A stretch of DNA of 64,000 nucleotides from Clostridium sp. 12(A). Lineage in GTDB: Bacteria > Bacillota > Clostridia > Lachnospirales > Lachnospiraceae. Location of the stretch: positions 248,001-312,000 of the forward strand of contig JAGI01000002.1 in NCBI GenBank assembly GCA_000526575.1, written 5' to 3'. The first letter of the stretch is position 1; every line of letters begins with the position of its first letter. Positions 1-64,000 of this stretch are shown in pieces. The notes under the pieces are model-generated. The model saw only the letters and a program-made list of their open reading frames with translations. It had not been told where the DNA came from and made no database searches. The position numbers were made by a program, and so were the translations under genes.

Positions 1-1
1 T

Positions 2-70
2 GTAGGATCCCTCTATCTGATGGGTGAGATAAAAGCGGTTTTAAGGAGGAACAACTATGATAGATTTTGA
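2..70 (+). CDS. folC: Folylpolyglutamate synthase, C-terminal end only
   Basis: Only the last 22 codons are inside the window. The frame reads GSLYLMGEIKAVL before the stop, which matches the conserved end of bacterial FolC/dihydrofolate synthases (GSLY-x-x-GE pattern). FolC adds glutamate to folates in the cytoplasm. The call rests on this short tail alone. The stop codon overlaps the next small ORF by 14 bases, suggesting co-transcription. Alternative: another Mur-ligase-family protein with a similar tail. Confidence 0.6.
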   Translation, partial: VGSLYLMGEIKAVLRRNNYDRF

Positions 71-197
71 AGCTGAAATGAATGAATACAGGCCAAGCCT
101 TGAGGTAGATGCAGTGGAAGATGCCATTGTGAAAAGTGATCTTGCAGATATGAATGATATCATGATGGGTCTTATAAAAGAAGTCAGCAAGGAATAG
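57..197 (+). CDS. Small acidic protein of 46 aa, unknown function
   Basis: ATG preceded by AAGGAGGA with about 7 bases spacing, so initiation is well supported. It encodes MIDFEAEMNEYRPS... and ends ...LIKEVSKE. It is strongly acidic, has no membrane segment, and has no family I recognise. It starts inside the last codons of folC and ends 11 bases before the TPR gene, so it probably belongs to the same transcript. Its length and acidity suggest a small partner protein, but nothing in the sequence shows a function. Confidence 0.6.
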   Translation: MIDFEAEMNEYRPSLEVDAVEDAIVKSDLADMNDIMMGLIKEVSKE

Positions 198-208
198 GCG
201 GTTAAAAT

Positions 209-1525
209 ATGGATTATGAAAGAAAAACCCGTGTGATTGCAAACAGCTATTACAACATGGGACTGGAACGAGCAAGGCTGCGGGATTTGACCGGAGCAGC
301 AGAATGTCTGAAAAAAAGCCTGCATTTCAATAAGTATATGACAGATGCCAGGAACCTTCTGGGACTCATTTATTATGAGGTCGGAGAGGTGGGCGATGCT
401 CTTGTACAGTGGGTAATCAGTATGAACCTACAGCCCGAAGACAACCGGGCAGATTATTATCTGGGAGAGATACAGCGAAAAAAAGGAACCATGGATAATG
501 AGCGCCGCACGGTGCGAAGGTTTAACCAGGCATTGGTCTATGCGCAAAATGGCAGCGAAGATCTGGCGATTTTACAGCTTAACAAGGTTGTGGAAGGAAA
601 GCCAGGCTATATAAAAGCTCAGCTGTTATTCGCTCTTTTAAGCATTGCAAGAGAAGATTACCATAAGGCATCAAAGGCCATCAATAAGGTCCTTCAGATG
701 GACTGCAACAATCCGAAGGCCCTTTATTATAAGTCGCTGTTAAAGACCACTGGAGTGGCGGTAAAACCAGAACGAGAGCCGGAAAAGCGGAAGTTTAAAA
801 ATGCCGTATCCCACAGGCAGATGGAAGATGATGATGTAATCATTCCACCCAGCTACCGGGAGAATACCAAGGATCAGGCGGTATTAAATATTTTGGCAGG
901 ACTTGTCTTAGGAGCAGCGGTCATCTTTTTTCTGGTCATGCCGGCCCAGACAAAGTCAATCAACGAAAACCACAATAAGGAAATTTCAAAATACAGCGAG
1001 CAATTAAGTCAGGCCAATAAAAAGTCCGATAGCTTGAATGATCAGATTGAGACTTTAAAAACAGAGAAACAGGCAGCAGAGGATTCCCTTGCCTCTCTGA
1101 CCAACAATGCAGATAACATTCTTGCCCAGTATCAGGCAGTCATCGGCATTCTCAATGCTTACAAAAAGAATGATTTTCCAACCGCAGTTAAGCTGTATGC
1201 CGGTTTGGATCCGACTCTGATAACGGCAGAAGGGGTACAGGCTGTGATAGGGGAAATCAGAAAAGATATGGCAGAAAATGGCGTTACCATCCTGGAAGGC
1301 CTTGGAGACAAATCCATGGTAGCAGGAGATAGCCCTACTGCTCTTGTCTACTACTCAAAGTGCTTTGAGCTAAAGCCAGCAAGCTGGCAGGCTAAATATA
1401 AGGCAGCAGTTATCTACAAAGGAATGGGACAAAAGGATCAGGCCAATGGACTGTTCTCCGATGTTATCAATAACAGCAAGGACCCAGAATTAACAACTAA
1501 GGCAAAAACCGAACGCGGTTTTTAA
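209..1525 (+). CDS. Membrane-anchored tetratricopeptide-repeat protein
   Basis: This 438-aa protein has an N-terminal run of TPR-like helix pairs (about residues 5-170, for example SYYNMGLERARLRD and ALYYKSLLK). A single membrane segment follows near residues 228-247 (ILAGLVLGAAVIFFLV). After it come a coiled coil (about 255-305, rich in K, E, Q and S) and a second TPR pair near the C-terminus (SPTALVYYSKCFELKPASWQAKY). There is no cleavable signal peptide, so both soluble parts flank one helix. TPRs usually hold protein complexes together; the partner is unknown. It is closely followed by a terminator, separating it from the spoIIA operon, though the location next to sporulation genes may be meaningful. 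Confidence 0.75.
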   Translation: MDYERKTRVIANSYYNMGLERARLRDLTGAAECLKKSLHFNKYMTDARNLLGLIYYEVGEVGDALVQWVISMNLQPEDNRADYYLGEIQRKKGTMDNERRTVRRFNQALVYAQNGSEDLAILQLNKVVEGKPGYIKAQLLFALLSIAREDYHKASKAINKVLQMDCNNPKALYYKSLLKTTGVAVKPEREPEKRKFKNAVSHRQMEDDDVIIPPSYRENTKDQAVLNILAGLVLGAAVIFFLVMPAQTKSINENHNKEISKYSEQLSQANKKSDSLNDQIETLKTEKQAAEDSLASLTNNADNILAQYQAVIGILNAYKKNDFPTAVKLYAGLDPTLITAEGVQAVIGEIRKDMAENGVTILEGLGDKSMVAGDSPTALVYYSKCFELKPASWQAKYKAAVIYKGMGQKDQANGLFSDVINNSKDPELTTKAKTERGF

Positions 1526-1542
1526 GATGCAGTATTAAAGAA

Positions 1543-1587
1543 AGACACTACAGAAGAAAACACTTTTTTTGTAGTGTCTTTTTTTTC
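1543..1587 (+). terminator. Rho-independent terminator after the TPR gene
   Basis: A 9-bp stem (AGACACTAC at 1543-1551 with GTAGTGTCT at 1571-1579) is followed by a run of T. It isolates the folC/TPR transcript from spoIIAA, so the spoIIA operon must start in the 40 bases beyond it or receive readthrough. Confidence 0.85.
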
Positions 1588-1625
1588 TATTACGGGCAGA
1601 AAATTAGGAATGGAGGAGATTGCAT

Positions 1626-1967
1626 ATGAATCAACCGCACTTTACATATGAGGCAGAAGGTCATACCCTGATCGTACATCTGCCGGAGGAGCTGGATCAT
1701 CATAACTGCTCAGGGCTTAAATATGAAACCGATTTAATCCTGTCTGAGAACTATATCAAACGCATCTTGTTTGACTTCTCAAAAACCAGATTTATGGATT
1801 CTTCGGGTTTAGGAATTTTGCTGAATCGTTATAAACAAATGGCTTTAAGCGGGGGAACCGTTGCGATCTATGGTGCAGGAGCCCAGGCTCTCCGCATTCT
1901 TAAAATGGGAGGCATTTTAAAATTAATGAAACTATATGACTCAAAAGAAGCTGCAGTCACAGGTTGA
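1626..1967 (+). CDS. spoIIAA: Anti-sigma F factor antagonist SpoIIAA
   Basis: This 113-aa single STAS-domain protein has the diagnostic MDSSGLG motif (residues 57-63), containing the serine phosphorylated by SpoIIAB. Dephosphorylated SpoIIAA binds SpoIIAB and frees sigmaF in the forespore. I chose ATG 1626, placed 7 bases after GGAGGAG; an in-frame TTG lies six bases upstream but sits too close to that site. It is the first gene of the classic spoIIAA-spoIIAB-sigF order, which makes the call firm. The gap to spoIIAB is 10 bases and carries its Shine-Dalgarno sequence. Confidence 0.95.
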   Translation: MNQPHFTYEAEGHTLIVHLPEELDHHNCSGLKYETDLILSENYIKRILFDFSKTRFMDSSGLGILLNRYKQMALSGGTVAIYGAGAQALRILKMGGILKLMKLYDSKEAAVTG

Positions 1968-1977
1968 GGAGGAACAT

Positions 1978-2412
1978 ATGTCTGAACAGAATAAACCAGA
2001 AATTCTAAAAATGGAATTAGAAGCCTTATCGAAAAATGAGGAGTTTGCCAGAGTCGCAGTTGTAGTCTTTATGGCAAGACTCAATCCGACTCTGGAAGAG
2101 GTGGATGATGTGAAAACAGCCGTGTCGGAGGCAGTTACCAATGCAGTCATTCATGGATATCGGGGAGAAGGAGGAATCATCTACCTGGAGGTAGCGGTTA
2201 TTGATCAGGAAATCTCTATCACTATCCGGGACACAGGGGTAGGGATACCAGATATTAAGCAGGCAATGGAGCCGATGTATACCACGGATCCGGATGGAGA
2301 ACGCTCAGGAATGGGATTTTCCTTCATGGAAGCATTTATGGATCAGGTGGAGGTACTATCGGCGCCAGGAGAAGGAACTGCCGTGACCATGAAAAAGAAG
2401 ATCAGCGGGTGA
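1978..2412 (+). CDS. spoIIAB: Anti-sigma F factor / serine kinase SpoIIAB
   Basis: This 144-aa GHKL-type kinase shows the N box (EAVTNAVIHGY), G1 box (DTGVGIPD) and G2 box (RSGMGFSFM). It holds sigmaF inactive in the predivisional cell and phosphorylates SpoIIAA using ATP. The start is ATG 1978 after GAGGAGGA; the open frame extends 14 codons upstream without a better site. Its stop overlaps a possible GTG start of sigF, indicating translational coupling that would keep sigma and anti-sigma levels matched. Length agrees with the family. Confidence 0.96.
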   Translation: MSEQNKPEILKMELEALSKNEEFARVAVVVFMARLNPTLEEVDDVKTAVSEAVTNAVIHGYRGEGGIIYLEVAVIDQEISITIRDTGVGIPDIKQAMEPMYTTDPDGERSGMGFSFMEAFMDQVEVLSAPGEGTAVTMKKKISG

Positions 2413-2417
2413 GCCTT

Positions 2418-3131
2418 ATGGATGAGACCATGAGATTGATAGAAATGGCTCACGAAGGAGATAAAGCGGCAAGAGATCAGCTTGTAACCGACAATTTCGG
2501 CTTGATCTGGAGTATTGTGCGCAGATTTACGGGGCGCGGCTACGAACCAGAGGATTTATTTCAAATTGGATCTATCGGACTGATGAAAGCAATTGATAAG
2601 TTCGATTTATCCTATGATGTAAAATTCTCTACGTACGCAGTGCCTATGATAACAGGTGAAATCAAACGTTTTTTAAGAGACGATGGAATCATAAAGGTCA
2701 GCCGTTCCATCAAGGAAACGGCTCTTAAGGTAAAGCGCGTCCGGGAAGAACTCATATTTCGTTTTGGAAGAGAACCTACGGTGGAGGAGATCGCCGGAGA
2801 AATCGGGGCCAGTAAAGAAGAAGTTGCGGCCTCCATTGAAGCAGGAGCAGAGGTAGAGTCTCTATACCGTTCTGTCAATAAAAATGATGAAAACAGCATT
2901 TTGCTCATTGATAAGATCGAAGAGGAAAGCTCAGCCCAGGAAGAACTTTTAAATCGCATGGTGCTTCGGGATCTGCTTTCTCAGCTTTCGGATAAAGACA
3001 GAGAGATCATCATCAGACGCTATTATTACAATGAAACACAAAGTCAAATCGCGACAAAACTTGGCATTTCCCAGGTTCAGGTTTCAAGACTGGAAAAAAA
3101 GATTTTAAAGCAAATGCGAGAAAAATTATAG
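2418..3131 (+). CDS. sigF: Forespore RNA polymerase sigma factor SigF
   Basis: This 237-aa sigma-70-family factor has region 2 near residues 20-95 (ending YAVPMITGEIKRFLRDDG), a region 3 segment, and a region 4 helix-turn-helix near the C-terminus (ETQSQIATKLGISQVQVSRLEKK). It directs the first forespore-specific transcription. The start is uncertain: ATG 2418 gives MDETMRLIE, like other clostridial SigF proteins, whereas GTG 2409 overlaps the spoIIAB stop and adds three residues. Gene order identifies it as SigF rather than SigG, a close paralogue. Confidence 0.94.
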   Translation: MDETMRLIEMAHEGDKAARDQLVTDNFGLIWSIVRRFTGRGYEPEDLFQIGSIGLMKAIDKFDLSYDVKFSTYAVPMITGEIKRFLRDDGIIKVSRSIKETALKVKRVREELIFRFGREPTVEEIAGEIGASKEEVAASIEAGAEVESLYRSVNKNDENSILLIDKIEEESSAQEELLNRMVLRDLLSQLSDKDREIIIRRYYYNETQSQIATKLGISQVQVSRLEKKILKQMREKL

Positions 3132-3159
3132 AATAAAAAAAATCCTACGGCTCATACTA
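3131..3159 (+). promoter_or_regulatory. Possible sigmaF/sigmaG promoter for the spoVA operon
   Basis: GAATA (3131-3135), a 17-base spacer, then CATACTA (3153-3159). This fits the SigF/SigG pattern known from Bacillus (G-x-ATA then CAT-xx-TA) and lies 35 bases before the first spoVA-cluster ORF. spoVA is forespore-controlled in known species, which supports the reading. The match is by eye only. Confidence 0.45.
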
Positions 3160-3194
3160 AACATGAAAAACCAGAGAAAAGGATGTGAGCACGT

Positions 3195-3356
3195 ATGGAA
3201 TCCGTAAAACATAAGCTGGTCATGGCGTTACTTGTTTTGTGCCTGATTGCAATTGCGGTTGCTATCTGGTATATGATTGCAGTTATGCCGGATGGGCTTG
3301 AAAAGGAAGGTACTCTTGTAAAGGCATTTCCAGGATTGGGGATGATGATGTTATGA
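3195..3356 (+). CDS. Small single-pass membrane protein (53 aa) leading the spoVA operon
   Basis: The ORF starts at ATG 3195, preceded at some distance by AAAAGGATGTGAG, and ends with an ATGA overlap with spoVAA, so the two are translationally coupled. It has a positively charged start (MESVKHK), one hydrophobic helix (about residues 8-31) and a short polar tail. It is not a member of the named SpoVA set that I recognise. Position implies forespore expression and a possible accessory role in the SpoVA channel; that is inference. Confidence 0.65.
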   Translation: MESVKHKLVMALLVLCLIAIAVAIWYMIAVMPDGLEKEGTLVKAFPGLGMMML

Positions 3357-3979
3357 GCAAAACCGTTTACTTAAATATCAGCGAGATCACAGAGGTTCAT
3401 CATAAGGAGATCCAGTTAAAGGACGTAGCAGATGTTTACTGTGATGATACGGCTGTTATGAATAAATGCAAAGCTCTGCGCATTAAGACCATTCACCTGG
3501 ATAAGAATGAACGTTATATTGAAAGCACTCTTGACGTTATCAAAAAGCTGGTGGAGATGGATCCTTCTATCTCTGTAAATAATGTGGGAGAAGTTAATTA
3601 CATCATTGATTACCACAAAAAGAAAAAGCCCAACTGGGTCTGGCAATGGATTAAAACCATTGTAGTATGCATTATTTCCTTTTGTGGAGCTTCATTTGCA
3701 ATTATGACATTTAACAATGACGTCAGCGTAGGAGATGTTTTTAAGGAAATCTATCAAATCATTATGAGGAAGGAGTCCAGTGGATTTACAATACTGGAAG
3801 TCAGCTATTCTGTAGGTCTGGCCCTTGGAATTATAGGCTTTTTTAATCATTTTGCAAAGTTTAAGATTACTTCCGATCCGACACCTATAGAGGTTGAAAT
3901 GCGGCTTTACGAGGACAACGTCAGCAAAACCTTAATCCAGAACGATGGAAGAAAGGAGCAGGACATTGATATCTCTTAA
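3353..3979 (+). CDS. spoVAA: Stage V sporulation protein AA
   Basis: This 208-aa protein has a soluble N-terminal domain (about residues 1-90), then two membrane segments (about 100-122 and 150-170). It fits SpoVAA, a component of the inner-forespore-membrane channel that moves dipicolinic acid during sporulation and germination. Identification relies on gene order (sigF, then AA-AB-AC-AD-AE) and topology. Its start overlaps the upstream small ORF by four bases, and its end overlaps spoVAB. Confidence 0.85.
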   Translation: MSKTVYLNISEITEVHHKEIQLKDVADVYCDDTAVMNKCKALRIKTIHLDKNERYIESTLDVIKKLVEMDPSISVNNVGEVNYIIDYHKKKKPNWVWQWIKTIVVCIISFCGASFAIMTFNNDVSVGDVFKEIYQIIMRKESSGFTILEVSYSVGLALGIIGFFNHFAKFKITSDPTPIEVEMRLYEDNVSKTLIQNDGRKEQDIDIS

Positions 3980-4394
3980 TGAAGTATTTCTTTGTCTGAT
4001 CGGGTTAAGCGCTGGCGGCATTATCGCAGCCGGCGTTTTTGCATTTTTGGTAATGATTGGAATATTTCCCAGAATTATCAGTGCAACGAAGACAAGTAAT
4101 CACATTATTCTTTTTGAAACATGCATTATTTTAGGCGGAATCACTGGAAATGTCCTGGATCTTTATAAATTTCCGATCGGTTATGGAGGAAATCTGGTGC
4201 TGGGAATCTACGGTTTATCCGTAGGCGTTTTCATAGGGTGTTTAGTCATGTCTTTAGCAGAAACATTAAAGGCGCTGCCTATTTTTTGCCGAAGAATTAA
4301 TCTTGGAGTAGGCTTGCAGTACATTATTCTTTCCATAGGAATCGGCAAGCTGCTAGGGTCTCTAGTATTTTTTGCCGAACGGTTCGGAAAATAA
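3966..4394 (+). CDS. spoVAB: Stage V sporulation protein AB
   Basis: The predicted protein is 142 aa with about four membrane helices. The preferred start is TTG 3966, about 7 bases after GAAAGGAG; the open frame continues to an ATG at 3945 that precedes this Shine-Dalgarno site, and the TTG product matches the usual SpoVAB length. It overlaps spoVAA by 14 bases. It is an integral part of the SpoVA dipicolinate channel. Confidence 0.85.
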   Translation: MISLNEVFLCLIGLSAGGIIAAGVFAFLVMIGIFPRIISATKTSNHIILFETCIILGGITGNVLDLYKFPIGYGGNLVLGIYGLSVGVFIGCLVMSLAETLKALPIFCRRINLGVGLQYIILSIGIGKLLGSLVFFAERFGK

Positions 4395-4425
4395 ACGGGA
4401 ACGATCATACAGAATGGAGGAAAAA

Positions 4426-4878
4426 ATGGAAATTAACAAAAAAGCTTATGAAGCTTATGTAAAAGAAGTAACGCCAGTAAATAAAAAGTGGCCAAACATC
4501 GTAAAAGCTTTTCTGGTGGGAGGAATCATCTGTACCATCGGTCAGTTCAGTACAAACATGTTTATGAACGGAGGGCTGGAGAAAGAGGCTGCTTCCGCAT
4601 GGACTACCTTACTATTGATTGCAGCCAGTGTGATTTTGACCGGTTTTAATATTTATCCCAAAATTGTAAAATTCGGAGGAGCTGGTGCATTGGTGCCAAT
4701 TACAGGCTTTGCTAATTCAGTGGTAGCACCTGCCGTTGAGTTTAAGTCAGAAGGACAGATATTTGGTATTGGCTGTAAGATTTTCACCATAGCCGGACCT
4801 GTTATTTTATATGGGATTTTAAGCTCCTGGATTCTTGGAGTCATCGCCTATGTATTAAAGGCTTTTGGCATACTGTAG
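4426..4878 (+). CDS. spoVAC: Stage V sporulation protein AC
   Basis: This 150-aa polytopic membrane protein has the SpoVAC pattern of a cytosolic N-terminal helix (KKAYEAYVKEVTP) and several hydrophobic segments containing GGAGALVPITGFANSVVAPA. Known SpoVAC proteins act as the mechanosensitive membrane part of the dipicolinate channel. I chose ATG 4426, 5 bases after GGAGG; an ATG four codons upstream overlaps that site. It lies between spoVAB and spoVAD in the standard order. Confidence 0.92.
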   Translation: MEINKKAYEAYVKEVTPVNKKWPNIVKAFLVGGIICTIGQFSTNMFMNGGLEKEAASAWTTLLLIAASVILTGFNIYPKIVKFGGAGALVPITGFANSVVAPAVEFKSEGQIFGIGCKIFTIAGPVILYGILSSWILGVIAYVLKAFGIL

Positions 4879-4909
4879 GAATGAACAATCAGAGAAATGG
4901 AGAGAGAAT

Positions 4910-5926
4910 ATGCAGCTAGGAAAAGCAAGTATCAAATTTGAGGAACCGCCGATCATTGAAAGCATGGCTTCCATTGTAGGCAAAAAGGAAGGGGATGGTC
5001 CCCTTGGTAAATTGTTTGATATGGTAGAGCAGGATGATATGTTTGGAGCCGATACCTGGGAAAAAGCAGAAAGTGCGCTCCAGAAGCAGACAGCTGATCT
5101 GGCCATTGAAAAAAGAGATATAAGAAGAAAGGATATACGTTATCTGTTTGCCGGAGATTTGCTGGGACAGCTGATTGCAACCTCATTTGGAACCGTAGAT
5201 CTTGAGATTCCGTTGTTTGGTTTGTTCGGTGCCTGTTCCACCATGGGAGAGGCGTTAAATCTAGGAGCCATGGCGGTTGCAGGTGGCTTTGCAGATAAAG
5301 TTATGGCTATGGCCTCCAGTCATTTTGCTACGGCGGAAAAACAGTTTCGTTTTCCATTAAGCTATGGAAATCAGAGACCATTTTCATCTTCATGGACCGT
5401 AACGGGCTGTGGTTCTGTGATTCTTGGAAAAAATAAAAATGAAGGCATCGCAGCAATATCAGGAATTACAACCGGTCGTATGGTGGATATGGGCATTAAA
5501 GACTCCATGAATATGGGAGCTGCCATGGCACCTTCGGCCTTTCATACCATCCAGCAGAACTTTGAAGATTTTAATGTAGATGAGTCCTACTATGATAAGA
5601 TAATAACAGGAGATTTAGGAAGCGTTGGACGAACCATTTTACTGGATTTCATGAAAAATAAAGGCCATAATCTGGAAAGCGTTCATACGGATTGTGGAAT
5701 TGAGATTTTTGACAGTGAAACTCAGGATACTCATAATGGAGGAAGCGGCTGCGGCTGTGCAGCTTCCACACTGTGCTCCTACATTCTTCCCAAGGTGCAC
5801 AGCGGAGAGTGGAAGCGGGTTTTATTTGTACCCACCGGCGCACTTTTATCCACGGTCAGCTTCAATGAGGGAGAGTCGATTCCAGGAATTGCACACGGTG
5901 TGGTAATAGAGCATATAGGCAGCTAA
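4910..5926 (+). CDS. spoVAD: Stage V sporulation protein AD
   Basis: This 338-aa soluble protein has a thiolase-like fold signature: FGLFGACSTMGEALNLGAM near the middle and GGSGCGCAASTLCSYILP near the C-terminus. The length equals that of Bacillus SpoVAD, the peripheral protein that binds dipicolinic acid and sits on the SpoVA channel. Start ATG 4910 follows GGAGAGA; 15 upstream in-frame codons would overlap the end of spoVAC. Followed after 23 bases by spoVAEb. Confidence 0.95.
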   Translation: MQLGKASIKFEEPPIIESMASIVGKKEGDGPLGKLFDMVEQDDMFGADTWEKAESALQKQTADLAIEKRDIRRKDIRYLFAGDLLGQLIATSFGTVDLEIPLFGLFGACSTMGEALNLGAMAVAGGFADKVMAMASSHFATAEKQFRFPLSYGNQRPFSSSWTVTGCGSVILGKNKNEGIAAISGITTGRMVDMGIKDSMNMGAAMAPSAFHTIQQNFEDFNVDESYYDKIITGDLGSVGRTILLDFMKNKGHNLESVHTDCGIEIFDSETQDTHNGGSGCGCAASTLCSYILPKVHSGEWKRVLFVPTGALLSTVSFNEGESIPGIAHGVVIEHIGS

Positions 5927-5949
5927 TCAAAAGAAGAAAGGAGAACGCT

Positions 5950-6306
5950 ATGGACTACGTGAAAGCATTTGTTGTAGGGGGTCTGATCTGTGCACTGATT
6001 CAGATTTTGATGGACAACACGAAACTTATGCCTGGGCGCATTATGGTGCTCCTGGTGGTCACCGGAAGTATATTAGGTGCCATAGGAATTTACCAGCCCT
6101 TTGCAGAATGGGCAGGAGCCGGAGCCACGGTTCCACTTCTTGGCTTTGGTAACAGCCTTTGGAAGGGCGTATGGAAGAGCATGGGGGAAGATGGGTTCCT
6201 TGGAATATTTAAAGGCGGATTTACTGCCAGCGCAGTAGGCATATCAGGTGCATTGATTTTTGGATATCTTGGCTCTGTCATATTTAAGCCGAAGATGAAG
6301 AGTTAA
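5950..6306 (+). CDS. spoVAE: Stage V sporulation protein AE (AEb-type)
   Basis: This 118-aa membrane protein starts at ATG 5950 after GAAAGGAG. It has the SpoVAE/SpoVAC-related motif AGAGATVPLLGFGNSLWKG and about three or four membrane helices. It is the last gene of the operon and is closed by a strong terminator. Size and position fit the SpoVAEb subunit. Confidence 0.9.
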   Translation: MDYVKAFVVGGLICALIQILMDNTKLMPGRIMVLLVVTGSILGAIGIYQPFAEWAGAGATVPLLGFGNSLWKGVWKSMGEDGFLGIFKGGFTASAVGISGALIFGYLGSVIFKPKMKS

Positions 6307-6317
6307 TAAAAAAAGCA

Positions 6318-6350
6318 AGAGGAACGCTGAAATAGTAGCGTTCCTCTTTA
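6318..6350. terminator. Bidirectional terminator between spoVAE and the PBP gene
   Basis: An 11-bp perfect stem (6318-6328 with 6337-6347, loop of 8) lies between the converging spoVAE and PBP genes. T-rich sequence follows on the plus side and A-rich sequence precedes it, so it can serve both strands. Confidence 0.85.
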
Positions 6351-6373
6351 CATTTATATATCTTATCTTTCAA

Positions 6374-9025
6374 TTAAAATCCCCATGGTCCAAACACTCC
6401 ACCTGGAGTCTGGGGTACATATCCTGGCGGGGACTGACTGGGCCTGTCTTCTCCTGCTTCAGGAACTTCCGTATCATTGCCCGGTGGTATGATAAAGGAA
6501 TTTGCGGAATGGATGGTACAATAGCCAGGCATTGCATATTTCGAATCATCAGTAGCTGTTTCATCTCCGGAAGGGAGTGCGATAAATACTGCGGTGGTCC
6601 GTACTGGGCAGTAAGGAGTTGGAAGCTTGTGGGAAACAGAGCAAACCGTTGCCCTTACATGATTGTTGCATACTTCCGTAGGAACTGTCCCTTTTGCAAA
6701 ATATTCTGTATATACGGCATTGCCTCTGGGATCATCGGTACAGACACCTGTAACAGCAAGTTTTCCTGATTTTCTGCAAATCTGGGCCGTTTCAACACTG
6801 TCCGGGACTGGAAAGCCGGGATCTGACATGCCCTCGTGAACCCGGGTCATTATTTTGCGCCAGATTGCCTTATGAAACGAGGTACCACCATTTTGTTTGG
6901 TAAGCTTTTGATTGTCATCACATCCGCCCCAGATACCAGCAGTATAGTAGGGAGAGTATCCCACGAACCAGATATCATTATTCGCTGACGTAGTTCCGCT
7001 TTTTCCAGCCGCAGACATACCAGGTATGCTGGCAGCCGTACTGGTTGAAGACGGGCCGTTGCTTGAAAACTTCCTGCTGCTTTTCATGGAGTCTGCCATA
7101 GCATCTGTCAGGAGAAACGCAGTAGAGTCCTTTAACACCCGGTGGGTTTCCGGCTTGTTTTCAATCAGGATCTTTCCGTCGTGATCCAGAATCTTTGTGA
7201 AAAATACAGGCTTTGTATAAACGCCGCCGTTTGCCACAGTAGCAAAAGCTCCGGTCAGCTCCAGGTTAGAAACGCCCTTTGTAATACCTCCAAGTGCAAG
7301 GGCCGGATTAAAATCTGTATCCGTAAGGGACGTAATTCCAAAGTTTTTGGCATATTCCACTCCAAGCTGAGGCGTAACGGTCTCCATCAAGCAGCGGACT
7401 GCAACAATATTCATGGAGTAGACGATACCATCCCTTATGCTTGAATATCCCTGATAGCCAGAGCTATACCAGTTGGAAAATGTTTTATTACCTACCTTAT
7501 AAAGTGAATCGTAGTAAACGGTTCCTAACGTTGCACCGCTTGTATCCATAGCAGGCGCAAACGAAGTAAGAATCTTAAAGGTAGAACCAGGCTGACGAAA
7601 CGTGCCGGTGGCCCGGTTTAAAGTGAGGCTGGCGACCTTTGGACCTCTTCCTCCGCTGATTGCCTTTACTTCACCGGTATGTTGGTCCATAAGGACAAAG
7701 GAAGCCTGAGGTTCCAGGGTCTTATGGAGCCGTTCCCCGATAATGGTATCCCCGTCTTTGACTACTTCTGCCTTGTAATCATTGATATCCGCATTGATTT
7801 CATCCTCATTATTATAAAGGCCGTCAAATTGTTGATTCTTAATCTCCTTATGAAAGCTTAAGACGTTTTTGTCAGAATAATGCTTGGTGGTGCCATCCTT
7901 ATGAGTAACGGAAAGACGGTATTCAATGGAATAGCGGGCAGCCGAATAATTCTCCGGATTGTTGATTTCTTCATCCACAATGGACTGAATATTAGGGTCC
8001 TGGGTGGTATAAATGGAAAGTCCACCGCTGTAGAGCATGTTGTGGGCCTGTGTTTCCGTATATCCAAGCTCTGATTTCATGGCCTGAATGACCTGCTCTA
8101 CAAGCTCATCGGTAAAGTAGCTATAGGGAGTGGAAGTTTCCTTGGCAGCCGTGTCCACATTTTGGATTCTGGAATAGACATCATCGGCCAAAGCCTTTTC
8201 TTCCTCATCGTTTGAAATATAGCCTTGGTCATTCATATATTGAAGAATTACCTTCCGCTTGGCAGCGTTGGCCTTTTGTTCTGAAATTGGGTTAAATTTA
8301 GAAGGATTCTGTGTAATTCCAGCCAAAACAGCACATTCTGACAGGGATAAATCCTTTACATCCTTATTAAAATATCTCTTTGCGGCTACCTTTACGCCCA
8401 GGGTGTTATTGCCCAGATTAATGGTGTTTAAATAATTGGTAATAATCTGTTCCTTTGACATGGCACCGTCAAGCTTGACCGCTAAATACCATTCCTGAAA
8501 CTTACGTTCCAGCCGCTCTCCGAAGCTTTTTTCCATGCCGCCGCCAAATACACTGTTCTTAATCAGCTGCTGGGTGATGGTGCTGCCTCCACCTGCGGAA
8601 GAATCGCCAGTCAGAACACCTCTTATGGCCCGGAGTATGGACCGTAAGTCAATGCCGTTGTGCTCCCAGTACCTGGAATCTTCATAGGCTACGAATGCAT
8701 TTATTAAATTCTTTGGAAGTTCCTCATAAGTAGCTTCCTCTCTGTTAGAACCAGCTGTAACCAGGGTTTCTGTTACATTGCCTGCGCTGTCATAGACGGT
8801 GGAAGCGTATTCATTAGGTACGATTGTAGAGATATCTACATTAGGAGTATTGTCTATGATTCCTTTTACCATGCCGATTCCCACACTGGCAGCTACAATA
8901 CCGCCGAATAAGCATAGTACAAATAGACTTTTTATAAAAGCCAGAAAAACCTTGGTGGTATATTTCCTTGCTTTTGAATTGGCAGATCGAATTTTCTTCT
9001 CTGTCGCGTGTTTGCCGTAATTCAT
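6374..9025 (-). CDS. Class A penicillin-binding protein (PBP1a-like)
   Basis: This 883-aa bifunctional peptidoglycan synthase has a basic N-terminus and one membrane anchor (about residues 27-55). The glycosyltransferase domain carries catalytic Glu115 in EDSRYWEHNG and the GGSTITQQLIKN motif. The transpeptidase domain has the nucleophile Ser481 in STFK, SMN at 537-539 and KSGTT at 675-679. The tail is rich in proline and glycine (last 40 residues), as in many clostridial PBP1 proteins. It polymerises and cross-links glycan strands outside the membrane. Start ATG at 9025 follows AAAGGAGGT. Confidence 0.95.
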   Translation of the reverse strand: MNYGKHATEKKIRSANSKARKYTTKVFLAFIKSLFVLCLFGGIVAASVGIGMVKGIIDNTPNVDISTIVPNEYASTVYDSAGNVTETLVTAGSNREEATYEELPKNLINAFVAYEDSRYWEHNGIDLRSILRAIRGVLTGDSSAGGGSTITQQLIKNSVFGGGMEKSFGERLERKFQEWYLAVKLDGAMSKEQIITNYLNTINLGNNTLGVKVAAKRYFNKDVKDLSLSECAVLAGITQNPSKFNPISEQKANAAKRKVILQYMNDQGYISNDEEEKALADDVYSRIQNVDTAAKETSTPYSYFTDELVEQVIQAMKSELGYTETQAHNMLYSGGLSIYTTQDPNIQSIVDEEINNPENYSAARYSIEYRLSVTHKDGTTKHYSDKNVLSFHKEIKNQQFDGLYNNEDEINADINDYKAEVVKDGDTIIGERLHKTLEPQASFVLMDQHTGEVKAISGGRGPKVASLTLNRATGTFRQPGSTFKILTSFAPAMDTSGATLGTVYYDSLYKVGNKTFSNWYSSGYQGYSSIRDGIVYSMNIVAVRCLMETVTPQLGVEYAKNFGITSLTDTDFNPALALGGITKGVSNLELTGAFATVANGGVYTKPVFFTKILDHDGKILIENKPETHRVLKDSTAFLLTDAMADSMKSSRKFSSNGPSSTSTAASIPGMSAAGKSGTTSANNDIWFVGYSPYYTAGIWGGCDDNQKLTKQNGGTSFHKAIWRKIMTRVHEGMSDPGFPVPDSVETAQICRKSGKLAVTGVCTDDPRGNAVYTEYFAKGTVPTEVCNNHVRATVCSVSHKLPTPYCPVRTTAVFIALPSGDETATDDSKYAMPGYCTIHSANSFIIPPGNDTEVPEAGEDRPSQSPPGYVPQTPGGVFGPWGF

Positions 9026-9047
9026 AGGAAACCTCCTTTACCGGTTC

Positions 9048-9076
9048 ATTATACCAAAAATTGTATAGCAATTCAA
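9048..9076 (-). promoter_or_regulatory. SigmaA promoter for the PBP gene
   Basis: On the minus strand, TTGAAT (9071-9076) and TATAAT (9048-9053) are 17 bases apart, just upstream of the PBP start at 9025. Confidence 0.7.
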
Positions 9077-9121
9077 CACTTACCATTTTCGGAGAAAAAA
9101 TGGGGAAATATACATGCAGGC

Positions 9122-9150
9122 TTGATTGGTGACACAATTTTAGTTATAAT
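9122..9150 (+). promoter_or_regulatory. SigmaA promoter for the YigZ gene
   Basis: TTGATT (9122-9127), 17-base spacer, TATAAT (9145-9150), ending 37 bases before the YigZ-family start. It is divergent from the PBP promoter. Confidence 0.65.
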
Positions 9151-9186
9151 GAGAGAAAATTTCCGAGATCAGGAAATAAGGAAGAA

Positions 9187-9855
9187 ATGAGGATGCTTAT
9201 GAGAAACGCTTACCGGATTTTATATGAAGGAGCAGTGGGAGAGATTACAGAGAAAAAATCCCGTTTTATTGCAACGTTCCGGCCGGTAAAAACAGAAGAG
9301 GAAGCAGCGGCTTTCATTGATGAGCTTAGGAAGAAATATTGGGATGCCAGCCATAACTGCTATGCCTGGATCATAGGAAAGAACGGGGAAGAAAAACGTT
9401 CCAGTGATGACGGAGAACCCAGCCAGACGGCGGGAAAGCCCATGTTAGATGTTCTGGAACGAGAGAATATCGTCAATATCTGTGTGGTGGTGACCCGTTA
9501 TTTCGGAGGAACTCTCTTAGGGACAGGCGGCCTTGTAAGAGCTTATTCCAGTGCTGTAAAGGAAGGACTGAATGCCTGTACGGTGCTTACCATCGAACCG
9601 GCAAAAAAAGTTTCCATCCTGACAGATTATAATGGAATTGGTAAAATACAGTACATTCTTGGCCAGTTGGATATGAAAACGCTGGAAAGTAATTATACGG
9701 ACCGGGTGGAACTCATTGTACTTGTGCCGGATGAGAAGCTTGGCAAATTAAATGCCGAAATTACAGAGGCTACCAGCGGAAAAGCTGTGATGACTGAATT
9801 ATTTGAAGTCTATTACAGCATACTGAATAAGGAAGTGATTCTGTTTGAGGAATAG
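9187..9855 (+). CDS. YigZ / IMPACT family protein
   Basis: This protein of about 222 aa has the UPF0029 N-terminal core: KSRFIATFRPVKTEEEA, then DASHNCYAWIIG, then SSDDGEPSQTAGKPM and VTRYFGGTLLGTGGLVRAYS. The C-terminal DUF1949-type ferredoxin-like domain covers about residues 140-215. Bacterial YigZ proteins are linked to translation, but their reaction is not established. The start may be ATG 9187 or ATG 9199; both are close to AAGGAAG. Confidence 0.88.
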   Translation: MRMLMRNAYRILYEGAVGEITEKKSRFIATFRPVKTEEEAAAFIDELRKKYWDASHNCYAWIIGKNGEEKRSSDDGEPSQTAGKPMLDVLERENIVNICVVVTRYFGGTLLGTGGLVRAYSSAVKEGLNACTVLTIEPAKKVSILTDYNGIGKIQYILGQLDMKTLESNYTDRVELIVLVPDEKLGKLNAEITEATSGKAVMTELFEVYYSILNKEVILFEE

Positions 9856-9887
9856 GAACGTTCCTATAAAAAAACAAGAAAAAAATC

Positions 9888-9916
9888 TTGCAATATGAAA
9901 AGCTGGATGTTATACT
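9888..9916 (+). promoter_or_regulatory. SigmaA promoter for typA
   Basis: TTGCAA (9888-9893), 17-base spacer, TATACT (9911-9916). It starts a leader of about 160 bases before typA, which contains a terminator-like hairpin. Confidence 0.6.
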
Positions 9917-9940
9917 TGCTAATTGTGATAATGTTAATGG

Positions 9941-9972
9941 AACTAAGGGCAAAAATGTCCTTAGTTTTTTAT
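9941..9972 (+). terminator. Terminator-like hairpin in the typA leader
   Basis: An 8-bp stem AACTAAGG / CCTTAGTT (9941-9948 with 9959-9966) is followed by TTTT. It lies downstream of the promoter at 9888-9916 and upstream of typA, so it could end readthrough, act as an attenuator, or define a short leader RNA. Confidence 0.55.
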
Positions 9973-10078
9973 GATATAGGATAGCAGAACCTGTATTATA
10001 AAAAGGTTCTCTGGCACTGTGCTTTTTGACGGCTGGGGGGCATTCTTTGTTGAAAGAAGAGAAAGAAGAGTACATTTT

Positions 10079-11920
10079 ATGAAGATGAAAAGAGAAGACG
10101 TAAGAAATGTGGCAATTATTGCCCACGTCGACCACGGTAAAACCACATTAGTAGATGCCTTGTTAAAGCAAAGCGGTATTTTCCGTGAAAATCAGGAAGT
10201 TATGGAGCGCGTCATGGACTCCAATGATATTGAACGAGAGCGTGGAATCACGATTCTGTCAAAAAATACAGCAGTTCACTACAAAGATACCAAAATCAAC
10301 ATCATTGATACACCTGGACATGCCGATTTCGGTGGAGAAGTAGAACGAGTTTTAAAGCTTGTTAACGGTGTTGTTCTAGTCGTTGATGCTTATGAAGGTG
10401 TTATGCCTCAGACAAAGTTTGTACTTAGAAAAGCGTTAGAGCTGGGACTTTCCGTCGTTACCTGTATCAATAAAATTGACCGTCCGGAAGCAAGAGCAGA
10501 AGAAGTTGAGGAAGAAATCTTAGAGCTTCTTATGGATCTTGATGCGACTGAAGAGCAGCTTGACTGCCCATTTGTTTACGCATCTGCGAAATCAGGATTT
10601 GCGAAAAAGACTCTGGATGACCCATCAGAGGATATGGCTCCTTTATTCCAGACCATTATCGACCAGATTCCAGCACCAGAAGGTGATCCGGATGCTTCTA
10701 CTCAGCTATTAATCAGTACTATCGATTACAATGAGTATGTAGGCCGTATTGGTGTAGGTAAAGTGGATAACGGCAAAATTCGTGTCAATCAGGACTGTGT
10801 TATCGTAAATCATCATGAACCTGACAAATTCCGCAAGGTTAAAGTAGGTAAGCTTTATGAGTATGAAGGCTTAAATAAAGTAGAAGTACAGGAAGCCTCC
10901 ATCGGTGCAATCGTAGCCATCTCTGGTATTGCTGATATCCATATCGGTGACACCCTCTGCTCGACAGAGAATCCGGAAGCTATCCCATTCCAGAAGATTT
11001 CTGAGCCTACCATTGCTATGAACTTTATTATCAATGACAGCCCTCTCGCTGGACAGGAAGGAAAATTCGTAACCTCCCGTCATATCAGAGAGCGTCTGTT
11101 CAGAGAATTAAATACAGACGTCAGCCTTCGTGTAGAAGAGACAGATTCTCCGGACAGCTTTAAGGTATCCGGTAGAGGAGAGCTTCACTTATCTGTTTTA
11201 ATCGAAAACATGAGAAGAGAAGGCTTTGAATTCGCAGTTAGTAAGGCAGAGGTTCTCTATCATTATGATGAGAGAAATCAGAAGCTTGAGCCTATGGAAA
11301 TCGCTTACATCGATGTTCCCGAAGAATTTACCGGAGCTGTTATTCAAAAGCTTACCAGCCGTAAGGGTGAGCTTCAGGGCATGAGTCCTGCCAACGGCGG
11401 CTATACAAGACTGGAAATCTCCATTCCTTCCAGAGGTCTTATTGGTTACCGTGGGGAATTCATGACAGATACTAAGGGAAATGGTATTATGAATACTGCT
11501 TTTGACGGTTATGCACCATTTAAGGGAGAAATCTCTTACAGAAAGACCGGTTCCTTAATCGCTTATGAATCAGGAGAATCCATTACCTATGGTCTTTACA
11601 ATGCTCAGGAAAGAGGTACTCTTTTCATTGGCGCAGGTGTAAAGGTTTACTCTGGTATGGTTATCGGACAGAATCCAAAGGCAGAAGACATGGAAATCAA
11701 TGTCTGCAAATCCAAAAAGCTGACCAACACTCGTTCTTCTGGTGCAGACGATGCTCTTAAGCTGACTCCTCCAAGAGATATGAGCTTAGAGCAGTGTCTT
11801 GATTTCATTGATACCGATGAGCTTTTAGAGATCACTCCTGTAAGCCTTCGTATCAGAAAAAAGATTCTTGACCCGACCGTAAGAAAAAGAACAACTGCAA
11901 ATAAAAAATCTTTAGGTTAA
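10079..11920 (+). CDS. typA: Ribosome-associated GTPase TypA/BipA
   Basis: This 613-aa translational GTPase has P-loop HVDHGKTTL, switch region [25 protein letters not shown], and NKIDRPEAR, followed by EF-G-like domains and the TypA-specific C-terminal domain ([19 protein letters not shown]). It binds the 70S ribosome and aids assembly or stress-dependent translation. The open frame begins 20 codons earlier at a GTG, but ATG 10079 gives the usual family length and N-terminus ([14 protein letters not shown]). Confidence 0.95.
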
Positions 11921-11931
11921 TCTGTAATATC

Positions 11932-11993
11932 ATGGGGAATGCTGACGTTCATCGCCGAGAAAACGGTGTTGGACCAGCATTCCCCATTATTTT
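11932..11993 (+). terminator. Terminator after typA
   Basis: A 13-bp perfect stem (11932-11944 with 11975-11987) is followed by TATTTTTTG. The loop is 30 bases and may hold a small secondary stem. Confidence 0.8.
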
Positions 11994-12122
11994 TTGTGCA
12001 TTATGCCTGGTCCTGTCGATATTTTTGGATTGTTTTATATCATTTTTGTGTGTTCTGCCTCATAAATTTAATAATAGCTGTGAAGCGTATTAGCAAATAA
12101 GTGAAAGAAGAGGAGAAATACA

Positions 12123-12749
12123 ATGTCAGAAAAAATGATTGAAAACAACAAAGTAAGCGTTATCGGGGAGATTGTCTCCGGCTTCACCTTTAGCCATGAG
12201 GTGTTTGGAGAAGGATTCTATATGGTGGATCTGGCAGTAAACCGTTTAAGCGATCAAGCTGATGTCATACCTCTCATGATTTCAGAACGCCTGATTGATG
12301 TCAATGGAGATTACTCTGGATGTACAATCGAGGCAGTTGGACAGTTCCGTTCATACAATCGCCATGAAGGAACGAAAAACCGCCTGGTGCTTTCTGTGTT
12401 TGTAAGAGAGATCCATTTTATGGAAGAATTTACCGATTATACAAAGACCAATCAGATTTTACTGGATGGATACATATGTAAAGCTCCCATCTATAGAAAG
12501 ACTCCCCTTGGAAGGGAAATCGCTGATTTGCTGCTGGCAGTGAACCGGCCCTATGGAAAATCCGATTACATACCCTGTATTGCATGGGGAAGAAATGCCA
12601 GATATGCTTCCGGTTTTAACGTAGGCACCAGAGTTAAGGTATGGGGCAGGGTTCAAAGCAGGGAGTATACCAAAAAATTAAGTGAGACAGAATGTGAAAA
12701 GCGCATTGCTTATGAAGTCTCCGTTAGCAAACTGGAATGTACAGAGTAA
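12123..12749 (+). CDS. Tandem OB-fold single-stranded DNA-binding-like protein
   Basis: This 208-aa protein appears to hold two SSB/PriB-type OB folds. The first spans about residues 8-105 (NKVSVIGEIVSGFTF ... ERLIDVNGDYSGCTIEAVGQFRSY). The second spans about 110-205 (ILLDGYICKAPIYRKTPLGREIADLLLAVNRPYGKSDYIPCIAWG ...), which has a typical SSB beta hairpin pattern. There is no acidic C-terminal tail, so it is not the replicative SSB. A role in binding single-stranded DNA is inferred from the fold. It stands alone in its own transcription unit, with start ATG 12123 after GAAGAGGAG. Confidence 0.7.
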   Translation: MSEKMIENNKVSVIGEIVSGFTFSHEVFGEGFYMVDLAVNRLSDQADVIPLMISERLIDVNGDYSGCTIEAVGQFRSYNRHEGTKNRLVLSVFVREIHFMEEFTDYTKTNQILLDGYICKAPIYRKTPLGREIADLLLAVNRPYGKSDYIPCIAWGRNARYASGFNVGTRVKVWGRVQSREYTKKLSETECEKRIAYEVSVSKLECTE

Positions 12750-12787
12750 AAACTGTGACTCATATATTAAGAAAATGGTAAGAAAAC

Positions 12788-12816
12788 TTGCAAAAGTTTT
12801 AAAATTATGATACTAT
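12788..12816 (+). promoter_or_regulatory. SigmaA promoter before the adenosyltransferase gene
   Basis: TTGCAA (12788-12793), 17-base spacer, TACTAT (12811-12816), located 60 bases before the start. Confidence 0.6.
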
Positions 12817-12876
12817 AAGCAGGTTCTAACGTAATATGTATGTTATTGCATTTTAGCTGTTATGAGGTGCGAAAGG

Positions 12877-13383
12877 ATGAATAGAGGTACGATACAAGTA
12901 ATATGCGGCGAAGGAAAAGGAAAGACCACAGCTGCATTTGGTATGGGAATCGAAGCTCTTATGAAAAACAGGAGTGTTATCATTATACAGTTTTTAAAAG
13001 GCTGTACCGGAAGGGGTTCCCTTGATATTATCAAGCGCCTGGAACCGGAGATGAAGATATTCCGTTTCGAAAAAAGTGATGGTTTCTTTGAAAATCTGTC
13101 AAAGGAAGAGCAGGAAGAGGAGCGGATGAACATCCGCAATGGTCTTAATTTCGCCAGAAAAGTCCTCTCCACAGGGGAATGCGATTTACTGATCCTCGAT
13201 GAGATTCTTGGAATACTGGACCAAAACATTGTAGAGGCTGAGGAGCTGATCCGCCTGTTACAGTCAAAGGTTGATGACATGGAGGTCATATTGACCGGTA
13301 AGGTATTTTCCAAAGAGATGGAACCTTATGTTGACAGCATTTTGGAAATCAATCATGTTAAAGTTGACAACACAAAACAATAA
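12877..13383 (+). CDS. Cob(I)alamin / cobyrinate adenosyltransferase, CobA/BtuR family
   Basis: This 168-aa protein has the family P-loop GEGKGKTTAAFG at residues 10-21, QFLKG, and the Walker-B-like LLILDEILGILD. The family transfers the 5'-deoxyadenosyl group of ATP to reduced corrinoids. ATG 12877 is preferred because GAGGTG lies 7 bases upstream; an ATG at 12862 precedes that site. No other cobalamin gene is nearby, so a salvage role is likely. A long ORF on the opposite strand is a shadow of this gene. Confidence 0.85.
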   Translation: MNRGTIQVICGEGKGKTTAAFGMGIEALMKNRSVIIIQFLKGCTGRGSLDIIKRLEPEMKIFRFEKSDGFFENLSKEEQEEERMNIRNGLNFARKVLSTGECDLLILDEILGILDQNIVEAEELIRLLQSKVDDMEVILTGKVFSKEMEPYVDSILEINHVKVDNTKQ

Positions 13384-13404
13384 TGATAGTATGGTAACAT
13401 ACAT

Positions 13405-13578
13405 AATAGAGTAGAGGTTGCGTTGCTTATTAGTACTCTGTCCGATGTATCAGGTACAGATGAGGGCAGAGGGAAGGAAGAGACGCCGAAGTTCGGTACG
13501 TCCTGAGCGTATCCGTTCTGGGCATATGGTTAAGAGCCATATGACTGTCATCCAAGTTGGATGGGGAGCTACTTAAAG
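13405..13578 (+). promoter_or_regulatory. Lysine riboswitch (L box) upstream of dapA
   Basis: The leader contains landmark L-box segments: GTAGAGGTTGCG (13411-13422), AGTA, AGGGAAGGAAGAGACGCCGAAG, and the closing TGGATGGGGAGCTAC whose CTAC (13569-13572) can pair with GTAG (13411-13414). Known L-box aptamers bind lysine and repress lysine and diaminopimelate genes. The downstream terminator and the dapA gene agree with this. No covariance search was run. Confidence 0.85.
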
Positions 13579-13608
13579 AGAGATGATATTACCAAATTCT
13601 GCACTTTA

Positions 13609-13638
13609 AGAGCTGACCCTGCTGTCAGCTCTGTTTTT
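13609..13638 (+). terminator. Riboswitch expression-platform terminator
   Basis: AGAGCTGAC (13609-13617), 6-base loop, GTCAGCTCT (13624-13632), then GTTTTTTC. It lies between the L box and dapA, so lysine binding should favour this stem and stop transcription before dapA. Confidence 0.85.
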
Positions 13639-13776
13639 TCGTTTACAGCCATTCAAATGCGCCAGCCAATACACCTGGTGGCTTTTGGAGACTGCCTACA
13701 GGAAAACAGTAAGAAGGCTTTTTTGCCGGATGAAGGTTTACTATGTATGATGAAAATGGATCAGGAGGATGAGATC

Positions 13777-14661
13777 ATGGCAATTTTTGAAGGCGCCGGT
13801 GTTGCGCTGGTAACACCATTTAAGGAAAACGGAGAAGTAAACTACGAAAAGCTGGAAGAGCTGGTCGAGGAACAGATTGCAGGAGGAACGGATTCCATCA
13901 TAGCCTGTGGGACTACAGGAGAAGCTTCTACTATGACTCATGAGGAGCATGTGGATGTGATCAAATTCGTATGTGAGGTAACCAAAAAGAGAATTCCAGT
14001 AATTGCCGGAACAGGCTCTAATTGTACCGATACCGCAGTTTATCTGTCCCAGGAGGCTGAAAAATATGGTGCTGACGGACTTCTTTTAGTGTCTCCTTAC
14101 TATAATAAAGCAACTCAAAAGGGTTTGAAAATTCATTTTAAAACCATTGCTGATCAGGTAAAGATTCCTATTTTATTATACAATGTTCCTTCCAGAACCG
14201 GTGTGGATATTAAAGCAGAGACCATAGCTGATTTATGCCTGAATGTGCCGAATATTTTAGGCGTAAAGGAAGCAAGCGGCAATTTCTGTGCTATCGCAGA
14301 CTTAATGTACTTAACTGACGGAAAGGCTGACGTATATTCCGGCAACGACAATCAGATCGTACCTATCTTATCCCTTGGCGGAAAAGGTGTGATCTCAGTC
14401 CTTTCCAATGTGGCGCCTTCCCAGACTCATGAGATTTGCCAGGCTTATTTTGACGGTGATGTAAAGCGAAGTGCCAAATTACAGCTTGATGCCATTCCTC
14501 TGATCAATGCTCTCTTTTGTGAAGTGAATCCAATTCCAGTTAAGGCTGCCTTAAATTTAATGGGTAAGAATGCAGGACCGCTTCGACTGCCTCTTACAGA
14601 GATGGAACCGAAGAATCAGGAGTGTTTGAAAAAAACCATGATAGAGTATGGAATTTTATAA
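13777..14661 (+). CDS. dapA: 4-hydroxy-tetrahydrodipicolinate synthase
   Basis: This 294-aa class I aldolase-type enzyme condenses pyruvate with aspartate semialdehyde, the first committed step to diaminopimelate and lysine. It shows the CGTTGEA motif, the catalytic tyrosine in LLYNVPSRTG (Tyr135) and the Schiff-base lysine in GVKEASG (Lys164). ATG 13777 is 8 bases after AGGAGG; the longer open frame runs back into the riboswitch and is not coding. It is followed after 29 bases by dapB. Dipicolinate for spores also comes from this pathway. Confidence 0.96.
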   Translation: MAIFEGAGVALVTPFKENGEVNYEKLEELVEEQIAGGTDSIIACGTTGEASTMTHEEHVDVIKFVCEVTKKRIPVIAGTGSNCTDTAVYLSQEAEKYGADGLLLVSPYYNKATQKGLKIHFKTIADQVKIPILLYNVPSRTGVDIKAETIADLCLNVPNILGVKEASGNFCAIADLMYLTDGKADVYSGNDNQIVPILSLGGKGVISVLSNVAPSQTHEICQAYFDGDVKRSAKLQLDAIPLINALFCEVNPIPVKAALNLMGKNAGPLRLPLTEMEPKNQECLKKTMIEYGIL

Positions 14662-14690
14662 TCGGTAAAAGATATACTTAGGAGGAAAAC

Positions 14691-15449
14691 ATGATTAAGA
14701 TGATAATGCACGGCTGCAACGGGGCAATGGGACAGGTCATTACCGGGCTTGCAGCAGAAGAAAAGAATATTACGATTGTGGCAGGAATCGATCCACAGGA
14801 CAGGAAGAATGATTCCTATCCCGTATTCTCTTCCCTGGAAGAATGTGATGTTCCAGCTGATGTGATTGTTGACTTCGCTTCTGCCAAAGCAGTGGATGGA
14901 CTTCTTGACTATAGCAGGGACCATAAGATTCCTGTAGTGGTTTGTACCACTGGTCTGTCGGAAGAACAGATCAAAAAGATAGAAGAGACTTCTAATCATG
15001 TTGCAGTACTTCGGTCGGCCAATATGTCTCTGGGTGTAAATCTGCTTATGAAGCTGGTTAAGGAAGCTGCAGAAGTACTTGCTGTTGCTGGATTTGATAT
15101 TGAAATTTTAGAAAAGCATCATAATAAGAAGCTGGATGCTCCAAGCGGGACTGCGCTGGCGCTGGCAGATTCTATTAATGAAGCAATGGACCAGGAATAC
15201 CATTACGTTTATGACAGAAGTCAGGTAAGAAAAGCCAGAGATCGGAAAGAGATCGGAATTCAGGCGGTACGCGGTGGTACGATCGTAGGAGAGCATGATG
15301 TGATTTTTGCAGGAAAAGACGAAGTGGTTACCTTCAATCACACTGCTTATTCCAAGGCGATTTTTGCACAGGGAGCCGTATCTGCTGCAAAATTCCTGGC
15401 AGGAAAAGGACCGGGATTATATACCATGAAAGATGTAATCGAATCCTAA
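14691..15449 (+). CDS. dapB: 4-hydroxy-tetrahydrodipicolinate reductase
   Basis: This 252-aa protein has an N-terminal Rossmann motif (MHGCNGAMGQ), the DFASAKAV segment, and the catalytic EKHHNKKLDAPSGTA motif near residues 140-155. It reduces the DapA product using NAD(P)H. Start ATG 14691 follows AGGAGG. It is in an operon with dapA and so shares the lysine riboswitch. Confidence 0.96.
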   Translation: MIKMIMHGCNGAMGQVITGLAAEEKNITIVAGIDPQDRKNDSYPVFSSLEECDVPADVIVDFASAKAVDGLLDYSRDHKIPVVVCTTGLSEEQIKKIEETSNHVAVLRSANMSLGVNLLMKLVKEAAEVLAVAGFDIEILEKHHNKKLDAPSGTALALADSINEAMDQEYHYVYDRSQVRKARDRKEIGIQAVRGGTIVGEHDVIFAGKDEVVTFNHTAYSKAIFAQGAVSAAKFLAGKGPGLYTMKDVIES

Positions 15450-15525
15450 ATTTTCCAAAATTTTCCACTATAATTCATTCTGCCTTTACACATACTAATC
15501 GTAGAAAATGAAAGGAGAATGTATT

Positions 15526-15834
15526 ATGAAAAGAATAAAACCATATGTTATTGCCCTTCTTGTAATTATTACAGTTTTGTCTCTTTCCGCTTGCGGAACA
15601 ACAAAGAAAAACGGCGGTACTTCCGCAGCTACCACTGGAGCAACAACAACCACAGCAGCAGCTACTAAAATGGAATCTTCAACAGCAAAGGAAACTACAT
15701 CAGGAGCCGCTGGAGCAGGAACTGAAAGCACTGGAGTTGTGAATGGTGTTGTCAATGATGTAGAAAAAGGTGTGGACAAAATTACAGGCGAAAGCAATGG
15801 CCAGCCAACCACTGAGACTACAGTAGCGAAATAA
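15526..15834 (+). CDS. Small Thr/Ala-rich lipoprotein, unknown function
   Basis: This 102-aa protein has a lipoprotein signal peptide: MKRIKPY, a hydrophobic run to about residue 20, then lipobox LSAC. The mature part is low-complexity, rich in Thr, Ala, Gly and Ser, followed by a short segment (VVNGVVNDVEKGVDKITG). It would be tethered to the outer face of the membrane. The start is ATG 15526 after AAAGGAG. A long opposite-strand ORF here is a shadow caused by repetitive codons. Confidence 0.75.
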   Translation: MKRIKPYVIALLVIITVLSLSACGTTKKNGGTSAATTGATTTTAAATKMESSTAKETTSGAAGAGTESTGVVNGVVNDVEKGVDKITGESNGQPTTETTVAK

Positions 15835-15853
15835 ACTGGATTATAATGGAAAG

Positions 15854-15889
15854 AGCTTCAGGCAAAATTTTGTGCTTGAAGCTTTTTTT
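15854..15889 (+). terminator. Terminator after the lipoprotein gene
   Basis: A stem of about 11 bp with one mismatch (15854-15864 with 15872-15882) is followed by TTTTTTG. Confidence 0.8.
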
Positions 15890-16008
15890 GTTATAAGGTA
15901 TAATTAAGTGCAACATATCTCGCCTCATTTTAGGCTGTTTCTTTACTTATCAACCTTTCCCATATCATTGTTCCCCTCAATCAATTGCTTTTTCAGGAGT
16001 CGTTTTTT

Positions 16009-16371
16009 ATGACAGAGAGATTTAAAAAGTATAGAGTTTATTGTTATAACCATAGAAGAAAGCCCTGGAGAAATGTTCATCTGACTGCTGACAAAGGAAA
16101 GGGCTTATTATATTCTGCCAGAATCTGCTTAATTTTGCTTTTATTTTTAGAATCCTTCCTCCTTTTTCCGAAATACAAAAAAGACATCCTTTATTATTCC
16201 AGATTTTTGTTTTCTATGAATCAGGAGCTGGAGCTTGAGACAAAAGACAATGGTTTAAACTCTGGCAGGGAAGGCGAAAGTAAGGAAAGTGGATTTTTCC
16301 TGGATCTAAAGGAAGGAAAGGTGAAACTTTGGAAGAAGGTAGAGCGTTCAGCGTTCTTAAAACCTGATTGA
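16009..16371 (+). CDS. Hypothetical basic protein with one membrane segment
   Basis: This 120-aa protein has a basic N-terminus (MTERFKKYRVYCYNHRRKPWRN), one hydrophobic segment (about residues 37-55, ICLILLLFLESFLLF) and a charged C-terminal half. ATG 16009 is 9 bases after AGGAG, so translation is plausible; an in-frame TTG 24 bases upstream has no such site. It stands alone between the lipoprotein terminator and the purC promoter. I do not recognise a family. Confidence 0.5.
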   Translation: MTERFKKYRVYCYNHRRKPWRNVHLTADKGKGLLYSARICLILLLFLESFLLFPKYKKDILYYSRFLFSMNQELELETKDNGLNSGREGESKESGFFLDLKEGKVKLWKKVERSAFLKPD

Positions 16372-16419
16372 GAAACAGAACCATGGGTTGGTCATTAGTA
16401 TTTATAATAAGAAAATCAG

Positions 16420-16448
16420 TTGCATTCCTATTTTTACTGTATTATAAT
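16420..16448 (+). promoter_or_regulatory. SigmaA promoter for purC-purF
   Basis: TTGCAT (16420-16425), 17-base spacer, TATAAT (16443-16448), 70 bases before purC. I saw no guanine riboswitch or clear PurR box in the leader. Confidence 0.65.
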
Positions 16449-16517
16449 TTCTACTGAAACACCAGAGTTTTATTTGAAAAACTTATAAATTAATTCAGAA
16501 AAGGACAGGTGGATGCC

Positions 16518-17225
16518 ATGGAGAAAAAAGAAATGCTGTATGAAGGAAAAGCAAAGAAGGTTTATACGACGGAAGATCCGGACGTATTAATTGTTTCATA
16601 TAAAGATGATGCTACAGCGTTTAATGGTCAGAAAAAAGGCACTATCGTTGGAAAAGGTGCGATTAACAACAGAATGACCAATTTTATCTTCAAAAAGTTA
16701 GAGGCCAAAGGTGTTCCTACGCATCTGGTAGAAGAATTAAATGACCGTGAAACAGCGGTAAAAAAAGTGGAGATCGTACCTCTTGAAGTAATTATCAGAA
16801 ATTTCTCCGCCGGCAGCTTCGCCAAAAAGATGGGAATGGAAGAAGGCATAAAGTTTTCTTGTCCGACTCTTGAATTCAGCTATAAAAACGATGATCTGGG
16901 AGACCCCTTTATCAACGATTACTACGCACTTGCCCTAAACCTCGCAACTCAGGAAGAAATTGATGCCATTTCAAAGTATGCATTTAAGGTAAATGAAGTG
17001 CTGATTGAATATTTTGACGCTTTAAATATTGATCTCATTGATTTTAAGATAGAATTCGGCCGATATCATGGAAGCATCATTCTGGCTGATGAGATTTCTC
17101 CGGACACCTGTAGATTATGGGATAAGGATACCCATGAAAAACTGGACAAAGACCGTTTCCGCAGAGATATGGGAGATGTGGAAGGCGCATACGAGGAAGT
17201 TTTCCGCCGTCTTGGAATTCAGTAA
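16518..17225 (+). CDS. purC: Phosphoribosylaminoimidazole-succinocarboxamide synthase (SAICAR synthase)
   Basis: This 235-aa single-domain enzyme has the ATP-binding [12 protein letters not shown] start, [22 protein letters not shown] and DFKIEFG motifs. It joins aspartate to CAIR in purine synthesis. ATG 16518 gives [11 protein letters not shown]; a GTG three codons upstream is not needed. purF follows after 25 bases, forming an operon. Confidence 0.96.
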
Positions 17226-17250
17226 ACGCACAGAGAGGGAAAATTATTAG

Positions 17251-18693
17251 ATGAGTAACGAATTGAACTTCAACATTGAGGAAGAGCTGCATGAGGAATG
17301 CGGCGTCTTCGGTATGTATGATTTTGACGGCGCTGACGTTGCATCTACCATTTATTACGGATTATTTGCTTTACAGCACAGAGGCCAGGAGAGCTGCGGA
17401 ATTGCCGTCAGCGATACAGAAGGTCCCAAAGGGAAAGTAAGTGCCCATAAAGGGATGGGGTTATGTAATGAGGTATTTACTCCAGAGATAGTAGAAGGCC
17501 TTCATGGCAATATCGGAGTAGGTCATGTTCGTTATTCCACAGCAGGAAGCAGTACCAGAGAGAATGCACAGCCTCTTGTTCTTAATTATGTAAAGGGTAC
17601 TCTTGCCATGGCTCATAACGGTAATCTGGTGAATGCACCGGAGCTGCGCAGAGAGCTTGAGTATGACGGAGCTATCTTCCAGACCACCATAGATTCCGAA
17701 GTAATTGCTTATCACATCGCCAGGGAGCGTGTAAAAACACCTTCTGTTGAGGCAGCTGTGGCCAATGCCATGAAAAAGATTGTGGGAGCTTATTCTCTCG
17801 TGGTAATGAGCCCACGTAAACTGATCGGGGCCAGAGATCCTTATGGTTTCAAACCATTATGTATTGGAAAGAGAGACAATGCTTATATTATCGTATCGGA
17901 AAGCTGTGCTCTTGATACCATTGGAGCTGAGTTTGTAAGGGACGTAAGGCCAGGAGAGATTGTTACCATTACAAAAGAAGGCATTAAATCGGATACCAGC
18001 CTTTGTTCAAAGGATAAATCAAAAGAAGCAAGATGCGTCTTTGAATATATTTATTTCGCAAGACCTGACAGTGTGTTTGACGGAGTCAGTGTTTATCATG
18101 CCAGAATCAGTGCAGGACGTGCCCTGGCTATGGATTCGCCTATCGATGCGGATCTTGTAGTAGGAGTGCCTGAATCCGGCAATGCAGCAGCTCTTGGCTA
18201 TTCCCTTCAGTCAGGAATTCCCTATGGAACTGCATTTGTAAAGAACTCTTACGTGGGCAGAACCTTTATTAAGCCAAAGCAGAGCAACCGGGAATCCTCC
18301 GTAAGAATCAAGTTAAATGTTTTAAAAGAGGCGGTGGCAGGGAAACGTGTCATAATGATTGACGATTCCATTGTAAGAGGTACCACCAGTGCACTTATTG
18401 TCAATATGCTTCGGGAAGCAGGAGCAAAAGAAGTACATGTTCGGATCAGTGCTCCTCCGTTTCTACACCCATGTTACTTTGGAACCGACATTCCAGACCA
18501 GGACCAGCTCATTGCCCATAACCGGACCGTTGATGAGATCAGGGAGCTTTTGGGAGCGGATTCTCTTTCTTATTTGAAGATTGAGCGGCTTGCAGGCATG
18601 GCAGAAGGACTGCCTATCTGTACCGCATGCTTTAGCGGCAATTATCCCATTGAACCGCCAAAAGAGGATATCAGGGGAGAATACAACAAATAA
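17251..18693 (+). CDS. purF: Amidophosphoribosyltransferase
   Basis: This 480-aa enzyme begins with a short propeptide (16 residues) before Cys17 in ECGVFG, the glutaminase nucleophile exposed by processing. The C-terminal half carries the PRPP loop VIMIDDSIVRGTTS. A late CxxC (ICTACFSG) and other cysteines fit the 4Fe-4S type known from Bacillus. It catalyses the first committed purine step. It lies directly after purC. Confidence 0.96.
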   Translation: MSNELNFNIEEELHEECGVFGMYDFDGADVASTIYYGLFALQHRGQESCGIAVSDTEGPKGKVSAHKGMGLCNEVFTPEIVEGLHGNIGVGHVRYSTAGSSTRENAQPLVLNYVKGTLAMAHNGNLVNAPELRRELEYDGAIFQTTIDSEVIAYHIARERVKTPSVEAAVANAMKKIVGAYSLVVMSPRKLIGARDPYGFKPLCIGKRDNAYIIVSESCALDTIGAEFVRDVRPGEIVTITKEGIKSDTSLCSKDKSKEARCVFEYIYFARPDSVFDGVSVYHARISAGRALAMDSPIDADLVVGVPESGNAAALGYSLQSGIPYGTAFVKNSYVGRTFIKPKQSNRESSVRIKLNVLKEAVAGKRVIMIDDSIVRGTTSALIVNMLREAGAKEVHVRISAPPFLHPCYFGTDIPDQDQLIAHNRTVDEIRELLGADSLSYLKIERLAGMAEGLPICTACFSGNYPIEPPKEDIRGEYNK

Positions 18694-18775
18694 TAGCGGT
18701 TTCCCTTCCTCTTCCCAAATGTTTAAAAATATGATACCATTACATTAACATCACCCAAGGAGGAATATAGGAAAC

Positions 18776-20206
18776 ATGACAGATCGTTACCAAAGCCCGC
18801 TGTCTGAGCGATATGCCAGCAAAGAGATGCAGTACATTTTTTCACCGGATAAGAAATTTAAGACATGGAGAAAGCTCTGGATTGCACTTGCGGAAGCAGA
18901 AAAAGAACTGGGTCTTCCAGTAACGGAAGAACAGATAGAAGAGTTAAAGGCGCACCAGGATGAGATTAATTATGATGTGGCCAGACAAAGGGAAAAAGAG
19001 GTCCGTCATGATGTTATGTCCCATGTTTACGCATATGGTGTTCAGTGTCCGAAAGCAAAGGGCATCATTCATTTAGGAGCAACATCCTGCTACGTTGGGG
19101 ATAATACGGATATTATTGTAATGACAGAGGCTCTTAAGCTTGTGAGAACAAAGCTGATTAATGTAATTGGAGAGTTAGCAAAATTCGCAGACGAATACAA
19201 AGAACTGCCTACCCTTGCATTTACTCATTTCCAGCCGGCACAGCCAACCACAGTAGGAAAGCGTGCCACTCTTTGGATCCATGATTTGACCATGGATTTA
19301 GAAGACTTAGATTTTCTTCTGGATTCCATCCGTCTTCTTGGTTCCAAAGGAACGACAGGAACTCAGGCAAGCTTTTTAGAGCTGTTTGACGGAGATATGG
19401 AAAAGGTAAAGATGGTGGACATTCTCATTGCGGAGAAGATGGGATATGCCGGCTGCTATCCGGTTTCCGGACAGACCTATTCCAGAAAAGTGGACAGCCG
19501 TGTGGTCAATGTCTTAGCAGGCATTGCCCAGAGCGCCCATAAATTTTCCAATGACATCCGTCTGTTACAGCATCTAAAGGAAATTGAGGAGCCTTTTGAG
19601 AAGAGCCAGATCGGTTCTTCTGCCATGGCATATAAAAGAAACCCAATGAGAAGCGAGAGAATTGCATCCCTTTCCAACTATGTAATGGCAGATGTGATGA
19701 ACCCAATGCTTGTTTCTTCCACTCAGTGGTTTGAACGTACTCTTGACGATTCTGCCAACAAACGCCTTAGCATTCCAGAAGGATTTTTGGCCATTGACGG
19801 AATTTTGGATCTTTACTTAAATGTTGTGGATGGACTTGTTGTTTATCCAAAGGTAATTGAAAAGCATATGATGGCAGAGCTTCCATTTATGGCAACAGAA
19901 AACATTATGATGGACGCTGTAAAGGCTGGAGGAGACCGCCAGGAGCTTCATGAGAGAATCCGTGAGTTATCCATGGAAGCGGGACGTAATGTAAAAGAAC
20001 GTGGTCTTGACAATAATCTTTTGGAGCTGATTGCAGAAGATCCTACCTTTAATCTGACTCTTGAAGATTTAAATAAGAGCATGGAGATGAAAAAATACGT
20101 TGGCTGTGCCCCATACCAGGTATCCAACTATCTGGAAGAGGTAATAAATCCTCTTCTTGAGAAGAATAAAGAGATTCTTGGTATGACAGCAGAAATTAAC
20201 GTGTAG
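18776..20206 (+). CDS. purB: Adenylosuccinate lyase
   Basis: This 476-aa member of the fumarase/argininosuccinase superfamily has the signature SSAMAYKRNPMRSERI, with GATSCYVGDN and TTGTQASF upstream. It acts twice in purine synthesis, releasing fumarate from SAICAR and from adenylosuccinate. Start ATG 18776 follows AAGGAGG. An 82-base gap with an AT-rich -10-like TATGAT separates it from purF, so it may have its own promoter. Confidence 0.96.
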   Translation: MTDRYQSPLSERYASKEMQYIFSPDKKFKTWRKLWIALAEAEKELGLPVTEEQIEELKAHQDEINYDVARQREKEVRHDVMSHVYAYGVQCPKAKGIIHLGATSCYVGDNTDIIVMTEALKLVRTKLINVIGELAKFADEYKELPTLAFTHFQPAQPTTVGKRATLWIHDLTMDLEDLDFLLDSIRLLGSKGTTGTQASFLELFDGDMEKVKMVDILIAEKMGYAGCYPVSGQTYSRKVDSRVVNVLAGIAQSAHKFSNDIRLLQHLKEIEEPFEKSQIGSSAMAYKRNPMRSERIASLSNYVMADVMNPMLVSSTQWFERTLDDSANKRLSIPEGFLAIDGILDLYLNVVDGLVVYPKVIEKHMMAELPFMATENIMMDAVKAGGDRQELHERIRELSMEAGRNVKERGLDNNLLELIAEDPTFNLTLEDLNKSMEMKKYVGCAPYQVSNYLEEVINPLLEKNKEILGMTAEINV

Positions 20207-20213
20207 TCATAGT

Positions 20214-20250
20214 GCGGGCAGACTGAAATTATTTTAGTCTGCCTGCGTTT
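20214..20250 (+). terminator. Terminator after purB
   Basis: An 11-bp stem with one G-U pair (20214-20224 with 20236-20246), followed by GTTTTG. The LysR gene begins only 22 bases later. Confidence 0.75.
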
Positions 20251-20271
20251 TGTCGTTATCAGGAGGAATTC

Positions 20272-21165
20272 ATGAGCATTAATCTGGAATACTATAAAGT
20301 GTTTTATTATGTGGCTCAACTGGGAAGTATCACATTGGCAGCAGAAAAGCTGTGCATTTCACAGCCAGCGGTAAGTCAGGCGGTGAGACAATTGGAGCAG
20401 GCCTTAGACAGTCAGCTTTTTTTAAGGACCTCTAAAGGTGTCCGGCTGACCAGAGAAGGAGAATTTTTCTATGATTATGTAAAAACCGGTTTGGACAGCA
20501 TCTGGCATGGGGAGAATATGCTTAGCCGTATGAAGGGGCTGGATACTGGAGAGGTTCGGATCGGGGCGAGTGATATGACTTTGCAATTTTATCTGCTTCC
20601 TTATCTGGAAAAGTTCCATGAGCTTCATCCTGGGATTAAGGTAACGGTATCCAATGGACCAACCTCGGAAACCCTTCGCTTTCTTTATGAGGGAAAAATT
20701 GATTTTGGAGTGGTGAGTACTCCTTTTGATGCAAGACCTGAGGTCATTTCCACCCCAGTAAAGGAAATAGAGAATGTTTTTGTAGCTGGAGATAAGTTTC
20801 GGTATTTGGAAGGGAAAAAGCTTAACTATGAAGACTTAAAAGAACTTCCTTGTATTTTTCTGGAGAAAAATACGAGTACAAGAGCGTTTATGGATGGATT
20901 CCTGGCGGAGAGAGGTGTGGAGCTGGAACCGGAATTTGAACTGTCCACCAGTGATATGATCGTACAGTTTGCCATGCGAAACCTTGGGATTGGTTGTGTG
21001 ATGTCGGGATTTGCAAAGGTGGAGCTGGAACGGGGAAATCTGATACAATTAAAGTTTCAGGAGGAAATGCCCAAGCGTCATTTTTCCATTATTACAGATA
21101 AAAAAACGCCTGTGTCACCGGCTGGCAAGGGGCTATTGCAGCTCATGAATGATGATATAAGCTAA
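20272..21165 (+). CDS. LysR-family transcriptional regulator
   Basis: This 297-aa protein has the N-terminal winged helix-turn-helix (GSITLAAEKLCISQPAVSQAVRQLEQ, about residues 17-42; FLRTSKGVRLTREG) and a periplasmic-binding-like effector domain from about residue 90. Start ATG 20272 follows AGGAGGAATTC. It lies between purB and purA on the same strand; whether it controls purine genes is not shown. The effector is unknown. Confidence 0.92.
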   Translation: MSINLEYYKVFYYVAQLGSITLAAEKLCISQPAVSQAVRQLEQALDSQLFLRTSKGVRLTREGEFFYDYVKTGLDSIWHGENMLSRMKGLDTGEVRIGASDMTLQFYLLPYLEKFHELHPGIKVTVSNGPTSETLRFLYEGKIDFGVVSTPFDARPEVISTPVKEIENVFVAGDKFRYLEGKKLNYEDLKELPCIFLEKNTSTRAFMDGFLAERGVELEPEFELSTSDMIVQFAMRNLGIGCVMSGFAKVELERGNLIQLKFQEEMPKRHFSIITDKKTPVSPAGKGLLQLMNDDIS

Positions 21166-21265
21166 GATTATGACAAATATAAATAATATTGATTTTACTT
21201 ATGTGGCTCTTTACGATATCATATAGAAGTAAAAGGTATTTTTCACTCGAAGGAGGAACAATCAA

Positions 21266-22543
21266 ATGGTAAGAGCAATCGTAGGCGCCAACTGGGGCGA
21301 CGAAGGAAAAGGCAAGATTACAGACATGCTGGCAAAGGAATCTGATATTATTGTACGTTACCAGGGAGGTAGCAACGCTGGTCATACAATTATCAACAAT
21401 TATGGCAAGTTCGCGCTACACCTTCTGCCTTCCGGCGTATTCTACAATCATACAACAAGCATCATTGGCAATGGTGTTGCATTAAACATTCCGTTTCTTG
21501 TAAAGGAAGTGGGTGATCTGGTAAGCAAGGGCGTTCCAAGACCACAGGTACTTGTATCTGACCGCGCACAGATTCTGATGCCATACCACATTCTCTTTGA
21601 TCAGTATGAAGAAGAGCGTCTTGGTAAACAGTCTTTTGGTTCTACGAAATCAGGAATTGCTCCATTTTATTCAGATAAATACGCAAAGATCGGTTTTCAG
21701 GTAAGCGAGTTGTTTGATGAGGAAGCGTTAAAAGAAAAAGTAGTTCGTGTATGTGAAACAAAAAATATTCTTTTAGAGCATTTATATCATAAGCCATTGA
21801 TTAATCCAGACGAATTGCTCGCGACTCTTTTAGAGTACCGCGAGATGGTAGAACCGTTCGTATGCGATGTATCCAAGTATCTTCATGATGCAATTAAGGA
21901 AGGAAAGAGCATTCTTTTGGAAGGCCAGCTGGGCTCATTAAAGGATACGGATCATGGAATCTATCCGATGGTAACCTCATCCTCCACCCTTGCAGCTTAT
22001 GGTGCCATTGGTGCCGGAATTCCTCCATATGAAATCAAAAATATCACTACCGTTGTTAAGGCATATTCCAGTGCGGTTGGTGCAGGTGCATTTGTCAGTG
22101 AGATTTTTGGTGAGGAAGCGGATGAACTGAGAAAAAGAGGCGGAGATGGCGGCGAATTTGGCGCGACCACAGGACGCCCAAGACGTATGGGCTGGTTTGA
22201 TGCCGTTGCTTCCAGATATGGATGCCGGATTCAGGGAGCTACAGAGGTTGCTTTAACAGTACTCGATGTATTGGGTTATCTTGATGAGCTTCCAGTATGT
22301 ATCGGATATGAGATTGACGGTGAAATCACAAAGGATTTCCCAACAACCTCTAAGCTTAACAAAGCGAAGCCAGTATACACCACACTTCCTGGCTGGAAAT
22401 GTGAGATTCGTGGAATTACAAAATATGAAGAGCTTCCGGAAAACTGTAGAAAATACATCGAATTCATTGAAAAGGAACTGGAGACACCAATTACTATGGT
22501 TTCAAATGGTCCTGGAAGAGATGAGATTATCTACCGTAAGTAA
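21266..22543 (+). CDS. purA: Adenylosuccinate synthetase
   Basis: This 425-aa enzyme has the GTP-binding start VGANWGDEGKGK, the GGSNAGHTI motif, and the family patterns EGQLGSLKDTDHGIYPMVTSS and TTGRPRRMGWFD. It joins IMP and aspartate with GTP, upstream of PurB's second reaction. Start ATG 21266 follows GAAGGAGG. It ends at a strong terminator. Confidence 0.96.
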   Translation: MVRAIVGANWGDEGKGKITDMLAKESDIIVRYQGGSNAGHTIINNYGKFALHLLPSGVFYNHTTSIIGNGVALNIPFLVKEVGDLVSKGVPRPQVLVSDRAQILMPYHILFDQYEEERLGKQSFGSTKSGIAPFYSDKYAKIGFQVSELFDEEALKEKVVRVCETKNILLEHLYHKPLINPDELLATLLEYREMVEPFVCDVSKYLHDAIKEGKSILLEGQLGSLKDTDHGIYPMVTSSSTLAAYGAIGAGIPPYEIKNITTVVKAYSSAVGAGAFVSEIFGEEADELRKRGGDGGEFGATTGRPRRMGWFDAVASRYGCRIQGATEVALTVLDVLGYLDELPVCIGYEIDGEITKDFPTTSKLNKAKPVYTTLPGWKCEIRGITKYEELPENCRKYIEFIEKELETPITMVSNGPGRDEIIYRK

Positions 22544-22558
22544 AATAAACGTTTTAAA

Positions 22559-22613
22559 TAAAACGGAGAACAAGGATAAGGGCATATGCCCGGTCCTGTT
22601 CTCCGTTTTATTT
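22559..22613 (+). terminator. Terminator after purA
   Basis: A long stem of about 16 bp (22561-22576 with 22594-22608) includes AAACGGAGAACA and its complement, with an inner GGGCATATGCCC hairpin, then TTTATTTTAT. Confidence 0.85.
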
Positions 22614-22647
22614 TATATGATAGAGATTACGTTTCAAGCGATTATGT

Positions 22648-22782
22648 TTATGTTGTTTCCCGTTCTGCTAAAGAAGCGTGGAATATAATGTGCTGGTATG
22701 CCGGCACGATTTCCTGTTCTGACTCCATTTCCCCGATTAAAAGCTGAACCGCCTTACTTCCCATTTTCATGGCTGTGGATTT
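22648..22782 (-). pseudogene. C-terminal remnant of a LacI-family regulator
   Basis: The minus strand encodes about 45 codons ending at TAA (22648-22650). It reads STAMKMGSKAVQLLIGEM and ends AERETT, with the M-G-x-x-AVxLL pattern seen at the C-terminus of LacI/PurR sugar-responsive regulators. There is no start codon or DNA-binding domain. The frame stops resembling the family near 22780, where plus-strand NRAMP-like coding begins. I read this as a deletion junction. Confidence 0.6.
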
Positions 22783-23695
22783 GTTGGCATTGCTACATTC
22801 TTAGCCTGCATGTTTTTTACAATAGGAAACATCTCTGGCATCGGAGCCGGAATGAATTTGATTTTCGGAATCAACTGGAAGCTGGGTGCTGTTATTATCA
22901 TGGCCGCTGTAATATTCTGCTATTTTTCCAAGAATGTTTATAACAAGATAGAAAAAGGAATTATGGTCGCACTATGTGCTATGACAATTGCTTTTCTGGT
23001 TGTTTTAGTAATGTCTGGGGGGCCTGATACCAGAGAAACAGCCAGAGGACTTATTCAGTGGAAGTTCCCAGCGGGGAGTCTTCCGGTGATCATTGGATTC
23101 ATTGGTTCCAGTGCCTCGTTAACCACTGGAATTTATGGCACATATTTTTGGAGTTGTCGTTATCAGTATTGCAATTATCCTGGTTGGCGCCATCGTCATG
23201 AATCCCACGGGAGCCACCATTAACGCTCCGGCTGATCTGGCCGCTATGCTGATTCCGGTACTGGGAAATGCAGCTCCGTTTGTTATGGGGATTGCCCTCC
23301 TTTCCGCAGCGTTCTCCGCTATTTTAGGAAATACTGCAAGAGGAGTTGTGCTGTTTAGTGCAGGTGTGAATCAGCCAACGGCATTGGATGGAAAAAACAT
23401 TAAAATTGGTTCCATGATTGTTCTTGCCATTGGTACGGCCATTTGTTTCAGCTATGGAAAATCTCCGGTACAATTGATCTATTTATCCAATGTTGCCACT
23501 GGGGTAGCAACACCTGTTGCAGGATTATTTATTACAAGGATGATCTGGAGAAAGGATATTAACCGTGGGATTAAAGAACCAAGGGCACTACAGATCTGTA
23601 TGACTATCAGCTACATATTCTATTTATTTGTGACCATATATGCTTTAGCTGGTGCAGTACCAAAATTTATCCATTCTATGGCAGCACTATTCTAA
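22777..23695 (+). pseudogene. Broken NRAMP-family divalent metal transporter
   Basis: Two overlapping frames together encode NRAMP-type membrane sequence. Frame 1 (from about 22777, best start 22810) reads ATFLACMFFTIGNISGIGAG and ends GSSASLTTGIYGTY, then runs out of family. Frame 2 (about 23135-23695) resumes at AHIFGVVVISIAIILVGA and continues through several helices to the stop. The N-terminal helix 1 with the metal-binding DPGN-type motif is missing, and part of the cytoplasmic loop near 23140 appears deleted with loss of frame. The gene is therefore unlikely to make a working transporter. Confidence 0.65.
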
Positions 23696-23719
23696 ACAGA
23701 AATGTCTTGTTATCATTAG

Positions 23720-23800
23720 AATACATCTATAGGTTTCCAACCGCTAAATATGAGGCTTTGGCATGACTCATGAGGGAGGAATTCTTATAGATGTATTTTA
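23720..23800 (+). repeat. Inverted repeat with large loop, possible terminator
   Basis: A 12-bp perfect inverted repeat (AATACATCTATA at 23720-23731 and its complement at 23786-23797) encloses 54 bases and is followed by TTATTGC. It could terminate the broken transporter gene. The loop contains a Shine-Dalgarno-like GGGAGGA but no ORF of note. Otherwise I see nothing in 23700-23860. Confidence 0.45.
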
Positions 23801-23861
23801 TTGCAACAAAAAATGCTGGAAGTGCTCTTTGAAACATCTCCCAACATTCCCTATAGAAATT

Positions 23862-24095
23862 TTAAGCTTCTTTGTCATCCCGGTTGCTTTTTATATCTCG
23901 TTTCTCCGGCTTTAAGATGCGGGCTACCAGCTGCACGACATATAGAAAGACAGGAACAGCAACCGTTGAGAATATAGCAGCCAACAGCCAGTTCTTTGAA
24001 TCCGGATGCCGGGAAAATGCAGCGAACAATGCAATGATATACATGGACATGATTAAGATGATTCCAATCACGGCCAGAGGGCGTTTCCATTTCAT
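23862..24095 (-). CDS. Small two-helix membrane protein, unknown function
   Basis: This 77-aa protein begins MKWKRPLAVIGIILIMSMYIIALFA and has a second hydrophobic segment (about residues 37-58, AAIFSTVAVPVFLYVVQLVA) followed by a charged tail. ATG at 24095 is about 10 bases after GAGG on the minus strand. Topology gives both termini in the cytoplasm. I do not recognise a named family. Confidence 0.6.
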   Translation of the reverse strand: MKWKRPLAVIGIILIMSMYIIALFAAFSRHPDSKNWLLAAIFSTVAVPVFLYVVQLVARILKPEKRDIKSNRDDKEA

Positions 24096-24280
24096 AGGTA
24101 AGGTACCTCGCTTTCTGAACCTGAGTATTGTCTCTATTATATCTCATAAAATGGAAAATGGAAAGAAGCCCTTACAGAATCTTAATAAAAAGTTATGGCT
24201 TCCCACCTGTACTTTTTACCTAAATTATAGTAGAATTTCTATTAAATAACAGGTACTGCTTGGAAGGGGTGTTACAATCC

Positions 24281-25357
24281 TTGAAGAAAACATGGATAAC
24301 GATGTCTGTCTGTATCCTCATAAGCCTGGGTTGTGTCACGGTATCTGCCGCAGAGGAAACAGATTCTATACCATTAAGCGACCAATCTTTGGCTCCGGAA
24401 ACAGAGTGGAACTGGCATAAGGATTTTGATGGTTGGAAATACGTAGATAGCCAGGGAGGCTTTAAAAGGAATACCTGGGAAAGTATAAACGGCAGCTGGT
24501 ATTATTTTGACAACGATGGTTATATGGCTACGGACTGGCTGAAGATCAAGGGAGTGGAGTACTGCTTTGCTGAAACCGGGGAGCAGGAGATTGGCTGGTG
24601 CTACAATGAAGATGATGAAAAGTGGCATTATTACGGTAAGGATGGGAAGGCGCAAAAAGGCTGGTTTGAGGATGACGACGGCAGCTGGTATTGGTTCTCT
24701 ACAAAAGGAGAGATGGCTTCCTCCGGTTATAAGAACATATCTGGAAATCGTTACTATTTTTTCGATAACGGGCAAATGGCTGCCAATCAGTATGTAGGAC
24801 TTGCCTATATGGATGAGAAGGGGATACGAAACCGGGAGCTGGATATCATTGTAAAGGCGAAGAAAAGCTCTTATAGTCTGCCTGCCGATGTAAAAGAGGC
24901 ATTTACAGAATCCTCTAAAAACGTTCCAAGACAGTGGGTCAAGAAGTTTGTTGACCAGGGCTGGCAGATTCTTTATTATCCGGATAAGCAGTATTTTGAA
25001 GCGCCAATGACAGGAAACGGCATCTATTACGTAGGTCATAAGCTGGATATCAATTATAAAAAGATTAAGATCTGCAACCCGGGTGAGCTTTCCGAGGCAT
25101 TCGGTGAGTATATCGGTTATGCTTCTGGCTGTTATAAAAGTAACAGCAAATCAGGCACGGATCTTATGATGTATCGTGATCTATTGGAGGATTTTGTTTA
25201 CGTACCGGATTACTATTCCGATGATATGACATTTTATTTTGGTAAGCTGTTAGGCGCCTATGTGGAATCCCCTTACACAAGATCGGAGATGGAGGCGGCA
25301 GCTCCGGAGGCAATTCGCATATTAAAAGACATTTTGTATCAGCAGAAAATAGATTGA
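24281..25357 (+). CDS. Secreted protein with cell-wall-binding (choline-type) repeats
   Basis: The product is 358 aa with a signal peptide (KKTWITMSVCILISLGCVTVSAAEE). It then has about five repeats of the CW_binding_1 type at residues 45-175: GWKYVDSQGG, GSWYYFDNDGYMATDWLK, KWHYYGKDGKAQKGW, GSWYWFSTKGEMASSG, RYYFFDNGQMAANQY. The C-terminal 180 residues match no family I know. TTG 24281 is preferred because GGAAGGGG lies 11 bases upstream; a TTG at 24260 overlaps that site. The protein probably binds the cell surface. Confidence 0.8.
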   Translation: MKKTWITMSVCILISLGCVTVSAAEETDSIPLSDQSLAPETEWNWHKDFDGWKYVDSQGGFKRNTWESINGSWYYFDNDGYMATDWLKIKGVEYCFAETGEQEIGWCYNEDDEKWHYYGKDGKAQKGWFEDDDGSWYWFSTKGEMASSGYKNISGNRYYFFDNGQMAANQYVGLAYMDEKGIRNRELDIIVKAKKSSYSLPADVKEAFTESSKNVPRQWVKKFVDQGWQILYYPDKQYFEAPMTGNGIYYVGHKLDINYKKIKICNPGELSEAFGEYIGYASGCYKSNSKSGTDLMMYRDLLEDFVYVPDYYSDDMTFYFGKLLGAYVESPYTRSEMEAAAPEAIRILKDILYQQKID

Positions 25358-25358
25358 T

Positions 25359-25391
25359 AAGCGGCTTTGGGCGAACCGGGGCCGCTTTTGT
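25359..25391 (+). terminator. Terminator after the wall-binding protein gene
   Basis: A 7-bp stem AAGCGGC / GCCGCTT (25359-25365 with 25381-25387), followed by TTGTCG. It is GC-rich but has a weak T tail. Confidence 0.55.
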
Positions 25392-25414
25392 CGTATAAAT
25401 AAGTGAAATTATGA

Positions 25415-25443
25415 TTGACATATGGCAGTAGATGGTATATTAT
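25415..25443 (+). promoter_or_regulatory. SigmaA promoter for the DUF1304 gene
   Basis: TTGACA (25415-25420), 17-base spacer, TATTAT (25438-25443), 54 bases before the start codon. Confidence 0.7.
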
Positions 25444-25497
25444 CAATACATAGATTTTATGCAATTAAATTTAATGAAATTAAAAGGAAGTGAAACG

Positions 25498-25863
25498 ATG
25501 GCATTGTTAACAAAAGCATTAATAGCTGTCATTGCAGCAGAGCATTTGTACATTCTTTGGGTAGAAATGTTTGCATGGACAACAACCGGTAAGCGTATAT
25601 TTACCTCTATAGACCATACGCTTTTTGAAAAGACAAAGGGTCTTGCGGCAAATCAGGGATTGTATAATGGATTTTTGTCTGCCGGCCTTATTTGGTCCTT
25701 ATTCATTGGGGATCCCGTATGGGCGTCGAACATCGCAGTATTTTTCCTGTTATGCGTCGTCATTGCCGGAAGCTACGGTGCTCTGACTTCCTCAAAGTCA
25801 ATCTTTTTCAAACAGGCACTGCCGGCACTTTTGGTACTATTAGGAGTTTTATTAATCCCGTAA
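25498..25863 (+). CDS. DUF1304-family membrane protein
   Basis: This 121-aa protein has four predicted membrane helices and the DUF1304 landmarks AEHLYILWVEMFAW near the start and NQGLYNGFLSAGL in the middle. The function of this family is not known. ATG 25498 follows AAAGGAAG; the open frame extends upstream over the promoter and is not coding there. A nitroreductase gene follows after 32 bases, probably in the same transcript. Confidence 0.85.
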   Translation: MALLTKALIAVIAAEHLYILWVEMFAWTTTGKRIFTSIDHTLFEKTKGLAANQGLYNGFLSAGLIWSLFIGDPVWASNIAVFFLLCVVIAGSYGALTSSKSIFFKQALPALLVLLGVLLIP

Positions 25864-25895
25864 TGAGGAAAATAAAAAAGTAGGAGAGAGAAAAC

Positions 25896-26636
25896 ATGAA
25901 CGAGACAATCAAATTAATTCAGGACCACAGATCCATAAGAAGCTTTCTTGACAAGGAGGTTGACGATGCAGTAATTGATGAAATTTTAAGATCAGCTCAG
26001 GCTATGCCAAATTCCATCAATGGGCAGCAGACTTCTGTCATTGTAATAAAAGACAAAGATACCAAGAAAAAAATAGCTGAGTATACAGGAAACCAGACCT
26101 GGATTGAGAATGCTCCTGTATTTTTACTGTTTCTTATTGATTTTTACAAGACAAAATTAGCTGCTGAGAAGAATGGTCTTACACAAGCGATCCATGAAAG
26201 TGTAGAGGGAACCATGGTTGGAACCTTTGATGCAGGACTCCAGATGGGAGCTGCTATTATTTCGGCAGAATCTCTGGGACTTGGAATCGTTCCCATTGGT
26301 GGGGTGCGAAAGAATCCAGCAGAGCTGATTGAATTATTAAAGCTTCCGGAATACACATATCCTGCCGTTGGTCTTGCTTTAGGATATCCGAAGGATCATT
26401 CTCATAAGAAGCCAAGGCTTCCCTTTGATACCTTTAAGCACGAGGAATTCTATCATACCAGTGGTCTTTTAGAGTCCATGGAACAGTATGATAAAAATAT
26501 GGAAGACTACTTAAAAGAGATAGGCCGGGAGCAGGAAGGGAACTGGAGCAAGTTCACCTCCAGTATTTACCAGAGCATATACTATCCAGAGGTGTATCCG
26601 ACTTTGAAGAAACAGAAATTTTTGAATGATAAATAG
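25896..26636 (+). CDS. NADPH-type flavin nitroreductase / oxidoreductase
   Basis: This 246-aa protein belongs to the NfsA/Frp-like nitroreductase group: HRSIRSFLDKEVDDAVIDEILRSAQAMPNSINGQ is the FMN-binding start, and GIVPIGGVRKNP and ALGYP complete the pattern. Such enzymes use FMN to reduce quinones, nitro compounds or flavins. The natural substrate cannot be told from sequence. Start ATG 25896 follows GGAGAGAG. Confidence 0.88.
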   Translation: MNETIKLIQDHRSIRSFLDKEVDDAVIDEILRSAQAMPNSINGQQTSVIVIKDKDTKKKIAEYTGNQTWIENAPVFLLFLIDFYKTKLAAEKNGLTQAIHESVEGTMVGTFDAGLQMGAAIISAESLGLGIVPIGGVRKNPAELIELLKLPEYTYPAVGLALGYPKDHSHKKPRLPFDTFKHEEFYHTSGLLESMEQYDKNMEDYLKEIGREQEGNWSKFTSSIYQSIYYPEVYPTLKKQKFLNDK

Positions 26637-26647
26637 AACATAAATAC

Positions 26648-26680
26648 AGGCAGCCGAATCTTCGGCTGCCTGATGTTTTA
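26648..26680. terminator. Terminator between nitroreductase and ABC-F genes
   Basis: An 11-bp perfect stem with a 2-base loop region (26648-26658 with 26661-26671) separates converging genes, followed by TGATGTTTTA. Confidence 0.8.
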
Positions 26681-28591
26681 TTCCGCCAGTTCCTCCCACT
26701 GCTGATATAACGACTCCAGCTGTTTTCCGATGGCATCTTTTTCCTGATTCAGTTCCATAAGCTTTGGTACATCAGTAAAAATTTCTTCTTTAACAAGAAG
26801 CTGGTCGATTTCTCCATCCCTGGTCTCCAGCTTGTGAATCTCTTCCTCAATCTTCTTAAGCTCGTTCTGGCGCTTTCTTAAGCGGGCCTGTTCTTCTTTT
26901 TGAGCCTTCCAGTCCAGCTTTGTTTCAGAGGTATCTTCCCTGGTATCATCAGCTGTTACAGGGGATGCCGCATAAAGGCTTGTCATCAGTTCTCTTTTTT
27001 CCAGATAATAATCGTAATTACCGATATAATTTACCATAGTCTGGTTGGTTAAGTCGAGGATCCTTGTAGCGGTCCGGTTAATGAAATAACGGTCATGGGA
27101 TACGTAAAGTACAGTTCCTGTATAATTGTTCAGTGCTTCCTCAAGAATCTCCTTTGAGGTAATATCCAGATGGTTGGTAGGCTCATCAAGGATGAGGAAG
27201 TTGGCCTCAGAAAGCATAAGCTTTGCAAGAGAGACTCGTCCCCGTTCTCCTCCGCTTAAGTCCTTGACCCGCTTATACACATCGTCACCGGTAAATAAGA
27301 AGGCAGCCAGTATGTTTCTGATCTGGGTATTATTCATGGAAGGATACGTATCCTGAAGCTCATCAAATAGAGTTTTATCCATATGAAGAACCTGGTGCTC
27401 CTGGTCATAGTACCCGATATGTACCTTGGAGCCTAATACAATTTCACCCTGGTCTGCGCCCAGAATGCCATTGAGCATCTTTAAAATAGTTGTTTTTCCT
27501 GTGCCGTTGCCGCCGATGATGGCAACCCGTTCTCCACGCTTGATCTCAAAATCCACGTGATCGAACAGGAGATTCTGGTCAAAGGCTTTTTTTAGATCCC
27601 GTACGGTCAAAACATCATTTCCGCTGATGATATTGGGCTCCAGCCTGATTTTCATCTCATCATTTACTTCGCTGGGCTTATCCAGGCGTTCTATTTTATC
27701 CAGCATCTTTTCCCGGCTTTCTGCACGGCGGATGGATTTTTCCCTGTTAAAGGATTTTAATTTGGTGATTACTTCTTCCTGATGTTTGATTTCCTGCTGC
27801 TGATTGAGATAGGCTTTCATCTTTGCTTCCCGGATCATGGCTCTTTTGCCGCTGTAATCCGTATAGTTTCCCTGATAAACACTCATAATGCCATTATCAA
27901 GCTCAACAATTTTTGTAACCACACGGTCTAAGAAGTAACGGTCATGGGCAACGATGATTACGCTGCCGTCATAGTTGATGAGATAGCCCTCCAGCCAGGC
28001 AATGGATTCCATATCCAGATGGTTGGTGGGCTCGTCAAGGAGTATGATATCCGGCTTAGACAGAAGAAGACGTCCTAAAGCAACACGGGTCTTTTGTCCA
28101 CCAGATAAAGCACTGACAGGTTTTTTGAAATCTTCCTCGGCAAATCCAAGTCCCTTTAATACACCGGTAACCTCACTTTGATAGGCGTAACCGTTTTGCT
28201 GTTCAAATTCATGATTCAGCCGGCTGTAGGAGGATAGCATATCATTAAGCGCATCACCTGTAAGATGTTTCATATCCAGTTCCATCTGGCGGATTTTGGC
28301 TTCCATCTCAATAATGGGCCGTTTGATTTCAAGGACCTCTTCAAAAACAGTGCGCTCACCAGAAAGGTCCTGATGCTGGGATAAGTATCCCATGGTTTTC
28401 CCTTTGGAGATGACAACCTCTCCTTCATCGGAAGGCATCTCTCCAATGATGATTTTTAATAGAGTAGATTTTCCAGCGCCGTTGATTCCAACAATTGCTG
28501 CTTTTTCGTGCTCCTCTATATGAAAGGAAGCGTGCTTTATGACTTCATTGCTTCCAAATGCTTTGCTTATGTTACTGCATGACAAAATCAT
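26678..28591 (-). CDS. ABC-F family ATP-binding protein
   Basis: This 637-aa protein has two ABC domains without membrane parts. Walker A motifs are GINGAGKST and GGNGTGKTT; signature and Walker B regions are LSGGQKTRVALGRLL ... LLDEPTNHLD and LSGGERGRVSLAKLM ... ILDEPTNHLD. A basic linker lies between, and a coiled coil fills the last 75 residues. ABC-F proteins act on the ribosome; this shape is closer to housekeeping YdiF-like members than to antibiotic-resistance types. The start is ATG 28591, after GGGAGGAAATAA; the open frame continues 23 codons upstream without a better site. Confidence 0.9.
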   Translation of the reverse strand: MILSCSNISKAFGSNEVIKHASFHIEEHEKAAIVGINGAGKSTLLKIIIGEMPSDEGEVVISKGKTMGYLSQHQDLSGERTVFEEVLEIKRPIIEMEAKIRQMELDMKHLTGDALNDMLSSYSRLNHEFEQQNGYAYQSEVTGVLKGLGFAEEDFKKPVSALSGGQKTRVALGRLLLSKPDIILLDEPTNHLDMESIAWLEGYLINYDGSVIIVAHDRYFLDRVVTKIVELDNGIMSVYQGNYTDYSGKRAMIREAKMKAYLNQQQEIKHQEEVITKLKSFNREKSIRRAESREKMLDKIERLDKPSEVNDEMKIRLEPNIISGNDVLTVRDLKKAFDQNLLFDHVDFEIKRGERVAIIGGNGTGKTTILKMLNGILGADQGEIVLGSKVHIGYYDQEHQVLHMDKTLFDELQDTYPSMNNTQIRNILAAFLFTGDDVYKRVKDLSGGERGRVSLAKLMLSEANFLILDEPTNHLDITSKEILEEALNNYTGTVLYVSHDRYFINRTATRILDLTNQTMVNYIGNYDYYLEKRELMTSLYAASPVTADDTREDTSETKLDWKAQKEEQARLRKRQNELKKIEEEIHKLETRDGEIDQLLVKEEIFTDVPKLMELNQEKDAIGKQLESLYQQWEELAE

Positions 28592-28681
28592 GTTTTTATT
28601 TCCTCCCGAATAAGTGTAAGACAATAGGATTAGTATAATATAGGTCTTTTGTTTTTTCAAGGATTCAATAGAAAAACTAGT

Positions 28682-28710
28682 TTGACATTATTTTGACGTG
28701 AAGTTATAAT
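28682..28710 (+). promoter_or_regulatory. SigmaA promoter for rex
   Basis: Perfect TTGACA (28682-28687), 17-base spacer, perfect TATAAT (28705-28710), 36 bases before the GTG start. Confidence 0.8.
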
Positions 28711-28746
28711 AATGATAGTTTATTCTGAGTAAAAGAAGGTGAAGAT

Positions 28747-29403
28747 GTGGCAGATAAAGAAATTTCAAAAGCAGTGATTGCCAGGCTTCCTAGATATTAC
28801 CGATATCTTGGAGAGCTGCTGGAAGAAGGAGTGGAACGGATTTCCTCCAATGATTTAAGCATACGAATGAAGGTGACCGCTTCTCAGATCCGTCAGGATT
28901 TGAATAACTTCGGTGGGTTCGGTCAACAGGGCTATGGCTATAATGTGAAATATTTATATACAGAGATAGCTAAGATACTGGGAATCGACAGGCAGCATAA
29001 TCTTGTCATTATTGGTGCTGGAAACTTAGGTCAGGCCATTGCCAATTATGCCAATTTTGAAAAGCGTGGTTTTCTGATTAAAGGAATGTTCGATATCAAT
29101 CCGCGTCTGATCGGGCTTGTTGTCCGTGGAATTGAAATTAGAAGCGTGGACGATCTGGAAACCTTTGTGAGAGAGAATGACGTCCAGATTGCAGCCCTGA
29201 CCATACCAAAGACCAAGGCGCCGGAAATTGCAGACCGCCTTGTTCAGGCAGGAATCAAGGCTATCTGGAATTTTGCCCATACAGATTTAACGGTACCTGA
29301 TGATGTTGTAGTAGAGAATGTACATTTATCAGAAAGTCTTATGCGTCTGTCTTACCGAGTATGCAGCATGCAGGATGGTACTGCTGATCTGGAGGACAGA
29401 TAA
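28747..29403 (+). CDS. rex: Redox-sensing transcriptional repressor Rex
   Basis: This 218-aa protein has a winged-helix N-terminus (RLPRYYRYLGELLEEG ... VTASQIRQDLNNFG) and a Rossmann domain with GAGNLGQAIANY and FDINPRLIG. Rex senses the NADH/NAD+ ratio and represses fermentation and respiration genes at low NADH. The start is GTG 28747 after GAAGGTGAAG. It is monocistronic, with a strong promoter and terminator. Confidence 0.96.
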   Translation: MADKEISKAVIARLPRYYRYLGELLEEGVERISSNDLSIRMKVTASQIRQDLNNFGGFGQQGYGYNVKYLYTEIAKILGIDRQHNLVIIGAGNLGQAIANYANFEKRGFLIKGMFDINPRLIGLVVRGIEIRSVDDLETFVRENDVQIAALTIPKTKAPEIADRLVQAGIKAIWNFAHTDLTVPDDVVVENVHLSESLMRLSYRVCSMQDGTADLEDR

Positions 29404-29427
29404 TTTGGATAAATAGTGAATGAGCCT

Positions 29428-29470
29428 GCCGGCAGACAAAGAGGAAGAACTCTTGGCTGCCGGCTGTTTT
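29428..29470 (+). terminator. Terminator after rex
   Basis: An 8-bp GC stem GCCGGCAG / CTGCCGGC (29428-29435 with 29457-29464) extended by an inner AAGAG/CTCTT pairing, followed by TGTTTT. Confidence 0.8.
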
Positions 29471-29496
29471 CTATATGAAAGAAAGGTGAATGCATT

Positions 29497-31020
29497 TTGA
29501 GAAATCTGGTGACAGGAGATCAGATGAAAGAAGTGGATCGCTATACCATAGAAACCATTGGAATCCCTTCTCTGGTTCTTATGGAGCGGGCGGCTTTGGC
29601 CGTTGTCAGTGAGATAGAAGCACTGGTTAATAAGAAAAGCAATATCTGGGTTCTATGCGGCAATGGAAATAATGGCGGAGATGGCATTGCCGTTGCAAGG
29701 CTCCTTCATTTAAAAGGATACAAGATCTGGGCAATCCTGGCTGGAACGAGGGAGAGTGGTAGCAGAGAATGGCTGGCGCAGCTTGACATAGCCGAAAAGA
29801 TTGGGGTCCAATTGGTAAACTTCCCGGAATTTCCCCCTGGAGAGTGCAATCTTTTTGTAGATGCACTGTTTGGCGTTGGTCTTAACCGGGAGGTACTTGG
29901 TACCTATAAGGAAATTATGGAAAAGGTCATCACTTACGGACCTGAAATTACGGTAGCAGTGGATATTCCCTCCGGTATACATTCAGATTCAGGACAGATT
30001 ATGGGGACAGCGTTACGGGCTGATGTGACGGTCACCTTTGGTTTTGAGAAGCTTGGAACCATGCTATATCCAGGAAAAGGCTACAGTGGCAGGGTTGTGG
30101 TAGCGGACATCGGTTTTCCTGCTCAAAGTCTTTCCGCCATAAGGCCAAGTTTTTTTACCTTTGAATCTGGGGATACAAAGGAAATTCCTTTGCGTCCTGC
30201 CTATTCCAACAAAGGCAGCTTCGGCAAGGTCCTGGTCGTAGCGGGAGGGCGTAATATGAGCGGTGCAGCCTACTTAAGCGCCCTTGCAGCTTACCGGACC
30301 GGGGCGGGCCTTGTGAAGATATTTACAATAGAAGAAAACCGTACAATTCTTCAGTCGGGGCTTCCGGAGGCGATTATTGCAACGTATGACCCGGAGGAAG
30401 CAGAGGCAGATACGGCCTCTTTTAAGGAACTATTGAAAAAACAGTGTGAGTGGGCCAGTGTCATCGTTCTTGGGCCTGGACTTGGGCGTGAGCCTTATGT
30501 AAAGAATCTGGTGGAAGAGGTGCTTACAAACGCCTATGTCCCGATTATCCTGGATGCAGATGGACTGGGTGCCATTGCCGATCATCCGGATCTGACCGGA
30601 TATTTCACTGAAAATATTATAGTGACGCCCCACCTTGGGGAGATGGCAAGACTGACCGGAAGCTCGGTGGAGGCCATAAAGAAGAATCTAATCGCAGCAG
30701 CCAGGGAATATGCAGACCGTTTTGGCATCACCTGTGTATTAAAGGATGCCGTGACCATAGGCGCGTTAAAGGATCAGAGGACCTATGTAAATTCCTCTGG
30801 AAACAGTGCCATGGCAAAAGCAGGATCCGGTGATGTTTTAACAGGGATCATAGCCGGGCTTTTAGCTCTTGGGCTTGAGGAATCCGATGGGGCAGCTTTG
30901 GGGGTCTGGCTTCATGGGCGGGCCGGAGATGCCGTGCGGGAAAAATACGGAAGTTACAGTCTTTTAGCAAGTCAGCTGACAGAAGAAATTTATACAATAT
31001 TGCAGGAGCAAACGAGGTAA
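29497..31020 (+). CDS. nnr: Bifunctional NAD(P)H-hydrate epimerase / ADP-dependent dehydratase
   Basis: This 507-aa fusion has an N-terminal YjeF epimerase (about 1-215; CGNGNNGGDGIAVARLL, DALFGVGLNR, VAVDIPSGI) and a C-terminal ribokinase-like dehydratase (about 225-500; GPGLGR, LDADGLG, NSSGNSAMAKAGSGDVL). Together they repair hydrated NAD(P)H. TTG 29497 lies 8 bases after AAGGTG and yields the expected MRNLVTGDQMKEVD start. alr follows after 7 bases. Confidence 0.95.
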   Translation: MRNLVTGDQMKEVDRYTIETIGIPSLVLMERAALAVVSEIEALVNKKSNIWVLCGNGNNGGDGIAVARLLHLKGYKIWAILAGTRESGSREWLAQLDIAEKIGVQLVNFPEFPPGECNLFVDALFGVGLNREVLGTYKEIMEKVITYGPEITVAVDIPSGIHSDSGQIMGTALRADVTVTFGFEKLGTMLYPGKGYSGRVVVADIGFPAQSLSAIRPSFFTFESGDTKEIPLRPAYSNKGSFGKVLVVAGGRNMSGAAYLSALAAYRTGAGLVKIFTIEENRTILQSGLPEAIIATYDPEEAEADTASFKELLKKQCEWASVIVLGPGLGREPYVKNLVEEVLTNAYVPIILDADGLGAIADHPDLTGYFTENIIVTPHLGEMARLTGSSVEAIKKNLIAAAREYADRFGITCVLKDAVTIGALKDQRTYVNSSGNSAMAKAGSGDVLTGIIAGLLALGLEESDGAALGVWLHGRAGDAVREKYGSYSLLASQLTEEIYTILQEQTR

Positions 31021-31027
31021 CAGGAAG

Positions 31028-32215
31028 ATGAGATTATATGGCAGGGTTTTTGAAACGGTGGATTTGGATGCAGTCAGGCACAATATGGAGGCCATGAGAG
31101 CAAATCTGACAGAAGGAACGAAGATGATCGGCGTTGTGAAGTCAGATGGTTATGGACACGGATCGGTTCCTGTTGCCATGGCAATCGACCCTTATGTGTG
31201 GGGATATGCAGTCGCTACCGTAGAGGAAGGGGTTATTCTAAGAAAGCACGGCATTGAAAAGCCCATTCTGGTGCTTGGTGTCGTTCCTGCTGACGGCTAC
31301 GACCTTTTGGTTGAGTACAAAATTGCATCGGCAGTGTTTCAATATAAAAGAGCCAGCCTCCTTTCAGAAGCAGCTCTGAGGGCAGGGAAAAAAGCTGTCA
31401 TTCATTTAGTGGTGGATACTGGTATGAGCCGGATCGGACTTCCTGTAACGGAGGAAGCTGCCGACGAGGCGGTGAAGATAAAAAGTCTTTCAGGGATTGA
31501 AGTGGAAGGATTGTTCACTCATTTTGCAAAGGCAGATGAGACAGATAAAACGGCTACCAACAGGCAGATGGAATCGTACCGGAAATTTACAGACCTTCTT
31601 TTGGAAAGAGGGGTTGAAATTCCCATCCTTCACTGTTCCAACAGTGCAGGCATCCTGGATCTACCAGCTGCTAATTTCCATGCGGTCCGGGCCGGCATCT
31701 CTATTTATGGCCTTTATCCTTCCCATGAGGTTGACAAAGAGACCGTAAAGCTTAGACCTGTCATGGGGTTAAAAAGCGTCGTTACTTACATAAAAACAAT
31801 TGCACCAGGTACAGCCGTAAGCTATGGAGGCACCTTTGTTGCGGATAAAGAAATGGTGATAGCCACCATACCCGTTGGATATGGGGACGGGTATCCCAGG
31901 AATCTTTCCGGTAAAGGTGAGGTACTGATCCGGGAGCAGAGAGCCAGAATTCTTGGAAGGGTGTGCATGGATCAGTTCATGGTTGATGTCACAGACATTG
32001 AAGGCGTGGAGGAAGATGACGAAGCTGTTTTGATTGGGAAACACGGAGAGAATGAGATTACCGTAGAGGACATAGCAGAAGCCTGCGGTGGATTTCATTA
32101 CGAAATTTTATGTGATATCGGCAAACGGGTCCCGAGAGTCTATATTCAGGGAGGCGAGGTCGTAGGTACCAAGGATTATTTTGATGATATTTATAAAGGG
32201 TTTCAAAAGGTGTGA
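31028..32215 (+). CDS. alr: Alanine racemase
   Basis: This 395-aa fold-type III PLP enzyme has the cofactor lysine Lys38 in VVKSDGYGHG, the catalytic tyrosine in AVSYGGTF and the GRVCMDQFMVDVT segment. It makes D-alanine for peptidoglycan. It is tightly linked to nnr, and followed by the mazF gene in the order also seen in Bacillus (alr-ndoAI-ndoA), but the antitoxin gene is missing here. Confidence 0.96.
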   Translation: MRLYGRVFETVDLDAVRHNMEAMRANLTEGTKMIGVVKSDGYGHGSVPVAMAIDPYVWGYAVATVEEGVILRKHGIEKPILVLGVVPADGYDLLVEYKIASAVFQYKRASLLSEAALRAGKKAVIHLVVDTGMSRIGLPVTEEAADEAVKIKSLSGIEVEGLFTHFAKADETDKTATNRQMESYRKFTDLLLERGVEIPILHCSNSAGILDLPAANFHAVRAGISIYGLYPSHEVDKETVKLRPVMGLKSVVTYIKTIAPGTAVSYGGTFVADKEMVIATIPVGYGDGYPRNLSGKGEVLIREQRARILGRVCMDQFMVDVTDIEGVEEDDEAVLIGKHGENEITVEDIAEACGGFHYEILCDIGKRVPRVYIQGGEVVGTKDYFDDIYKGFQKV

Positions 32216-32330
32216 TAACAAACTCCATGTCCAAAACATATCATAAGGTATGCGGTGGAAAAACTTAAGTGTATACACGAGTCAAAGAAGGTCAATAATA
32301 GACTTAAATAAATTGACGGAGTGTGAGAAT

Positions 32331-32678
32331 GTGATAATCAGACGTGGAGACATCTATTATGCCGATCTAAGACCGGTGGTAGGTTCTGAACAAGGCGGTA
32401 TTCGCCCAGTTCTTATTATACAGAATGACATAGGGAATAAGCACAGCCCAACGGTGATCTGTGCAGCGATTACTTCCAGAATGAACAAGGCTAAGCTCCC
32501 CACCCATGTGGAGCTCGATACAAAAAAATGCGACATGATTAAAGATTCGGTAATTCTTCTAGAGCAGCTGCGCACCATTGACAAGCAGAGGCTGAAAGAG
32601 AAGATTTGCCATATCGATGAAGAACTTCAGCAGGAAGTGGACTGTGCATTGAGGGTCAGCCTGGAACTGGGTACATAG
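32331..32678 (+). CDS. mazF: MazF/NdoA-family mRNA interferase
   Basis: This 115-aa protein has the fold landmarks [22 protein letters not shown] and ICAAITSRM. From GTG 32331, catalytic Arg25 and Thr48 fall at exactly the positions known for Bacillus EndoA, which supports this start (GGAG about 9 bases upstream). The frame stays open back to an ATG at 32250, but that would add 27 unusual residues. The toxin should cleave mRNA at a short motif. No antitoxin ORF lies in the 115 bases after alr. Confidence 0.92.
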
Positions 32679-32685
32679 TTCATTA

Positions 32686-32714
32686 TTGACGGAATGCTGA
32701 TAAAATGGTATATT
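32686..32714 (+). promoter_or_regulatory. SigmaA promoter for the CorC-type transporter
   Basis: TTGACG (32686-32691), 17-base spacer, TATATT (32709-32714), 58 bases before the chosen start. Confidence 0.65.
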
Positions 32715-32772
32715 TTTAATTAGTTGCATGAAAAATACGAATGATAATGAACAAAAGGAGTCGATAGTTAGA

Positions 32773-34179
32773 ATGGACGATGGCAATCCGCTTATACGCG
32801 TGATTATTTTTATTGCTTTTATCGTATTAGACGCAATATTTTATGGTTTTGGAGCAGCAATCCAAAATGTGAATTCAAGCGAACTGGAGCACCAGATGGA
32901 GAATGGGAGTGAAAAGGCCAGGAAGCTGTTACATATTGTTAACAGACCAACGCCTTTCGTAAATACCATTCAGATTACTACTAATTTAATCGGTATGATT
33001 ACCGGAGCCTTTGTACTGGAAGAGCTGGGAGCTAACTTAGAGAATATTTTAATTGGAAATCATGCATTTCCTGGAAAGTGGATCTCTCTTTTAAGTCTTT
33101 TTGTAGTGGCATTGGCACTGATTGTAATGCTCATCAGCTTTGGCATCATTATACCGAAACGCTGTGCAGCAAAGAATCCAGAAAAGTGGGGATTTGGTCT
33201 TTTGCCGGTAGTAAGCATCCTTATGATTCCGGTCAGGCCAGTGGCCTGGCTTGCAAACCTGGTAGCATTTTTTGTCTTGAAACTGCTTGGAATCGGTATG
33301 GCAAATGATAATGAGAACGTTACAGAAGAGGACATCATGTCTATGGTTAACGAGGGTCATGAGCAAGGCGTGTTAGAGGCCAGGGAAGCGGAGATGATTA
33401 CCAACATCTTTGAGCTAAACGACAAAGAGGCCGGTGATATCATGACTCATAGAAAAAGCCTTGTGGCTTTGGATGGAGATATGCCCCTTCGGGAAGCAGT
33501 TGATTTTATTCTCAAGGAAGGGCTTAATTCCCGTTATCCCATCTACAGAAAAGATGTGGATGACATCATTGGTATCCTTCATATGAAAGATGCCCTAATT
33601 GCCGTGGAGCACAGAAAGAATGTGTCCCGGAAGCTGTGGGAGATAGAAGGTCTTTTGCGAGAGGCTGTCTTTATTCCGGAAACCAGAAATATCAACGAAC
33701 TGTTTAAAGAGATGCAGTCCGAGAAAATTCATATGGTAATTGTGGTAGATGAGTATGGCCAGACGGCAGGTATCGTTACCATGGAAGATATTCTGGAAGA
33801 AATTGTAGGCAATATTTTAGATGAATATGATTTGGATGAGGAGTATATTATTCCTTCCGAGGATGGTTCCTATATCATGAATGGTATGACGCTTCTGGAA
33901 GATGTGGAAAAGGCATTGGATATTGAATTTGAGGAAGAGGATTTTGATTCCTACGATACCATAAGCGGCCTTTTGATTTCAAAGCTGGACCGAATCCCTC
34001 AGGAGGGAGAACAGACGGAGGTATCAATTCTTGGATACCGGTTTAAGATTCTCCAGGTGAAAAATAAAATCATTCAGTCAATTCTGGTCCGGAAAGAAGA
34101 AACCGATGAGCCTAAGGCAGAAGAGGATTCGTTAAATAAGATGGAAACAGAGAAGGAACATTCCGAAGCTCTGACTTAA
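32773..34179 (+). CDS. CNNM/CorC (HlyC-type) transporter with CBS pair
   Basis: The 468-aa product has an N-terminal DUF21 membrane domain with about four helices (residues 8-165), two CBS domains (about 190-320; TNIFELNDKEAGDIMTHRKSL, MVIVVDEYGQTAGIVTMEDILEEIVGNI) and a C-terminal CorC_HlyC domain (about 330-410). Relatives move or sense Mg2+ or other divalent ions. ATG 32773 follows AAAGGAG; an ATG at 32728 precedes that site. The last 40 residues are acidic and variable. Confidence 0.88.
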   Translation: MDDGNPLIRVIIFIAFIVLDAIFYGFGAAIQNVNSSELEHQMENGSEKARKLLHIVNRPTPFVNTIQITTNLIGMITGAFVLEELGANLENILIGNHAFPGKWISLLSLFVVALALIVMLISFGIIIPKRCAAKNPEKWGFGLLPVVSILMIPVRPVAWLANLVAFFVLKLLGIGMANDNENVTEEDIMSMVNEGHEQGVLEAREAEMITNIFELNDKEAGDIMTHRKSLVALDGDMPLREAVDFILKEGLNSRYPIYRKDVDDIIGILHMKDALIAVEHRKNVSRKLWEIEGLLREAVFIPETRNINELFKEMQSEKIHMVIVVDEYGQTAGIVTMEDILEEIVGNILDEYDLDEEYIIPSEDGSYIMNGMTLLEDVEKALDIEFEEEDFDSYDTISGLLISKLDRIPQEGEQTEVSILGYRFKILQVKNKIIQSILVRKEETDEPKAEEDSLNKMETEKEHSEALT

Positions 34180-34183
34180 TACT

Positions 34184-34247
34184 TGCACAGTCTCCAGAGA
34201 ATTCCCGCTGTTATGCAGGAACTCCCGGAGACTGTGCATTATTTTTT
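34184..34247 (+). terminator. Terminator after the CorC-type gene
   Basis: A 12-bp perfect stem TGCACAGTCTCC-type (34184-34195 with 34227-34238) with a 31-base loop, then TTATTTTTTC. Confidence 0.8.
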
Positions 34248-34341
34248 CTTGCCAGATGAAATAATAAGTGCTAAAATAGAAAAGATGTATTTTCTGAAAA
34301 ATAAAGGACGAAATAGAGAAAGAAAAGGAGTGCTTTAAACA

Positions 34342-35070
34342 ATGTCAGGACATTCAAAGTTCGCAAATATCAAACACAAAAAAGAGAGAAACGATTCTGC
34401 AAAAGGTAAGATCTTTACTGTCATCGGCAGGGAGATTGCAGTTGCAGTAAAAGAAGGCGGACCAGACCCTGCAAACAATAGTAGGCTCCGTGACGTGATT
34501 GCAAAGGCCAAGGCTAACAATATGCCGAATGATACCATTGACCGCGGAATCAAAAAAGCGGCTGGTGATGCTGGTACTGTCAACTATGAAACCATTACAT
34601 ACGAAGGTTACGGCCCCAATGGAGTCGCAATTATCGTAGATACATTGACAGACAATAAAAACCGTACGGCGGCAAATGTAAAGAATGCATTTACTAAGGG
34701 CGGCGGTAATGTAGGAACACCAGGTTGTGTTTCCTTTATGTTTGATAAAAAAGGTCAGATTATTATAGATAAAGAAGAATGTGATATGGATCCGGATGAG
34801 CTTATGATGATCGCTCTGGATGCTGGCGCCGAAGACTTCTCTGAGGAAGAGGACAGCTTTGAAGTAGTAACTGCACCAGAAGAGTTCAGTGCGGTTAGAG
34901 AAGCGCTGGAGGCAGCGAAAATTCCTATGGTTGAAGCAGATATCACCATGATTCCTCAGACCTGGGCCGAGCTTACCGATGAAGATTCCATTAAGAAGAT
35001 GAACCGAATTTTAGACCTTCTTGATGCGGAAGATGATGTACAGGCGACCTATCATAACTGGGACGAATAA
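34342..35070 (+). CDS. yebC: YebC/PmpR-family protein
   Basis: This 242-aa protein begins [25 protein letters not shown], the family signature, and continues with [12 protein letters not shown] and [13 protein letters not shown]. YebC proteins were named as DNA-binding regulators, and some are now linked to relief of ribosome stalling; which applies here cannot be told. Start ATG 34342 has AAAAGGAG about 10 bases upstream. It is monocistronic. Confidence 0.95.
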
Positions 35071-35084
35071 ATAAGAATAGAAGG

Positions 35085-35115
35085 AGCGGGAAAACAAAGT
35101 TTTCCCGCTCTTTCC
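35085..35115. terminator. Terminator between yebC and the PocR-domain gene
   Basis: An 11-bp stem AGCGGGAAAAC with 3-base loop (35085-35095 with 35099-35109) between converging genes, followed by CTTTCC. Confidence 0.8.
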
Positions 35116-35894
35116 TATATGGTACCAGTTAACTTACTAACAGACGTGTTTATGGATCCAACCAGCTCATGAATTCTCTGGTAGACACCTCCTGAGTTTT
35201 TTGAGATTTCACCAAACTCCCTTGCGACCACAGCAAATCCTACTCCAGCCTCCCCGGCTCTTGCGGCTTCAATGGAGGCGTTTATGGATAGTATATTTTC
35301 CATGGAGGCAACCTTTTGCAGATCCCGGGTCTTTTCTGTGACTTCATCCAATGATTTTTGAATATGTTCAATTTCCACATCGAGAATATCGTTTCTTTTT
35401 TGCGTTACTGTTTTCATGTATTCTAAGTTGACCAGCTGATTTACTACATTGCCAAGCATCTCTGCAGATGCCCGAATCATGGATTCCGAACGAACCGGAA
35501 CCTTTTTTAAAGCAGCCAGGTAATCGTTTTCTGGTATGCCAAGCTCTCTGGCAATATCCCTGAATTTGTTTTCATCTGGAACTCCTGGTAAAACTTGTCC
35601 CCCGATAATGGCTCCAGCTTTCTCTCCATGAACGATGATATCTGTGGAAAAATCCATCAGCCCTGCATGGCAGTAATAAGTGCCGCTTCCTTCTGCGTCA
35701 CATTTCTGACACCGCTTTGCCCCTTCTTCATTCTTTCTGGTATGCTTCATGCAAAAATCTGTGAAATTACTTCCCTTGGTTAGGTATTTGCCTTCTCCAT
35801 CCACTGCGATGGCTGCCAGACCCGTGGCCTCGGAAAACTGATCCTGGATTTTTTGAAGCGCATCAAGATCAATAAATTTTCTTAAGTCTATCAT
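35115..35894 (-). CDS. Soluble PocR-domain / chemoreceptor-signalling protein
   Basis: This 259-aa protein joins a PocR ligand-binding domain (about residues 5-165; FSEATGLAAIAVDGEG, FTDFCMKHTRKNEEGAKRCQKCDAEG) to a short coiled coil and a stub of the methyl-accepting-chemotaxis signalling tip (MENILSINASIEAARAGEAGVGFAVVAREF). There is no membrane helix, so it should act in the cytoplasm. The domain is much shorter than a normal receptor hairpin, but the CheA/CheW contact tip is present. The cysteines CQKC could bind metal. The ligand is unknown; PocR domains often sense small hydrocarbon or propanediol-like molecules. Confidence 0.85.
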   Translation of the reverse strand: MIDLRKFIDLDALQKIQDQFSEATGLAAIAVDGEGKYLTKGSNFTDFCMKHTRKNEEGAKRCQKCDAEGSGTYYCHAGLMDFSTDIIVHGEKAGAIIGGQVLPGVPDENKFRDIARELGIPENDYLAALKKVPVRSESMIRASAEMLGNVVNQLVNLEYMKTVTQKRNDILDVEIEHIQKSLDEVTEKTRDLQKVASMENILSINASIEAARAGEAGVGFAVVAREFGEISKNSGGVYQRIHELVGSINTSVSKLTGTI

Positions 35895-35943
35895 ATGTAT
35901 TCCCCGCCTTCTCCTATAAGAATTGGAAACGATTGTAAATATT

Positions 35944-35972
35944 ATTATATAATATTAGTAGAGTAAATACAA
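35944..35972 (-). promoter_or_regulatory. SigmaA promoter for the PocR-domain gene
   Basis: On the minus strand, TTGTAT (35967-35972) and TATAAT (35944-35949) are 17 bases apart, 50 bases before the start at 35894. Confidence 0.55.
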
Positions 35973-36081
35973 GTAAGGAAGATGGAATATAGTTTGTAAA
36001 AACCCATGGAACAAGGCAAACGATTGTGCTGCAATCGACCGTGTCAAAAGTAGTAAAAAGAAGAAAAAGAGGCGTAAGACT

Positions 36082-36717
36082 ATGGACAGTGACCGATTGT
36101 ACCGGGTAAAAAAAGTTGATGTGGACAAATTAAAGGAACTGCTTACGGAATGCTTTGGATCCGATCCTCTCTATAGCAGGCTTATTCCTGATAAGGAGAC
36201 AAGAGACCGCTTACTGCCGGAGCTGTTCGCCTGCGATATGGAAGAATTTCTTCTTACCTGTGAGATTTATGCAGACAGCGAAGAAATTCATGGCATTATC
36301 GTAGTGGAGGATGAATCAGAATCCTTTCATTCCTTAAAACGTTATGTCTCGGAGGCCCTGGCATATGTAAAGACAAAAGGGTATCTGATTAAGGAGGACC
36401 CATCTCTTAAAACCTTGTGGAATTTCTTTCAGTTCAGGGATTATTTAAACTCCAAATGGACAGAAAAGCTCCATACCCAAAACAGGCTGCATATCATATA
36501 TCTTGCGGTGAGACCTACCATGCAGCATCATGGCATTTCTGCCTTTCTGTTAAAGGAAACGATGGAATATGCGGATAAGAACAAGCTAATAATCACCCTG
36601 GAAACCCATAACGAGGGGAATGTTTCTTATTATCAGCATTTTGGCTTTGAACTATATGAAGTAGTTGAAAAGCAATTTAACTTAAAACAGTATTGCTTGA
36701 TTCGTTATCATAATTGA
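36082..36717 (+). CDS. GNAT-family N-acetyltransferase
   Basis: This 211-aa protein has the GNAT pattern in its C-terminal half: LAVRPTMQHHGISAFLLKETMEYADKNKL gives the acetyl-CoA loop (Q-x-x-G-x-S/A variant), followed by LETHNEGNVSYYQHFGFEL. The substrate is unknown. Start ATG 36082 has a weak AAGAGGCG upstream. It ends three bases before the stop of the converging second acetyltransferase-like gene. Confidence 0.8.
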   Translation: MDSDRLYRVKKVDVDKLKELLTECFGSDPLYSRLIPDKETRDRLLPELFACDMEEFLLTCEIYADSEEIHGIIVVEDESESFHSLKRYVSEALAYVKTKGYLIKEDPSLKTLWNFFQFRDYLNSKWTEKLHTQNRLHIIYLAVRPTMQHHGISAFLLKETMEYADKNKLIITLETHNEGNVSYYQHFGFELYEVVEKQFNLKQYCLIRYHN

Positions 36718-36719
36718 GT

Positions 36720-37487
36720 TTAATATACATAATAGGACAGGCTTTCAGTGATCTGAAATCCTGCTTTTTTATAGAGTGAAATGGCTGGCTTGTTAAGACC
36801 GGAAACCTGGAGAAACAACTTTTTGTATCGTCTTGCATTGGGATGGGCAAAATACGTATCTAAAAAAAGAGAAAGGCAGGCACTTCCCAGCCCCTGGTTT
36901 CTATAAGGTTCTGATATTTCAAAACCATAAAAATAAGCTCCATGTTCCAGAGCGTCGAGACAGCAGGAACCCACCTGCTTTCCATCAAGCAAAAAGACGC
37001 ACTGAATCGGGGTCTCTTCCGGAGAAGAGGCAATGGAGAGGGAGAGGGCATCAAAAGAAGACCCCTCTTTTAGACGGCTTGTCTTTATGGATTGGGTCAG
37101 CGGTAGTTCCATGATGTGTTCCTGATACCAAAAGGAAGCATCCATGGCTTGTAATGCGTGGATGGTATCCTTACAGGATTCATCTACGGGGAAAATCAAA
37201 TCACTGTCTCCTGTTTCATCTAAAAGCGTTTCGATCAGCTTGGTAAAATATCCTTTTTGTCTGTGTCCGGGGTGAGTGAATCCACTGCATTCATAATCCA
37301 TATTTTCGGTAAAAAATGCACAGAGGACGGATAAGAGGGTTTCTTCGTCGTATAATAAGAAGTAAATACAATCTTCTTCCATTGGAAGTGTCAGAGAAAT
37401 ATGATCATGGCTTCTGCAAACTTCCTGTAGCGTGATTGCATCATTTTTTTGTGTTTGACTGGGGGCATTGGTGCGGATTACATTCAT
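36720..37487 (-). CDS. GNAT-family acetyltransferase, possibly two-domain
   Basis: The 255-aa product has a C-terminal GNAT domain (YGFEISEPYRNQGLGSACLSLFLD, then LQVSGLNKPAISLYKKAGFQ). The N-terminal half looks like a second, degenerate GNAT fold (SGFTHPGHRQKGYFTKLIETLLDE). ATG 37487 follows CAGGAG; the frame stays open 58 codons upstream into the region before pepF without a start signal. The substrate is unknown. Confidence 0.75.
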   Translation of the reverse strand: MNVIRTNAPSQTQKNDAITLQEVCRSHDHISLTLPMEEDCIYFLLYDEETLLSVLCAFFTENMDYECSGFTHPGHRQKGYFTKLIETLLDETGDSDLIFPVDESCKDTIHALQAMDASFWYQEHIMELPLTQSIKTSRLKEGSSFDALSLSIASSPEETPIQCVFLLDGKQVGSCCLDALEHGAYFYGFEISEPYRNQGLGSACLSLFLDTYFAHPNARRYKKLFLQVSGLNKPAISLYKKAGFQITESLSYYVY

Positions 37488-37626
37488 ATCATGGCTCCTG
37501 ATTTGTTTTCCTATAGTATAATACAAAAAAACATGAAAATTCAATGAAATATTTCCATATTTCCAGTTGTTTCTTTGAAATATGGGTGATAGAATAAACA
37601 CAAGTAAAGCAGTTGGAGGGATATCA

Positions 37627-39411
37627 TTGAAAAAGAGAGATGAAATACCGGTAAGCGACACCTGGAACCTGGCGGATATATTGCCGTCTGAAACAGCCTG
37701 GGAGGATTTATTCCGTGAAACAGAGCAGGCAATTGCAGGTTATAAAAAATATGAAGGACATCTTGCAGATTCCGGCGAGATGCTTTTTTCCTGTCTGAAA
37801 TTTGACGAGGAGGTATCCTTAAAGATAGAGACTCTGTTCGTATATGGAAAGCAGAAGTCAGATGAAGATACAGGGAATGCAAGATATCAGGAATTTGCAG
37901 CAAAAGCAAGAGCCTTATCCTATCAGGCGGCCAGTCTTTCTGCTTTTCTAGTACCTGAGATATTGACAATTCCAGAAAATACCCTTCGGGAATACCAGGA
38001 GAATATACCGGAGCTAAAGCGTTATAAAAGAACCCTGGAAATTATTATGAAAAAGAAGGAGCATACCTTATCCGCTGCGGAAGAGGCCCTTCTTGCAAAA
38101 TCCCTGGAAGCGACGTCAGGGGCATCTGATATTTTCAATATGTTCAATAATGCAGATGCCAAATTCCCTGAGATTCTTGATGAGAACCAGGAACCGGTTA
38201 AAATTACCCACGGTAACTATATCGCCCTTATGGAAAAACAGGACAGAAGCGTGCGAAAGTCAGCATTTGAGGCGCTTTACAGTGTTTATAGGCAGTTTGG
38301 AAATACACTTGCGTCTACCTTTTTTTCCAATGTAAAAAAGGCAGCTTTTTATGCATCTGCAAGAAATTACTCATCGTCAAGGGCACATTCCCTATCCGAG
38401 AATGAAATACCGGAAGAAGTCTATGACAATTTGATTAAGGCTGTAAGGGAAGGGATTTCCTATCTTCATGAGTACGTCTCCATTCGTAAGGAAGCTCTCG
38501 GAGTAGATGAACTTCATATGTATGATTTATACGTGCCCATGGTATCTTTGGAAGAAAAGAAAATATCCTTTGACGAAGCGAAAACCATGGTTCTGGAGGG
38601 ACTAAAGCCTTTGGGAGAGGAATATCTGGCTCTTTTAAAAGAAGGATTTGATAACCGATGGATCGATGTGTATGAGAATGAAGGAAAGAGAAGCGGAGCT
38701 TATTCCTGGGGAGTTTATGGAATCCATCCTTATGTTCTCCTTAATTTTAATGGAACCTTAGACAGCGTATTTACCCTGGCTCATGAGATGGGGCATGCAC
38801 TTCATAGCTGGTTTTCGGATAAAAATCAGTCCTATGTGGATGCAGGTTATAAGATTTTTGTTGCAGAGGTGGCTTCCACCTGTAATGAAGCTCTCTTAAT
38901 CCGCCACCTTTTAGATACAACGAAAGATAAGAGTGAGCGTGCTTATCTGGTAAATCATTTTATGGATAGCTTCCGTGGAACCCTTTACCGTCAGGCAATG
39001 TTTGCGGAGTTTGAGGCTGAGACCCATCGCCTTGTAAAAGAGGGGCAGATACTGACGGCGGATCTTCTTGGTCAGACATACCATAAGCTCAATGAATTTT
39101 ATTTTGGTCCGGATATGGTGGTTGATCCCGAGATTGATTACGAATGGTCCAGAATTCCTCATTTCTATACGCCATTTTATGTATATCAGTATGCTACAGG
39201 CTTTTCTGCTGCTGTAGCCATCAGCAGCAAGATCCTTTCCGGGGATCAGGAAGTAATTGAGGGTTATTTTAAATTTTTAAGCGGCGGAAATTCCATGACT
39301 CCCATAGACTTATTAAAGCTTTGCGGGGTGGATATGTCCACAGCAGAGCCGGTAAAGGATGCGCTTTTGGTATTTGCCGGGCTATTAAAAGAAATGAGAG
39401 GGCTGATTTAG
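37627..39411 (+). CDS. pepF: Oligoendopeptidase F
   Basis: This 594-aa M3-family zinc metallopeptidase has the catalytic motif LAHEMGHALHSWFSD (HExxH) near residue 385 and the conserved downstream glutamate in VAEVASTCNEALL. It degrades oligopeptides in the cytoplasm. TTG 37627 is about 7 bases after TTGGAGGG and gives MKKRDEIPVSDTWNL; an ATG at 37582 lies upstream of that site. Confidence 0.94.
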   Translation: MKKRDEIPVSDTWNLADILPSETAWEDLFRETEQAIAGYKKYEGHLADSGEMLFSCLKFDEEVSLKIETLFVYGKQKSDEDTGNARYQEFAAKARALSYQAASLSAFLVPEILTIPENTLREYQENIPELKRYKRTLEIIMKKKEHTLSAAEEALLAKSLEATSGASDIFNMFNNADAKFPEILDENQEPVKITHGNYIALMEKQDRSVRKSAFEALYSVYRQFGNTLASTFFSNVKKAAFYASARNYSSSRAHSLSENEIPEEVYDNLIKAVREGISYLHEYVSIRKEALGVDELHMYDLYVPMVSLEEKKISFDEAKTMVLEGLKPLGEEYLALLKEGFDNRWIDVYENEGKRSGAYSWGVYGIHPYVLLNFNGTLDSVFTLAHEMGHALHSWFSDKNQSYVDAGYKIFVAEVASTCNEALLIRHLLDTTKDKSERAYLVNHFMDSFRGTLYRQAMFAEFEAETHRLVKEGQILTADLLGQTYHKLNEFYFGPDMVVDPEIDYEWSRIPHFYTPFYVYQYATGFSAAVAISSKILSGDQEVIEGYFKFLSGGNSMTPIDLLKLCGVDMSTAEPVKDALLVFAGLLKEMRGLI

Positions 39412-39445
39412 GTCCAATTGCTGGTTGGGAAAGAGGGGAGCAGGT

Positions 39446-40219
39446 ATGAATCTTTATCAGATGATATTTAAAAGAAGATCCATCAGAAAATTTAAAAAGG
39501 AACAGATTCCGGAACAGCTTTTAAAGGATATACTTTATTTCGGAAACTGTGTATTGAAGCTTCATGCGGACATTTCAGTGAAAATGGAAATATGCGACAA
39601 CCTGGATGGCCATCTTCCGGTAAAAGGCTTATGGAAAGTAGAGGCTCCCTATTATCTGGTATTTTATTCCGAGGAGAAAGAAGGGTATCTGACAAACGCA
39701 GGATATATTCTGGAGCCGATTCTCTTATATATGACAGGGAAAGGCATTGGATCCTGCTATCTGGGGAATACCAGAATCACTGGTCATGAGATGGAAGGGG
39801 TTAAGCAGGTCGTTGCAGTTGCTTTTGGCTATCCAAAAACACTTCTGTACCGGGATCCGGCTACGGCAAAGCGCTTACCATTAAAGGAACTTTGTGTATT
39901 TAAGGAAGAAATCGGTGAGCCAATGAAAAATATTTTAAAAGCAGCAAGGCTGTCTCCGTCGGCTATGAATAACCAGCCCTGGCGGTTTATTGTATACCAC
40001 GACAGGATTTATATCTTTGCCTGCAGAGAATTTCTGCCTTCTGCGCCCTTAGTTTCCATGCGTGATATCAGTATCGGGATTATGCTGTCCCATCTAACCA
40101 TTGCCGCGGAAGAGATGTGGATGAACATCAAGCTGGAAGCCGAAGAGACAATGCTTAAAAAGTCCTTTAAAAGCGGGACTTATGTTACGACTGCGTATGT
40201 CAAAGAATTCAACTGCTGA
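39446..40219 (+). CDS. Nitroreductase-family protein (TM1586-like)
   Basis: This 257-aa protein has the nitroreductase start IFKRRSIRKFKKEQIP and a second FMN-contact segment ILKAARLSPSAMNNQPWRF in its C-terminal half, as in the TM1586-type subgroup. It probably binds FMN; the substrate is unknown. ATG 39446 lies just after GGGGAGCAGG. It follows pepF by 34 bases and may be co-transcribed. Confidence 0.82.
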   Translation: MNLYQMIFKRRSIRKFKKEQIPEQLLKDILYFGNCVLKLHADISVKMEICDNLDGHLPVKGLWKVEAPYYLVFYSEEKEGYLTNAGYILEPILLYMTGKGIGSCYLGNTRITGHEMEGVKQVVAVAFGYPKTLLYRDPATAKRLPLKELCVFKEEIGEPMKNILKAARLSPSAMNNQPWRFIVYHDRIYIFACREFLPSAPLVSMRDISIGIMLSHLTIAAEEMWMNIKLEAEETMLKKSFKSGTYVTTAYVKEFNC

Positions 40220-40237
40220 TTATATGTTATCTCGTAT

Positions 40238-40276
40238 AAAAAGGAGAAGGTCCGATGGTATGGACCTTCTCCTTTT
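40238..40276. terminator. Terminator between nitroreductase and hsp20 genes
   Basis: A stem of about 15 bp (40238-40253 with 40262-40276) rich in AAGGAGAAGGTCC and its complement. A and T tracts on each side allow use by both converging genes. Confidence 0.85.
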
Positions 40277-40282
40277 GCATGC

Positions 40283-40696
40283 TTATTCAATTGGAATATA
40301 TCGGTTTTCTTCAATTTCCTTAGGAGCTTCCTTGGGAAGCATAAGCTTTAAGATTCCGTTTTCAAACGATGCCTTGATATCTTCCTGTCTGATTTTGGTT
40401 CCTACGTAAAAGCTTCTTTTTAAAGAACTGTGATACCGTTCTCTGCGGATATAGTTCTTTTCTTCGTCGGAGTTATTTTCTGAATTGTTTTCAGCAAGGA
40501 TGGTGAGATACCCATCTTTTAGCTCTGCCTTTACCATTTCCTTCTGAAAGCCAGGCAGTTCCATATCTATAACATAATGGTCACCGCCGTCTTCAATATC
40601 GGTTTTCATTAAGGATTGCTTGTTGAAGTATGCATCTGTAAAAAACGGATCATTGAAAAAGTCATCAAATAAATTGTTTCTTCTGGATAATAACAT
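40283..40696 (-). CDS. Small heat-shock protein, Hsp20/alpha-crystallin family
   Basis: This 137-aa chaperone has an N-terminal arm (FDDFFNDPFF), an alpha-crystallin domain (about 35-125; YVIDMELPGFQKEMVKAELKDGYLTI, FENGILKLMLPKE) and a short C-terminal IPI-type tail (RYIPIE). It holds unfolding proteins in oligomers. ATG at 40696 follows AAAGGAGGA. It is controlled by a CIRCE site over its promoter. Confidence 0.94.
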   Translation of the reverse strand: MLLSRRNNLFDDFFNDPFFTDAYFNKQSLMKTDIEDGGDHYVIDMELPGFQKEMVKAELKDGYLTILAENNSENNSDEEKNYIRRERYHSSLKRSFYVGTKIRQEDIKASFENGILKLMLPKEAPKEIEENRYIPIE

Positions 40697-40764
40697 ATCA
40701 GTTCCTCCTTTTCATTCGATAGATGCAGCACCACTCATTGGTGTTTTCTATTTGTTATATATGT

Positions 40765-40793
40765 AATATAACACACATTATTAGCACTGTCAA
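40765..40793 (-). promoter_or_regulatory. SigmaA promoter for hsp20
   Basis: On the minus strand, TTGACA (40788-40793) and TATATT (40765-40770) are separated by 17 bases. The -35 box lies inside the CIRCE element. Confidence 0.75.
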
Positions 40794-40807
40794 CAGGTGA
40801 GTGCTAA
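40781..40807. promoter_or_regulatory. CIRCE operator for HrcA
   Basis: TTAGCACTG, 9 bases, GAGTGCTAA. This matches the CIRCE consensus (TTAGCACTC-N9-GAGTGCTAA) at 17 of 18 positions. It overlaps the hsp20 -35 box, so HrcA binding should block transcription. Confidence 0.9.
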
Positions 40808-40895
40808 TATTTTTCATTGAAACTACGTTGCTAGTATGAATAGAAAATGATAAAATAACCATGTTTGAAATATTTTAAAGTGAGGAATGGGATCC

Positions 40896-41552
40896 ATGAA
40901 ACGGGAAGTTGACTTAAATGAGATTTCCGATGGGAAATTATATGGCATAAATGATATGGTAAAGGCAGACTGCAAGGATTGCAGGGGCTGTTCTGACTGC
41001 TGTCAGGGGATGGGACAATCTGTCACCCTGGATCCTCTTGATTGTTACCGTTTGTGTGAGAATCTATCCTGTACCATGGAAGCATTGCTTCAGGATAAGC
41101 TTGAATTAAATGTAGTTGATGGAATCGTACTTCCCAATCTAAAAATGGCAGGTGAGGATGAACGATGCAGTTTCCTAAATCATGAGGGAAGATGCAGCAT
41201 CCATAGCTTCCGTCCTGGAATCTGCCGTCTGTTTCCCTTAGGCAGGGTTTACGGGGAACAGGAAATGAAGTATATTCTCCAATTGCATGAGTGCAGAATG
41301 GAAGAGCGGACAAAGGTCAAGGTAAAAAAGTGGCTGGATACATCTGATGTAAAACAGTACGAAGCCTTTGTGCTAAAATGGTATCATTATTTGAAACATT
41401 TAGAAAAACGCATCAAGACAGAAAATGACCCATCCTTTGCTAATCAGGTGAGCATGTATGTGTTAAAAAACTTTTATTTGATACCCTATCAAATGGAACA
41501 GGATTTTTATAGTCAGTTTGAAAGAAGGCTTGAAGCGAGTACCTTCTTATGA
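40896..41552 (+). CDS. YkgJ-family cysteine-cluster protein
   Basis: The 218-aa product has the cysteine pattern CKDCRGCSDCCQGMG at residues 25-40 and later CSFLNHEGRCSIHSFRPGICRLFPLG, typical of the family thought to bind a metal or Fe-S centre. The function is not known. ATG 40896 is placed 10 bases after GAGG; an ATG at 40887 is closer than expected. Confidence 0.85.
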   Translation: MKREVDLNEISDGKLYGINDMVKADCKDCRGCSDCCQGMGQSVTLDPLDCYRLCENLSCTMEALLQDKLELNVVDGIVLPNLKMAGEDERCSFLNHEGRCSIHSFRPGICRLFPLGRVYGEQEMKYILQLHECRMEERTKVKVKKWLDTSDVKQYEAFVLKWYHYLKHLEKRIKTENDPSFANQVSMYVLKNFYLIPYQMEQDFYSQFERRLEASTFL

Positions 41553-41606
41553 TAGAATTGGTAAGAATAGAGAATAATAAGAATAAATGGAACCCAGGAG
41601 GAGACA

Positions 41607-42524
41607 ATGATCAGGCAATTAATTGAAAAAATCCAGAAGACAAAGGCACCAATCTGTGTAGGACTTGACCCCATGCTTGACTATATACCGGAACATGTCT
41701 TAAGTAAGGCATTGGAAGAGTTTGGTGAGACTCTGGAAGGTGCTGCAGAAGCAATCTGGCAGTATAATAAAGAAATTATAGATCATGTATACGATTTAAT
41801 CCCCTCCGTAAAGCCTCAGATTGCCATGTATGAACAGTTTGGCATTGAAGGATTGCAGGCTTATGTAAAAACAGTAAATTATTGTCAGGAAAAAGGCCTT
41901 CTTGTGATTGGCGATGCAAAACGAGGCGATATCGGTTCTACTTCATCTGCTTATGCTACGGCTCATATTGGTAAAGTACAGGTAGGAAGCAATCGTTTCA
42001 CCGCATTTGGGACAGATTTTCTTACCATCAATCCGTATCTGGGAACTGATGGCGTGAAACCTTTTGTGGACGTATGTAAGGAAGAGGACAAGGGACTTTT
42101 TGTTCTTGTTAAGACCTCCAATCCCTCCAGTGGAGAATTTCAGGACCGGCTGATTGATGGACGTCCTTTGTATGAGATGGTAGCCGAAAAGGTAGTAGAA
42201 TGGGGTGCCCAGTCCATGGACGGAACCTACAGCAACGTAGGCGCAGTGGTAGGAGCCACTTATCCCGAGATGAGCAGAATTCTCCGTAAGCTTATGCCCA
42301 ATACTTATTTTCTGGTTCCAGGCTATGGTGCCCAGGGCGGAACTGCTGAGGATTTAAAACCTTGTTTTAATGAAGATGGATTAGGCGCTGTGGTAAATTC
42401 CTCCAGAGGAATCATCGCTGCATATAAGCAGGATAAATATAAGAAATATGGTGCAGAGCACTTTGGTGAGGCCTCAAGGCAGGCAGTCATCGATATGGTA
42501 ACAGACATCAACCGGGTATTATAG
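41607..42524 (+). CDS. pyrF: Orotidine 5'-phosphate decarboxylase (long type)
   Basis: This 305-aa enzyme has GLDPMLDYIP at the N-terminus, the catalytic DAKRGDIGST motif near residue 105 and the late GYGAQGG phosphate loop. It makes UMP from OMP. The extra length fits the second PyrF subfamily. Start ATG 41607 follows AGGAGGAGA. It begins the pyr operon; pyrK starts nine bases after it. Confidence 0.95.
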   Translation: MIRQLIEKIQKTKAPICVGLDPMLDYIPEHVLSKALEEFGETLEGAAEAIWQYNKEIIDHVYDLIPSVKPQIAMYEQFGIEGLQAYVKTVNYCQEKGLLVIGDAKRGDIGSTSSAYATAHIGKVQVGSNRFTAFGTDFLTINPYLGTDGVKPFVDVCKEEDKGLFVLVKTSNPSSGEFQDRLIDGRPLYEMVAEKVVEWGAQSMDGTYSNVGAVVGATYPEMSRILRKLMPNTYFLVPGYGAQGGTAEDLKPCFNEDGLGAVVNSSRGIIAAYKQDKYKKYGAEHFGEASRQAVIDMVTDINRVL

Positions 42525-42533
42525 GGGGACATC

Positions 42534-43310
42534 ATGGCGAAAGTAATGGAATCAGCAAGAGTCGCCAGTCAGGATAAGCTGGCTGATGGCGTATACAGCA
42601 TGTGGATTGAAACAGAGAAGTTTGCAAAAGAAGCAGTACCAGGCCAGTTTATTTCTTTGTATACAAAGGATAATTCCAAACTTCTGCCCCGTCCCATCAG
42701 TATTTGTGAGATTGACAGGGAAAAGGGCCTGATCCGAATTGTATACCGGGTGTTAGGCAGTGGTACAGAGGAATTCTCCTATTATAAAGAAGGGGATTAT
42801 GCAGAGATCCTTGGCCCCCTGGGCAATGGTTTCCCTCTGGAACCCGGGGCAGCAGGAAAACGGGCATTCATCATAGGCGGAGGAATTGGAATCCCTCCTA
42901 TGCTGGAGCTGTCTAAGCATCTTGCCTGTGAAAAACAGATTATTCTTGGTTACCGGGACACCATGTTCCTGGAAGATGAATTCACTCCTTATGGTACCAC
43001 CTTTGTAGCCACAGAAGATGGCAGTCAGGGAACAAAAGGGAATGTACTGGACGCAGTGAGAGAGCATGGCCTGAGCGCAGATGTAATTTTTGCCTGTGGG
43101 CCAACCCCCATGTTAAAAGCGATAAAGGCATATGCCATGGAGAACGAAATTGAGTGCTATCTCTCTTTGGAGGAACGTATGGCATGTGGTATCGGTGCGT
43201 GTCTGGCCTGTGTCTGCAAAAGCAGTGAGGTGGATGAGCATTCCATGGTTCATAATAAGCGGGTCTGCAAAGACGGCCCGGTATTCCGGGCAGAGGAGGT
43301 AGACTTTTAG
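42534..43310 (+). CDS. pyrK: Dihydroorotate dehydrogenase electron-transfer subunit
   Basis: This 258-aa protein has a FAD-binding RPISI motif, an NAD-binding part with GGGIGIPPMLELS, and C-terminal cysteines in CGIGACLACVC plus a later CKDG for a 2Fe-2S cluster. It passes electrons from dihydroorotate oxidation to NAD+ together with PyrD. Its stop adjoins the pyrD start. Confidence 0.95.
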   Translation: MAKVMESARVASQDKLADGVYSMWIETEKFAKEAVPGQFISLYTKDNSKLLPRPISICEIDREKGLIRIVYRVLGSGTEEFSYYKEGDYAEILGPLGNGFPLEPGAAGKRAFIIGGGIGIPPMLELSKHLACEKQIILGYRDTMFLEDEFTPYGTTFVATEDGSQGTKGNVLDAVREHGLSADVIFACGPTPMLKAIKAYAMENEIECYLSLEERMACGIGACLACVCKSSEVDEHSMVHNKRVCKDGPVFRAEEVDF

Positions 43311-44213
43311 ATGAATACAAAAGTAAATCTGGCTGGAATTGAACTGAAAAATCCTGTTATGACAGCTTCTGGAACCTTTGGCTCAGGGGAAGAGTACAGT
43401 GAGATGTTTGATTTAAGTCATCTTGGTGCTGTCGTCACAAAAGGCGTTGCAAATGTGCCCTGGCCGGGCAATCCTACGCCAAGAATCGCGGAAACATATG
43501 GCGGTATGCTCAATGCCATTGGACTTCAAAATCCTGGTATGGAGGTTTTTGCTCAAAGAGACATTCCGTTTTTAAAGAAGTATGATACAAAGATAATCGT
43601 CAATGTCTGCGGAAAGACAACAGAAGATTATCTTGCAGTAGTGGAGCGGCTTTCTGAGGAGCCGGTGGATATGCTGGAGATAAATATCTCCTGTCCCAAT
43701 GTGAAGGAGGGCGGAATCGCCTTCGGACAGGATCCAAAAGCAGTGGAAGCCATTACCCGTGACGTAAAAAAGTATGCGAAGCAGCCGGTTATCATGAAAT
43801 TAAGTCCCAACGTGACTGATATTGGAGTCATGGCAAAAGCGGCAGAAGCTGGCGGTGCTGATGTTATTTCCCTTATTAACACATTGACTGGAATGAAGAT
43901 CGATATTAACCGCCGTACCTTTTCTGTTGCCAATAAAACAGGCGGACTTTCCGGTCCCGCGATTAAACCCATTGCAGTCCGTATGGTATACCAGGCAGCC
44001 AATGCAGTGAAGATTCCAGTCATCGGTATGGGTGGTATTATGGATGCGAATGATGCCATCGAATTTATTCTGGCAGGAGCAACTGCGGTATCTGTAGGAA
44101 CCGTCAATTTCAGAAATCCATATGCAGCCGAAGAGGTGGTTAAAGGCATTGAGGCTTATATGGAGCGATACGGTGTGAAAGATATTAAGGAACTGATCGG
44201 TGCTGTAAGGTAG
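43311..44213 (+). CDS. pyrD: Dihydroorotate dehydrogenase, class 1B catalytic subunit
   Basis: This 300-aa FMN enzyme has MTASGTFGSGEEY at the start, the catalytic cysteine in NISCPNVKEGG, lysine in MKLSPNVTDI, and GMGGI near the C-terminus. Neighbour pyrK confirms the NAD-linked 1B type. The ATG directly follows the pyrK stop. In related clostridia pyrE follows, and here its start is present but broken. Confidence 0.96.
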   Translation: MNTKVNLAGIELKNPVMTASGTFGSGEEYSEMFDLSHLGAVVTKGVANVPWPGNPTPRIAETYGGMLNAIGLQNPGMEVFAQRDIPFLKKYDTKIIVNVCGKTTEDYLAVVERLSEEPVDMLEINISCPNVKEGGIAFGQDPKAVEAITRDVKKYAKQPVIMKLSPNVTDIGVMAKAAEAGGADVISLINTLTGMKIDINRRTFSVANKTGGLSGPAIKPIAVRMVYQAANAVKIPVIGMGGIMDANDAIEFILAGATAVSVGTVNFRNPYAAEEVVKGIEAYMERYGVKDIKELIGAVR

Positions 44214-44258
44214 ATGACAGGAATTTAAGCAAGAACTTTTTGAATAGAGAGGATAAAA

Positions 44259-44357
44259 ATGGAACAGTATAAACAGGAATTTATAGAATTCATTGTATAT
44301 GATAGTTCCAAACATCTCGAAAACCTTGTAAACACTGGATTTTACTGCATCTTATAG
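44259..44357 (+). pseudogene. pyrE: 5' fragment of pyrE (orotate phosphoribosyltransferase), cut by the prophage
   Basis: ATG 44259 after GAGAGGATAAA encodes MEQYKQEFIEFIV, matching the usual clostridial PyrE N-terminus. The similarity then ends, and the frame closes after 32 codons. Position right after pyrD is where pyrE belongs. Phage-like DNA follows at once, so integration probably removed the rest of the gene to the far side of the element. The short NTGFY near the end faintly resembles an internal PyrE motif; I give that little weight. Confidence 0.7.
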
Positions 44358-44452
44358 ATATTCTGTTAAGATCTTGAACTATCGTAACTTATCGCAAACT
44401 ATTGGTATTTGATGTAAAAATGGTGTAATAAATGGTGTAGTAAATCAGGGAT
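44298..44452. other. Putative attL region with arm-type repeats
   Basis: The 374-base gap between pyrD and the first phage gene contains the pyrE stub, an inverted pair GATAGTTC (44298-44305) and GAACTATC (44373-44380), and three near-direct repeats TTGATGTA (44409-44416), ATGGTGTA (44420-44427), ATGGTGTA (44432-44439) at 11-12 base spacing. Such repeats resemble the arm-type sites bound by tyrosine integrases. The exact core cannot be fixed without the other end. Confidence 0.5.
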
Positions 44453-44475
44453 TTAGTAAGATTAGAACATTCGAA

Positions 44476-44519
44476 AAGATTCTTTGTTAATTGAAATTAA
44501 TTAACAAAGAATCTTCTTT
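44476..44519. terminator. Strong hairpin just inside the element
   Basis: A 17-bp perfect stem (44476-44492 with 44499-44515), loop of 6, followed by CTTTATT. It would stop pyr operon transcription from entering the element. Confidence 0.65.
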
Positions 44520-44520
44520 A

Positions 44521-44550
44521 TTGTATACATTGTTATTCAAGTGATATAAT
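44521..44550 (+). promoter_or_regulatory. SigmaA promoter for the 81-aa gene
   Basis: TTGTAT (44521-44526), 18-base spacer, TATAAT (44545-44550), 36 bases before the start. Confidence 0.6.
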
Positions 44551-44586
44551 CTATATGAGCTAAAATATATTAAGGAGGCAGTTAAA

Positions 44587-44832
44587 ATGCCAAGAGGAGT
44601 TCGCAAATCACAAGTGGAGAAATTAAAAGAAGAGTTACAGAACACACTAGATGCTATTGCACAATATAAAGCTGCAATAAAGACCCAAGAAGATAAAGTA
44701 AAACAGTTAAAAATCAACATACAGATGGAAGAGATGAAAGAAGTATCCGCTATCCTTGAAGAGAAAAATATGACAGTTGCAGAGTTAAAAGAATTTTTAA
44801 ATGCAACAGAAGTAAGTCCCTCTGATGAATAA
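44587..44832 (+). CDS. Small coiled-coil protein of 81 aa
   Basis: It begins MPRGVRKSQVEKLKEELQ and is predicted to be almost entirely helical with heptad-like repeats (residues 7-60), then a short helix (MTVAELKEFLNA) and acidic tail. Start ATG 44587 follows AAGGAGG. It is the first gene of the element and has its own promoter and terminator. I do not recognise a named family; small proteins with this start occur in clostridial mobile elements. Confidence 0.7.
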   Translation: MPRGVRKSQVEKLKEELQNTLDAIAQYKAAIKTQEDKVKQLKINIQMEEMKEVSAILEEKNMTVAELKEFLNATEVSPSDE

Positions 44833-44840
44833 GACTAACC

Positions 44841-44876
44841 GGCCAGAGTCTCGTTGAGATTTCTGGTCTTTTTTTA
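44841..44876 (+). terminator. Terminator after the 81-aa gene
   Basis: A stem of about 12 bp with one mismatch (GGCCAGAGTCTC-type, 44841-44852 with 44856-44867), followed by CTTTTTTTATT. Confidence 0.75.
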
Positions 44877-44882
44877 TTGTAA

Positions 44883-44921
44883 GAACATATGTTTGCATTT
44901 TGCGATAATATATGATATAAT
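44883..44921 (+). promoter_or_regulatory. SOS-box-like operator and promoter of the lexA-like gene
   Basis: GAACATATGTTT (44883-44894) fits the Gram-positive LexA box. It overlaps a -35 TTGCAT (44893-44898); TATAAT follows at 44916-44921 after 17 bases. This arrangement suggests autorepression. Confidence 0.7.
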
Positions 44922-44954
44922 TAATTACCACCATTAGGAAGGGGCGTGATATCA

Positions 44955-45557
44955 ATGCATGAAATTACGGAGAAACAGCGACTCGTTTATGATTGTATTA
45001 AGGAATCTATTAAGACCTATGGGTATCCGCCTACAGTACGAGAATTATCAAACAAACTTGGAATTTCTAGCAGTGCGACGCAAGCTCGTCTTCGTAAGTT
45101 GGAGGAAGCGGGATATCTTAAGCGTGATCCTGCCAAACCAAGGACACTCGAAATAGTTAATGAGGATATAAAGGCTGTTACAGTTATAAATGCCCCTATA
45201 CTAGATATCATAGACAGTGATTCTCTTTTTTCTAATCGTAATATAAAAGGATATTTGCCCATACCAACTAATATAATTGATTTTAAAGAGATTTTTTTAT
45301 TTCAAGTAAAAGACAATAGTATGATTAATGCTCATATATTAGAGGGCGATATGATCATTGTTAATGTTGAGCCTACAGCGGAAGACGGAGATATAGTTTT
45401 AATATTATTAGATGCTGCAGTTATGGTAAGGCGCTATTTTAAGGATAAGGGCCATTATCGTTTGCAACCTGAGAATGATATTATGGAGCCAATAATTGTA
45501 GACCACGTGAAGATTTTAGGTAAGATAATCGGAGTTTTTAGATTAGATATACGCTGA
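44955..45557 (+). CDS. LexA-like repressor, catalytic lysine and cleavage site altered
   Basis: This 200-aa protein has the LexA winged-helix domain (residues 1-65; YGYPPTVRELSNKLGISSSATQARLRKLE) and an S24 peptidase-like domain with the serine motif DNSM (Ser122), LEGDMIIV and GDIVLILL. The expected catalytic lysine (V-x-V-K-R in LexA) reads MVRRY, so arginine replaces it at about 159. The usual Ala-Gly scissile pair is absent from residues 75-100 (INAPILD instead). Self-cleavage is thus doubtful. ATG 44955 lies 10 bases after GGAAGGGG; a GTG three codons earlier overlaps that site. Confidence 0.85.
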   Translation: MHEITEKQRLVYDCIKESIKTYGYPPTVRELSNKLGISSSATQARLRKLEEAGYLKRDPAKPRTLEIVNEDIKAVTVINAPILDIIDSDSLFSNRNIKGYLPIPTNIIDFKEIFLFQVKDNSMINAHILEGDMIIVNVEPTAEDGDIVLILLDAAVMVRRYFKDKGHYRLQPENDIMEPIIVDHVKILGKIIGVFRLDIR

Positions 45558-45600
45558 TTAAGACCACGCTATGTATGTGGTTTTAATTTTTGATTCAATA

Positions 45601-45614
45601 AGAACATATGTTCT
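45601..45614. promoter_or_regulatory. Perfect palindromic SOS-box-like site
   Basis: AGAACATATGTTCT, a perfect 14-base palindrome matching the clostridial LexA box. It lies 43 bases after the lexA-like stop and upstream of a 24-codon ORF. Confidence 0.75.
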
Positions 45615-45634
45615 GAAAGACAGGGACTAAGCAT

Positions 45635-45709
45635 ATGATAATTAGTGAAGATATTCATGATATTTATAGAAATAAAATCACGATTTCATCTGCTAATATT
45701 TTATTATAA
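45635..45709 (+). CDS. Possible 24-aa peptide downstream of the SOS-like box
   Basis: ATG 45635 with AGGGA about 10 bases upstream encodes MIISEDIHDIYRNKITISSANILL. It sits between two SOS-box-like sites and before the terminator at 45723. It may be a real damage-induced peptide or a chance ORF; length alone gives no support. Confidence 0.25.
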   Translation: MIISEDIHDIYRNKITISSANILL

Positions 45710-45722
45710 ACAGAAGTTAAAC

Positions 45723-45750
45723 AAGGAAGCAAATGTGCTTCCTTTCATTT
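45723..45750 (+). terminator. Weak terminator before the polymerase gene
   Basis: A 9-bp perfect stem AAGGAAGCA (45723-45731 with 45736-45744), 4-base loop, followed by TCATTT. Confidence 0.6.
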
Positions 45751-45761
45751 CCACTATTAAA

Positions 45762-45775
45762 CGAACATACATTCG
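45762..45775 (+). promoter_or_regulatory. SOS-box-like site in front of the Y-family polymerase
   Basis: CGAACATACATTCG matches the Bacillus-type SOS consensus (CGAAC-N4-GTTCG) with one mismatch. It adjoins TATAATATAAT (from 45778), so a repressor here would cover the promoter. Confidence 0.7.
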
Positions 45776-45800
45776 AATATAATATAATAGAGGTGATGAT

Positions 45801-47063
45801 ATGAAAAGAGTAATTTTTCACATAGATGCAAATTCAGCTTTTTTAAGCTGGGAGGCCGTGTACCGTCTCCATCATTTAGGTGGATCGTTGGATTTAAGAG
45901 AAGTACCATCTGCCGTTGGTGGTGATAAATCAAAAAGACATGGTATCATATTGGCTAAAAGCATTCCAGCAAAGAAGTATAAGATTCAGACTGGAGAACC
46001 GGTTCCCGATGCATTAAGAAAATGTCCACACTTAATTTTAGTACCTCCAAATTATAATCTCTATCAGAAATCCTCAGAAGCGTTTGTGAGAATTTTAAAA
46101 GAATATAGCTCCGAGGTAGAACAATACTCCATTGATGAATGTTTTGTAGACATGACTAGTACAGTCTCATTATTTGGAGAAGCTGAAGATGTAGCAAATG
46201 AAATACGAGAGCGTGTATATAACGAGTTGGGTTTTACAGTTAATATAGGTGTCTCATCTAGCAAAGTGCTTGCAAAAATGGCATCAGATTTTAAAAAGCC
46301 TAACCTTGTACACACTTTATGGCCTAATGAAATAGCTACAAAAATGTGGACTCTGCCTGTTTCAGATCTGTTTTTTGTCGGTAGAGCTACTAACAACAAA
46401 CTAAGAAATATAGGTATTAAGACAATAGGTGAATTAGCTAAAACAGATCTTGCAATATTAAAATCTCATTTTGGTAAACATGGAGAGGTTATCTGGTCTT
46501 TTGCCAATGGGATCGATTTCTCCGCTGTTGAACCAGTACCTCCACCTAACAAGGGATATGGGAATAGTACTACCATTTCCTTTGATGTTACCGATACCAA
46601 TACGGCTAAATTAGTACTTTTATCTCTGGCAGAAACTGTATCCGCAAGACTACGCGCCGATGATGTTAAAATTGGTGTTATATCAGTAGGCGTCAGGGAC
46701 TATAACCTAGAATATTACAGCCACCAAAAAACGCTTAAGACGCCAACAAATATAACTACAGAAATATATTATGCTGCATGTGAAGTATTTGATGAAATGT
46801 GGAACAAGATACCGATAAGACACCTGGGAATCCATACAAGTCACGTTACAAATGAAGACTTTAGGCAAATGAACTTATTTGATGCGGTTGACTATGTTAA
46901 ATTGCAGAAAATGGATAGAGCAGTAGACGACATAAGAAAGCGTTTCGGACTTGATTCTGTGAAAAGGGCAAGTTTTATAAGCGCCGAATCAATTGACCAT
47001 ATGAACGGTGGTATAAGCAGAGAAAAAAGAACTGTAGATTATAGTAAGCAAACTGTTTTATAA
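45801..47063 (+). CDS. Y-family DNA polymerase (DinB/UmuC-like)
   Basis: This 420-aa translesion polymerase has the palm motifs FHIDANSAFLSWEA (catalytic Asp9) and QYSIDECFVD, a helix-hairpin-helix region (FVGRATNNKLRNIGIKTIGELA) and a little-finger domain. QMNLF near residue 355 resembles a beta-clamp-binding motif. Start ATG 45801 follows AGAGGTGAT. The SOS-like box in front implies damage induction. It is closer to the UmuC/DinB variants common on Gram-positive mobile elements than to chromosomal DinB, an impression only. Confidence 0.93.
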   Translation: MKRVIFHIDANSAFLSWEAVYRLHHLGGSLDLREVPSAVGGDKSKRHGIILAKSIPAKKYKIQTGEPVPDALRKCPHLILVPPNYNLYQKSSEAFVRILKEYSSEVEQYSIDECFVDMTSTVSLFGEAEDVANEIRERVYNELGFTVNIGVSSSKVLAKMASDFKKPNLVHTLWPNEIATKMWTLPVSDLFFVGRATNNKLRNIGIKTIGELAKTDLAILKSHFGKHGEVIWSFANGIDFSAVEPVPPPNKGYGNSTTISFDVTDTNTAKLVLLSLAETVSARLRADDVKIGVISVGVRDYNLEYYSHQKTLKTPTNITTEIYYAACEVFDEMWNKIPIRHLGIHTSHVTNEDFRQMNLFDAVDYVKLQKMDRAVDDIRKRFGLDSVKRASFISAESIDHMNGGISREKRTVDYSKQTVL

Positions 47064-47074
47064 GGAGTTATAAT

Positions 47075-47386
47075 ATGGGGAGTTTTGGTATAGGTATTAA
47101 TGTTAAGGATATAGATAGTGGTCAGATAAAAGGGAAAATGTATAATGTTGCCTGTAAGACTTGGTTCACTTCTAATTGCAATCCAATACCTTTAAGCTTT
47201 AAATATGAAGCCGAAGATGGGACAATTCAAAGTGTTGTAAAATTATCGGTCAAAACTACAGAAGATAAGAGGTATGCAGGAGTTGCTACAAAAGAATATA
47301 AATGTGAAACCATTATTGAAGGAAAATGTCATAATTTTAAACTCATATTCTATTTAGAGGCTTGTAAATGGGTTTTGGTGTTATAA
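47075..47386 (+). CDS. Hypothetical 103-aa protein co-transcribed with the polymerase
   Basis: It starts 11 bases after the polymerase stop, with AAGGAG. The predicted fold is mostly beta strands (MGSFGIGINVKDIDSGQ; VVKLSVKTTEDKRY; FKLIFYLEACKWVLVL). No membrane segment is seen. The tight link suggests a partner of the polymerase, comparable in position to YolD- or ImuA-like partners, but it resembles neither. Confidence 0.7.
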   Translation: MGSFGIGINVKDIDSGQIKGKMYNVACKTWFTSNCNPIPLSFKYEAEDGTIQSVVKLSVKTTEDKRYAGVATKEYKCETIIEGKCHNFKLIFYLEACKWVLVL

Positions 47387-47442
47387 TGCTAATTAGTATA
47401 ATTCTGCATGTAGGCATGGGGAAATAAGTGGTAGCAATTAGA

Positions 47443-47477
47443 AACAAGCCGCATGGAGGTATACGGCTTGTTTTTTA
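47443..47477 (+). terminator. Terminator after the polymerase operon
   Basis: A stem of about 10-12 bp with one mismatch (ACAAGCCGCAT-type, 47444-47454 with 47460-47470), 5-base loop, then TTTTTTAT. Confidence 0.8.
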
Positions 47478-47503
47478 TATAATTAAGATGACAGATTAAA
47501 CAC

Positions 47504-47938
47504 TTAATATTTTATGGAGTTAACTGTATCTCCAATCTTTAAATCTATATCTCCACATTTTACGTTTAATTGCAAACTATAATCGAGTGTTCCATTTTTA
47601 GCACATATAAATATATCTTTTAAATATATAGTGTATTCCATATCTTTTTCAGGCAAGAACAGTGGTAGATCGCGAAATGATTTGCAAGAATTCAGATCAA
47701 GTTCTATATGATCTCTATAGCTCTTGTATATTATATTAAAGTACACCGTCTGATTCTTTATATGTGCATCGAATCTAAAATCCTCCATTTGAGGGATTCG
47801 AGTACTAGAGAAGTTATTTTTCTCGATATCAAAATATATATCATCATATTTTACTTCGATGTGTGGTGCTACCTCTAGCAAAATGTAATGCTTATCGTTC
47901 CTGTCAAAGGATATTACTATCTCATTTTTTACTTTCAT
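47504..47938 (-). CDS. Hypothetical 144-aa beta-rich protein
   Basis: It begins MKVKNEIVISFDRNDKHYILLEV and is predicted to be mostly beta strands with many charged residues and no membrane segment. ATG at 47938 is about 11 bases after GGAGG on the minus strand. It is divergent from ku with about 110 bases between, so the two may share a control region. No family is recognised. Confidence 0.65.
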   Translation of the reverse strand: MKVKNEIVISFDRNDKHYILLEVAPHIEVKYDDIYFDIEKNNFSSTRIPQMEDFRFDAHIKNQTVYFNIIYKSYRDHIELDLNSCKSFRDLPLFLPEKDMEYTIYLKDIFICAKNGTLDYSLQLNVKCGDIDLKIGDTVNSIKY

Positions 47939-48046
47939 AAGCGGCCGAACCTCCATTTTAATAATAATAATGGTCTCCAAAAAACACTTTATAATGCATA
48001 ATAAAAACAATTTATCACAACACTAATTAAAAAAGGAGGCTATATT

Positions 48047-48823
48047 ATGGCGATAGCGCATAAAAGTGCAATAAGTGTTGGTATGCTATACATTCCTGTG
48101 GGATTATATAAAACCACCAAAGATATATCTGTGAGTTTTAATCAACTTTGTAAAGATACTCACGAGCGTGTTAAATATAAGAAAATTTGTCCATCGTGTA
48201 ACAAAGAAGTTAGCAGTGAAGATATCATTAAGGGATATGAATATGAAACTGGAAAATATGTCACCTTTACTGAAGACGAACTAGAAAAAATTAAAACTAA
48301 GAAAGATAAAACAATACACATTGAACATTTTGCAAAGATGACAGATGTAGATCAGATTTATTATGAAAAGAATTACTACATTGTGCCAGAGCCAGGAGCT
48401 GAAAAAGCATGTGAATTATTAAGGCAAGCTATGTTATTGCAAAAAAAGGTGGGTATAGCAAAAACCGTAATTGGTACTACCGAAAAACTAATGGTTTTAT
48501 ATCCAACTAAAGATGGGATTATTGCCAAGACACTATTTTACCAAGCAGAGATACAGGCCTTACCAGTTGCAGTAGCAAAAGCTGATGTAACTAAACCAGA
48601 AGTGGATATGGCAAAAACTATGATCGATACTATGACTGAGACTTTTGATCCTTCTATCTATCACGATAATTACCAAGGACGAGTACGTCAGGCAGTCGAA
48701 AGTAAAATTGCAGGTAAAGAAATGGTAAGCGCTGATACTGGAGTGCAAAATAATATCATTGACATTATGGAAGCAATGACGAAAACCGTTGAAATGGTAA
48801 AAGGAAATAAAGGACTAGCATAA
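48047..48823 (+). CDS. ku: Bacterial Ku, DNA end-binding protein
   Basis: This 258-aa protein has the Ku core: AHKSAISVGMLYIPVGLYKTTKD at the start, FNQLCKDTHERVKYKKICPSCNKEV, then the characteristic IIKGYEYETGKYVTFT and YYIVPEPGAEKACELL. Bacterial Ku forms homodimers on double-strand ends and recruits LigD in non-homologous end joining. The C-terminal tail is short, without the lysine-rich extension of some Ku proteins. Start ATG 48047 follows AAAAAGGAGG. The ligase start overlaps its stop (TAATG). Confidence 0.95.
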   Translation: MAIAHKSAISVGMLYIPVGLYKTTKDISVSFNQLCKDTHERVKYKKICPSCNKEVSSEDIIKGYEYETGKYVTFTEDELEKIKTKKDKTIHIEHFAKMTDVDQIYYEKNYYIVPEPGAEKACELLRQAMLLQKKVGIAKTVIGTTEKLMVLYPTKDGIIAKTLFYQAEIQALPVAVAKADVTKPEVDMAKTMIDTMTETFDPSIYHDNYQGRVRQAVESKIAGKEMVSADTGVQNNIIDIMEAMTKTVEMVKGNKGLA

Positions 48824-49746
48824 TGGATATATTTGATACAAAGACAATTAGCCCTATGCTAATATCTGAAATGCAAGATCCCTTTGACTCGCCCGATTAT
48901 ATTTATGAAATAAAATGGGACGGGATTAGATGTGTATCTTTTCTAAGTGATCAAACAGATATGCGCAATAAGCGAAATAAGCTTATGACACCCATTTTTC
49001 CTGAATTAGAAAACTTGCATAAGCAAGTAAAGACCAAATGTATACTTGATCATGAATTACTTGTATTGAAAAATGGAGTACCAGATTTTTATGAAGTGCA
49101 AAAGAGGTCGTTAATGACTAACTCCTTTAAGATCCAGTTAGCGGCAGATCGGTATCCTGCATGTATTATAGCATATGATATCTTATATTATAAAGATAAG
49201 GAAATAACAATGCTTCCACTTATGGAACGGAAAAAATATCTAGAAGACGTTGTACAAGAAAATAATTTAATATCTGTATCTAGATACATTGAAAATGATG
49301 GGATTAAATTGTTTGAACTGGTAAAAGCCAAGTCACTTGAGGGGATAGTTGCTAAAAGAAAAGATAGCTTATATTGGCAGGGCAAGAAAACAAAAGACTG
49401 GATTAAATGCAAGGTGATGTCTACTGAGGATTGTATAATTTGCGGTTATATTTTAAAGGCTAATAATATGACAAGCCTTGTATTAGGTCAATATGACGGG
49501 GATACTCTAATATATCGGGGGCATGTGACACTGGGGGCCAGCCTCAGAATATTAAACCAGCATAAATACAAGGTGATTGATTACTCTCCTTTCGGATATG
49601 TGCCAGAAGGCAATAATGACGCTGTATGGTTGAAACCAGAGTTGGTTTGCATTGTTGAGTCCATGCCCACTGAAAAAGACAGTTTTCGTCAACCGGTATT
49701 CAAAGGAATTCGCGACGATAAATCAGCAATAGAATGCAAAATATAG
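48823..49746 (+). CDS. ligD: ATP-dependent DNA ligase, LigD ligase domain only
   Basis: This 307-aa enzyme has nucleotidyltransferase motif I EIKWDGIRC with Lys31 as the adenylated residue, further motifs AYDILYYKDKE, EGIVAKRKDSLY and DWIKCKV, and a C-terminal OB-fold domain. It lacks the polymerase and phosphoesterase domains of multi-domain LigD, so it must get those activities elsewhere or do without. Overlap with ku shows translational coupling. It closes the repair island. Confidence 0.94.
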   Translation: MDIFDTKTISPMLISEMQDPFDSPDYIYEIKWDGIRCVSFLSDQTDMRNKRNKLMTPIFPELENLHKQVKTKCILDHELLVLKNGVPDFYEVQKRSLMTNSFKIQLAADRYPACIIAYDILYYKDKEITMLPLMERKKYLEDVVQENNLISVSRYIENDGIKLFELVKAKSLEGIVAKRKDSLYWQGKKTKDWIKCKVMSTEDCIICGYILKANNMTSLVLGQYDGDTLIYRGHVTLGASLRILNQHKYKVIDYSPFGYVPEGNNDAVWLKPELVCIVESMPTEKDSFRQPVFKGIRDDKSAIECKI

Positions 49747-49894
49747 GCAATGAAATTGCTCTTACATTGCGTAATTTCCGAATCAATAAGTTTATGTAAA
49801 CCTTCATACTGATGTAAAATAAAATTACTTAGTCTGGAGGTTTTATTTTATTGCATAAAGAAGAAGGGTTAATCATCATTAGGTAATGGTTAAT

Positions 49895-51226
49895 TTATGT
49901 TTCTGAAGGTTCGTTATTGGATATTTTATTTTCATCATTTAAGCATTTGCAATTACAACAAAACATTTTTTGTAAAAATTCAGCTTTTGTTAATATATCA
50001 ATTTTTGAGCTGTTAATTACATCTTGGGCTAAATCTTGAACTAGCCTTTCTCTATCATTCAATAGCTCTATCTGGTTATTTTCTAATTGTTTTAATCTAA
50101 TATCTTCATCTCTAGTTTTTAGTAAATAATCTTCTAAAGCAGGATTGTTCCCTAATACGGTCTCTGCAACAATACCATTTGCACCCATAGTAATTGTATC
50201 TGCACTTAATATATATCCAGGTACAGTTATAGTTTCTTGACTGCCATCCGGATTTACATGTATATAATCCGTGTTAGTTTTAAGGAATCTCCGATAAATA
50301 CCATTAGGCAAAACAACAATTTCATATATTTGCTTAGATTCATTAAGATAATCATAAAAATGTAGCTGTGCTAATAAAGTATCTTTAACTTTTTCTTTTT
50401 TTTCTTCTTTTATAAAATCCTTTAGTAAATTATCTAATTGTTGTAATGAATATTCATATAGTTTACCTTTTGTGTGGTCAGAATTATCTAAATCCCAGAT
50501 GCAAAGTTTAACGTCTATAAGATGTTCTATAATTAAAAAATGTTGCGTAAGTTGGTGAAAAGTAAAATTCAATGTGCAATTAATATTAGGGTTTTTAATT
50601 TTTCTTAACACGGTTTCAGAGGTATTAGTTATAACTCTTTCATTTTTCATATCAACTTTTACTACACGACTGGCAGAGGCCGTAGATGCATGTTTTTTTA
50701 TGGAATTTTTCATTTTTTCGGAAAAATTATCCCTTGACGCTTGCATACTATAATTGAATGATCCAGATCCTTTTGCGTTACCTAAACCCCAATTTGCACG
50801 TGCTTTCGCCGCACCATTCATAGTTTCTATTTCTACATTTTTGCTTTCGTCAGTTTCTTGCTCGTTAACAGTTGTTTCAAATGATTTTTTACTGTTATCG
50901 GAGTATGAATCAAGTATTGATTCATATTCTAAACTTGTTGTCATAGAAGATGATATAGTTATTTCAGTTTCTTCCCCAGGTAATAAAGTAAATGTATTTA
51001 ATATTTTACCTGTTCCGAAGCCCAATGAAAATATTGATTTGTTATAAATTTCTGTTATCATAAGATTTCTTGTTGAATTATTAGGTTGCGAATTAAATAT
51101 ATCATTATCAACATGTTCAGTAGTATTGTCTTGTAATATTTCGATTTTGGTATTATTAGCTTCTACGAAGATATTCGGTTGCGCAACTTTTTTTAGAGGT
51201 CCTTCATATTTAATATAATTAATCAT
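49895..51226 (-). CDS. 443-aa protein of unknown function, separate from the tail operon
   Basis: The protein has an N-terminal region with LGFGTGKILNTFTLLPGEE and ITISSS, a serine, asparagine and glycine-rich middle (WGLGNAKGSGSFNYSMQ), a helical charged part, and a C-terminal coiled coil ending in a cysteine cluster CCNCKCLND. There is no signal peptide or membrane segment. ATG at 51226 follows AAAGGAG. A terminator at 51311-51352 separates it from the tail genes, so it likely has its own promoter, like a moron gene. No function can be assigned; pore-forming or virion-associated roles are only guesses. Confidence 0.7.
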   Translation of the reverse strand: MINYIKYEGPLKKVAQPNIFVEANNTKIEILQDNTTEHVDNDIFNSQPNNSTRNLMITEIYNKSIFSLGFGTGKILNTFTLLPGEETEITISSSMTTSLEYESILDSYSDNSKKSFETTVNEQETDESKNVEIETMNGAAKARANWGLGNAKGSGSFNYSMQASRDNFSEKMKNSIKKHASTASASRVVKVDMKNERVITNTSETVLRKIKNPNINCTLNFTFHQLTQHFLIIEHLIDVKLCIWDLDNSDHTKGKLYEYSLQQLDNLLKDFIKEEKKEKVKDTLLAQLHFYDYLNESKQIYEIVVLPNGIYRRFLKTNTDYIHVNPDGSQETITVPGYILSADTITMGANGIVAETVLGNNPALEDYLLKTRDEDIRLKQLENNQIELLNDRERLVQDLAQDVINSSKIDILTKAEFLQKMFCCNCKCLNDENKISNNEPSET

Positions 51227-51310
51227 TCTTCTTACTCCTTTCGAATAGAAATAGTATTTACGTAATTAATAAAAAAATACTTAACACCTATAATTAGAAC
51301 AGAGTATCAC

Positions 51311-51352
51311 GTAAAAAATAGGGAATATAAGAGTAGACCCCTCATATTCCCT
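51311..51352 (-). terminator. Terminator of the tail operon (minus strand)
   Basis: Reading the minus strand, AGGGAATAT (51344-51352) pairs with ATATTCCCT (51320-51328), and the 3' side runs into ATTTTTTAC. It lies right after the CD1375-like gene. Confidence 0.75.
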
Positions 51353-51361
51353 AAATAGTTT

Positions 51362-51508
51362 TTATACTTCAATTCCCTTAGTAACTAAAATTTCTTTAAC
51401 TTCTTTTTTGATTTTTTCAGGTACTTGTTCAAATGTCTTGTATGTAATTCCTGTCTTTAAGCTTGCTTCAATTAAGTCAGCGTATACATAAGAAATAGGT
51501 GTTGTCAT
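51362..51508 (-). CDS. CD1375-family small phage protein
   Basis: This 48-aa ORF encodes MTTPISYVYADLIEASLKTG and ends in a helix with PEKIKKEVKEILVTKGIEV. The pattern VYA-x-LI ... V-P-x-x-x-(K/R)-x-E-V-x-x-ILV is that of the CD1375/XkdX-like proteins found after tail fibre genes in clostridial phages. Its ATG overlaps the stop of the upstream gene by one base. Function unknown. Confidence 0.7.
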   Translation of the reverse strand: MTTPISYVYADLIEASLKTGITYKTFEQVPEKIKKEVKEILVTKGIEV

Positions 51509-51891
51509 TATTTATTTCCCTCCATTTTTTCATATAGATCAGCTATGATCTGCTGTAGTGTTATAATTTTTTCTTCGAGTGTTATTTTGTTTTCGTATGT
51601 TTCAGTTATAACTAGTTGAGATTGTATTAATTTTGACTGTAGATCAGCAATATTCTCCCTTTCAGTGGGGATATACATTACTTCTTCCAAAGAACCATCT
51701 TCTAAAATATGATAAAAAATACCATCCTCATACTTATCTCCGATATTAGTAGCATATCTTGTGGACTCCACAGCAAATGCTTTTTCACCAAACGATGCTC
51801 TTGCTAGTAGATTTGCAAGTTCATAATTTTCGCATTCAAATCTATTTTTTACAAATCCATCGTATATAAGTGCATATCTTAATTCATTCAT
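51508..51891 (-). CDS. Phage tail-end protein with C-terminal coiled coil
   Basis: This 127-aa protein has a mixed N-terminal half (MNELRYALIYDGFVKNRFECENYELANLLAR) and a coiled coil at about residues 75-125. It sits between the glycine-rich adhesin and the CD1375-like protein, a place often held by small adhesin-assembly proteins. It does not match a family I know. Confidence 0.6.
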   Translation of the reverse strand: MNELRYALIYDGFVKNRFECENYELANLLARASFGEKAFAVESTRYATNIGDKYEDGIFYHILEDGSLEEVMYIPTERENIADLQSKLIQSQLVITETYENKITLEEKIITLQQIIADLYEKMEGNK

Positions 51892-51902
51892 TCAAATCTC
51901 CT

Positions 51903-53489
51903 TTACCCAATATATCTAATAATACAGATTCCAGAGCCACCAGCGCCGCTATACCTCTTTGCACCTGAAGATTGCCGACCGCCACCGCCACCGCCACCAC
52001 CGCCAGAATTAGGTGTTGCATCTTGCCCATTGTTTGAAGTGCTAGCTGTGCCTCCAGGACCTCCTCCATAATATCCTCCTTGACCACCACCACCATCATA
52101 TGTTTGATGAGAACCATTCTTGGAGAATGTCCAATGACCACCGCCACCGCCACCGCCACCGCCAGAGTAAACTGTTCCGGTACCAAAGGCTTGAGTTGAA
52201 AAACCTTGTCCTCGACCACCTTCTTGTTTCCACGCCCTTACTTGATTACTATATCCATATTCATCATGTTCGTCGCCGTCGTTGTCACGATGCTCACCGG
52301 TTTTTATAATACTGTATAACGCCGATTGCCCGCCATTATTACCATTTGATCCACCATTTGCGCCCCATGGCGTACTATATAAATGATCTCTAGTATCTGG
52401 TTCGAATCCACCACCGCCACCGCCACCGGAGCCACCATTCCCATATGTATAATATGCGCTTTCTAGTTGTTTAGGAGTTTCTTTTCCTGTTGGAGTATAA
52501 TGTTTCAATATGTCTCCATATCCGCCGTAGCCTCCTTTAGCTACAATAGAGCCAAAAGATGTTGAGCTTCCATTTCGTTGAAGACTATACGAACTTCCTA
52601 AGTAACCTTCTCCTCCCAAACCTATGATTATTGGTATTTGTTGTCCTGATGTGACATTTATCGTTTGAGTAGTCGTATATCCGCCGCCACCACCAGATCC
52701 AGTAGCAGATTCGTTTGTATCCCATGAACCATCACCGCCTCCACCGCCGCCACCTACACAAAAAACTTCAACTTGGTTTATTCCATTAGGAACAGTCCAT
52801 GTCGTACTTGTAGTAAAGACTTGAGTTACAAGGTTTATATATACATTTTTAGTATAACTTGAGCTACCTAACCATTCTTGCCCATTAATAGTCGCGTAAC
52901 TAAAAGCTCTAAAGTAATAATTAATACTTGTACTAAATCCTCCAACTATAGCATTAGAAACTCCCCAAGCGTTTGTATTGTTACCAAAACCTTTATAAAA
53001 TCTTGTTCCATCGTTTATATTTGCAGGATAGCCCCCTGTTTTTCCTACAATTATTACTCCTGAAAATGGGCCATAAGAAGGATTCTGCCAAGTAAATATA
53101 ATCTGCGAAAAGGAGTAGGGGGCGCAACTAAAAGACAATATACTTTGTACGTTCATTGTTCCTGTAACTTTATTACCATTTGTCCAATATGTTTCTCCAT
53201 TTAAAACATGAGTGGGTATTGCCGTACCAGAGGTCTGACTGGCTAGACTATTTGCTATTACAGTAAAATCCTGTGCATGATAGCCTTTTTTTATATAAAA
53301 AGAACCACCTGCATTCAAACTTTGATTTGCAGTGGTTCCATTGTTCGCCATTTTACCTGTTCCTATTTCATCGTCTGTGTCTGCACCGACATAAGTCTTA
53401 CCGTCAAGTACGTATTCTTTTGTAACGGAAACTTCATCAGAACCGATTCCACCTCCGCCAGCAACGTTCGTTACACCGCATTTAGCCAT
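51903..53489 (-). CDS. Glycine-rich tail adhesin
   Basis: This 528-aa protein has an N-terminal tail-attachment-like region (VLDGKTYVGADTDDEIGTGKM, residues 27-47), a fibronectin-like middle (about 110-215), and a C-terminal glycine-rich domain with many poly-Gly runs, ending GGSGICIIRYIG. That ending is typical of phage receptor-binding glycine-rich proteins that expose loops on packed Gly helices. Its ATG overlaps the preceding stop by eight bases. It probably decides host binding. Gly codon tracts make repeated GCC-ACC DNA on the plus strand. Confidence 0.8.
   Translation of the reverse strand: MAKCGVTNVAGGGGIGSDEVSVTKEYVLDGKTYVGADTDDEIGTGKMANNGTTANQSLNAGGSFYIKKGYHAQDFTVIANSLASQTSGTAIPTHVLNGETYWTNGNKVTGTMNVQSILSFSCAPYSFSQIIFTWQNPSYGPFSGVIIVGKTGGYPANINDGTRFYKGFGNNTNAWGVSNAIVGGFSTSINYYFRAFSYATINGQEWLGSSSYTKNVYINLVTQVFTTSTTWTVPNGINQVEVFCVGGGGGGGDGSWDTNESATGSGGGGGYTTTQTINVTSGQQIPIIIGLGGEGYLGSSYSLQRNGSSTSFGSIVAKGGYGGYGDILKHYTPTGKETPKQLESAYYTYGNGGSGGGGGGGFEPDTRDHLYSTPWGANGGSNGNNGGQSALYSIIKTGEHRDNDGDEHDEYGYSNQVRAWKQEGGRGQGFSTQAFGTGTVYSGGGGGGGGGHWTFSKNGSHQTYDGGGGQGGYYGGGPGGTASTSNNGQDATPNSGGGGGGGGGRQSSGAKRYSGAGGSGICIIRYIG
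51974..52170. repeat. Trinucleotide-type tracts encoding poly-glycine
   Basis: Short GCC/ACC-rich arrays at about 51978-52005 and 52139-52166 (others at about 52411-52432 and 52738-52755) encode Gly runs in the adhesin. They are in frame and could change in length by slippage without breaking the gene. Confidence 0.6.
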
Positions 53490-54108
53490 CTTTTCTCACC
53501 ACCTCGATTTCTCTTATCACTAAGTCACTTTTTGGTCGCTTGTTTGCTTTTAAGACCACATTTCCAGCACCGGTATTTTCCTTTACTACGATAAAGGCTT
53601 TAGCTGCAAACAACATACTATCAGAGCCAAAATAGACATTTATCCTATCGTTCTCCAATATTTTGTCTGAGGAATATGTAAATGTTAAATTCTCATCCCA
53701 TTCACTAACTGGTATCTCAATATCGGTTGCAATGGTCACTCCGGTTAAATAGTCTGTTTTTAGGGCAGAGTATGCATTTGTTCTTTTATCTTCACCTGTT
53801 GCCGAATCATTAATGCCGACAGTATTCTGAGCAACGGTATGTACCATTGTGTCTACTTCTTCCATAAAAAACTTCTGTGTTGCTTTGACTCCGTCTAAAA
53901 GTACATTGAACTTTTCAGCATTAAATAATGATTTCATTAAGTTGGGGTATTGCTCTTTTATCTCAATCATTTTATCTGTATCATTATTAAGCCAAGCCTC
54001 ATTATATTGATCAATAATGGGACGGAGAGTAGAAGTAGCATCTTGCATATTTGGGAGGTCGCATATTGCTTCTGGGAATTTACTATGTGGGTATTCTGGA
54101 TAACTCAT
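53482..54108 (-). CDS. Phage tail protein of 208 aa
   Basis: It begins MSYPEYPHSKFPEAICDLPNMQDATS, has a helical central part (FNVLLDGVKATQKFFMEEV) and a beta-rich C-terminus (EIPVSEWDENLTFTYSSD ... KSDLVIREIEVVRKDG). ATG at 54108 follows AAAGGAG; the open frame extends six codons upstream. It overlaps the adhesin start. Position suggests a fibre connector or baseplate protein. Confidence 0.65.
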   Translation of the reverse strand: MSYPEYPHSKFPEAICDLPNMQDATSTLRPIIDQYNEAWLNNDTDKMIEIKEQYPNLMKSLFNAEKFNVLLDGVKATQKFFMEEVDTMVHTVAQNTVGINDSATGEDKRTNAYSALKTDYLTGVTIATDIEIPVSEWDENLTFTYSSDKILENDRINVYFGSDSMLFAAKAFIVVKENTGAGNVVLKANKRPKSDLVIREIEVVRKDG

Positions 54109-54126
54109 GACATCAACTCCTTTCAT

Positions 54127-55608
54127 TTATTTTCGATTGTAAACATAAGAAAAACTCTCTAAGAATTTATAGAGAGTTACTGACATAGTTCCATTACCTG
54201 TTGACCAACTTAAATTTTTTACAATATATTGGTTGGTTAAATTGTTGTACTTTGGAGTGAATTCTATTTTTGTGTTAACTTCCAACCAAGGTACTACCAA
54301 TGTAGTTAAGTTTATAGTATCCATCATAGCTGTCGATTTGTAAGTAAGGTATTCAGCCTGATTATAACAGGCGGCATTATCACTTAAACTGGAATAATCT
54401 AATGATTGAGATATCTCATAGCCTAGATTGGTCGTTGAAAATGGGCAATCTGGAGATTCCTCTACGTATCTTCCATAGCACTGGAATTGACCTAACAGGA
54501 ACAAGGCAGTTTGGTCAGGTGTAAGACGTCGGTAACGGAAGACGTAAATATTATCCTTCTTTAGTACCCCTTGTTTTAATGGATTCCCATCACCGTCATA
54601 AATAGGAATGGCGGAAGAGAAGTTGTTGATTGTAAATTTTGGAGCAACAAGATTGTCGCCATTTACCTTGAATGCAAGTTGTGTTAAATTATCTATACTA
54701 TCCCAAGACGTATACATATCAAAAGTTATACGATATGTGTTATCAATATATGTAGAGGTTTCGGCGTAACGGTCATCACTTTCTAATTCTAATACTTTTC
54801 CCCATATTTCTGTAACATTGTAGATACCATCAAATTTAGTATCTGCACTTTCGCTAACGACAATATCTTGCATAACCGTATCGTTTAAAATGACTGGGTC
54901 TTCTAAGCAGGTGGGAATTTGACGCCAGATAAAGGTTCCGTCTGCATCAAAATAAAATTCCCAGGAATCATATAGATCCCGGATTTTTGTCCAGATGTCA
55001 GCATATGTACTTCCCGTTTCAAAGGTTAGATCATAAGGGATTGGTTTACCAATGTCTTCTACAATATATCTGTCTATATCTGCATCTTTAAGTATTGCAA
55101 TGACAGAAGACCGGATATCCTCCCCGGCTGGTATGGTGAGATTCTTGATCGCGTAGTCTGGAGAATTATTAGAGGAGCCATAACCATGAATTTGTCCATT
55201 TAGAGTACCATCATATAGAGCCATAAGGTCAGCACATGCAACAGATAGCTTCTTTTCGGTACTGGAAAATGTATACTTCATACTGACATAGCAAAACACC
55301 CCTAGTTGATACCAAATAATTTCCTTTGTTCTAATAGATTTTATACCGTAGAAAACTCTAATACGTTTATCCAGCCATATCTTTTTATCTTTCCCTATAA
55401 TAAAGGAAGAGCTTAAAACAATAAGATCAAAATTATAGCTTCGACGCTGTATTGATTCATTATCTTGGCTGTAATTATCATTTATAATTTGGCCGTCAAG
55501 AGAGTCTAATATTTTCATATTAGAATTCAAAAGCTCCACTTTTAAATATATCTCCTGAGTGCCCTGTCTTAATAGTGATAAGTCAGTCTGTGATATTTCG
55601 CGTTCCAT
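54127..55608 (-). CDS. DUF5048-type phage tail/baseplate protein
   Basis: This 493-aa protein begins MEREISQTDLSLLRQGTQEIYLKVELL. It carries a beta-rich first half (DKRIRVFYGIKS, YQLGVFCYVSMKYTFSSTEKKLSV) and LYDSWEFYFDADGTFIWRQIP, as in DUF5048 proteins downstream of tape measure genes in Firmicutes phages, comparable to tail-associated baseplate hubs. Start ATG 55608 is close after an AGGT repeat that provides the ribosome binding site. Confidence 0.75.
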   Translation of the reverse strand: MEREISQTDLSLLRQGTQEIYLKVELLNSNMKILDSLDGQIINDNYSQDNESIQRRSYNFDLIVLSSSFIIGKDKKIWLDKRIRVFYGIKSIRTKEIIWYQLGVFCYVSMKYTFSSTEKKLSVACADLMALYDGTLNGQIHGYGSSNNSPDYAIKNLTIPAGEDIRSSVIAILKDADIDRYIVEDIGKPIPYDLTFETGSTYADIWTKIRDLYDSWEFYFDADGTFIWRQIPTCLEDPVILNDTVMQDIVVSESADTKFDGIYNVTEIWGKVLELESDDRYAETSTYIDNTYRITFDMYTSWDSIDNLTQLAFKVNGDNLVAPKFTINNFSSAIPIYDGDGNPLKQGVLKKDNIYVFRYRRLTPDQTALFLLGQFQCYGRYVEESPDCPFSTTNLGYEISQSLDYSSLSDNAACYNQAEYLTYKSTAMMDTINLTTLVVPWLEVNTKIEFTPKYNNLTNQYIVKNLSWSTGNGTMSVTLYKFLESFSYVYNRK

Positions 55609-55620
55609 ACCTACCTACCT
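55609..55620 (-). repeat. AGGT tandem repeat at a stop/ribosome-binding junction
   Basis: Three AGGT units on the minus strand (55609-55620) hold the stop codon of the 297-aa gene and the likely ribosome binding site of the DUF5048 gene. Confidence 0.5.
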
Positions 55621-56508
55621 ATCTAAATCAGTATCTATAAAACCATTATCAAATAAATCGCCATTACTATATGCATCTCCACATTCAGCAACGCTAAATT
55701 TAGTTGTAACATGTTCATAATAATCTGATTCTTCACTTATTTCATTACTAGTCACGCCTACCATATACATATTTCCTAAAAAGTCTTTTAAGATTTTTGT
55801 GTTTCCATTTGTTAAGAAGTCGTATACGGTATTACGGTATTTCCATGATGTGTTTTTTTGCCATAAGCCATTTTTTAATTCGATAAAGGTACATGAGATA
55901 TCACCAGTAAAATAATTTATTTTACCACCTTTTATAATTACAGGTTTAGCTCTACCCTGTAATTCTACTAATGATGTTCTATGTATCATTTTTCTATTAA
56001 ATGTGGTATCTAAAATCATAGGATATGAGATATCTTTTTCACAAATAAAGTAAGAGTCAAACTTTGACTCTACCTCATTTATAATGTAATCTCCCTCGCC
56101 TCCTGAAATAATTGGCACATAAGCATATTCGATTATACCGATAGGCTCAAAATAATCCATGATTTCTATTGCAAAATCACCATTACTGATAATCTGCTTT
56201 TCAAATATTGTTCTGAATTTAGCTTCGTTTTTCAATCTTCGTTTTATACGAACGGATTCAACAATACTCTCGGTGAAATTAACATTACCTCCGTATAGAT
56301 TATTTTGGAATAATGCATGTAATCTTGTTTCAAATTCCCACCTAGATGGAATAGTACCATCAAAATTATTTACCTCAATCAAATCGTTTGAAGAATATAT
56401 TTCATCGAAGATAGCATTTTCAATACTCAGAATTTCCACTTCTTGTGGTAACACGGGCGAAGATGATAATGCACCAATGCTCCCGGAAAAACAACCTCCT
56501 ATAAACAT
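55615..56508 (-). CDS. Phage tail protein of 297 aa, unknown
   Basis: It begins MFIGGCFSGSIGALSSSPVLP, with a beta-rich body (WEFETRLHALFQNNLYGGNVNF, VIIKGGKINYFTGDISCTFIE). Start ATG 56508 follows GAGGTGATAATAA. It sits between the FN3-like protein and the DUF5048 protein. It may be part of the baseplate; no family recognised. A hydrophobic start could look like a lipoprotein (GGC), but the run is too short. Confidence 0.6.
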   Translation of the reverse strand: MFIGGCFSGSIGALSSSPVLPQEVEILSIENAIFDEIYSSNDLIEVNNFDGTIPSRWEFETRLHALFQNNLYGGNVNFTESIVESVRIKRRLKNEAKFRTIFEKQIISNGDFAIEIMDYFEPIGIIEYAYVPIISGGEGDYIINEVESKFDSYFICEKDISYPMILDTTFNRKMIHRTSLVELQGRAKPVIIKGGKINYFTGDISCTFIELKNGLWQKNTSWKYRNTVYDFLTNGNTKILKDFLGNMYMVGVTSNEISEESDYYEHVTTKFSVAECGDAYSNGDLFDNGFIDTDLDR

Positions 56509-56519
56509 TTATTATCACC

Positions 56520-57581
56520 TCACTTTTTATTTACATATATAACTTTTAAATCATAGTAACTACCTATACGATTTACACATAAGGCAAACTGTTGAGCTTC
56601 ATTATTTGGCAAATCTATGTAATTACTAAAAAGTACATAGTTAAATCCGCTTGAGATTGCATTTAATTCAAAAAATGCTTTTTCTCCATTAGAATCTGAA
56701 AAGCTGCCTTTGCGATAGAAGATATCTACGTTGAAGTTCTTCCCATCTTCTAGGTGTATGATTCTATTATTTTGTTTAGGCTCATAAAAAACAAATACTT
56801 TAGTAAAGTTTCCCTCTGTTTTAAAACCTACATCATAAGTGACTTTATTATCTCTTAAATCTACGTACTCATTATCAATATATATAACATCTTTTTCTGG
56901 AATGCCAACTGAAGATACGATGTTGCTTTTTATCTCAATACAACCATGTTCAGATTTGTTGTTTAACTCAAGAGGACTAAAGATTTGAGCGATTTGATAG
57001 GAGACGGTTAATAATATATAACCTGTGTCTAAAATCTTGTTGTGTAATGTCTTTCCCGTAGCTCTTAAATAATATTGCTTTGCATTTTCGAGACCAGTAA
57101 TCGTATATGACATATCTGAGGTATCATATATATTTCCAGATGATTGTAATTCTGTTTTTTGGTAGGTATATAGTGTTATACGAAATGAGTTTAGAGGTTC
57201 ATCTTCCGCTTGGTAGTAATTTAGTCCTACTCTACAAGCAGAAGATTTGAGAATATCACTTTCCTCCACAGATATTCTGAATGTGGGAGTTGAAAGACAG
57301 TAAAAGGGGGTACCAATACCCTGTATACTTGATTCTATATCATTAACGTCAAAAACTGTTATATAAGCTATATAATATCCGCCATTCTCCAAACCAGAAT
57401 TTGACGGAATAACAAAAGATTGTTTCATCGAATCATTAATATGGTCATATATAGTTTCACCAGATGCATTATCCTTTACAATGCATCGAACTTTATAAAC
57501 CTGATTGCCTTGCCATGTAAATTTGATTTCTGTTCCAATAGTCGAATCAAATGGTTCTATGGGGTGTATTATCGCATACAT
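56520..57581 (-). CDS. Fibronectin-type-III-like phage tail protein
   Basis: This 353-aa protein begins MYAIIHPIEPFDSTIGTEIKFTWQGNQVYK, resembling FN3 domains (about residues 8-95 and 100-195; GLENAKQYYLRATGKT). The rest is beta-rich. Such domains stiffen or extend tail tips and fibres. ATG 57581 follows AAGGAGATATA. Confidence 0.6.
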   Translation of the reverse strand: MYAIIHPIEPFDSTIGTEIKFTWQGNQVYKVRCIVKDNASGETIYDHINDSMKQSFVIPSNSGLENGGYYIAYITVFDVNDIESSIQGIGTPFYCLSTPTFRISVEESDILKSSACRVGLNYYQAEDEPLNSFRITLYTYQKTELQSSGNIYDTSDMSYTITGLENAKQYYLRATGKTLHNKILDTGYILLTVSYQIAQIFSPLELNNKSEHGCIEIKSNIVSSVGIPEKDVIYIDNEYVDLRDNKVTYDVGFKTEGNFTKVFVFYEPKQNNRIIHLEDGKNFNVDIFYRKGSFSDSNGEKAFFELNAISSGFNYVLFSNYIDLPNNEAQQFALCVNRIGSYYDLKVIYVNKK

Positions 57582-57591
57582 TTATATCTCC

Positions 57592-58392
57592 TTATACAAG
57601 ATCTGTAGGTGTATATATTACAAGGAACATTGCCGAAAACAAACCGCCGCAAGAATAATCATTATGGTTGAACCACCTTACTCTAAATTCAATTCCGTCA
57701 ATCTTAGTAATATCAATTGTAACGTTAGCTGTATCGCAACCAATAGGTATAAATATAGCATTGTTACCTATTCCACTAATATTACAAATGTATGATTCTT
57801 CAGTATATGATCCTGGTTCAATAGTATCTACATTATCGTTGACTTGGTATATTTCAAATTTCTTAAAATAGTTATTAGATACGTTTTTTGTATAATAACG
57901 GGAATCGTGATCTTTCGAATCTGCTTTTTTATGTAAGTCAAACACGGAAGATGAGATCTTATCGTTTAGGGCTGTTTGTTGCTTAATTGAAATAGGCTTA
58001 TCTTGATCTGATGTATTGTTAACTTTCTCTAAACCAATATTTTCAGCAGTAATATTAACATTTCCATTTCTATAAGTTGTTTCTGAATTTCCTTTTACTC
58101 CAGTAACACCAGACGTTGGTAAGTTATCTTTTGTGTATGTATTGGATTGTATGTACAACTCATTCCAATCATTACCTGGAGCACATACCCAGACCATATC
58201 TTCGATATTAACATTACCATCACACTTTACAACATAATCTTTGCCCTTGTATAACACCTTACACTTCTTGGTTGATAAATTATCAATAACCTTAGCGCGA
58301 AATGTTTTGTCATACTTTAATGAGTCTGCTTTTATGCTGAATAAATAATTAAGATCTTCGGCAATTTTTTTATATACATCTTGAAAATTCAA
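57592..58392 (-). CDS. Phage baseplate/tail-tip protein with collar-like segment
   Basis: This 266-aa protein has an N-terminal beta-rich domain (KAKVIDNLSTKKCKVLYKGKDYV, an OB-like fold by pattern) and a central GLEKVNNTSDQDKPISIKQQTALNDKIS segment, seen in many short-tail-fibre and collar proteins. The C-terminal 100 residues are beta-rich. The start is TTG 58392 with AAAGGATGGTG about 6 bases upstream; no ATG is near. Confidence 0.65.
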   Translation of the reverse strand: MNFQDVYKKIAEDLNYLFSIKADSLKYDKTFRAKVIDNLSTKKCKVLYKGKDYVVKCDGNVNIEDMVWVCAPGNDWNELYIQSNTYTKDNLPTSGVTGVKGNSETTYRNGNVNITAENIGLEKVNNTSDQDKPISIKQQTALNDKISSSVFDLHKKADSKDHDSRYYTKNVSNNYFKKFEIYQVNDNVDTIEPGSYTEESYICNISGIGNNAIFIPIGCDTANVTIDITKIDGIEFRVRWFNHNDYSCGGLFSAMFLVIYTPTDLV

Positions 58393-58434
58393 TTGTTCAC
58401 CATCCTTTTAAGGGACTCTTATTAGAGTCCCCAA

Positions 58435-61400
58435 TTATCTTATTCCTGACTGTTGAATTATTGCTCTCTTTAATCCTCCGCTTAATATTCCATTTGCCAA
58501 GCCCTCAGTATCGTTACACTCTTGTATGTTAATGTTACCAAATTTAAACTCTTGTGTAGTAATATTAGGACGATTTGGAGAGAAAGTAGAGTAGTCTGTT
58601 TTAGACGGAGTGATTTTCCAAGCAGTAGCTAAGTTTTTAAGTAGAGTATCTTGCTGTTCTGGATTAAACACTGCCTCATTTCTATGAAGGATCGCAGAAA
58701 TTTCATCTTGATCCATCTTCTTTAGGCCAAGTAACTTCATCTTTGCTTCACGGTCAGAGGTGGACGATGTACCAACCAACCCATTCTCTATGCCGTTTTT
58801 ATATGCTTTGCCACCTACACCTGGGCCACTATTTACGTATCCTGAACTATCTTTACGAAACGGAGCACCATCTTCATCGTCGTCATCGTCTTCACTTGCG
58901 TTTTCGAGATTATCCCTTACCTCTTCCAGAACATCAAGCATAGACGCTACATTGTCTGTAAGTTGCTGCCAGCTTGAAGTGTACTCAGATATTATTCCGG
59001 CATTTTGATTATACTGTTTAAATGAGTCTATAAGTTCAGTAGCTGTATTAGCAAGCCCTTGCTTTATACCAGAAAGAACATTTTCTGCATTGGCAGCCGT
59101 ACCATTCATTGCACCTAGATAATCATAGATGTTCTGCAAATTACCTTCAGCTGACATGGTTTGATTCATTTGAGCCAATAGATTATTTATGCCGGTTAAA
59201 GCCTGATCGTAGGAGAGTGTACCTTCTTTGTAAGAGCTGATATAATCCTCCAATAGAGAATAGATATTGTTGGTATTATTAATCTGCTCTTGATACTGCC
59301 TCAATTGTTCTGCCGTATTTGCGTACATACCAGAGAAGTTATTAAATAGCTCCACATCTTTTCCAGATAGAACTTTATCCTTCCAACCAACTCCAAGTAA
59401 ATCATTGGCTTTTGCTTCATTCTGTGCCTGAGTTATTTTTTCGCTAATTTCAGACCACTTATCAGATATTTTTTGTAAAGAGTCAATCTGATCCTGGTAT
59501 TTATCATTTAATCCATCAAGAGTTTCCTGTAATTCATCAATCTGAGTCTGGATTTTATCGGTTTCCATATCAAATTTTGCACTTTGAACTGCTTCTTGGG
59601 CATCTCGAAGTTTGTCTGCATTCTGTTCATAGACAACCTGTCCATCGCGGATTACTTTTTCAGTTGCCTGTTGATTTGCTTTTTGGAGATTGTAAAGGGC
59701 CTGTTCGTATTTTAGCTGTAACTGTAGCTCTTTATTTTGCTTATTCATTAAGTCTAGCTTATCTTGCAAGGCTTTTTTCTGAGCATTATATTCCTCATTT
59801 ACAGCATCTTTCTGCTCGTTAATGGCATCGATCTGCTCTTTGATGGCTCCGGTTACGGCACTAATAACCGTATCGTATTCTTCTTTAACTCCACTCAGTC
59901 CATCAGTAACTTTCTGTAGCTCAGAAGAATAATTGTTGATATTGTCAAGTGGCATCTTTAATAACTCTTCATTCCACTTTTTGAGATTTTGTACCATAGA
60001 TGACATCTCAGAATTAACAGACTGTAACTGACCATATAATTCATTCCACCGAGTGGAACCTTTTTCTTGCTCATCCATTACATTCTTAATTTCAGAAGCC
60101 AAATCCTGATACTGATCAATAGTAGTAGCACCGTTAGAAATCAAAGTCTGGTAATAATCAGCGCTAAGTTTACCACCTGTTGCTGAAGCCACATCACCCC
60201 ATTTTTCAATTGCAGAAGAAATATCTTTGTACATAGAAACTATAGTATTTAGATTATCAATAGGCATTTGCTCTAATGCCTGATTGATTTCTTCCTGCTC
60301 AATTCTCAGTCCTTGTATTTCATTCTTTGCAGCTTTTACTTTTGCCTGTAATTCCTTGTAGTCTTTTGATTTGACAGAAACCTTTGCTGCCCTAAGATCA
60401 GCCATTTCAGATTCCCATTCAGCAATATCTTGTTCGTTACCAGATATCAAACCCTTATTATTATTTTTTTGTTGCTTATAGAAATCTGCATCAATAATTT
60501 CTCCGCGCGCTTCCATAAGTTCCATTTGTGACTTGATAATCTTATTGGATTGCTCTAGCTTTTCGTTTTCAGTATTAATTGCGCTGATTCTATTCTCATG
60601 GAGATCCTTAATAGTTTTAATATGTTCTGTTTCGCCGTCAGCCAATTGCTTTTGAGATGCTTTCAATTTTTCATTTGCGTCGATTGCCGTTTGGACTTTT
60701 TTTCCTAAATCGCTTGGTAAAGATTCAATTTCAATTCCACCATTTTCAATCTTATCTTTGTACTCAGATGGGATAGCCTTTAGAGCATCTGCATAAGCTT
60801 TTGAATACGCTTCGACTTCTTGCTGATATTGTGGTAGCAATGTCTCTGTCTGCATTTTAAGCATACCTTGTAATGCATTTTCTTTTGATGCGCCGGGAGC
60901 ACCAGATTGAATCATTGTGTATAATTCGCCAAGACTTAATCCTGCTTTATCAGCATAACTTTGTAACTCAGACAGACCTTCGAATGTATTACCAAGACCA
61001 TTATCAAAAATTGATTTTGCTTTATCAAATTGCTCTTGTGTTAACCCAAGGTATGCAACAGTATCCTTATTAGCCAGTTCCTCAAGCTTAGAATACTCAT
61101 CTTGCATTAATTTAGTTTTGCGAGCAATCCAGTCAACTTCATTTTGAGAGTCTTCTTTTTTCTTTTTATCTGAACCTGAACCAGCTTTATTAGATTTATT
61201 AGCTCCTGCGTAGTTTGCGCTGGCACCTTTACCTTGGTAATTACGAGATGTATTTATGGCATCTTGTACTTGTTTATCAGCGTCAGCTTTAAGTTTGTCC
61301 ATCTTTTCTTGATATGCATTTAACTGATTATCAATTGCCATAGACATTCCAAGTCCGGTTCTCTGGGATAGAAGGTTATCTAAATTGGCTTTTTGTGTGT

Positions 61401-63597
61401 TAGCGTCAAAAATATCGCCAGCTTTGGCTTTATTATAAGCTACAAGAGCACTAGTCGCTGAACCAATCGTATTAATTAGTGCTATTGCATTCTCAATGTC
61501 ACCACTCGTATCTAAGATTGTACCGTTTGCATTAGCTTTTTCCAACGCAAGACCAGCAAGTGCTACTTTTGCAATATCACTTTGAGTTGCTTCATCAATT
61601 AGCCCTGGTATTTCGCTTGCTGTAGCATTAGCAAGTGTGTCACTCATTTCTGCTGTATACGCCTTTTGTGCTGCTAACTGTTCTTGTGTGAAAGCAAGTC
61701 TAGATGCCACAACCTCTTCGGCGTTAGCAACACCCATATTTTTTAGCATTGAGGAAATTAAATTAGTGTTTTCTTCTGTATAATCGTTTAGTGCGAGTTT
61801 ACTATCAATCCATGCAGTAGTCAAATCATCAAAAGCTGATTGTGCACCCTTTATGTCCTTGGGAGAGTCAGATATCGTTTCGATAAAATTGGTATATGAT
61901 TCACCTAGTTCACCAAAGCTGTCCTTGAAATTTTTATCATCTAATAAGGCGAAGTCAAATGGATTCTTGCCCTTCATACTACTCATTATTTTATCCAAGG
62001 ACTCAAAACCTTCTGAAAGAGAATTTACATTTGATATTACTTCTTCTTTAGATATAGCTAAAGATTTTTGACCTGAGTCGCCAACATCACCTTGTACAAT
62101 ATTTAATTTTATTAATTGATCTATGACTTGATCAACTGATAAACCATACTTATCTGCGGCAGCTTTTAATTTATTAAATACATCATTATTTTCAGCATCA
62201 TCCATAGCTAGTATATCTTCTTTAGATTTTCCTCGTAAAGATCCTACTATGGTCATGAGATTATCTTTATTAGAATTAAGGTCGTCTGCAAAATCATATA
62301 TACCTGTGTCAGCCTGATTAAATACTTCATTCATAACACTGGCATATTTCTTCCAGTCGGAACTGGTTAAATCTATAGTATCTTTAACTTTATTAAGATC
62401 ATCTCTTGCAGATAAAATCTTCTTTTCATCTCCAGAAGCAATGGCATCATTATATTTTTTAACAGCGCTTGTAGCATCACTATACCCTACCGATAATTTG
62501 TCGCTCGTAGCTATTTGTGCCACCAATGCTTTATTATAAGTGTCTCCATAATCAGCAATTAAGTCTTTGGTTTGATTGAGAGACGAACTTGATATGCCAA
62601 GAACAGATTTTATGATAGGATCTTTTTCACCATATTTTTCTTTTAAGCTGTCAACGTAGGTCATAAAATCATTGATTGCCTTATTAGCTTCAGTGGGGTC
62701 AGCACTAAGTCTCAAAGAAAAGGTGCCAGTAGGTGCATATACATCGGGATTTTCTAAATTTAATTCATCCTTGTGTGATCTGGCATAGTCAAAGATTGCT
62801 TTTCCTGAACCGGAGAACATACCAATATCCTGAGCCACCATGTAGGTTTTCTTTTTAGTCATTTTCTTTTGAGCTTTATCAATTGTATCTACATTCTCAT
62901 TTAAATACTTTTGGGCAGCAATTTTATTTAGTTGCCTGATTGCCTCTGTTTGATCTTTATATGCATCTGTCACAAGATTAAGCCGACCATATTCGTCTCC
63001 ATATTTCTCATTGAGTTCTTGCTGAAGGGAGAGGAGATCACTCTTTATTTTATGTTGTTCTTCTTCTGACGTATTGGCATTTGTTAATTCATCATGTAAT
63101 TTTGAATATCTATTTGCATAATCATCTATAGAACTTGAAACTTCGCCATATGCTTGCGCTGCTTCGGCAGTTGCTTGTCGAGCTTCTTCAACAGATTGTT
63201 TATACTTACTCCATATACCAATACCAGCAGTTACGGCCATTCCAATTAGAAGTAACGGGTTTGCCATCATTGTAGCCCAGAGACCTTTTAATGCAGATGT
63301 AAAACCAGCGGTAGAGAAGCTTGCGCCCTTTTGAGCAGTAGACAATGATGATGTATTAATTGCAGCTTCAAGTTCTGCCTTACTTAAACCAGAAACTGTA
63401 GTTTTTACACCATTTGCATTTTTCTCGAATATTGTCCCAGATAGTATCAATTCTAACTGTGATTGTTTTAACTTTCCGCTAGACAATACGCATTTCTGCA
63501 TACTTAAATCCAATGAATTAAAATAACTCGCTATATTACTACCACTATTTAATTTGCCTAACACATTTGAAAGATTTCCGAGGTCTTTAAGTTGCAA
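58435..63597 (-). CDS. Phage tail tape-measure protein (1720 aa), possibly cut at its N-terminus
   Basis: The protein is very long and mostly helical, with one hydrophobic segment (about 107-128, LWATMMANPLLLIGMAVTAGIGIW) and coiled coils (about 895-1250 and 1285-1420). The C-terminus (ITTQEFKFGNINIQECNDTEG) is typical for tape measures. It sets tail length and is carried inside the tube. The only start is TTG 63597, with an in-frame stop next to it and no Shine-Dalgarno sequence, while the -35 box of a divergent promoter covers it. The 5' end may therefore be lost. Confidence 0.85.
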   Translation of the reverse strand: MQLKDLGNLSNVLGKLNSGSNIASYFNSLDLSMQKCVLSSGKLKQSQLELILSGTIFEKNANGVKTTVSGLSKAELEAAINTSSLSTAQKGASFSTAGFTSALKGLWATMMANPLLLIGMAVTAGIGIWSKYKQSVEEARQATAEAAQAYGEVSSSIDDYANRYSKLHDELTNANTSEEEQHKIKSDLLSLQQELNEKYGDEYGRLNLVTDAYKDQTEAIRQLNKIAAQKYLNENVDTIDKAQKKMTKKKTYMVAQDIGMFSGSGKAIFDYARSHKDELNLENPDVYAPTGTFSLRLSADPTEANKAINDFMTYVDSLKEKYGEKDPIIKSVLGISSSSLNQTKDLIADYGDTYNKALVAQIATSDKLSVGYSDATSAVKKYNDAIASGDEKKILSARDDLNKVKDTIDLTSSDWKKYASVMNEVFNQADTGIYDFADDLNSNKDNLMTIVGSLRGKSKEDILAMDDAENNDVFNKLKAAADKYGLSVDQVIDQLIKLNIVQGDVGDSGQKSLAISKEEVISNVNSLSEGFESLDKIMSSMKGKNPFDFALLDDKNFKDSFGELGESYTNFIETISDSPKDIKGAQSAFDDLTTAWIDSKLALNDYTEENTNLISSMLKNMGVANAEEVVASRLAFTQEQLAAQKAYTAEMSDTLANATASEIPGLIDEATQSDIAKVALAGLALEKANANGTILDTSGDIENAIALINTIGSATSALVAYNKAKAGDIFDANTQKANLDNLLSQRTGLGMSMAIDNQLNAYQEKMDKLKADADKQVQDAINTSRNYQGKGASANYAGANKSNKAGSGSDKKKKEDSQNEVDWIARKTKLMQDEYSKLEELANKDTVAYLGLTQEQFDKAKSIFDNGLGNTFEGLSELQSYADKAGLSLGELYTMIQSGAPGASKENALQGMLKMQTETLLPQYQQEVEAYSKAYADALKAIPSEYKDKIENGGIEIESLPSDLGKKVQTAIDANEKLKASQKQLADGETEHIKTIKDLHENRISAINTENEKLEQSNKIIKSQMELMEARGEIIDADFYKQQKNNNKGLISGNEQDIAEWESEMADLRAAKVSVKSKDYKELQAKVKAAKNEIQGLRIEQEEINQALEQMPIDNLNTIVSMYKDISSAIEKWGDVASATGGKLSADYYQTLISNGATTIDQYQDLASEIKNVMDEQEKGSTRWNELYGQLQSVNSEMSSMVQNLKKWNEELLKMPLDNINNYSSELQKVTDGLSGVKEEYDTVISAVTGAIKEQIDAINEQKDAVNEEYNAQKKALQDKLDLMNKQNKELQLQLKYEQALYNLQKANQQATEKVIRDGQVVYEQNADKLRDAQEAVQSAKFDMETDKIQTQIDELQETLDGLNDKYQDQIDSLQKISDKWSEISEKITQAQNEAKANDLLGVGWKDKVLSGKDVELFNNFSGMYANTAEQLRQYQEQINNTNNIYSLLEDYISSYKEGTLSYDQALTGINNLLAQMNQTMSAEGNLQNIYDYLGAMNGTAANAENVLSGIKQGLANTATELIDSFKQYNQNAGIISEYTSSWQQLTDNVASMLDVLEEVRDNLENASEDDDDDEDGAPFRKDSSGYVNSGPGVGGKAYKNGIENGLVGTSSTSDREAKMKLLGLKKMDQDEISAILHRNEAVFNPEQQDTLLKNLATAWKITPSKTDYSTFSPNRPNITTQEFKFGNINIQECNDTEGLANGILSGGLKRAIIQQSGIR

Positions 63598-63620
63598 TTA
63601 AATTAATTAGTAAGTATAAT
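63592..63620 (+). promoter_or_regulatory. SigmaA promoter for the zinc-ribbon gene
   Basis: TTGCAA (63592-63597), 17-base spacer, TATAAT (63615-63620), 36 bases before the start. The -35 box overlaps the apparent start of the tape-measure ORF. Confidence 0.65.
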
Positions 63621-63655
63621 ATATTCAATATAAAAAATTCTTGGAGGAGAAAAAT

Positions 63656-64000
63656 ATGGCGCTAATTGAATGTCCTGAATGTGGAAAGCAGGTTAGTGAT
63701 ACTGCAAACGCTTGTCCTAATTGTGGGTATGATATAAAGAGTTTTGTTGAGTATTGCCCACATTGTGAATTACTTGATAAAGAAAAGATACTAATGAGTT
63801 TTTCAAGAGATCAAAACGTATACACTTGCCCAAAGTGTAACAGAACAATGGGTGTTGCTTCTCCAGAAGCAGAAGCTAATTGGGCAGCACAGAGACAAAT
63901 GGAACAAAATCTTCCCAAATGTCCATATTGTAGTTCTACCAATTTGAAGAAAATTTCTGGTCTATCTAAAGCTGGTAGTGTAGCTTTGTGGGGTGTTTTT
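63656..64000 (+). CDS. Zinc-ribbon protein, cut by the window end
   Basis: The first 115 codons encode ECPECGKQVSDTANACPNCGYDI, then CPHC, CPKC and CPYC pairs, so at least two or three zinc ribbons. The visible end, LSKAGSVALWGVF, resembles small zinc-ribbon membrane-associated proteins common in Firmicutes and their phages. Start ATG 63656 follows TTGGAGGAG. It is divergent from the tape-measure gene. The role is unknown. Confidence 0.8.
   Translation, partial: MALIECPECGKQVSDTANACPNCGYDIKSFVEYCPHCELLDKEKILMSFSRDQNVYTCPKCNRTMGVASPEAEANWAAQRQMEQNLPKCPYCSSTNLKKISGLSKAGSVALWGVF

Follow-up and report, generated by a model that had tools for sequence, protein, structure and literature searches.

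A prophage-borne island with translesion polymerase, Ku and ATP-dependent ligase genes in Clostridium sp. 12(A)

We found that the only known end-joining machinery of Clostridium sp. 12(A) comes with a prophage. In the 64,000-nucleotide stretch of DNA that was analysed (the window), the four genes named in a preliminary description, encoding a LexA-like protein, a Y-family polymerase (polY), Ku and a ligase, proved to be open frames at the positions given in Table 1. The genome of the strain (G000) contained one Ku and one PF01068 ligase, both inside this island, while neither a Ku nor a PF01068 ligase was found in another genome of the same species (G399). There the integration site is empty and its flanks are identical to those of G000 (2441/2441 and 1539/1539 bases), indicating that the end-joining genes come with the prophage. 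We consider it probable that the island is SOS-inducible damage-tolerance cargo of a large temperate phage, a function predicted from the sequence.

Table 1. Features of the island and its borders, in window coordinates
Feature	Position	Strand	Remarks
attL, 39-bp direct repeat (pyrE start)	44252..44290	+	exact copy at G000:C2:431656-431694
81-aa predicted coiled-coil protein, first island gene	44587..44832	+	homologues in related islands
LexA box GAACATATGTTT	44883..44894	+	63 bp before lexA-like gene
LexA-family protein	44946-45557	+	TIGR00498 164.8 bits, cut-off 110.95; Ser kept
Terminator-like stem-loop after lexA-like gene	45556..45588	+	consensus match only
LexA box GAACATATGTTC	45602..45613	+	
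LexA box GAACATACATTC	45763..45774	+	38 bp before polY; same site in related islands
Y-family DNA polymerase polY (YqjH/PRK03103-like)	45801-47063	+	Pfam IMS 143.2 bits
sp103, 103-aa all-beta protein, polY partner, candidate standalone ImuB-C	47075-47386	+	
Orphan ORF sp168, 168 aa	47504..48010	-	opposite to operon, between sp103 and Ku
Bacterial Ku, 258 aa	48047-48823	+	TIGR02772 256.6 bits (cut-off 150); PF02735 158.6 (25)
ATP-dependent DNA ligase, 307 aa	48823-49746	+	ligase domains only
Prophage tail region, convergent with island	49895..64000	-	prophage runs on to G000:C2:431656

The prophage is about 139.4 kb long, is integrated in the start of pyrE and is bounded by a 39-bp direct repeat. 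An integrase gene lies at its right end, with terminase, portal, tape-measure and replication genes in between; together with the empty site, these features confirmed that an integrated phage is present. The island forms the left end of the prophage, beside attL, and its earlier placement within 5 kb of the integration site is approximately right, since attL to the ligase end measures 5.5 kb. We considered whether these could be ordinary chromosomal repair genes merely next to a prophage. End joining was first presented as often lacking in clostridia, but Ku is common in this genus (15/23 genomes versus 26/145 relatives in all). In 14 of the 15 Ku-bearing same-genus genomes Ku and ligase form a pair on the chromosome, and in 12 of the 15 the fetched stretch contains the pair but none of the other island genes. 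However, the repair genes lie inside the att repeats and are missing together with the prophage from G399, which makes them part of the prophage, as had been proposed, and renders this explanation extremely unlikely. A chromosomal origin of the island was rejected on the empty site. The fetched same-genus chromosomal pairs occupied six different neighbourhoods (L055 was seen on an 8.5-kb contig only); none adjoined pyrD, and none occurred at the same place without tail genes, in keeping with the suggested tie of Ku and ligase to the element.

The coupling of Ku and ligase was borne out, as both families were found and the two frames overlap by one base. The ligase exceeded the cut-offs of PF01068 (99.8 bits, cut-off 26.2) and PF04679 (49.7, cut-off 27.5), scored 206.7 bits with TIGR02779, below the curated cut-off of 227.75, and is not a multi-domain LigD, being without the LigD polymerase and nuclease domains. 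Comparison of the window with the related island L057 gave pN/pS values of 0.083/0.703 for Ku and 0.062/0.805 for the ligase, with synonymous change saturated. After identical sequences had been collapsed (120 to 96 for Ku and 126 to 103 for the ligase), trees built by a quick method from 55 and 62 sequences placed the island copies at two or more positions among those from chromosomes. Such scatter would fit passenger DNA, acquired by recombination with host chromosomes and having no present role in a possibly defective prophage. Two ORFs about 11.5 kb apart correspond to neighbouring segments of a single tape-measure family, and given this split match the prophage may be defective; the lost active site of the LexA-like protein would also fit passenger DNA. 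Against passenger DNA, amino-acid changes in Ku and ligase are few beside the saturated synonymous change, the LexA boxes are conserved and the same parts have been assembled repeatedly in separate phages, and we regard this explanation as distinctly unlikely.

The assignment of polY as a Y-family translesion polymerase was upheld by its IMS match. By eye, its active-site acidic residues are present, as is a C-terminal QMNLF, which we take to be a clamp-type motif. The two small unknown proteins reported beside it both exist; one, sp103, has become a conserved polymerase partner, and the other, sp168, is an orphan. polY was found beside sp103 in 26 of the 29 best sp103 loci besides the window's, where flanks of at most 1.5 kb were covered. 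The structure model of sp103 is all-beta (pLDDT 87.9), and a C-terminal Trp is conserved in 15/15 rows of one alignment and 29/30 of another (Phe in L208). Standalone ImuB-C has been described as a beta-rich domain with a conserved C-terminal Trp (PMC3765255). Searches with four of four members at E values up to 10 gave no Pfam match, YolD (PF08863) included, and remote kinship with YolD is possible. Gene context and fold type, not a profile match, thus suggest that sp103 is a conserved polymerase partner and a candidate standalone ImuB-C. For sp168 no family match was found with either the 168-aa protein or a 143-aa part, and the 143-aa part retrieved only the prophage's own record from viral_contigs; at this place L057 has SRAP, and L056 and L068 have nothing. 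The 81-aa protein has homologues, 45–49% identical, at the corresponding position of the related islands L045, L056 and L057.

LexA self-cleavage depends on an Ala-Gly pair and a Ser/Lys dyad. In the alignment, the island protein has lost both the Ala-Gly pair, retained by 6/7 of the proteins compared, and the catalytic Lys, which all seven retain. It is full length and has apparently given up self-cleavage; with these residues lost it is not expected to be a repressor cleaved in the SOS response or a normal SOS sensor, and its earlier designation as an SOS-like repressor was dropped. It resembles gp6 of phage GIL01 (PMC6182141) in being a phage-encoded member of the LexA family that is found beside host LexA boxes and whose self-cleavage domain does not function (as predicted here); gp6 consists of the DNA-binding domain only, whereas the island protein has a substituted active site. 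Since gp6 activates late genes, and since L094, a separate viral contig, encodes a 95-aa LexA DNA-binding-domain protein beside Ku–ligase, the island protein might instead be a lysogeny repressor or late-gene activator, with the repair genes as bystanders of its operator cluster. All boxes of the GAAC-N4-GTTC type in the leftmost 60 kb of the prophage stand before island genes and not before late genes, which argues weakly against this; we judge it unlikely.

Three predicted boxes of the GAAC-N4-GTTC type lie within 900 bp of the island, as in an SOS regulon, and no further match to this pattern occurs in the leftmost 60 kb of the prophage. The sequence of the box at 45602 is identical to the core of the Bacillus subtilis consensus given in PMC8270828; the box at 44883 overlaps a promoter-like -35 element whose promoter match is at background level. 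Position 44883, where the preliminary description began the island, is the exact first base of this box. Counting polY matches of at least 40% identity that start within the first four residues (which left out, for example, L112, L125, L131, L168, L177 and a decayed copy in L046), we found a box at most 200 bp before polY in 37/38 loci, duplicates included (L099 = L057, L118 = L056, L081 = L068, and L180/L181 = the window); for the single locus without one, only 28 bp upstream were available. The box before the lexA-like gene is missing in 4/10 rows (L045/L075 and L068/L081). Boxes preceded Ku in 6/125 cases (L094, L095, L096, L154, L155 and L168), with 43/2484 in background 200-bp tiles, and no box was found within 200 bp of Ku in the window island. 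In three of four Ku-bearing islands Ku–ligase directly follows polY–sp103 (or SRAP); in the window, sp168 on the opposite strand and 660 bp lie between sp103 and Ku. The boxes before polY therefore place end joining behind an SOS promoter in three of the four islands and less clearly here: given the interrupted layout and the lack of a box near Ku, end joining in this island may be under SOS control but need not be.

If the island is damage-tolerance cargo, DNA damage would cause host LexA to leave the boxes and polY–sp103 to be made, the polymerase would bypass lesions with sp103 as an ImuB-C-like partner, and Ku and ligase would join broken ends. Ku–ligase would be switched on together with polY–sp103 (or SRAP) in three of the four Ku-bearing islands, and in the window would be reached by read-through past sp168 or from its own promoter. 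The LexA-like protein would most likely sit on the same boxes irrespective of DNA damage and so limit or postpone expression; alternatively, it would be an activator like gp6. The lysogen would gain end joining and mutagenic bypass, protecting host and prophage together. The island could also serve the phage, with Ku and ligase shielding and circularising phage DNA on injection or during replication, and the polymerase copying damaged phage templates after induction. Mycobacteriophages carry Ku, Gam offers a precedent (PMC1378119), and this prophage invests in its own replication, encoding a helicase, a DNA polymerase and an NAD-dependent ligase. That the phage already has this NAD-dependent ligase speaks against such service, as do the position of the LexA-boxed genes at the att edge, apart from the replication genes, and the several related islands without Ku in the fetched stretch; we consider it rather unlikely.

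Related islands with reshuffled parts, and phage genes beside them, were found in other phages. A ligase without Ku occurred in the fetched stretches of L045/L075, L065, L066, L072, L076 and L077, and L067 and L229 had neither, indicating that end joining is not a constant part of these islands. As had been supposed, few phages carry Ku: tblastn found it in 81/50,697 phage records, 80 of them mycobacteriophages, as known from Omega, Corndog and relatives (PMC11936186). The prophage shares with these a phage-encoded bacterial-type Ku, but identity is 24.6–28.8% among the 39 of 80 matches listed. Like the SPbeta prophage of B. subtilis, it is a large temperate phage with LexA boxes, whereas the accessible text of PMC8270828 gives no Ku or ligase for SPbeta; its terminase matched 38 records weakly, SPbeta-like ones among them, at 26–32% identity over 35–43% of its length among the matches listed.

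Conserved bacterial DinB/ImuB-C/LexA/SRAP neighbourhoods with Ku and ATP ligase have been described (Aravind et al. 2013, PMC3765255), and the island shares their polymerase, ImuB-C-like small protein, LexA, SRAP (in L057), Ku and ATP-dependent ligase. It differs from them, as far as the accessible text goes, in being located beside an att site, at one end of a large prophage, in its predicted cleavage-deficient LexA and in holding the strain's only end-joining genes. The polY–sp103 pair with its beta-rich partner likewise resembles the clostridial YqjH-type polymerase and ImuB-C (Timinskas and Venclovas 2019, PMC6511836, in the part available), but is phage-borne and joined to Ku–ligase, and its family link is one of context and fold type. 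The gene combination and phage Ku are thus known, and what is new is the arrangement in this island. Among the titles listed by a literature search, with most subscription papers outside it, none was on Ku in clostridial prophages, and of the papers on Lacrimispora and prophages none seemed pertinent from its title and the opening of its abstract. According to a 2020 survey of bacterial non-homologous end joining (NHEJ; PMC7719229), NHEJ has been gained and lost many times, is present on plasmids in 60 genomes and was not found in chromosome stretches predicted as horizontally acquired; in the survey's main text, as accessible, the word 'phage' is absent.

More tentatively, large temperate phages of Lachnospiraceae may be shuttles that assemble, mutate and pass on an SOS-controlled cassette of bypass and end joining, bringing NHEJ to strains without it and swapping Ku and ligase genes with those of chromosomes. 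In some lineages a damage-blind LexA would have taken the place of the self-cleaving one, making the cassette obey the phage and not the host. We think this possible rather than probable. If true, it would help to explain why NHEJ is patchy in clostridia and has been gained repeatedly. The two strains with and without the prophage form a natural pair for the study of possible phage-conferred end joining and SOS mutagenesis.

The source genome (G000) is 4.6 Mb in size, the window spanning G000:C2:248001-312000, and we infer from the named records holding the nearest Ku genes that its genus is Lacrimispora or very near. At the window's left lie pyrF, pyrK and pyrD (named by eye), with pyrD ending at 44213, and a 39-bp sequence from 44252 is the start of pyrE; an exact second copy at C2:431656, ~139.4 kb away, adjoins the whole pyrE. 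Between the two repeats we found the island, tail genes, tape measure, portal, large terminase, replicative helicase, DNA polymerase and NAD-dependent ligase, with the integrase at the far right end. In a genome of the same species (G399; one contig, 99% complete) pyrD was joined directly to pyrE, and the prophage flanks were matched identically on the left (2441/2441 bases) and right (1539/1539). Integration at 44252 parted pyrE from pyrF-pyrK-pyrD, and pyrE now lies 3′ of the phage integrase on the same strand, which could make pyrE expression dependent on the prophage. In three other genomes (G014, G015 and G022) an att-like sequence lay ~0.3 to 2.6 kb from the pyrD match, a gap that may reflect an insertion there or what is left of one.

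The ligase gene overlaps the Ku gene by one base. In G000 the sole Ku and the sole PF01068 ligase both lay in the island, and a search of G399 for the two found neither (control genomes gave matches in 1/14 for Ku and 6/14 for the ligase); thus, in this species, the end-joining genes accompany the prophage and are missing without it, two genomes being compared. Across the genus, a Ku-ligase pair lay outside any island in 14 of the 15 Ku-bearing genomes, and in 12 of these 14 the retrieved sequence, 8.5 to 20 kb long, contained no further island gene. The fifteenth, G022, carried two Ku genes, one each in islands L056 and L057, which are built like the window's and have different chromosomal neighbours; L057 has tail genes homologous to those of the window. 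Few phages had been said to carry Ku; it is known from mycobacteriophages, to which 80 of the 81 matching phage records belong. Ku is common in this genus (15/23 genomes, against 26/145 relatives in all) and as such is not peculiar to this phage.

The same-genus chromosomal pairs occupied six different neighbourhoods, indicating that the pair itself is mobile, and in both the ligase and Ku trees island copies fell at more than one spot among chromosomal copies, indicating exchange in either direction. Two genomes had further island genes 4-6 kb from the chromosomal pair, namely an island with ligase and without Ku in G006 (L045:14662-17551) and a decayed polY-Ku-ligase remnant in G008 (L046:2534-4266), by chance or as a trace of recombination. 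Between the window and L057, pN was low against pS for Ku (0.083, 0.703) and ligase (0.062, 0.805), suggesting that their products have been used; that the island genes are passengers is a weaker reading. When the neighbours of eight related islands were scanned, tail, lysis or virion families were matched in five (L056, L067, L068, L072 and L076), L065 gave matches to functionally uncharacterised phage families and held homologues of the window's tail genes, and L066 and L075 gave nothing informative.

Features of the prophage and of related loci
Feature	Location	Remark
LexA boxes	44883, 45602, 45763	window
Tape-measure ORFs	window 58435-63597; L003:12066-14153	~11.5 kb apart
443-aa protein	window 49895-51226	between island and tail genes
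915-aa protein	L004:15530-18277	prophage
NAD-salvage candidates and NAD-dependent DNA ligase	L059:16313-19841; L060:18004-19941	L059 stretch, with the phosphoribosyltransferase, = G000:C2:387313-390841
Integrase-pyrE junction	G000:C2:430900-431700
Viral contigs with ~45% identical Ku	L094:5807-6094; L095:1-1272; L096:480-1730
Related locus, IMG/VR	L068	Ku at 83% identity; ligase (54%) from a different lineage
Related locus, IMG/VR	L065	ligase; Ku not in fetched stretch
Related locus, IMG/VR	L067	polY, sp103, SRAP
Related locus, IMG/VR	L229	coiled-coil, LexA, polY, sp103; Ku elsewhere on same contig (L086)
Related loci	L066, L072, L075, L076, L077	sp103-ligase without Ku (IMG/VR)

A LexA box (GAAC-N4-GTTC type) was present within 200 bp 5′ of the Y-family polymerase gene, polY, in 37 of 38 phage and chromosomal loci, mostly at 38-60 bp, and the sole exception had just 28 bp of upstream sequence. 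Boxes preceded Ku in 6/125 loci (duplicated loci are included in both counts) and the lexA-like gene in 6/10 rows, the host's own lexA among them; the background was 43 of 2484 200-bp tiles. The whole prophage held 13 boxes of this loose pattern, and only the three in the window (44883, 45602 and 45763) lay within its left 60 kb. In L056, L068 and L057 the gap from SRAP, or from sp103 (the gene for a 103-aa polY partner), to the co-directional Ku gene is 55-70 bp, and Ku should therefore be part of a damage-induced transcript. In the window this distance is 660 bp and contains the opposite ORF sp168; no terminator-like or plus-strand promoter-like site was found in the gap, the scan's promoter count being at background (30 vs 28.5).

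Matches to sp103 were found in 67/397 family genomes, and it is polY's constant companion, adjoining it in 26 of the best 29 loci (the window's own left out), with SRAP too in five. Its structure model was all-beta (pLDDT 87.9) and gave no convincing match among the solved structures compared; a C-terminal Trp was kept in 15/15 rows of one alignment and 29/30 of another. According to Aravind et al. (2013, PMC3765255), ImuB-C is a beta-rich domain whose C-terminal Trp is conserved, and it also occurs as a standalone protein encoded in operons alongside DinB, LexA, SRAP, Ku and ATP ligase; Timinskas and Venclovas (2019, PMC6511836) report its coupling to two YqjH polymerase groups, mostly from Clostridia. 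Because polY neighbourhood, modelled fold and Trp agree with these descriptions, sp103 is probably a standalone ImuB-C, a candidacy resting on these features rather than on a profile.

The LexA-like protein had been described as an SOS-like repressor. It does belong to the LexA family, and the catalytic Ser (as we take Ser and Lys to be) was present in 8/8 aligned LexA proteins; the catalytic Lys, kept in the other seven (host LexA and six island proteins), is Arg in the window copy alone, and what we take to be the Ala-Gly cleavage pair, kept in 6/7 others (Ala-Ser in L057), is absent. With Lys and Ala-Gly lost, the protein should lack self-cutting, and that part of the description is not borne out. 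On another viral contig, L094, Ku-ligase is oriented divergently from the gene of a 95-aa protein that consists of the LexA DNA-binding domain only, and a box lies 108 bp 5′ of Ku. Across L094-L096, the gene divergent from Ku-ligase encodes either such a domain-only protein or polY, with LexA boxes in the intervening DNA; SOS and end joining may have been brought together independently here. Phage LexA homologues are already known; gp6 of phage GIL01 is a shortened one and serves as an activator of late genes (PMC6182141). The window protein may be a repressor, limiter or activator.

Elsewhere in the prophage, the tape-measure family phrog_4211 was split over ORFs of 1720 aa (family positions 955-1674) and 695 aa (557-948), adjacent stretches of the family, separated by genes resembling tail-fibre genes (by eye) and an IS66-type element; given this split, the prophage may be defective. 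Among its other genes is one for a nicotinamide phosphoribosyltransferase (phrog_448, E 4.6e-149) beside nicotinamidase-like and NAD synthetase-like genes (by eye), possibly forming an NAD-salvage set with the NAD-dependent DNA ligase. The 915-aa protein matched phrog_8308 (E 3.2e-249), a family of unknown function, and has a DxDGD-like motif, to our eyes reminiscent of SPbeta RNA polymerase YonO; searches of Pfam, PHROGs, NCBIfam and PADLOC gave no family for the 443-aa protein.

The island's gene combination is already known from bacterial neighbourhoods; none of the titles listed in our literature searches pointed to a clostridial prophage in which LexA boxes precede a joint set of bypass polymerase, Ku and ligase. 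Use of the island genes by the phage on its own DNA is a weaker explanation. The best reading is that the island is SOS-inducible damage-tolerance cargo, from which a lysogen would be predicted to gain translesion synthesis and end joining.
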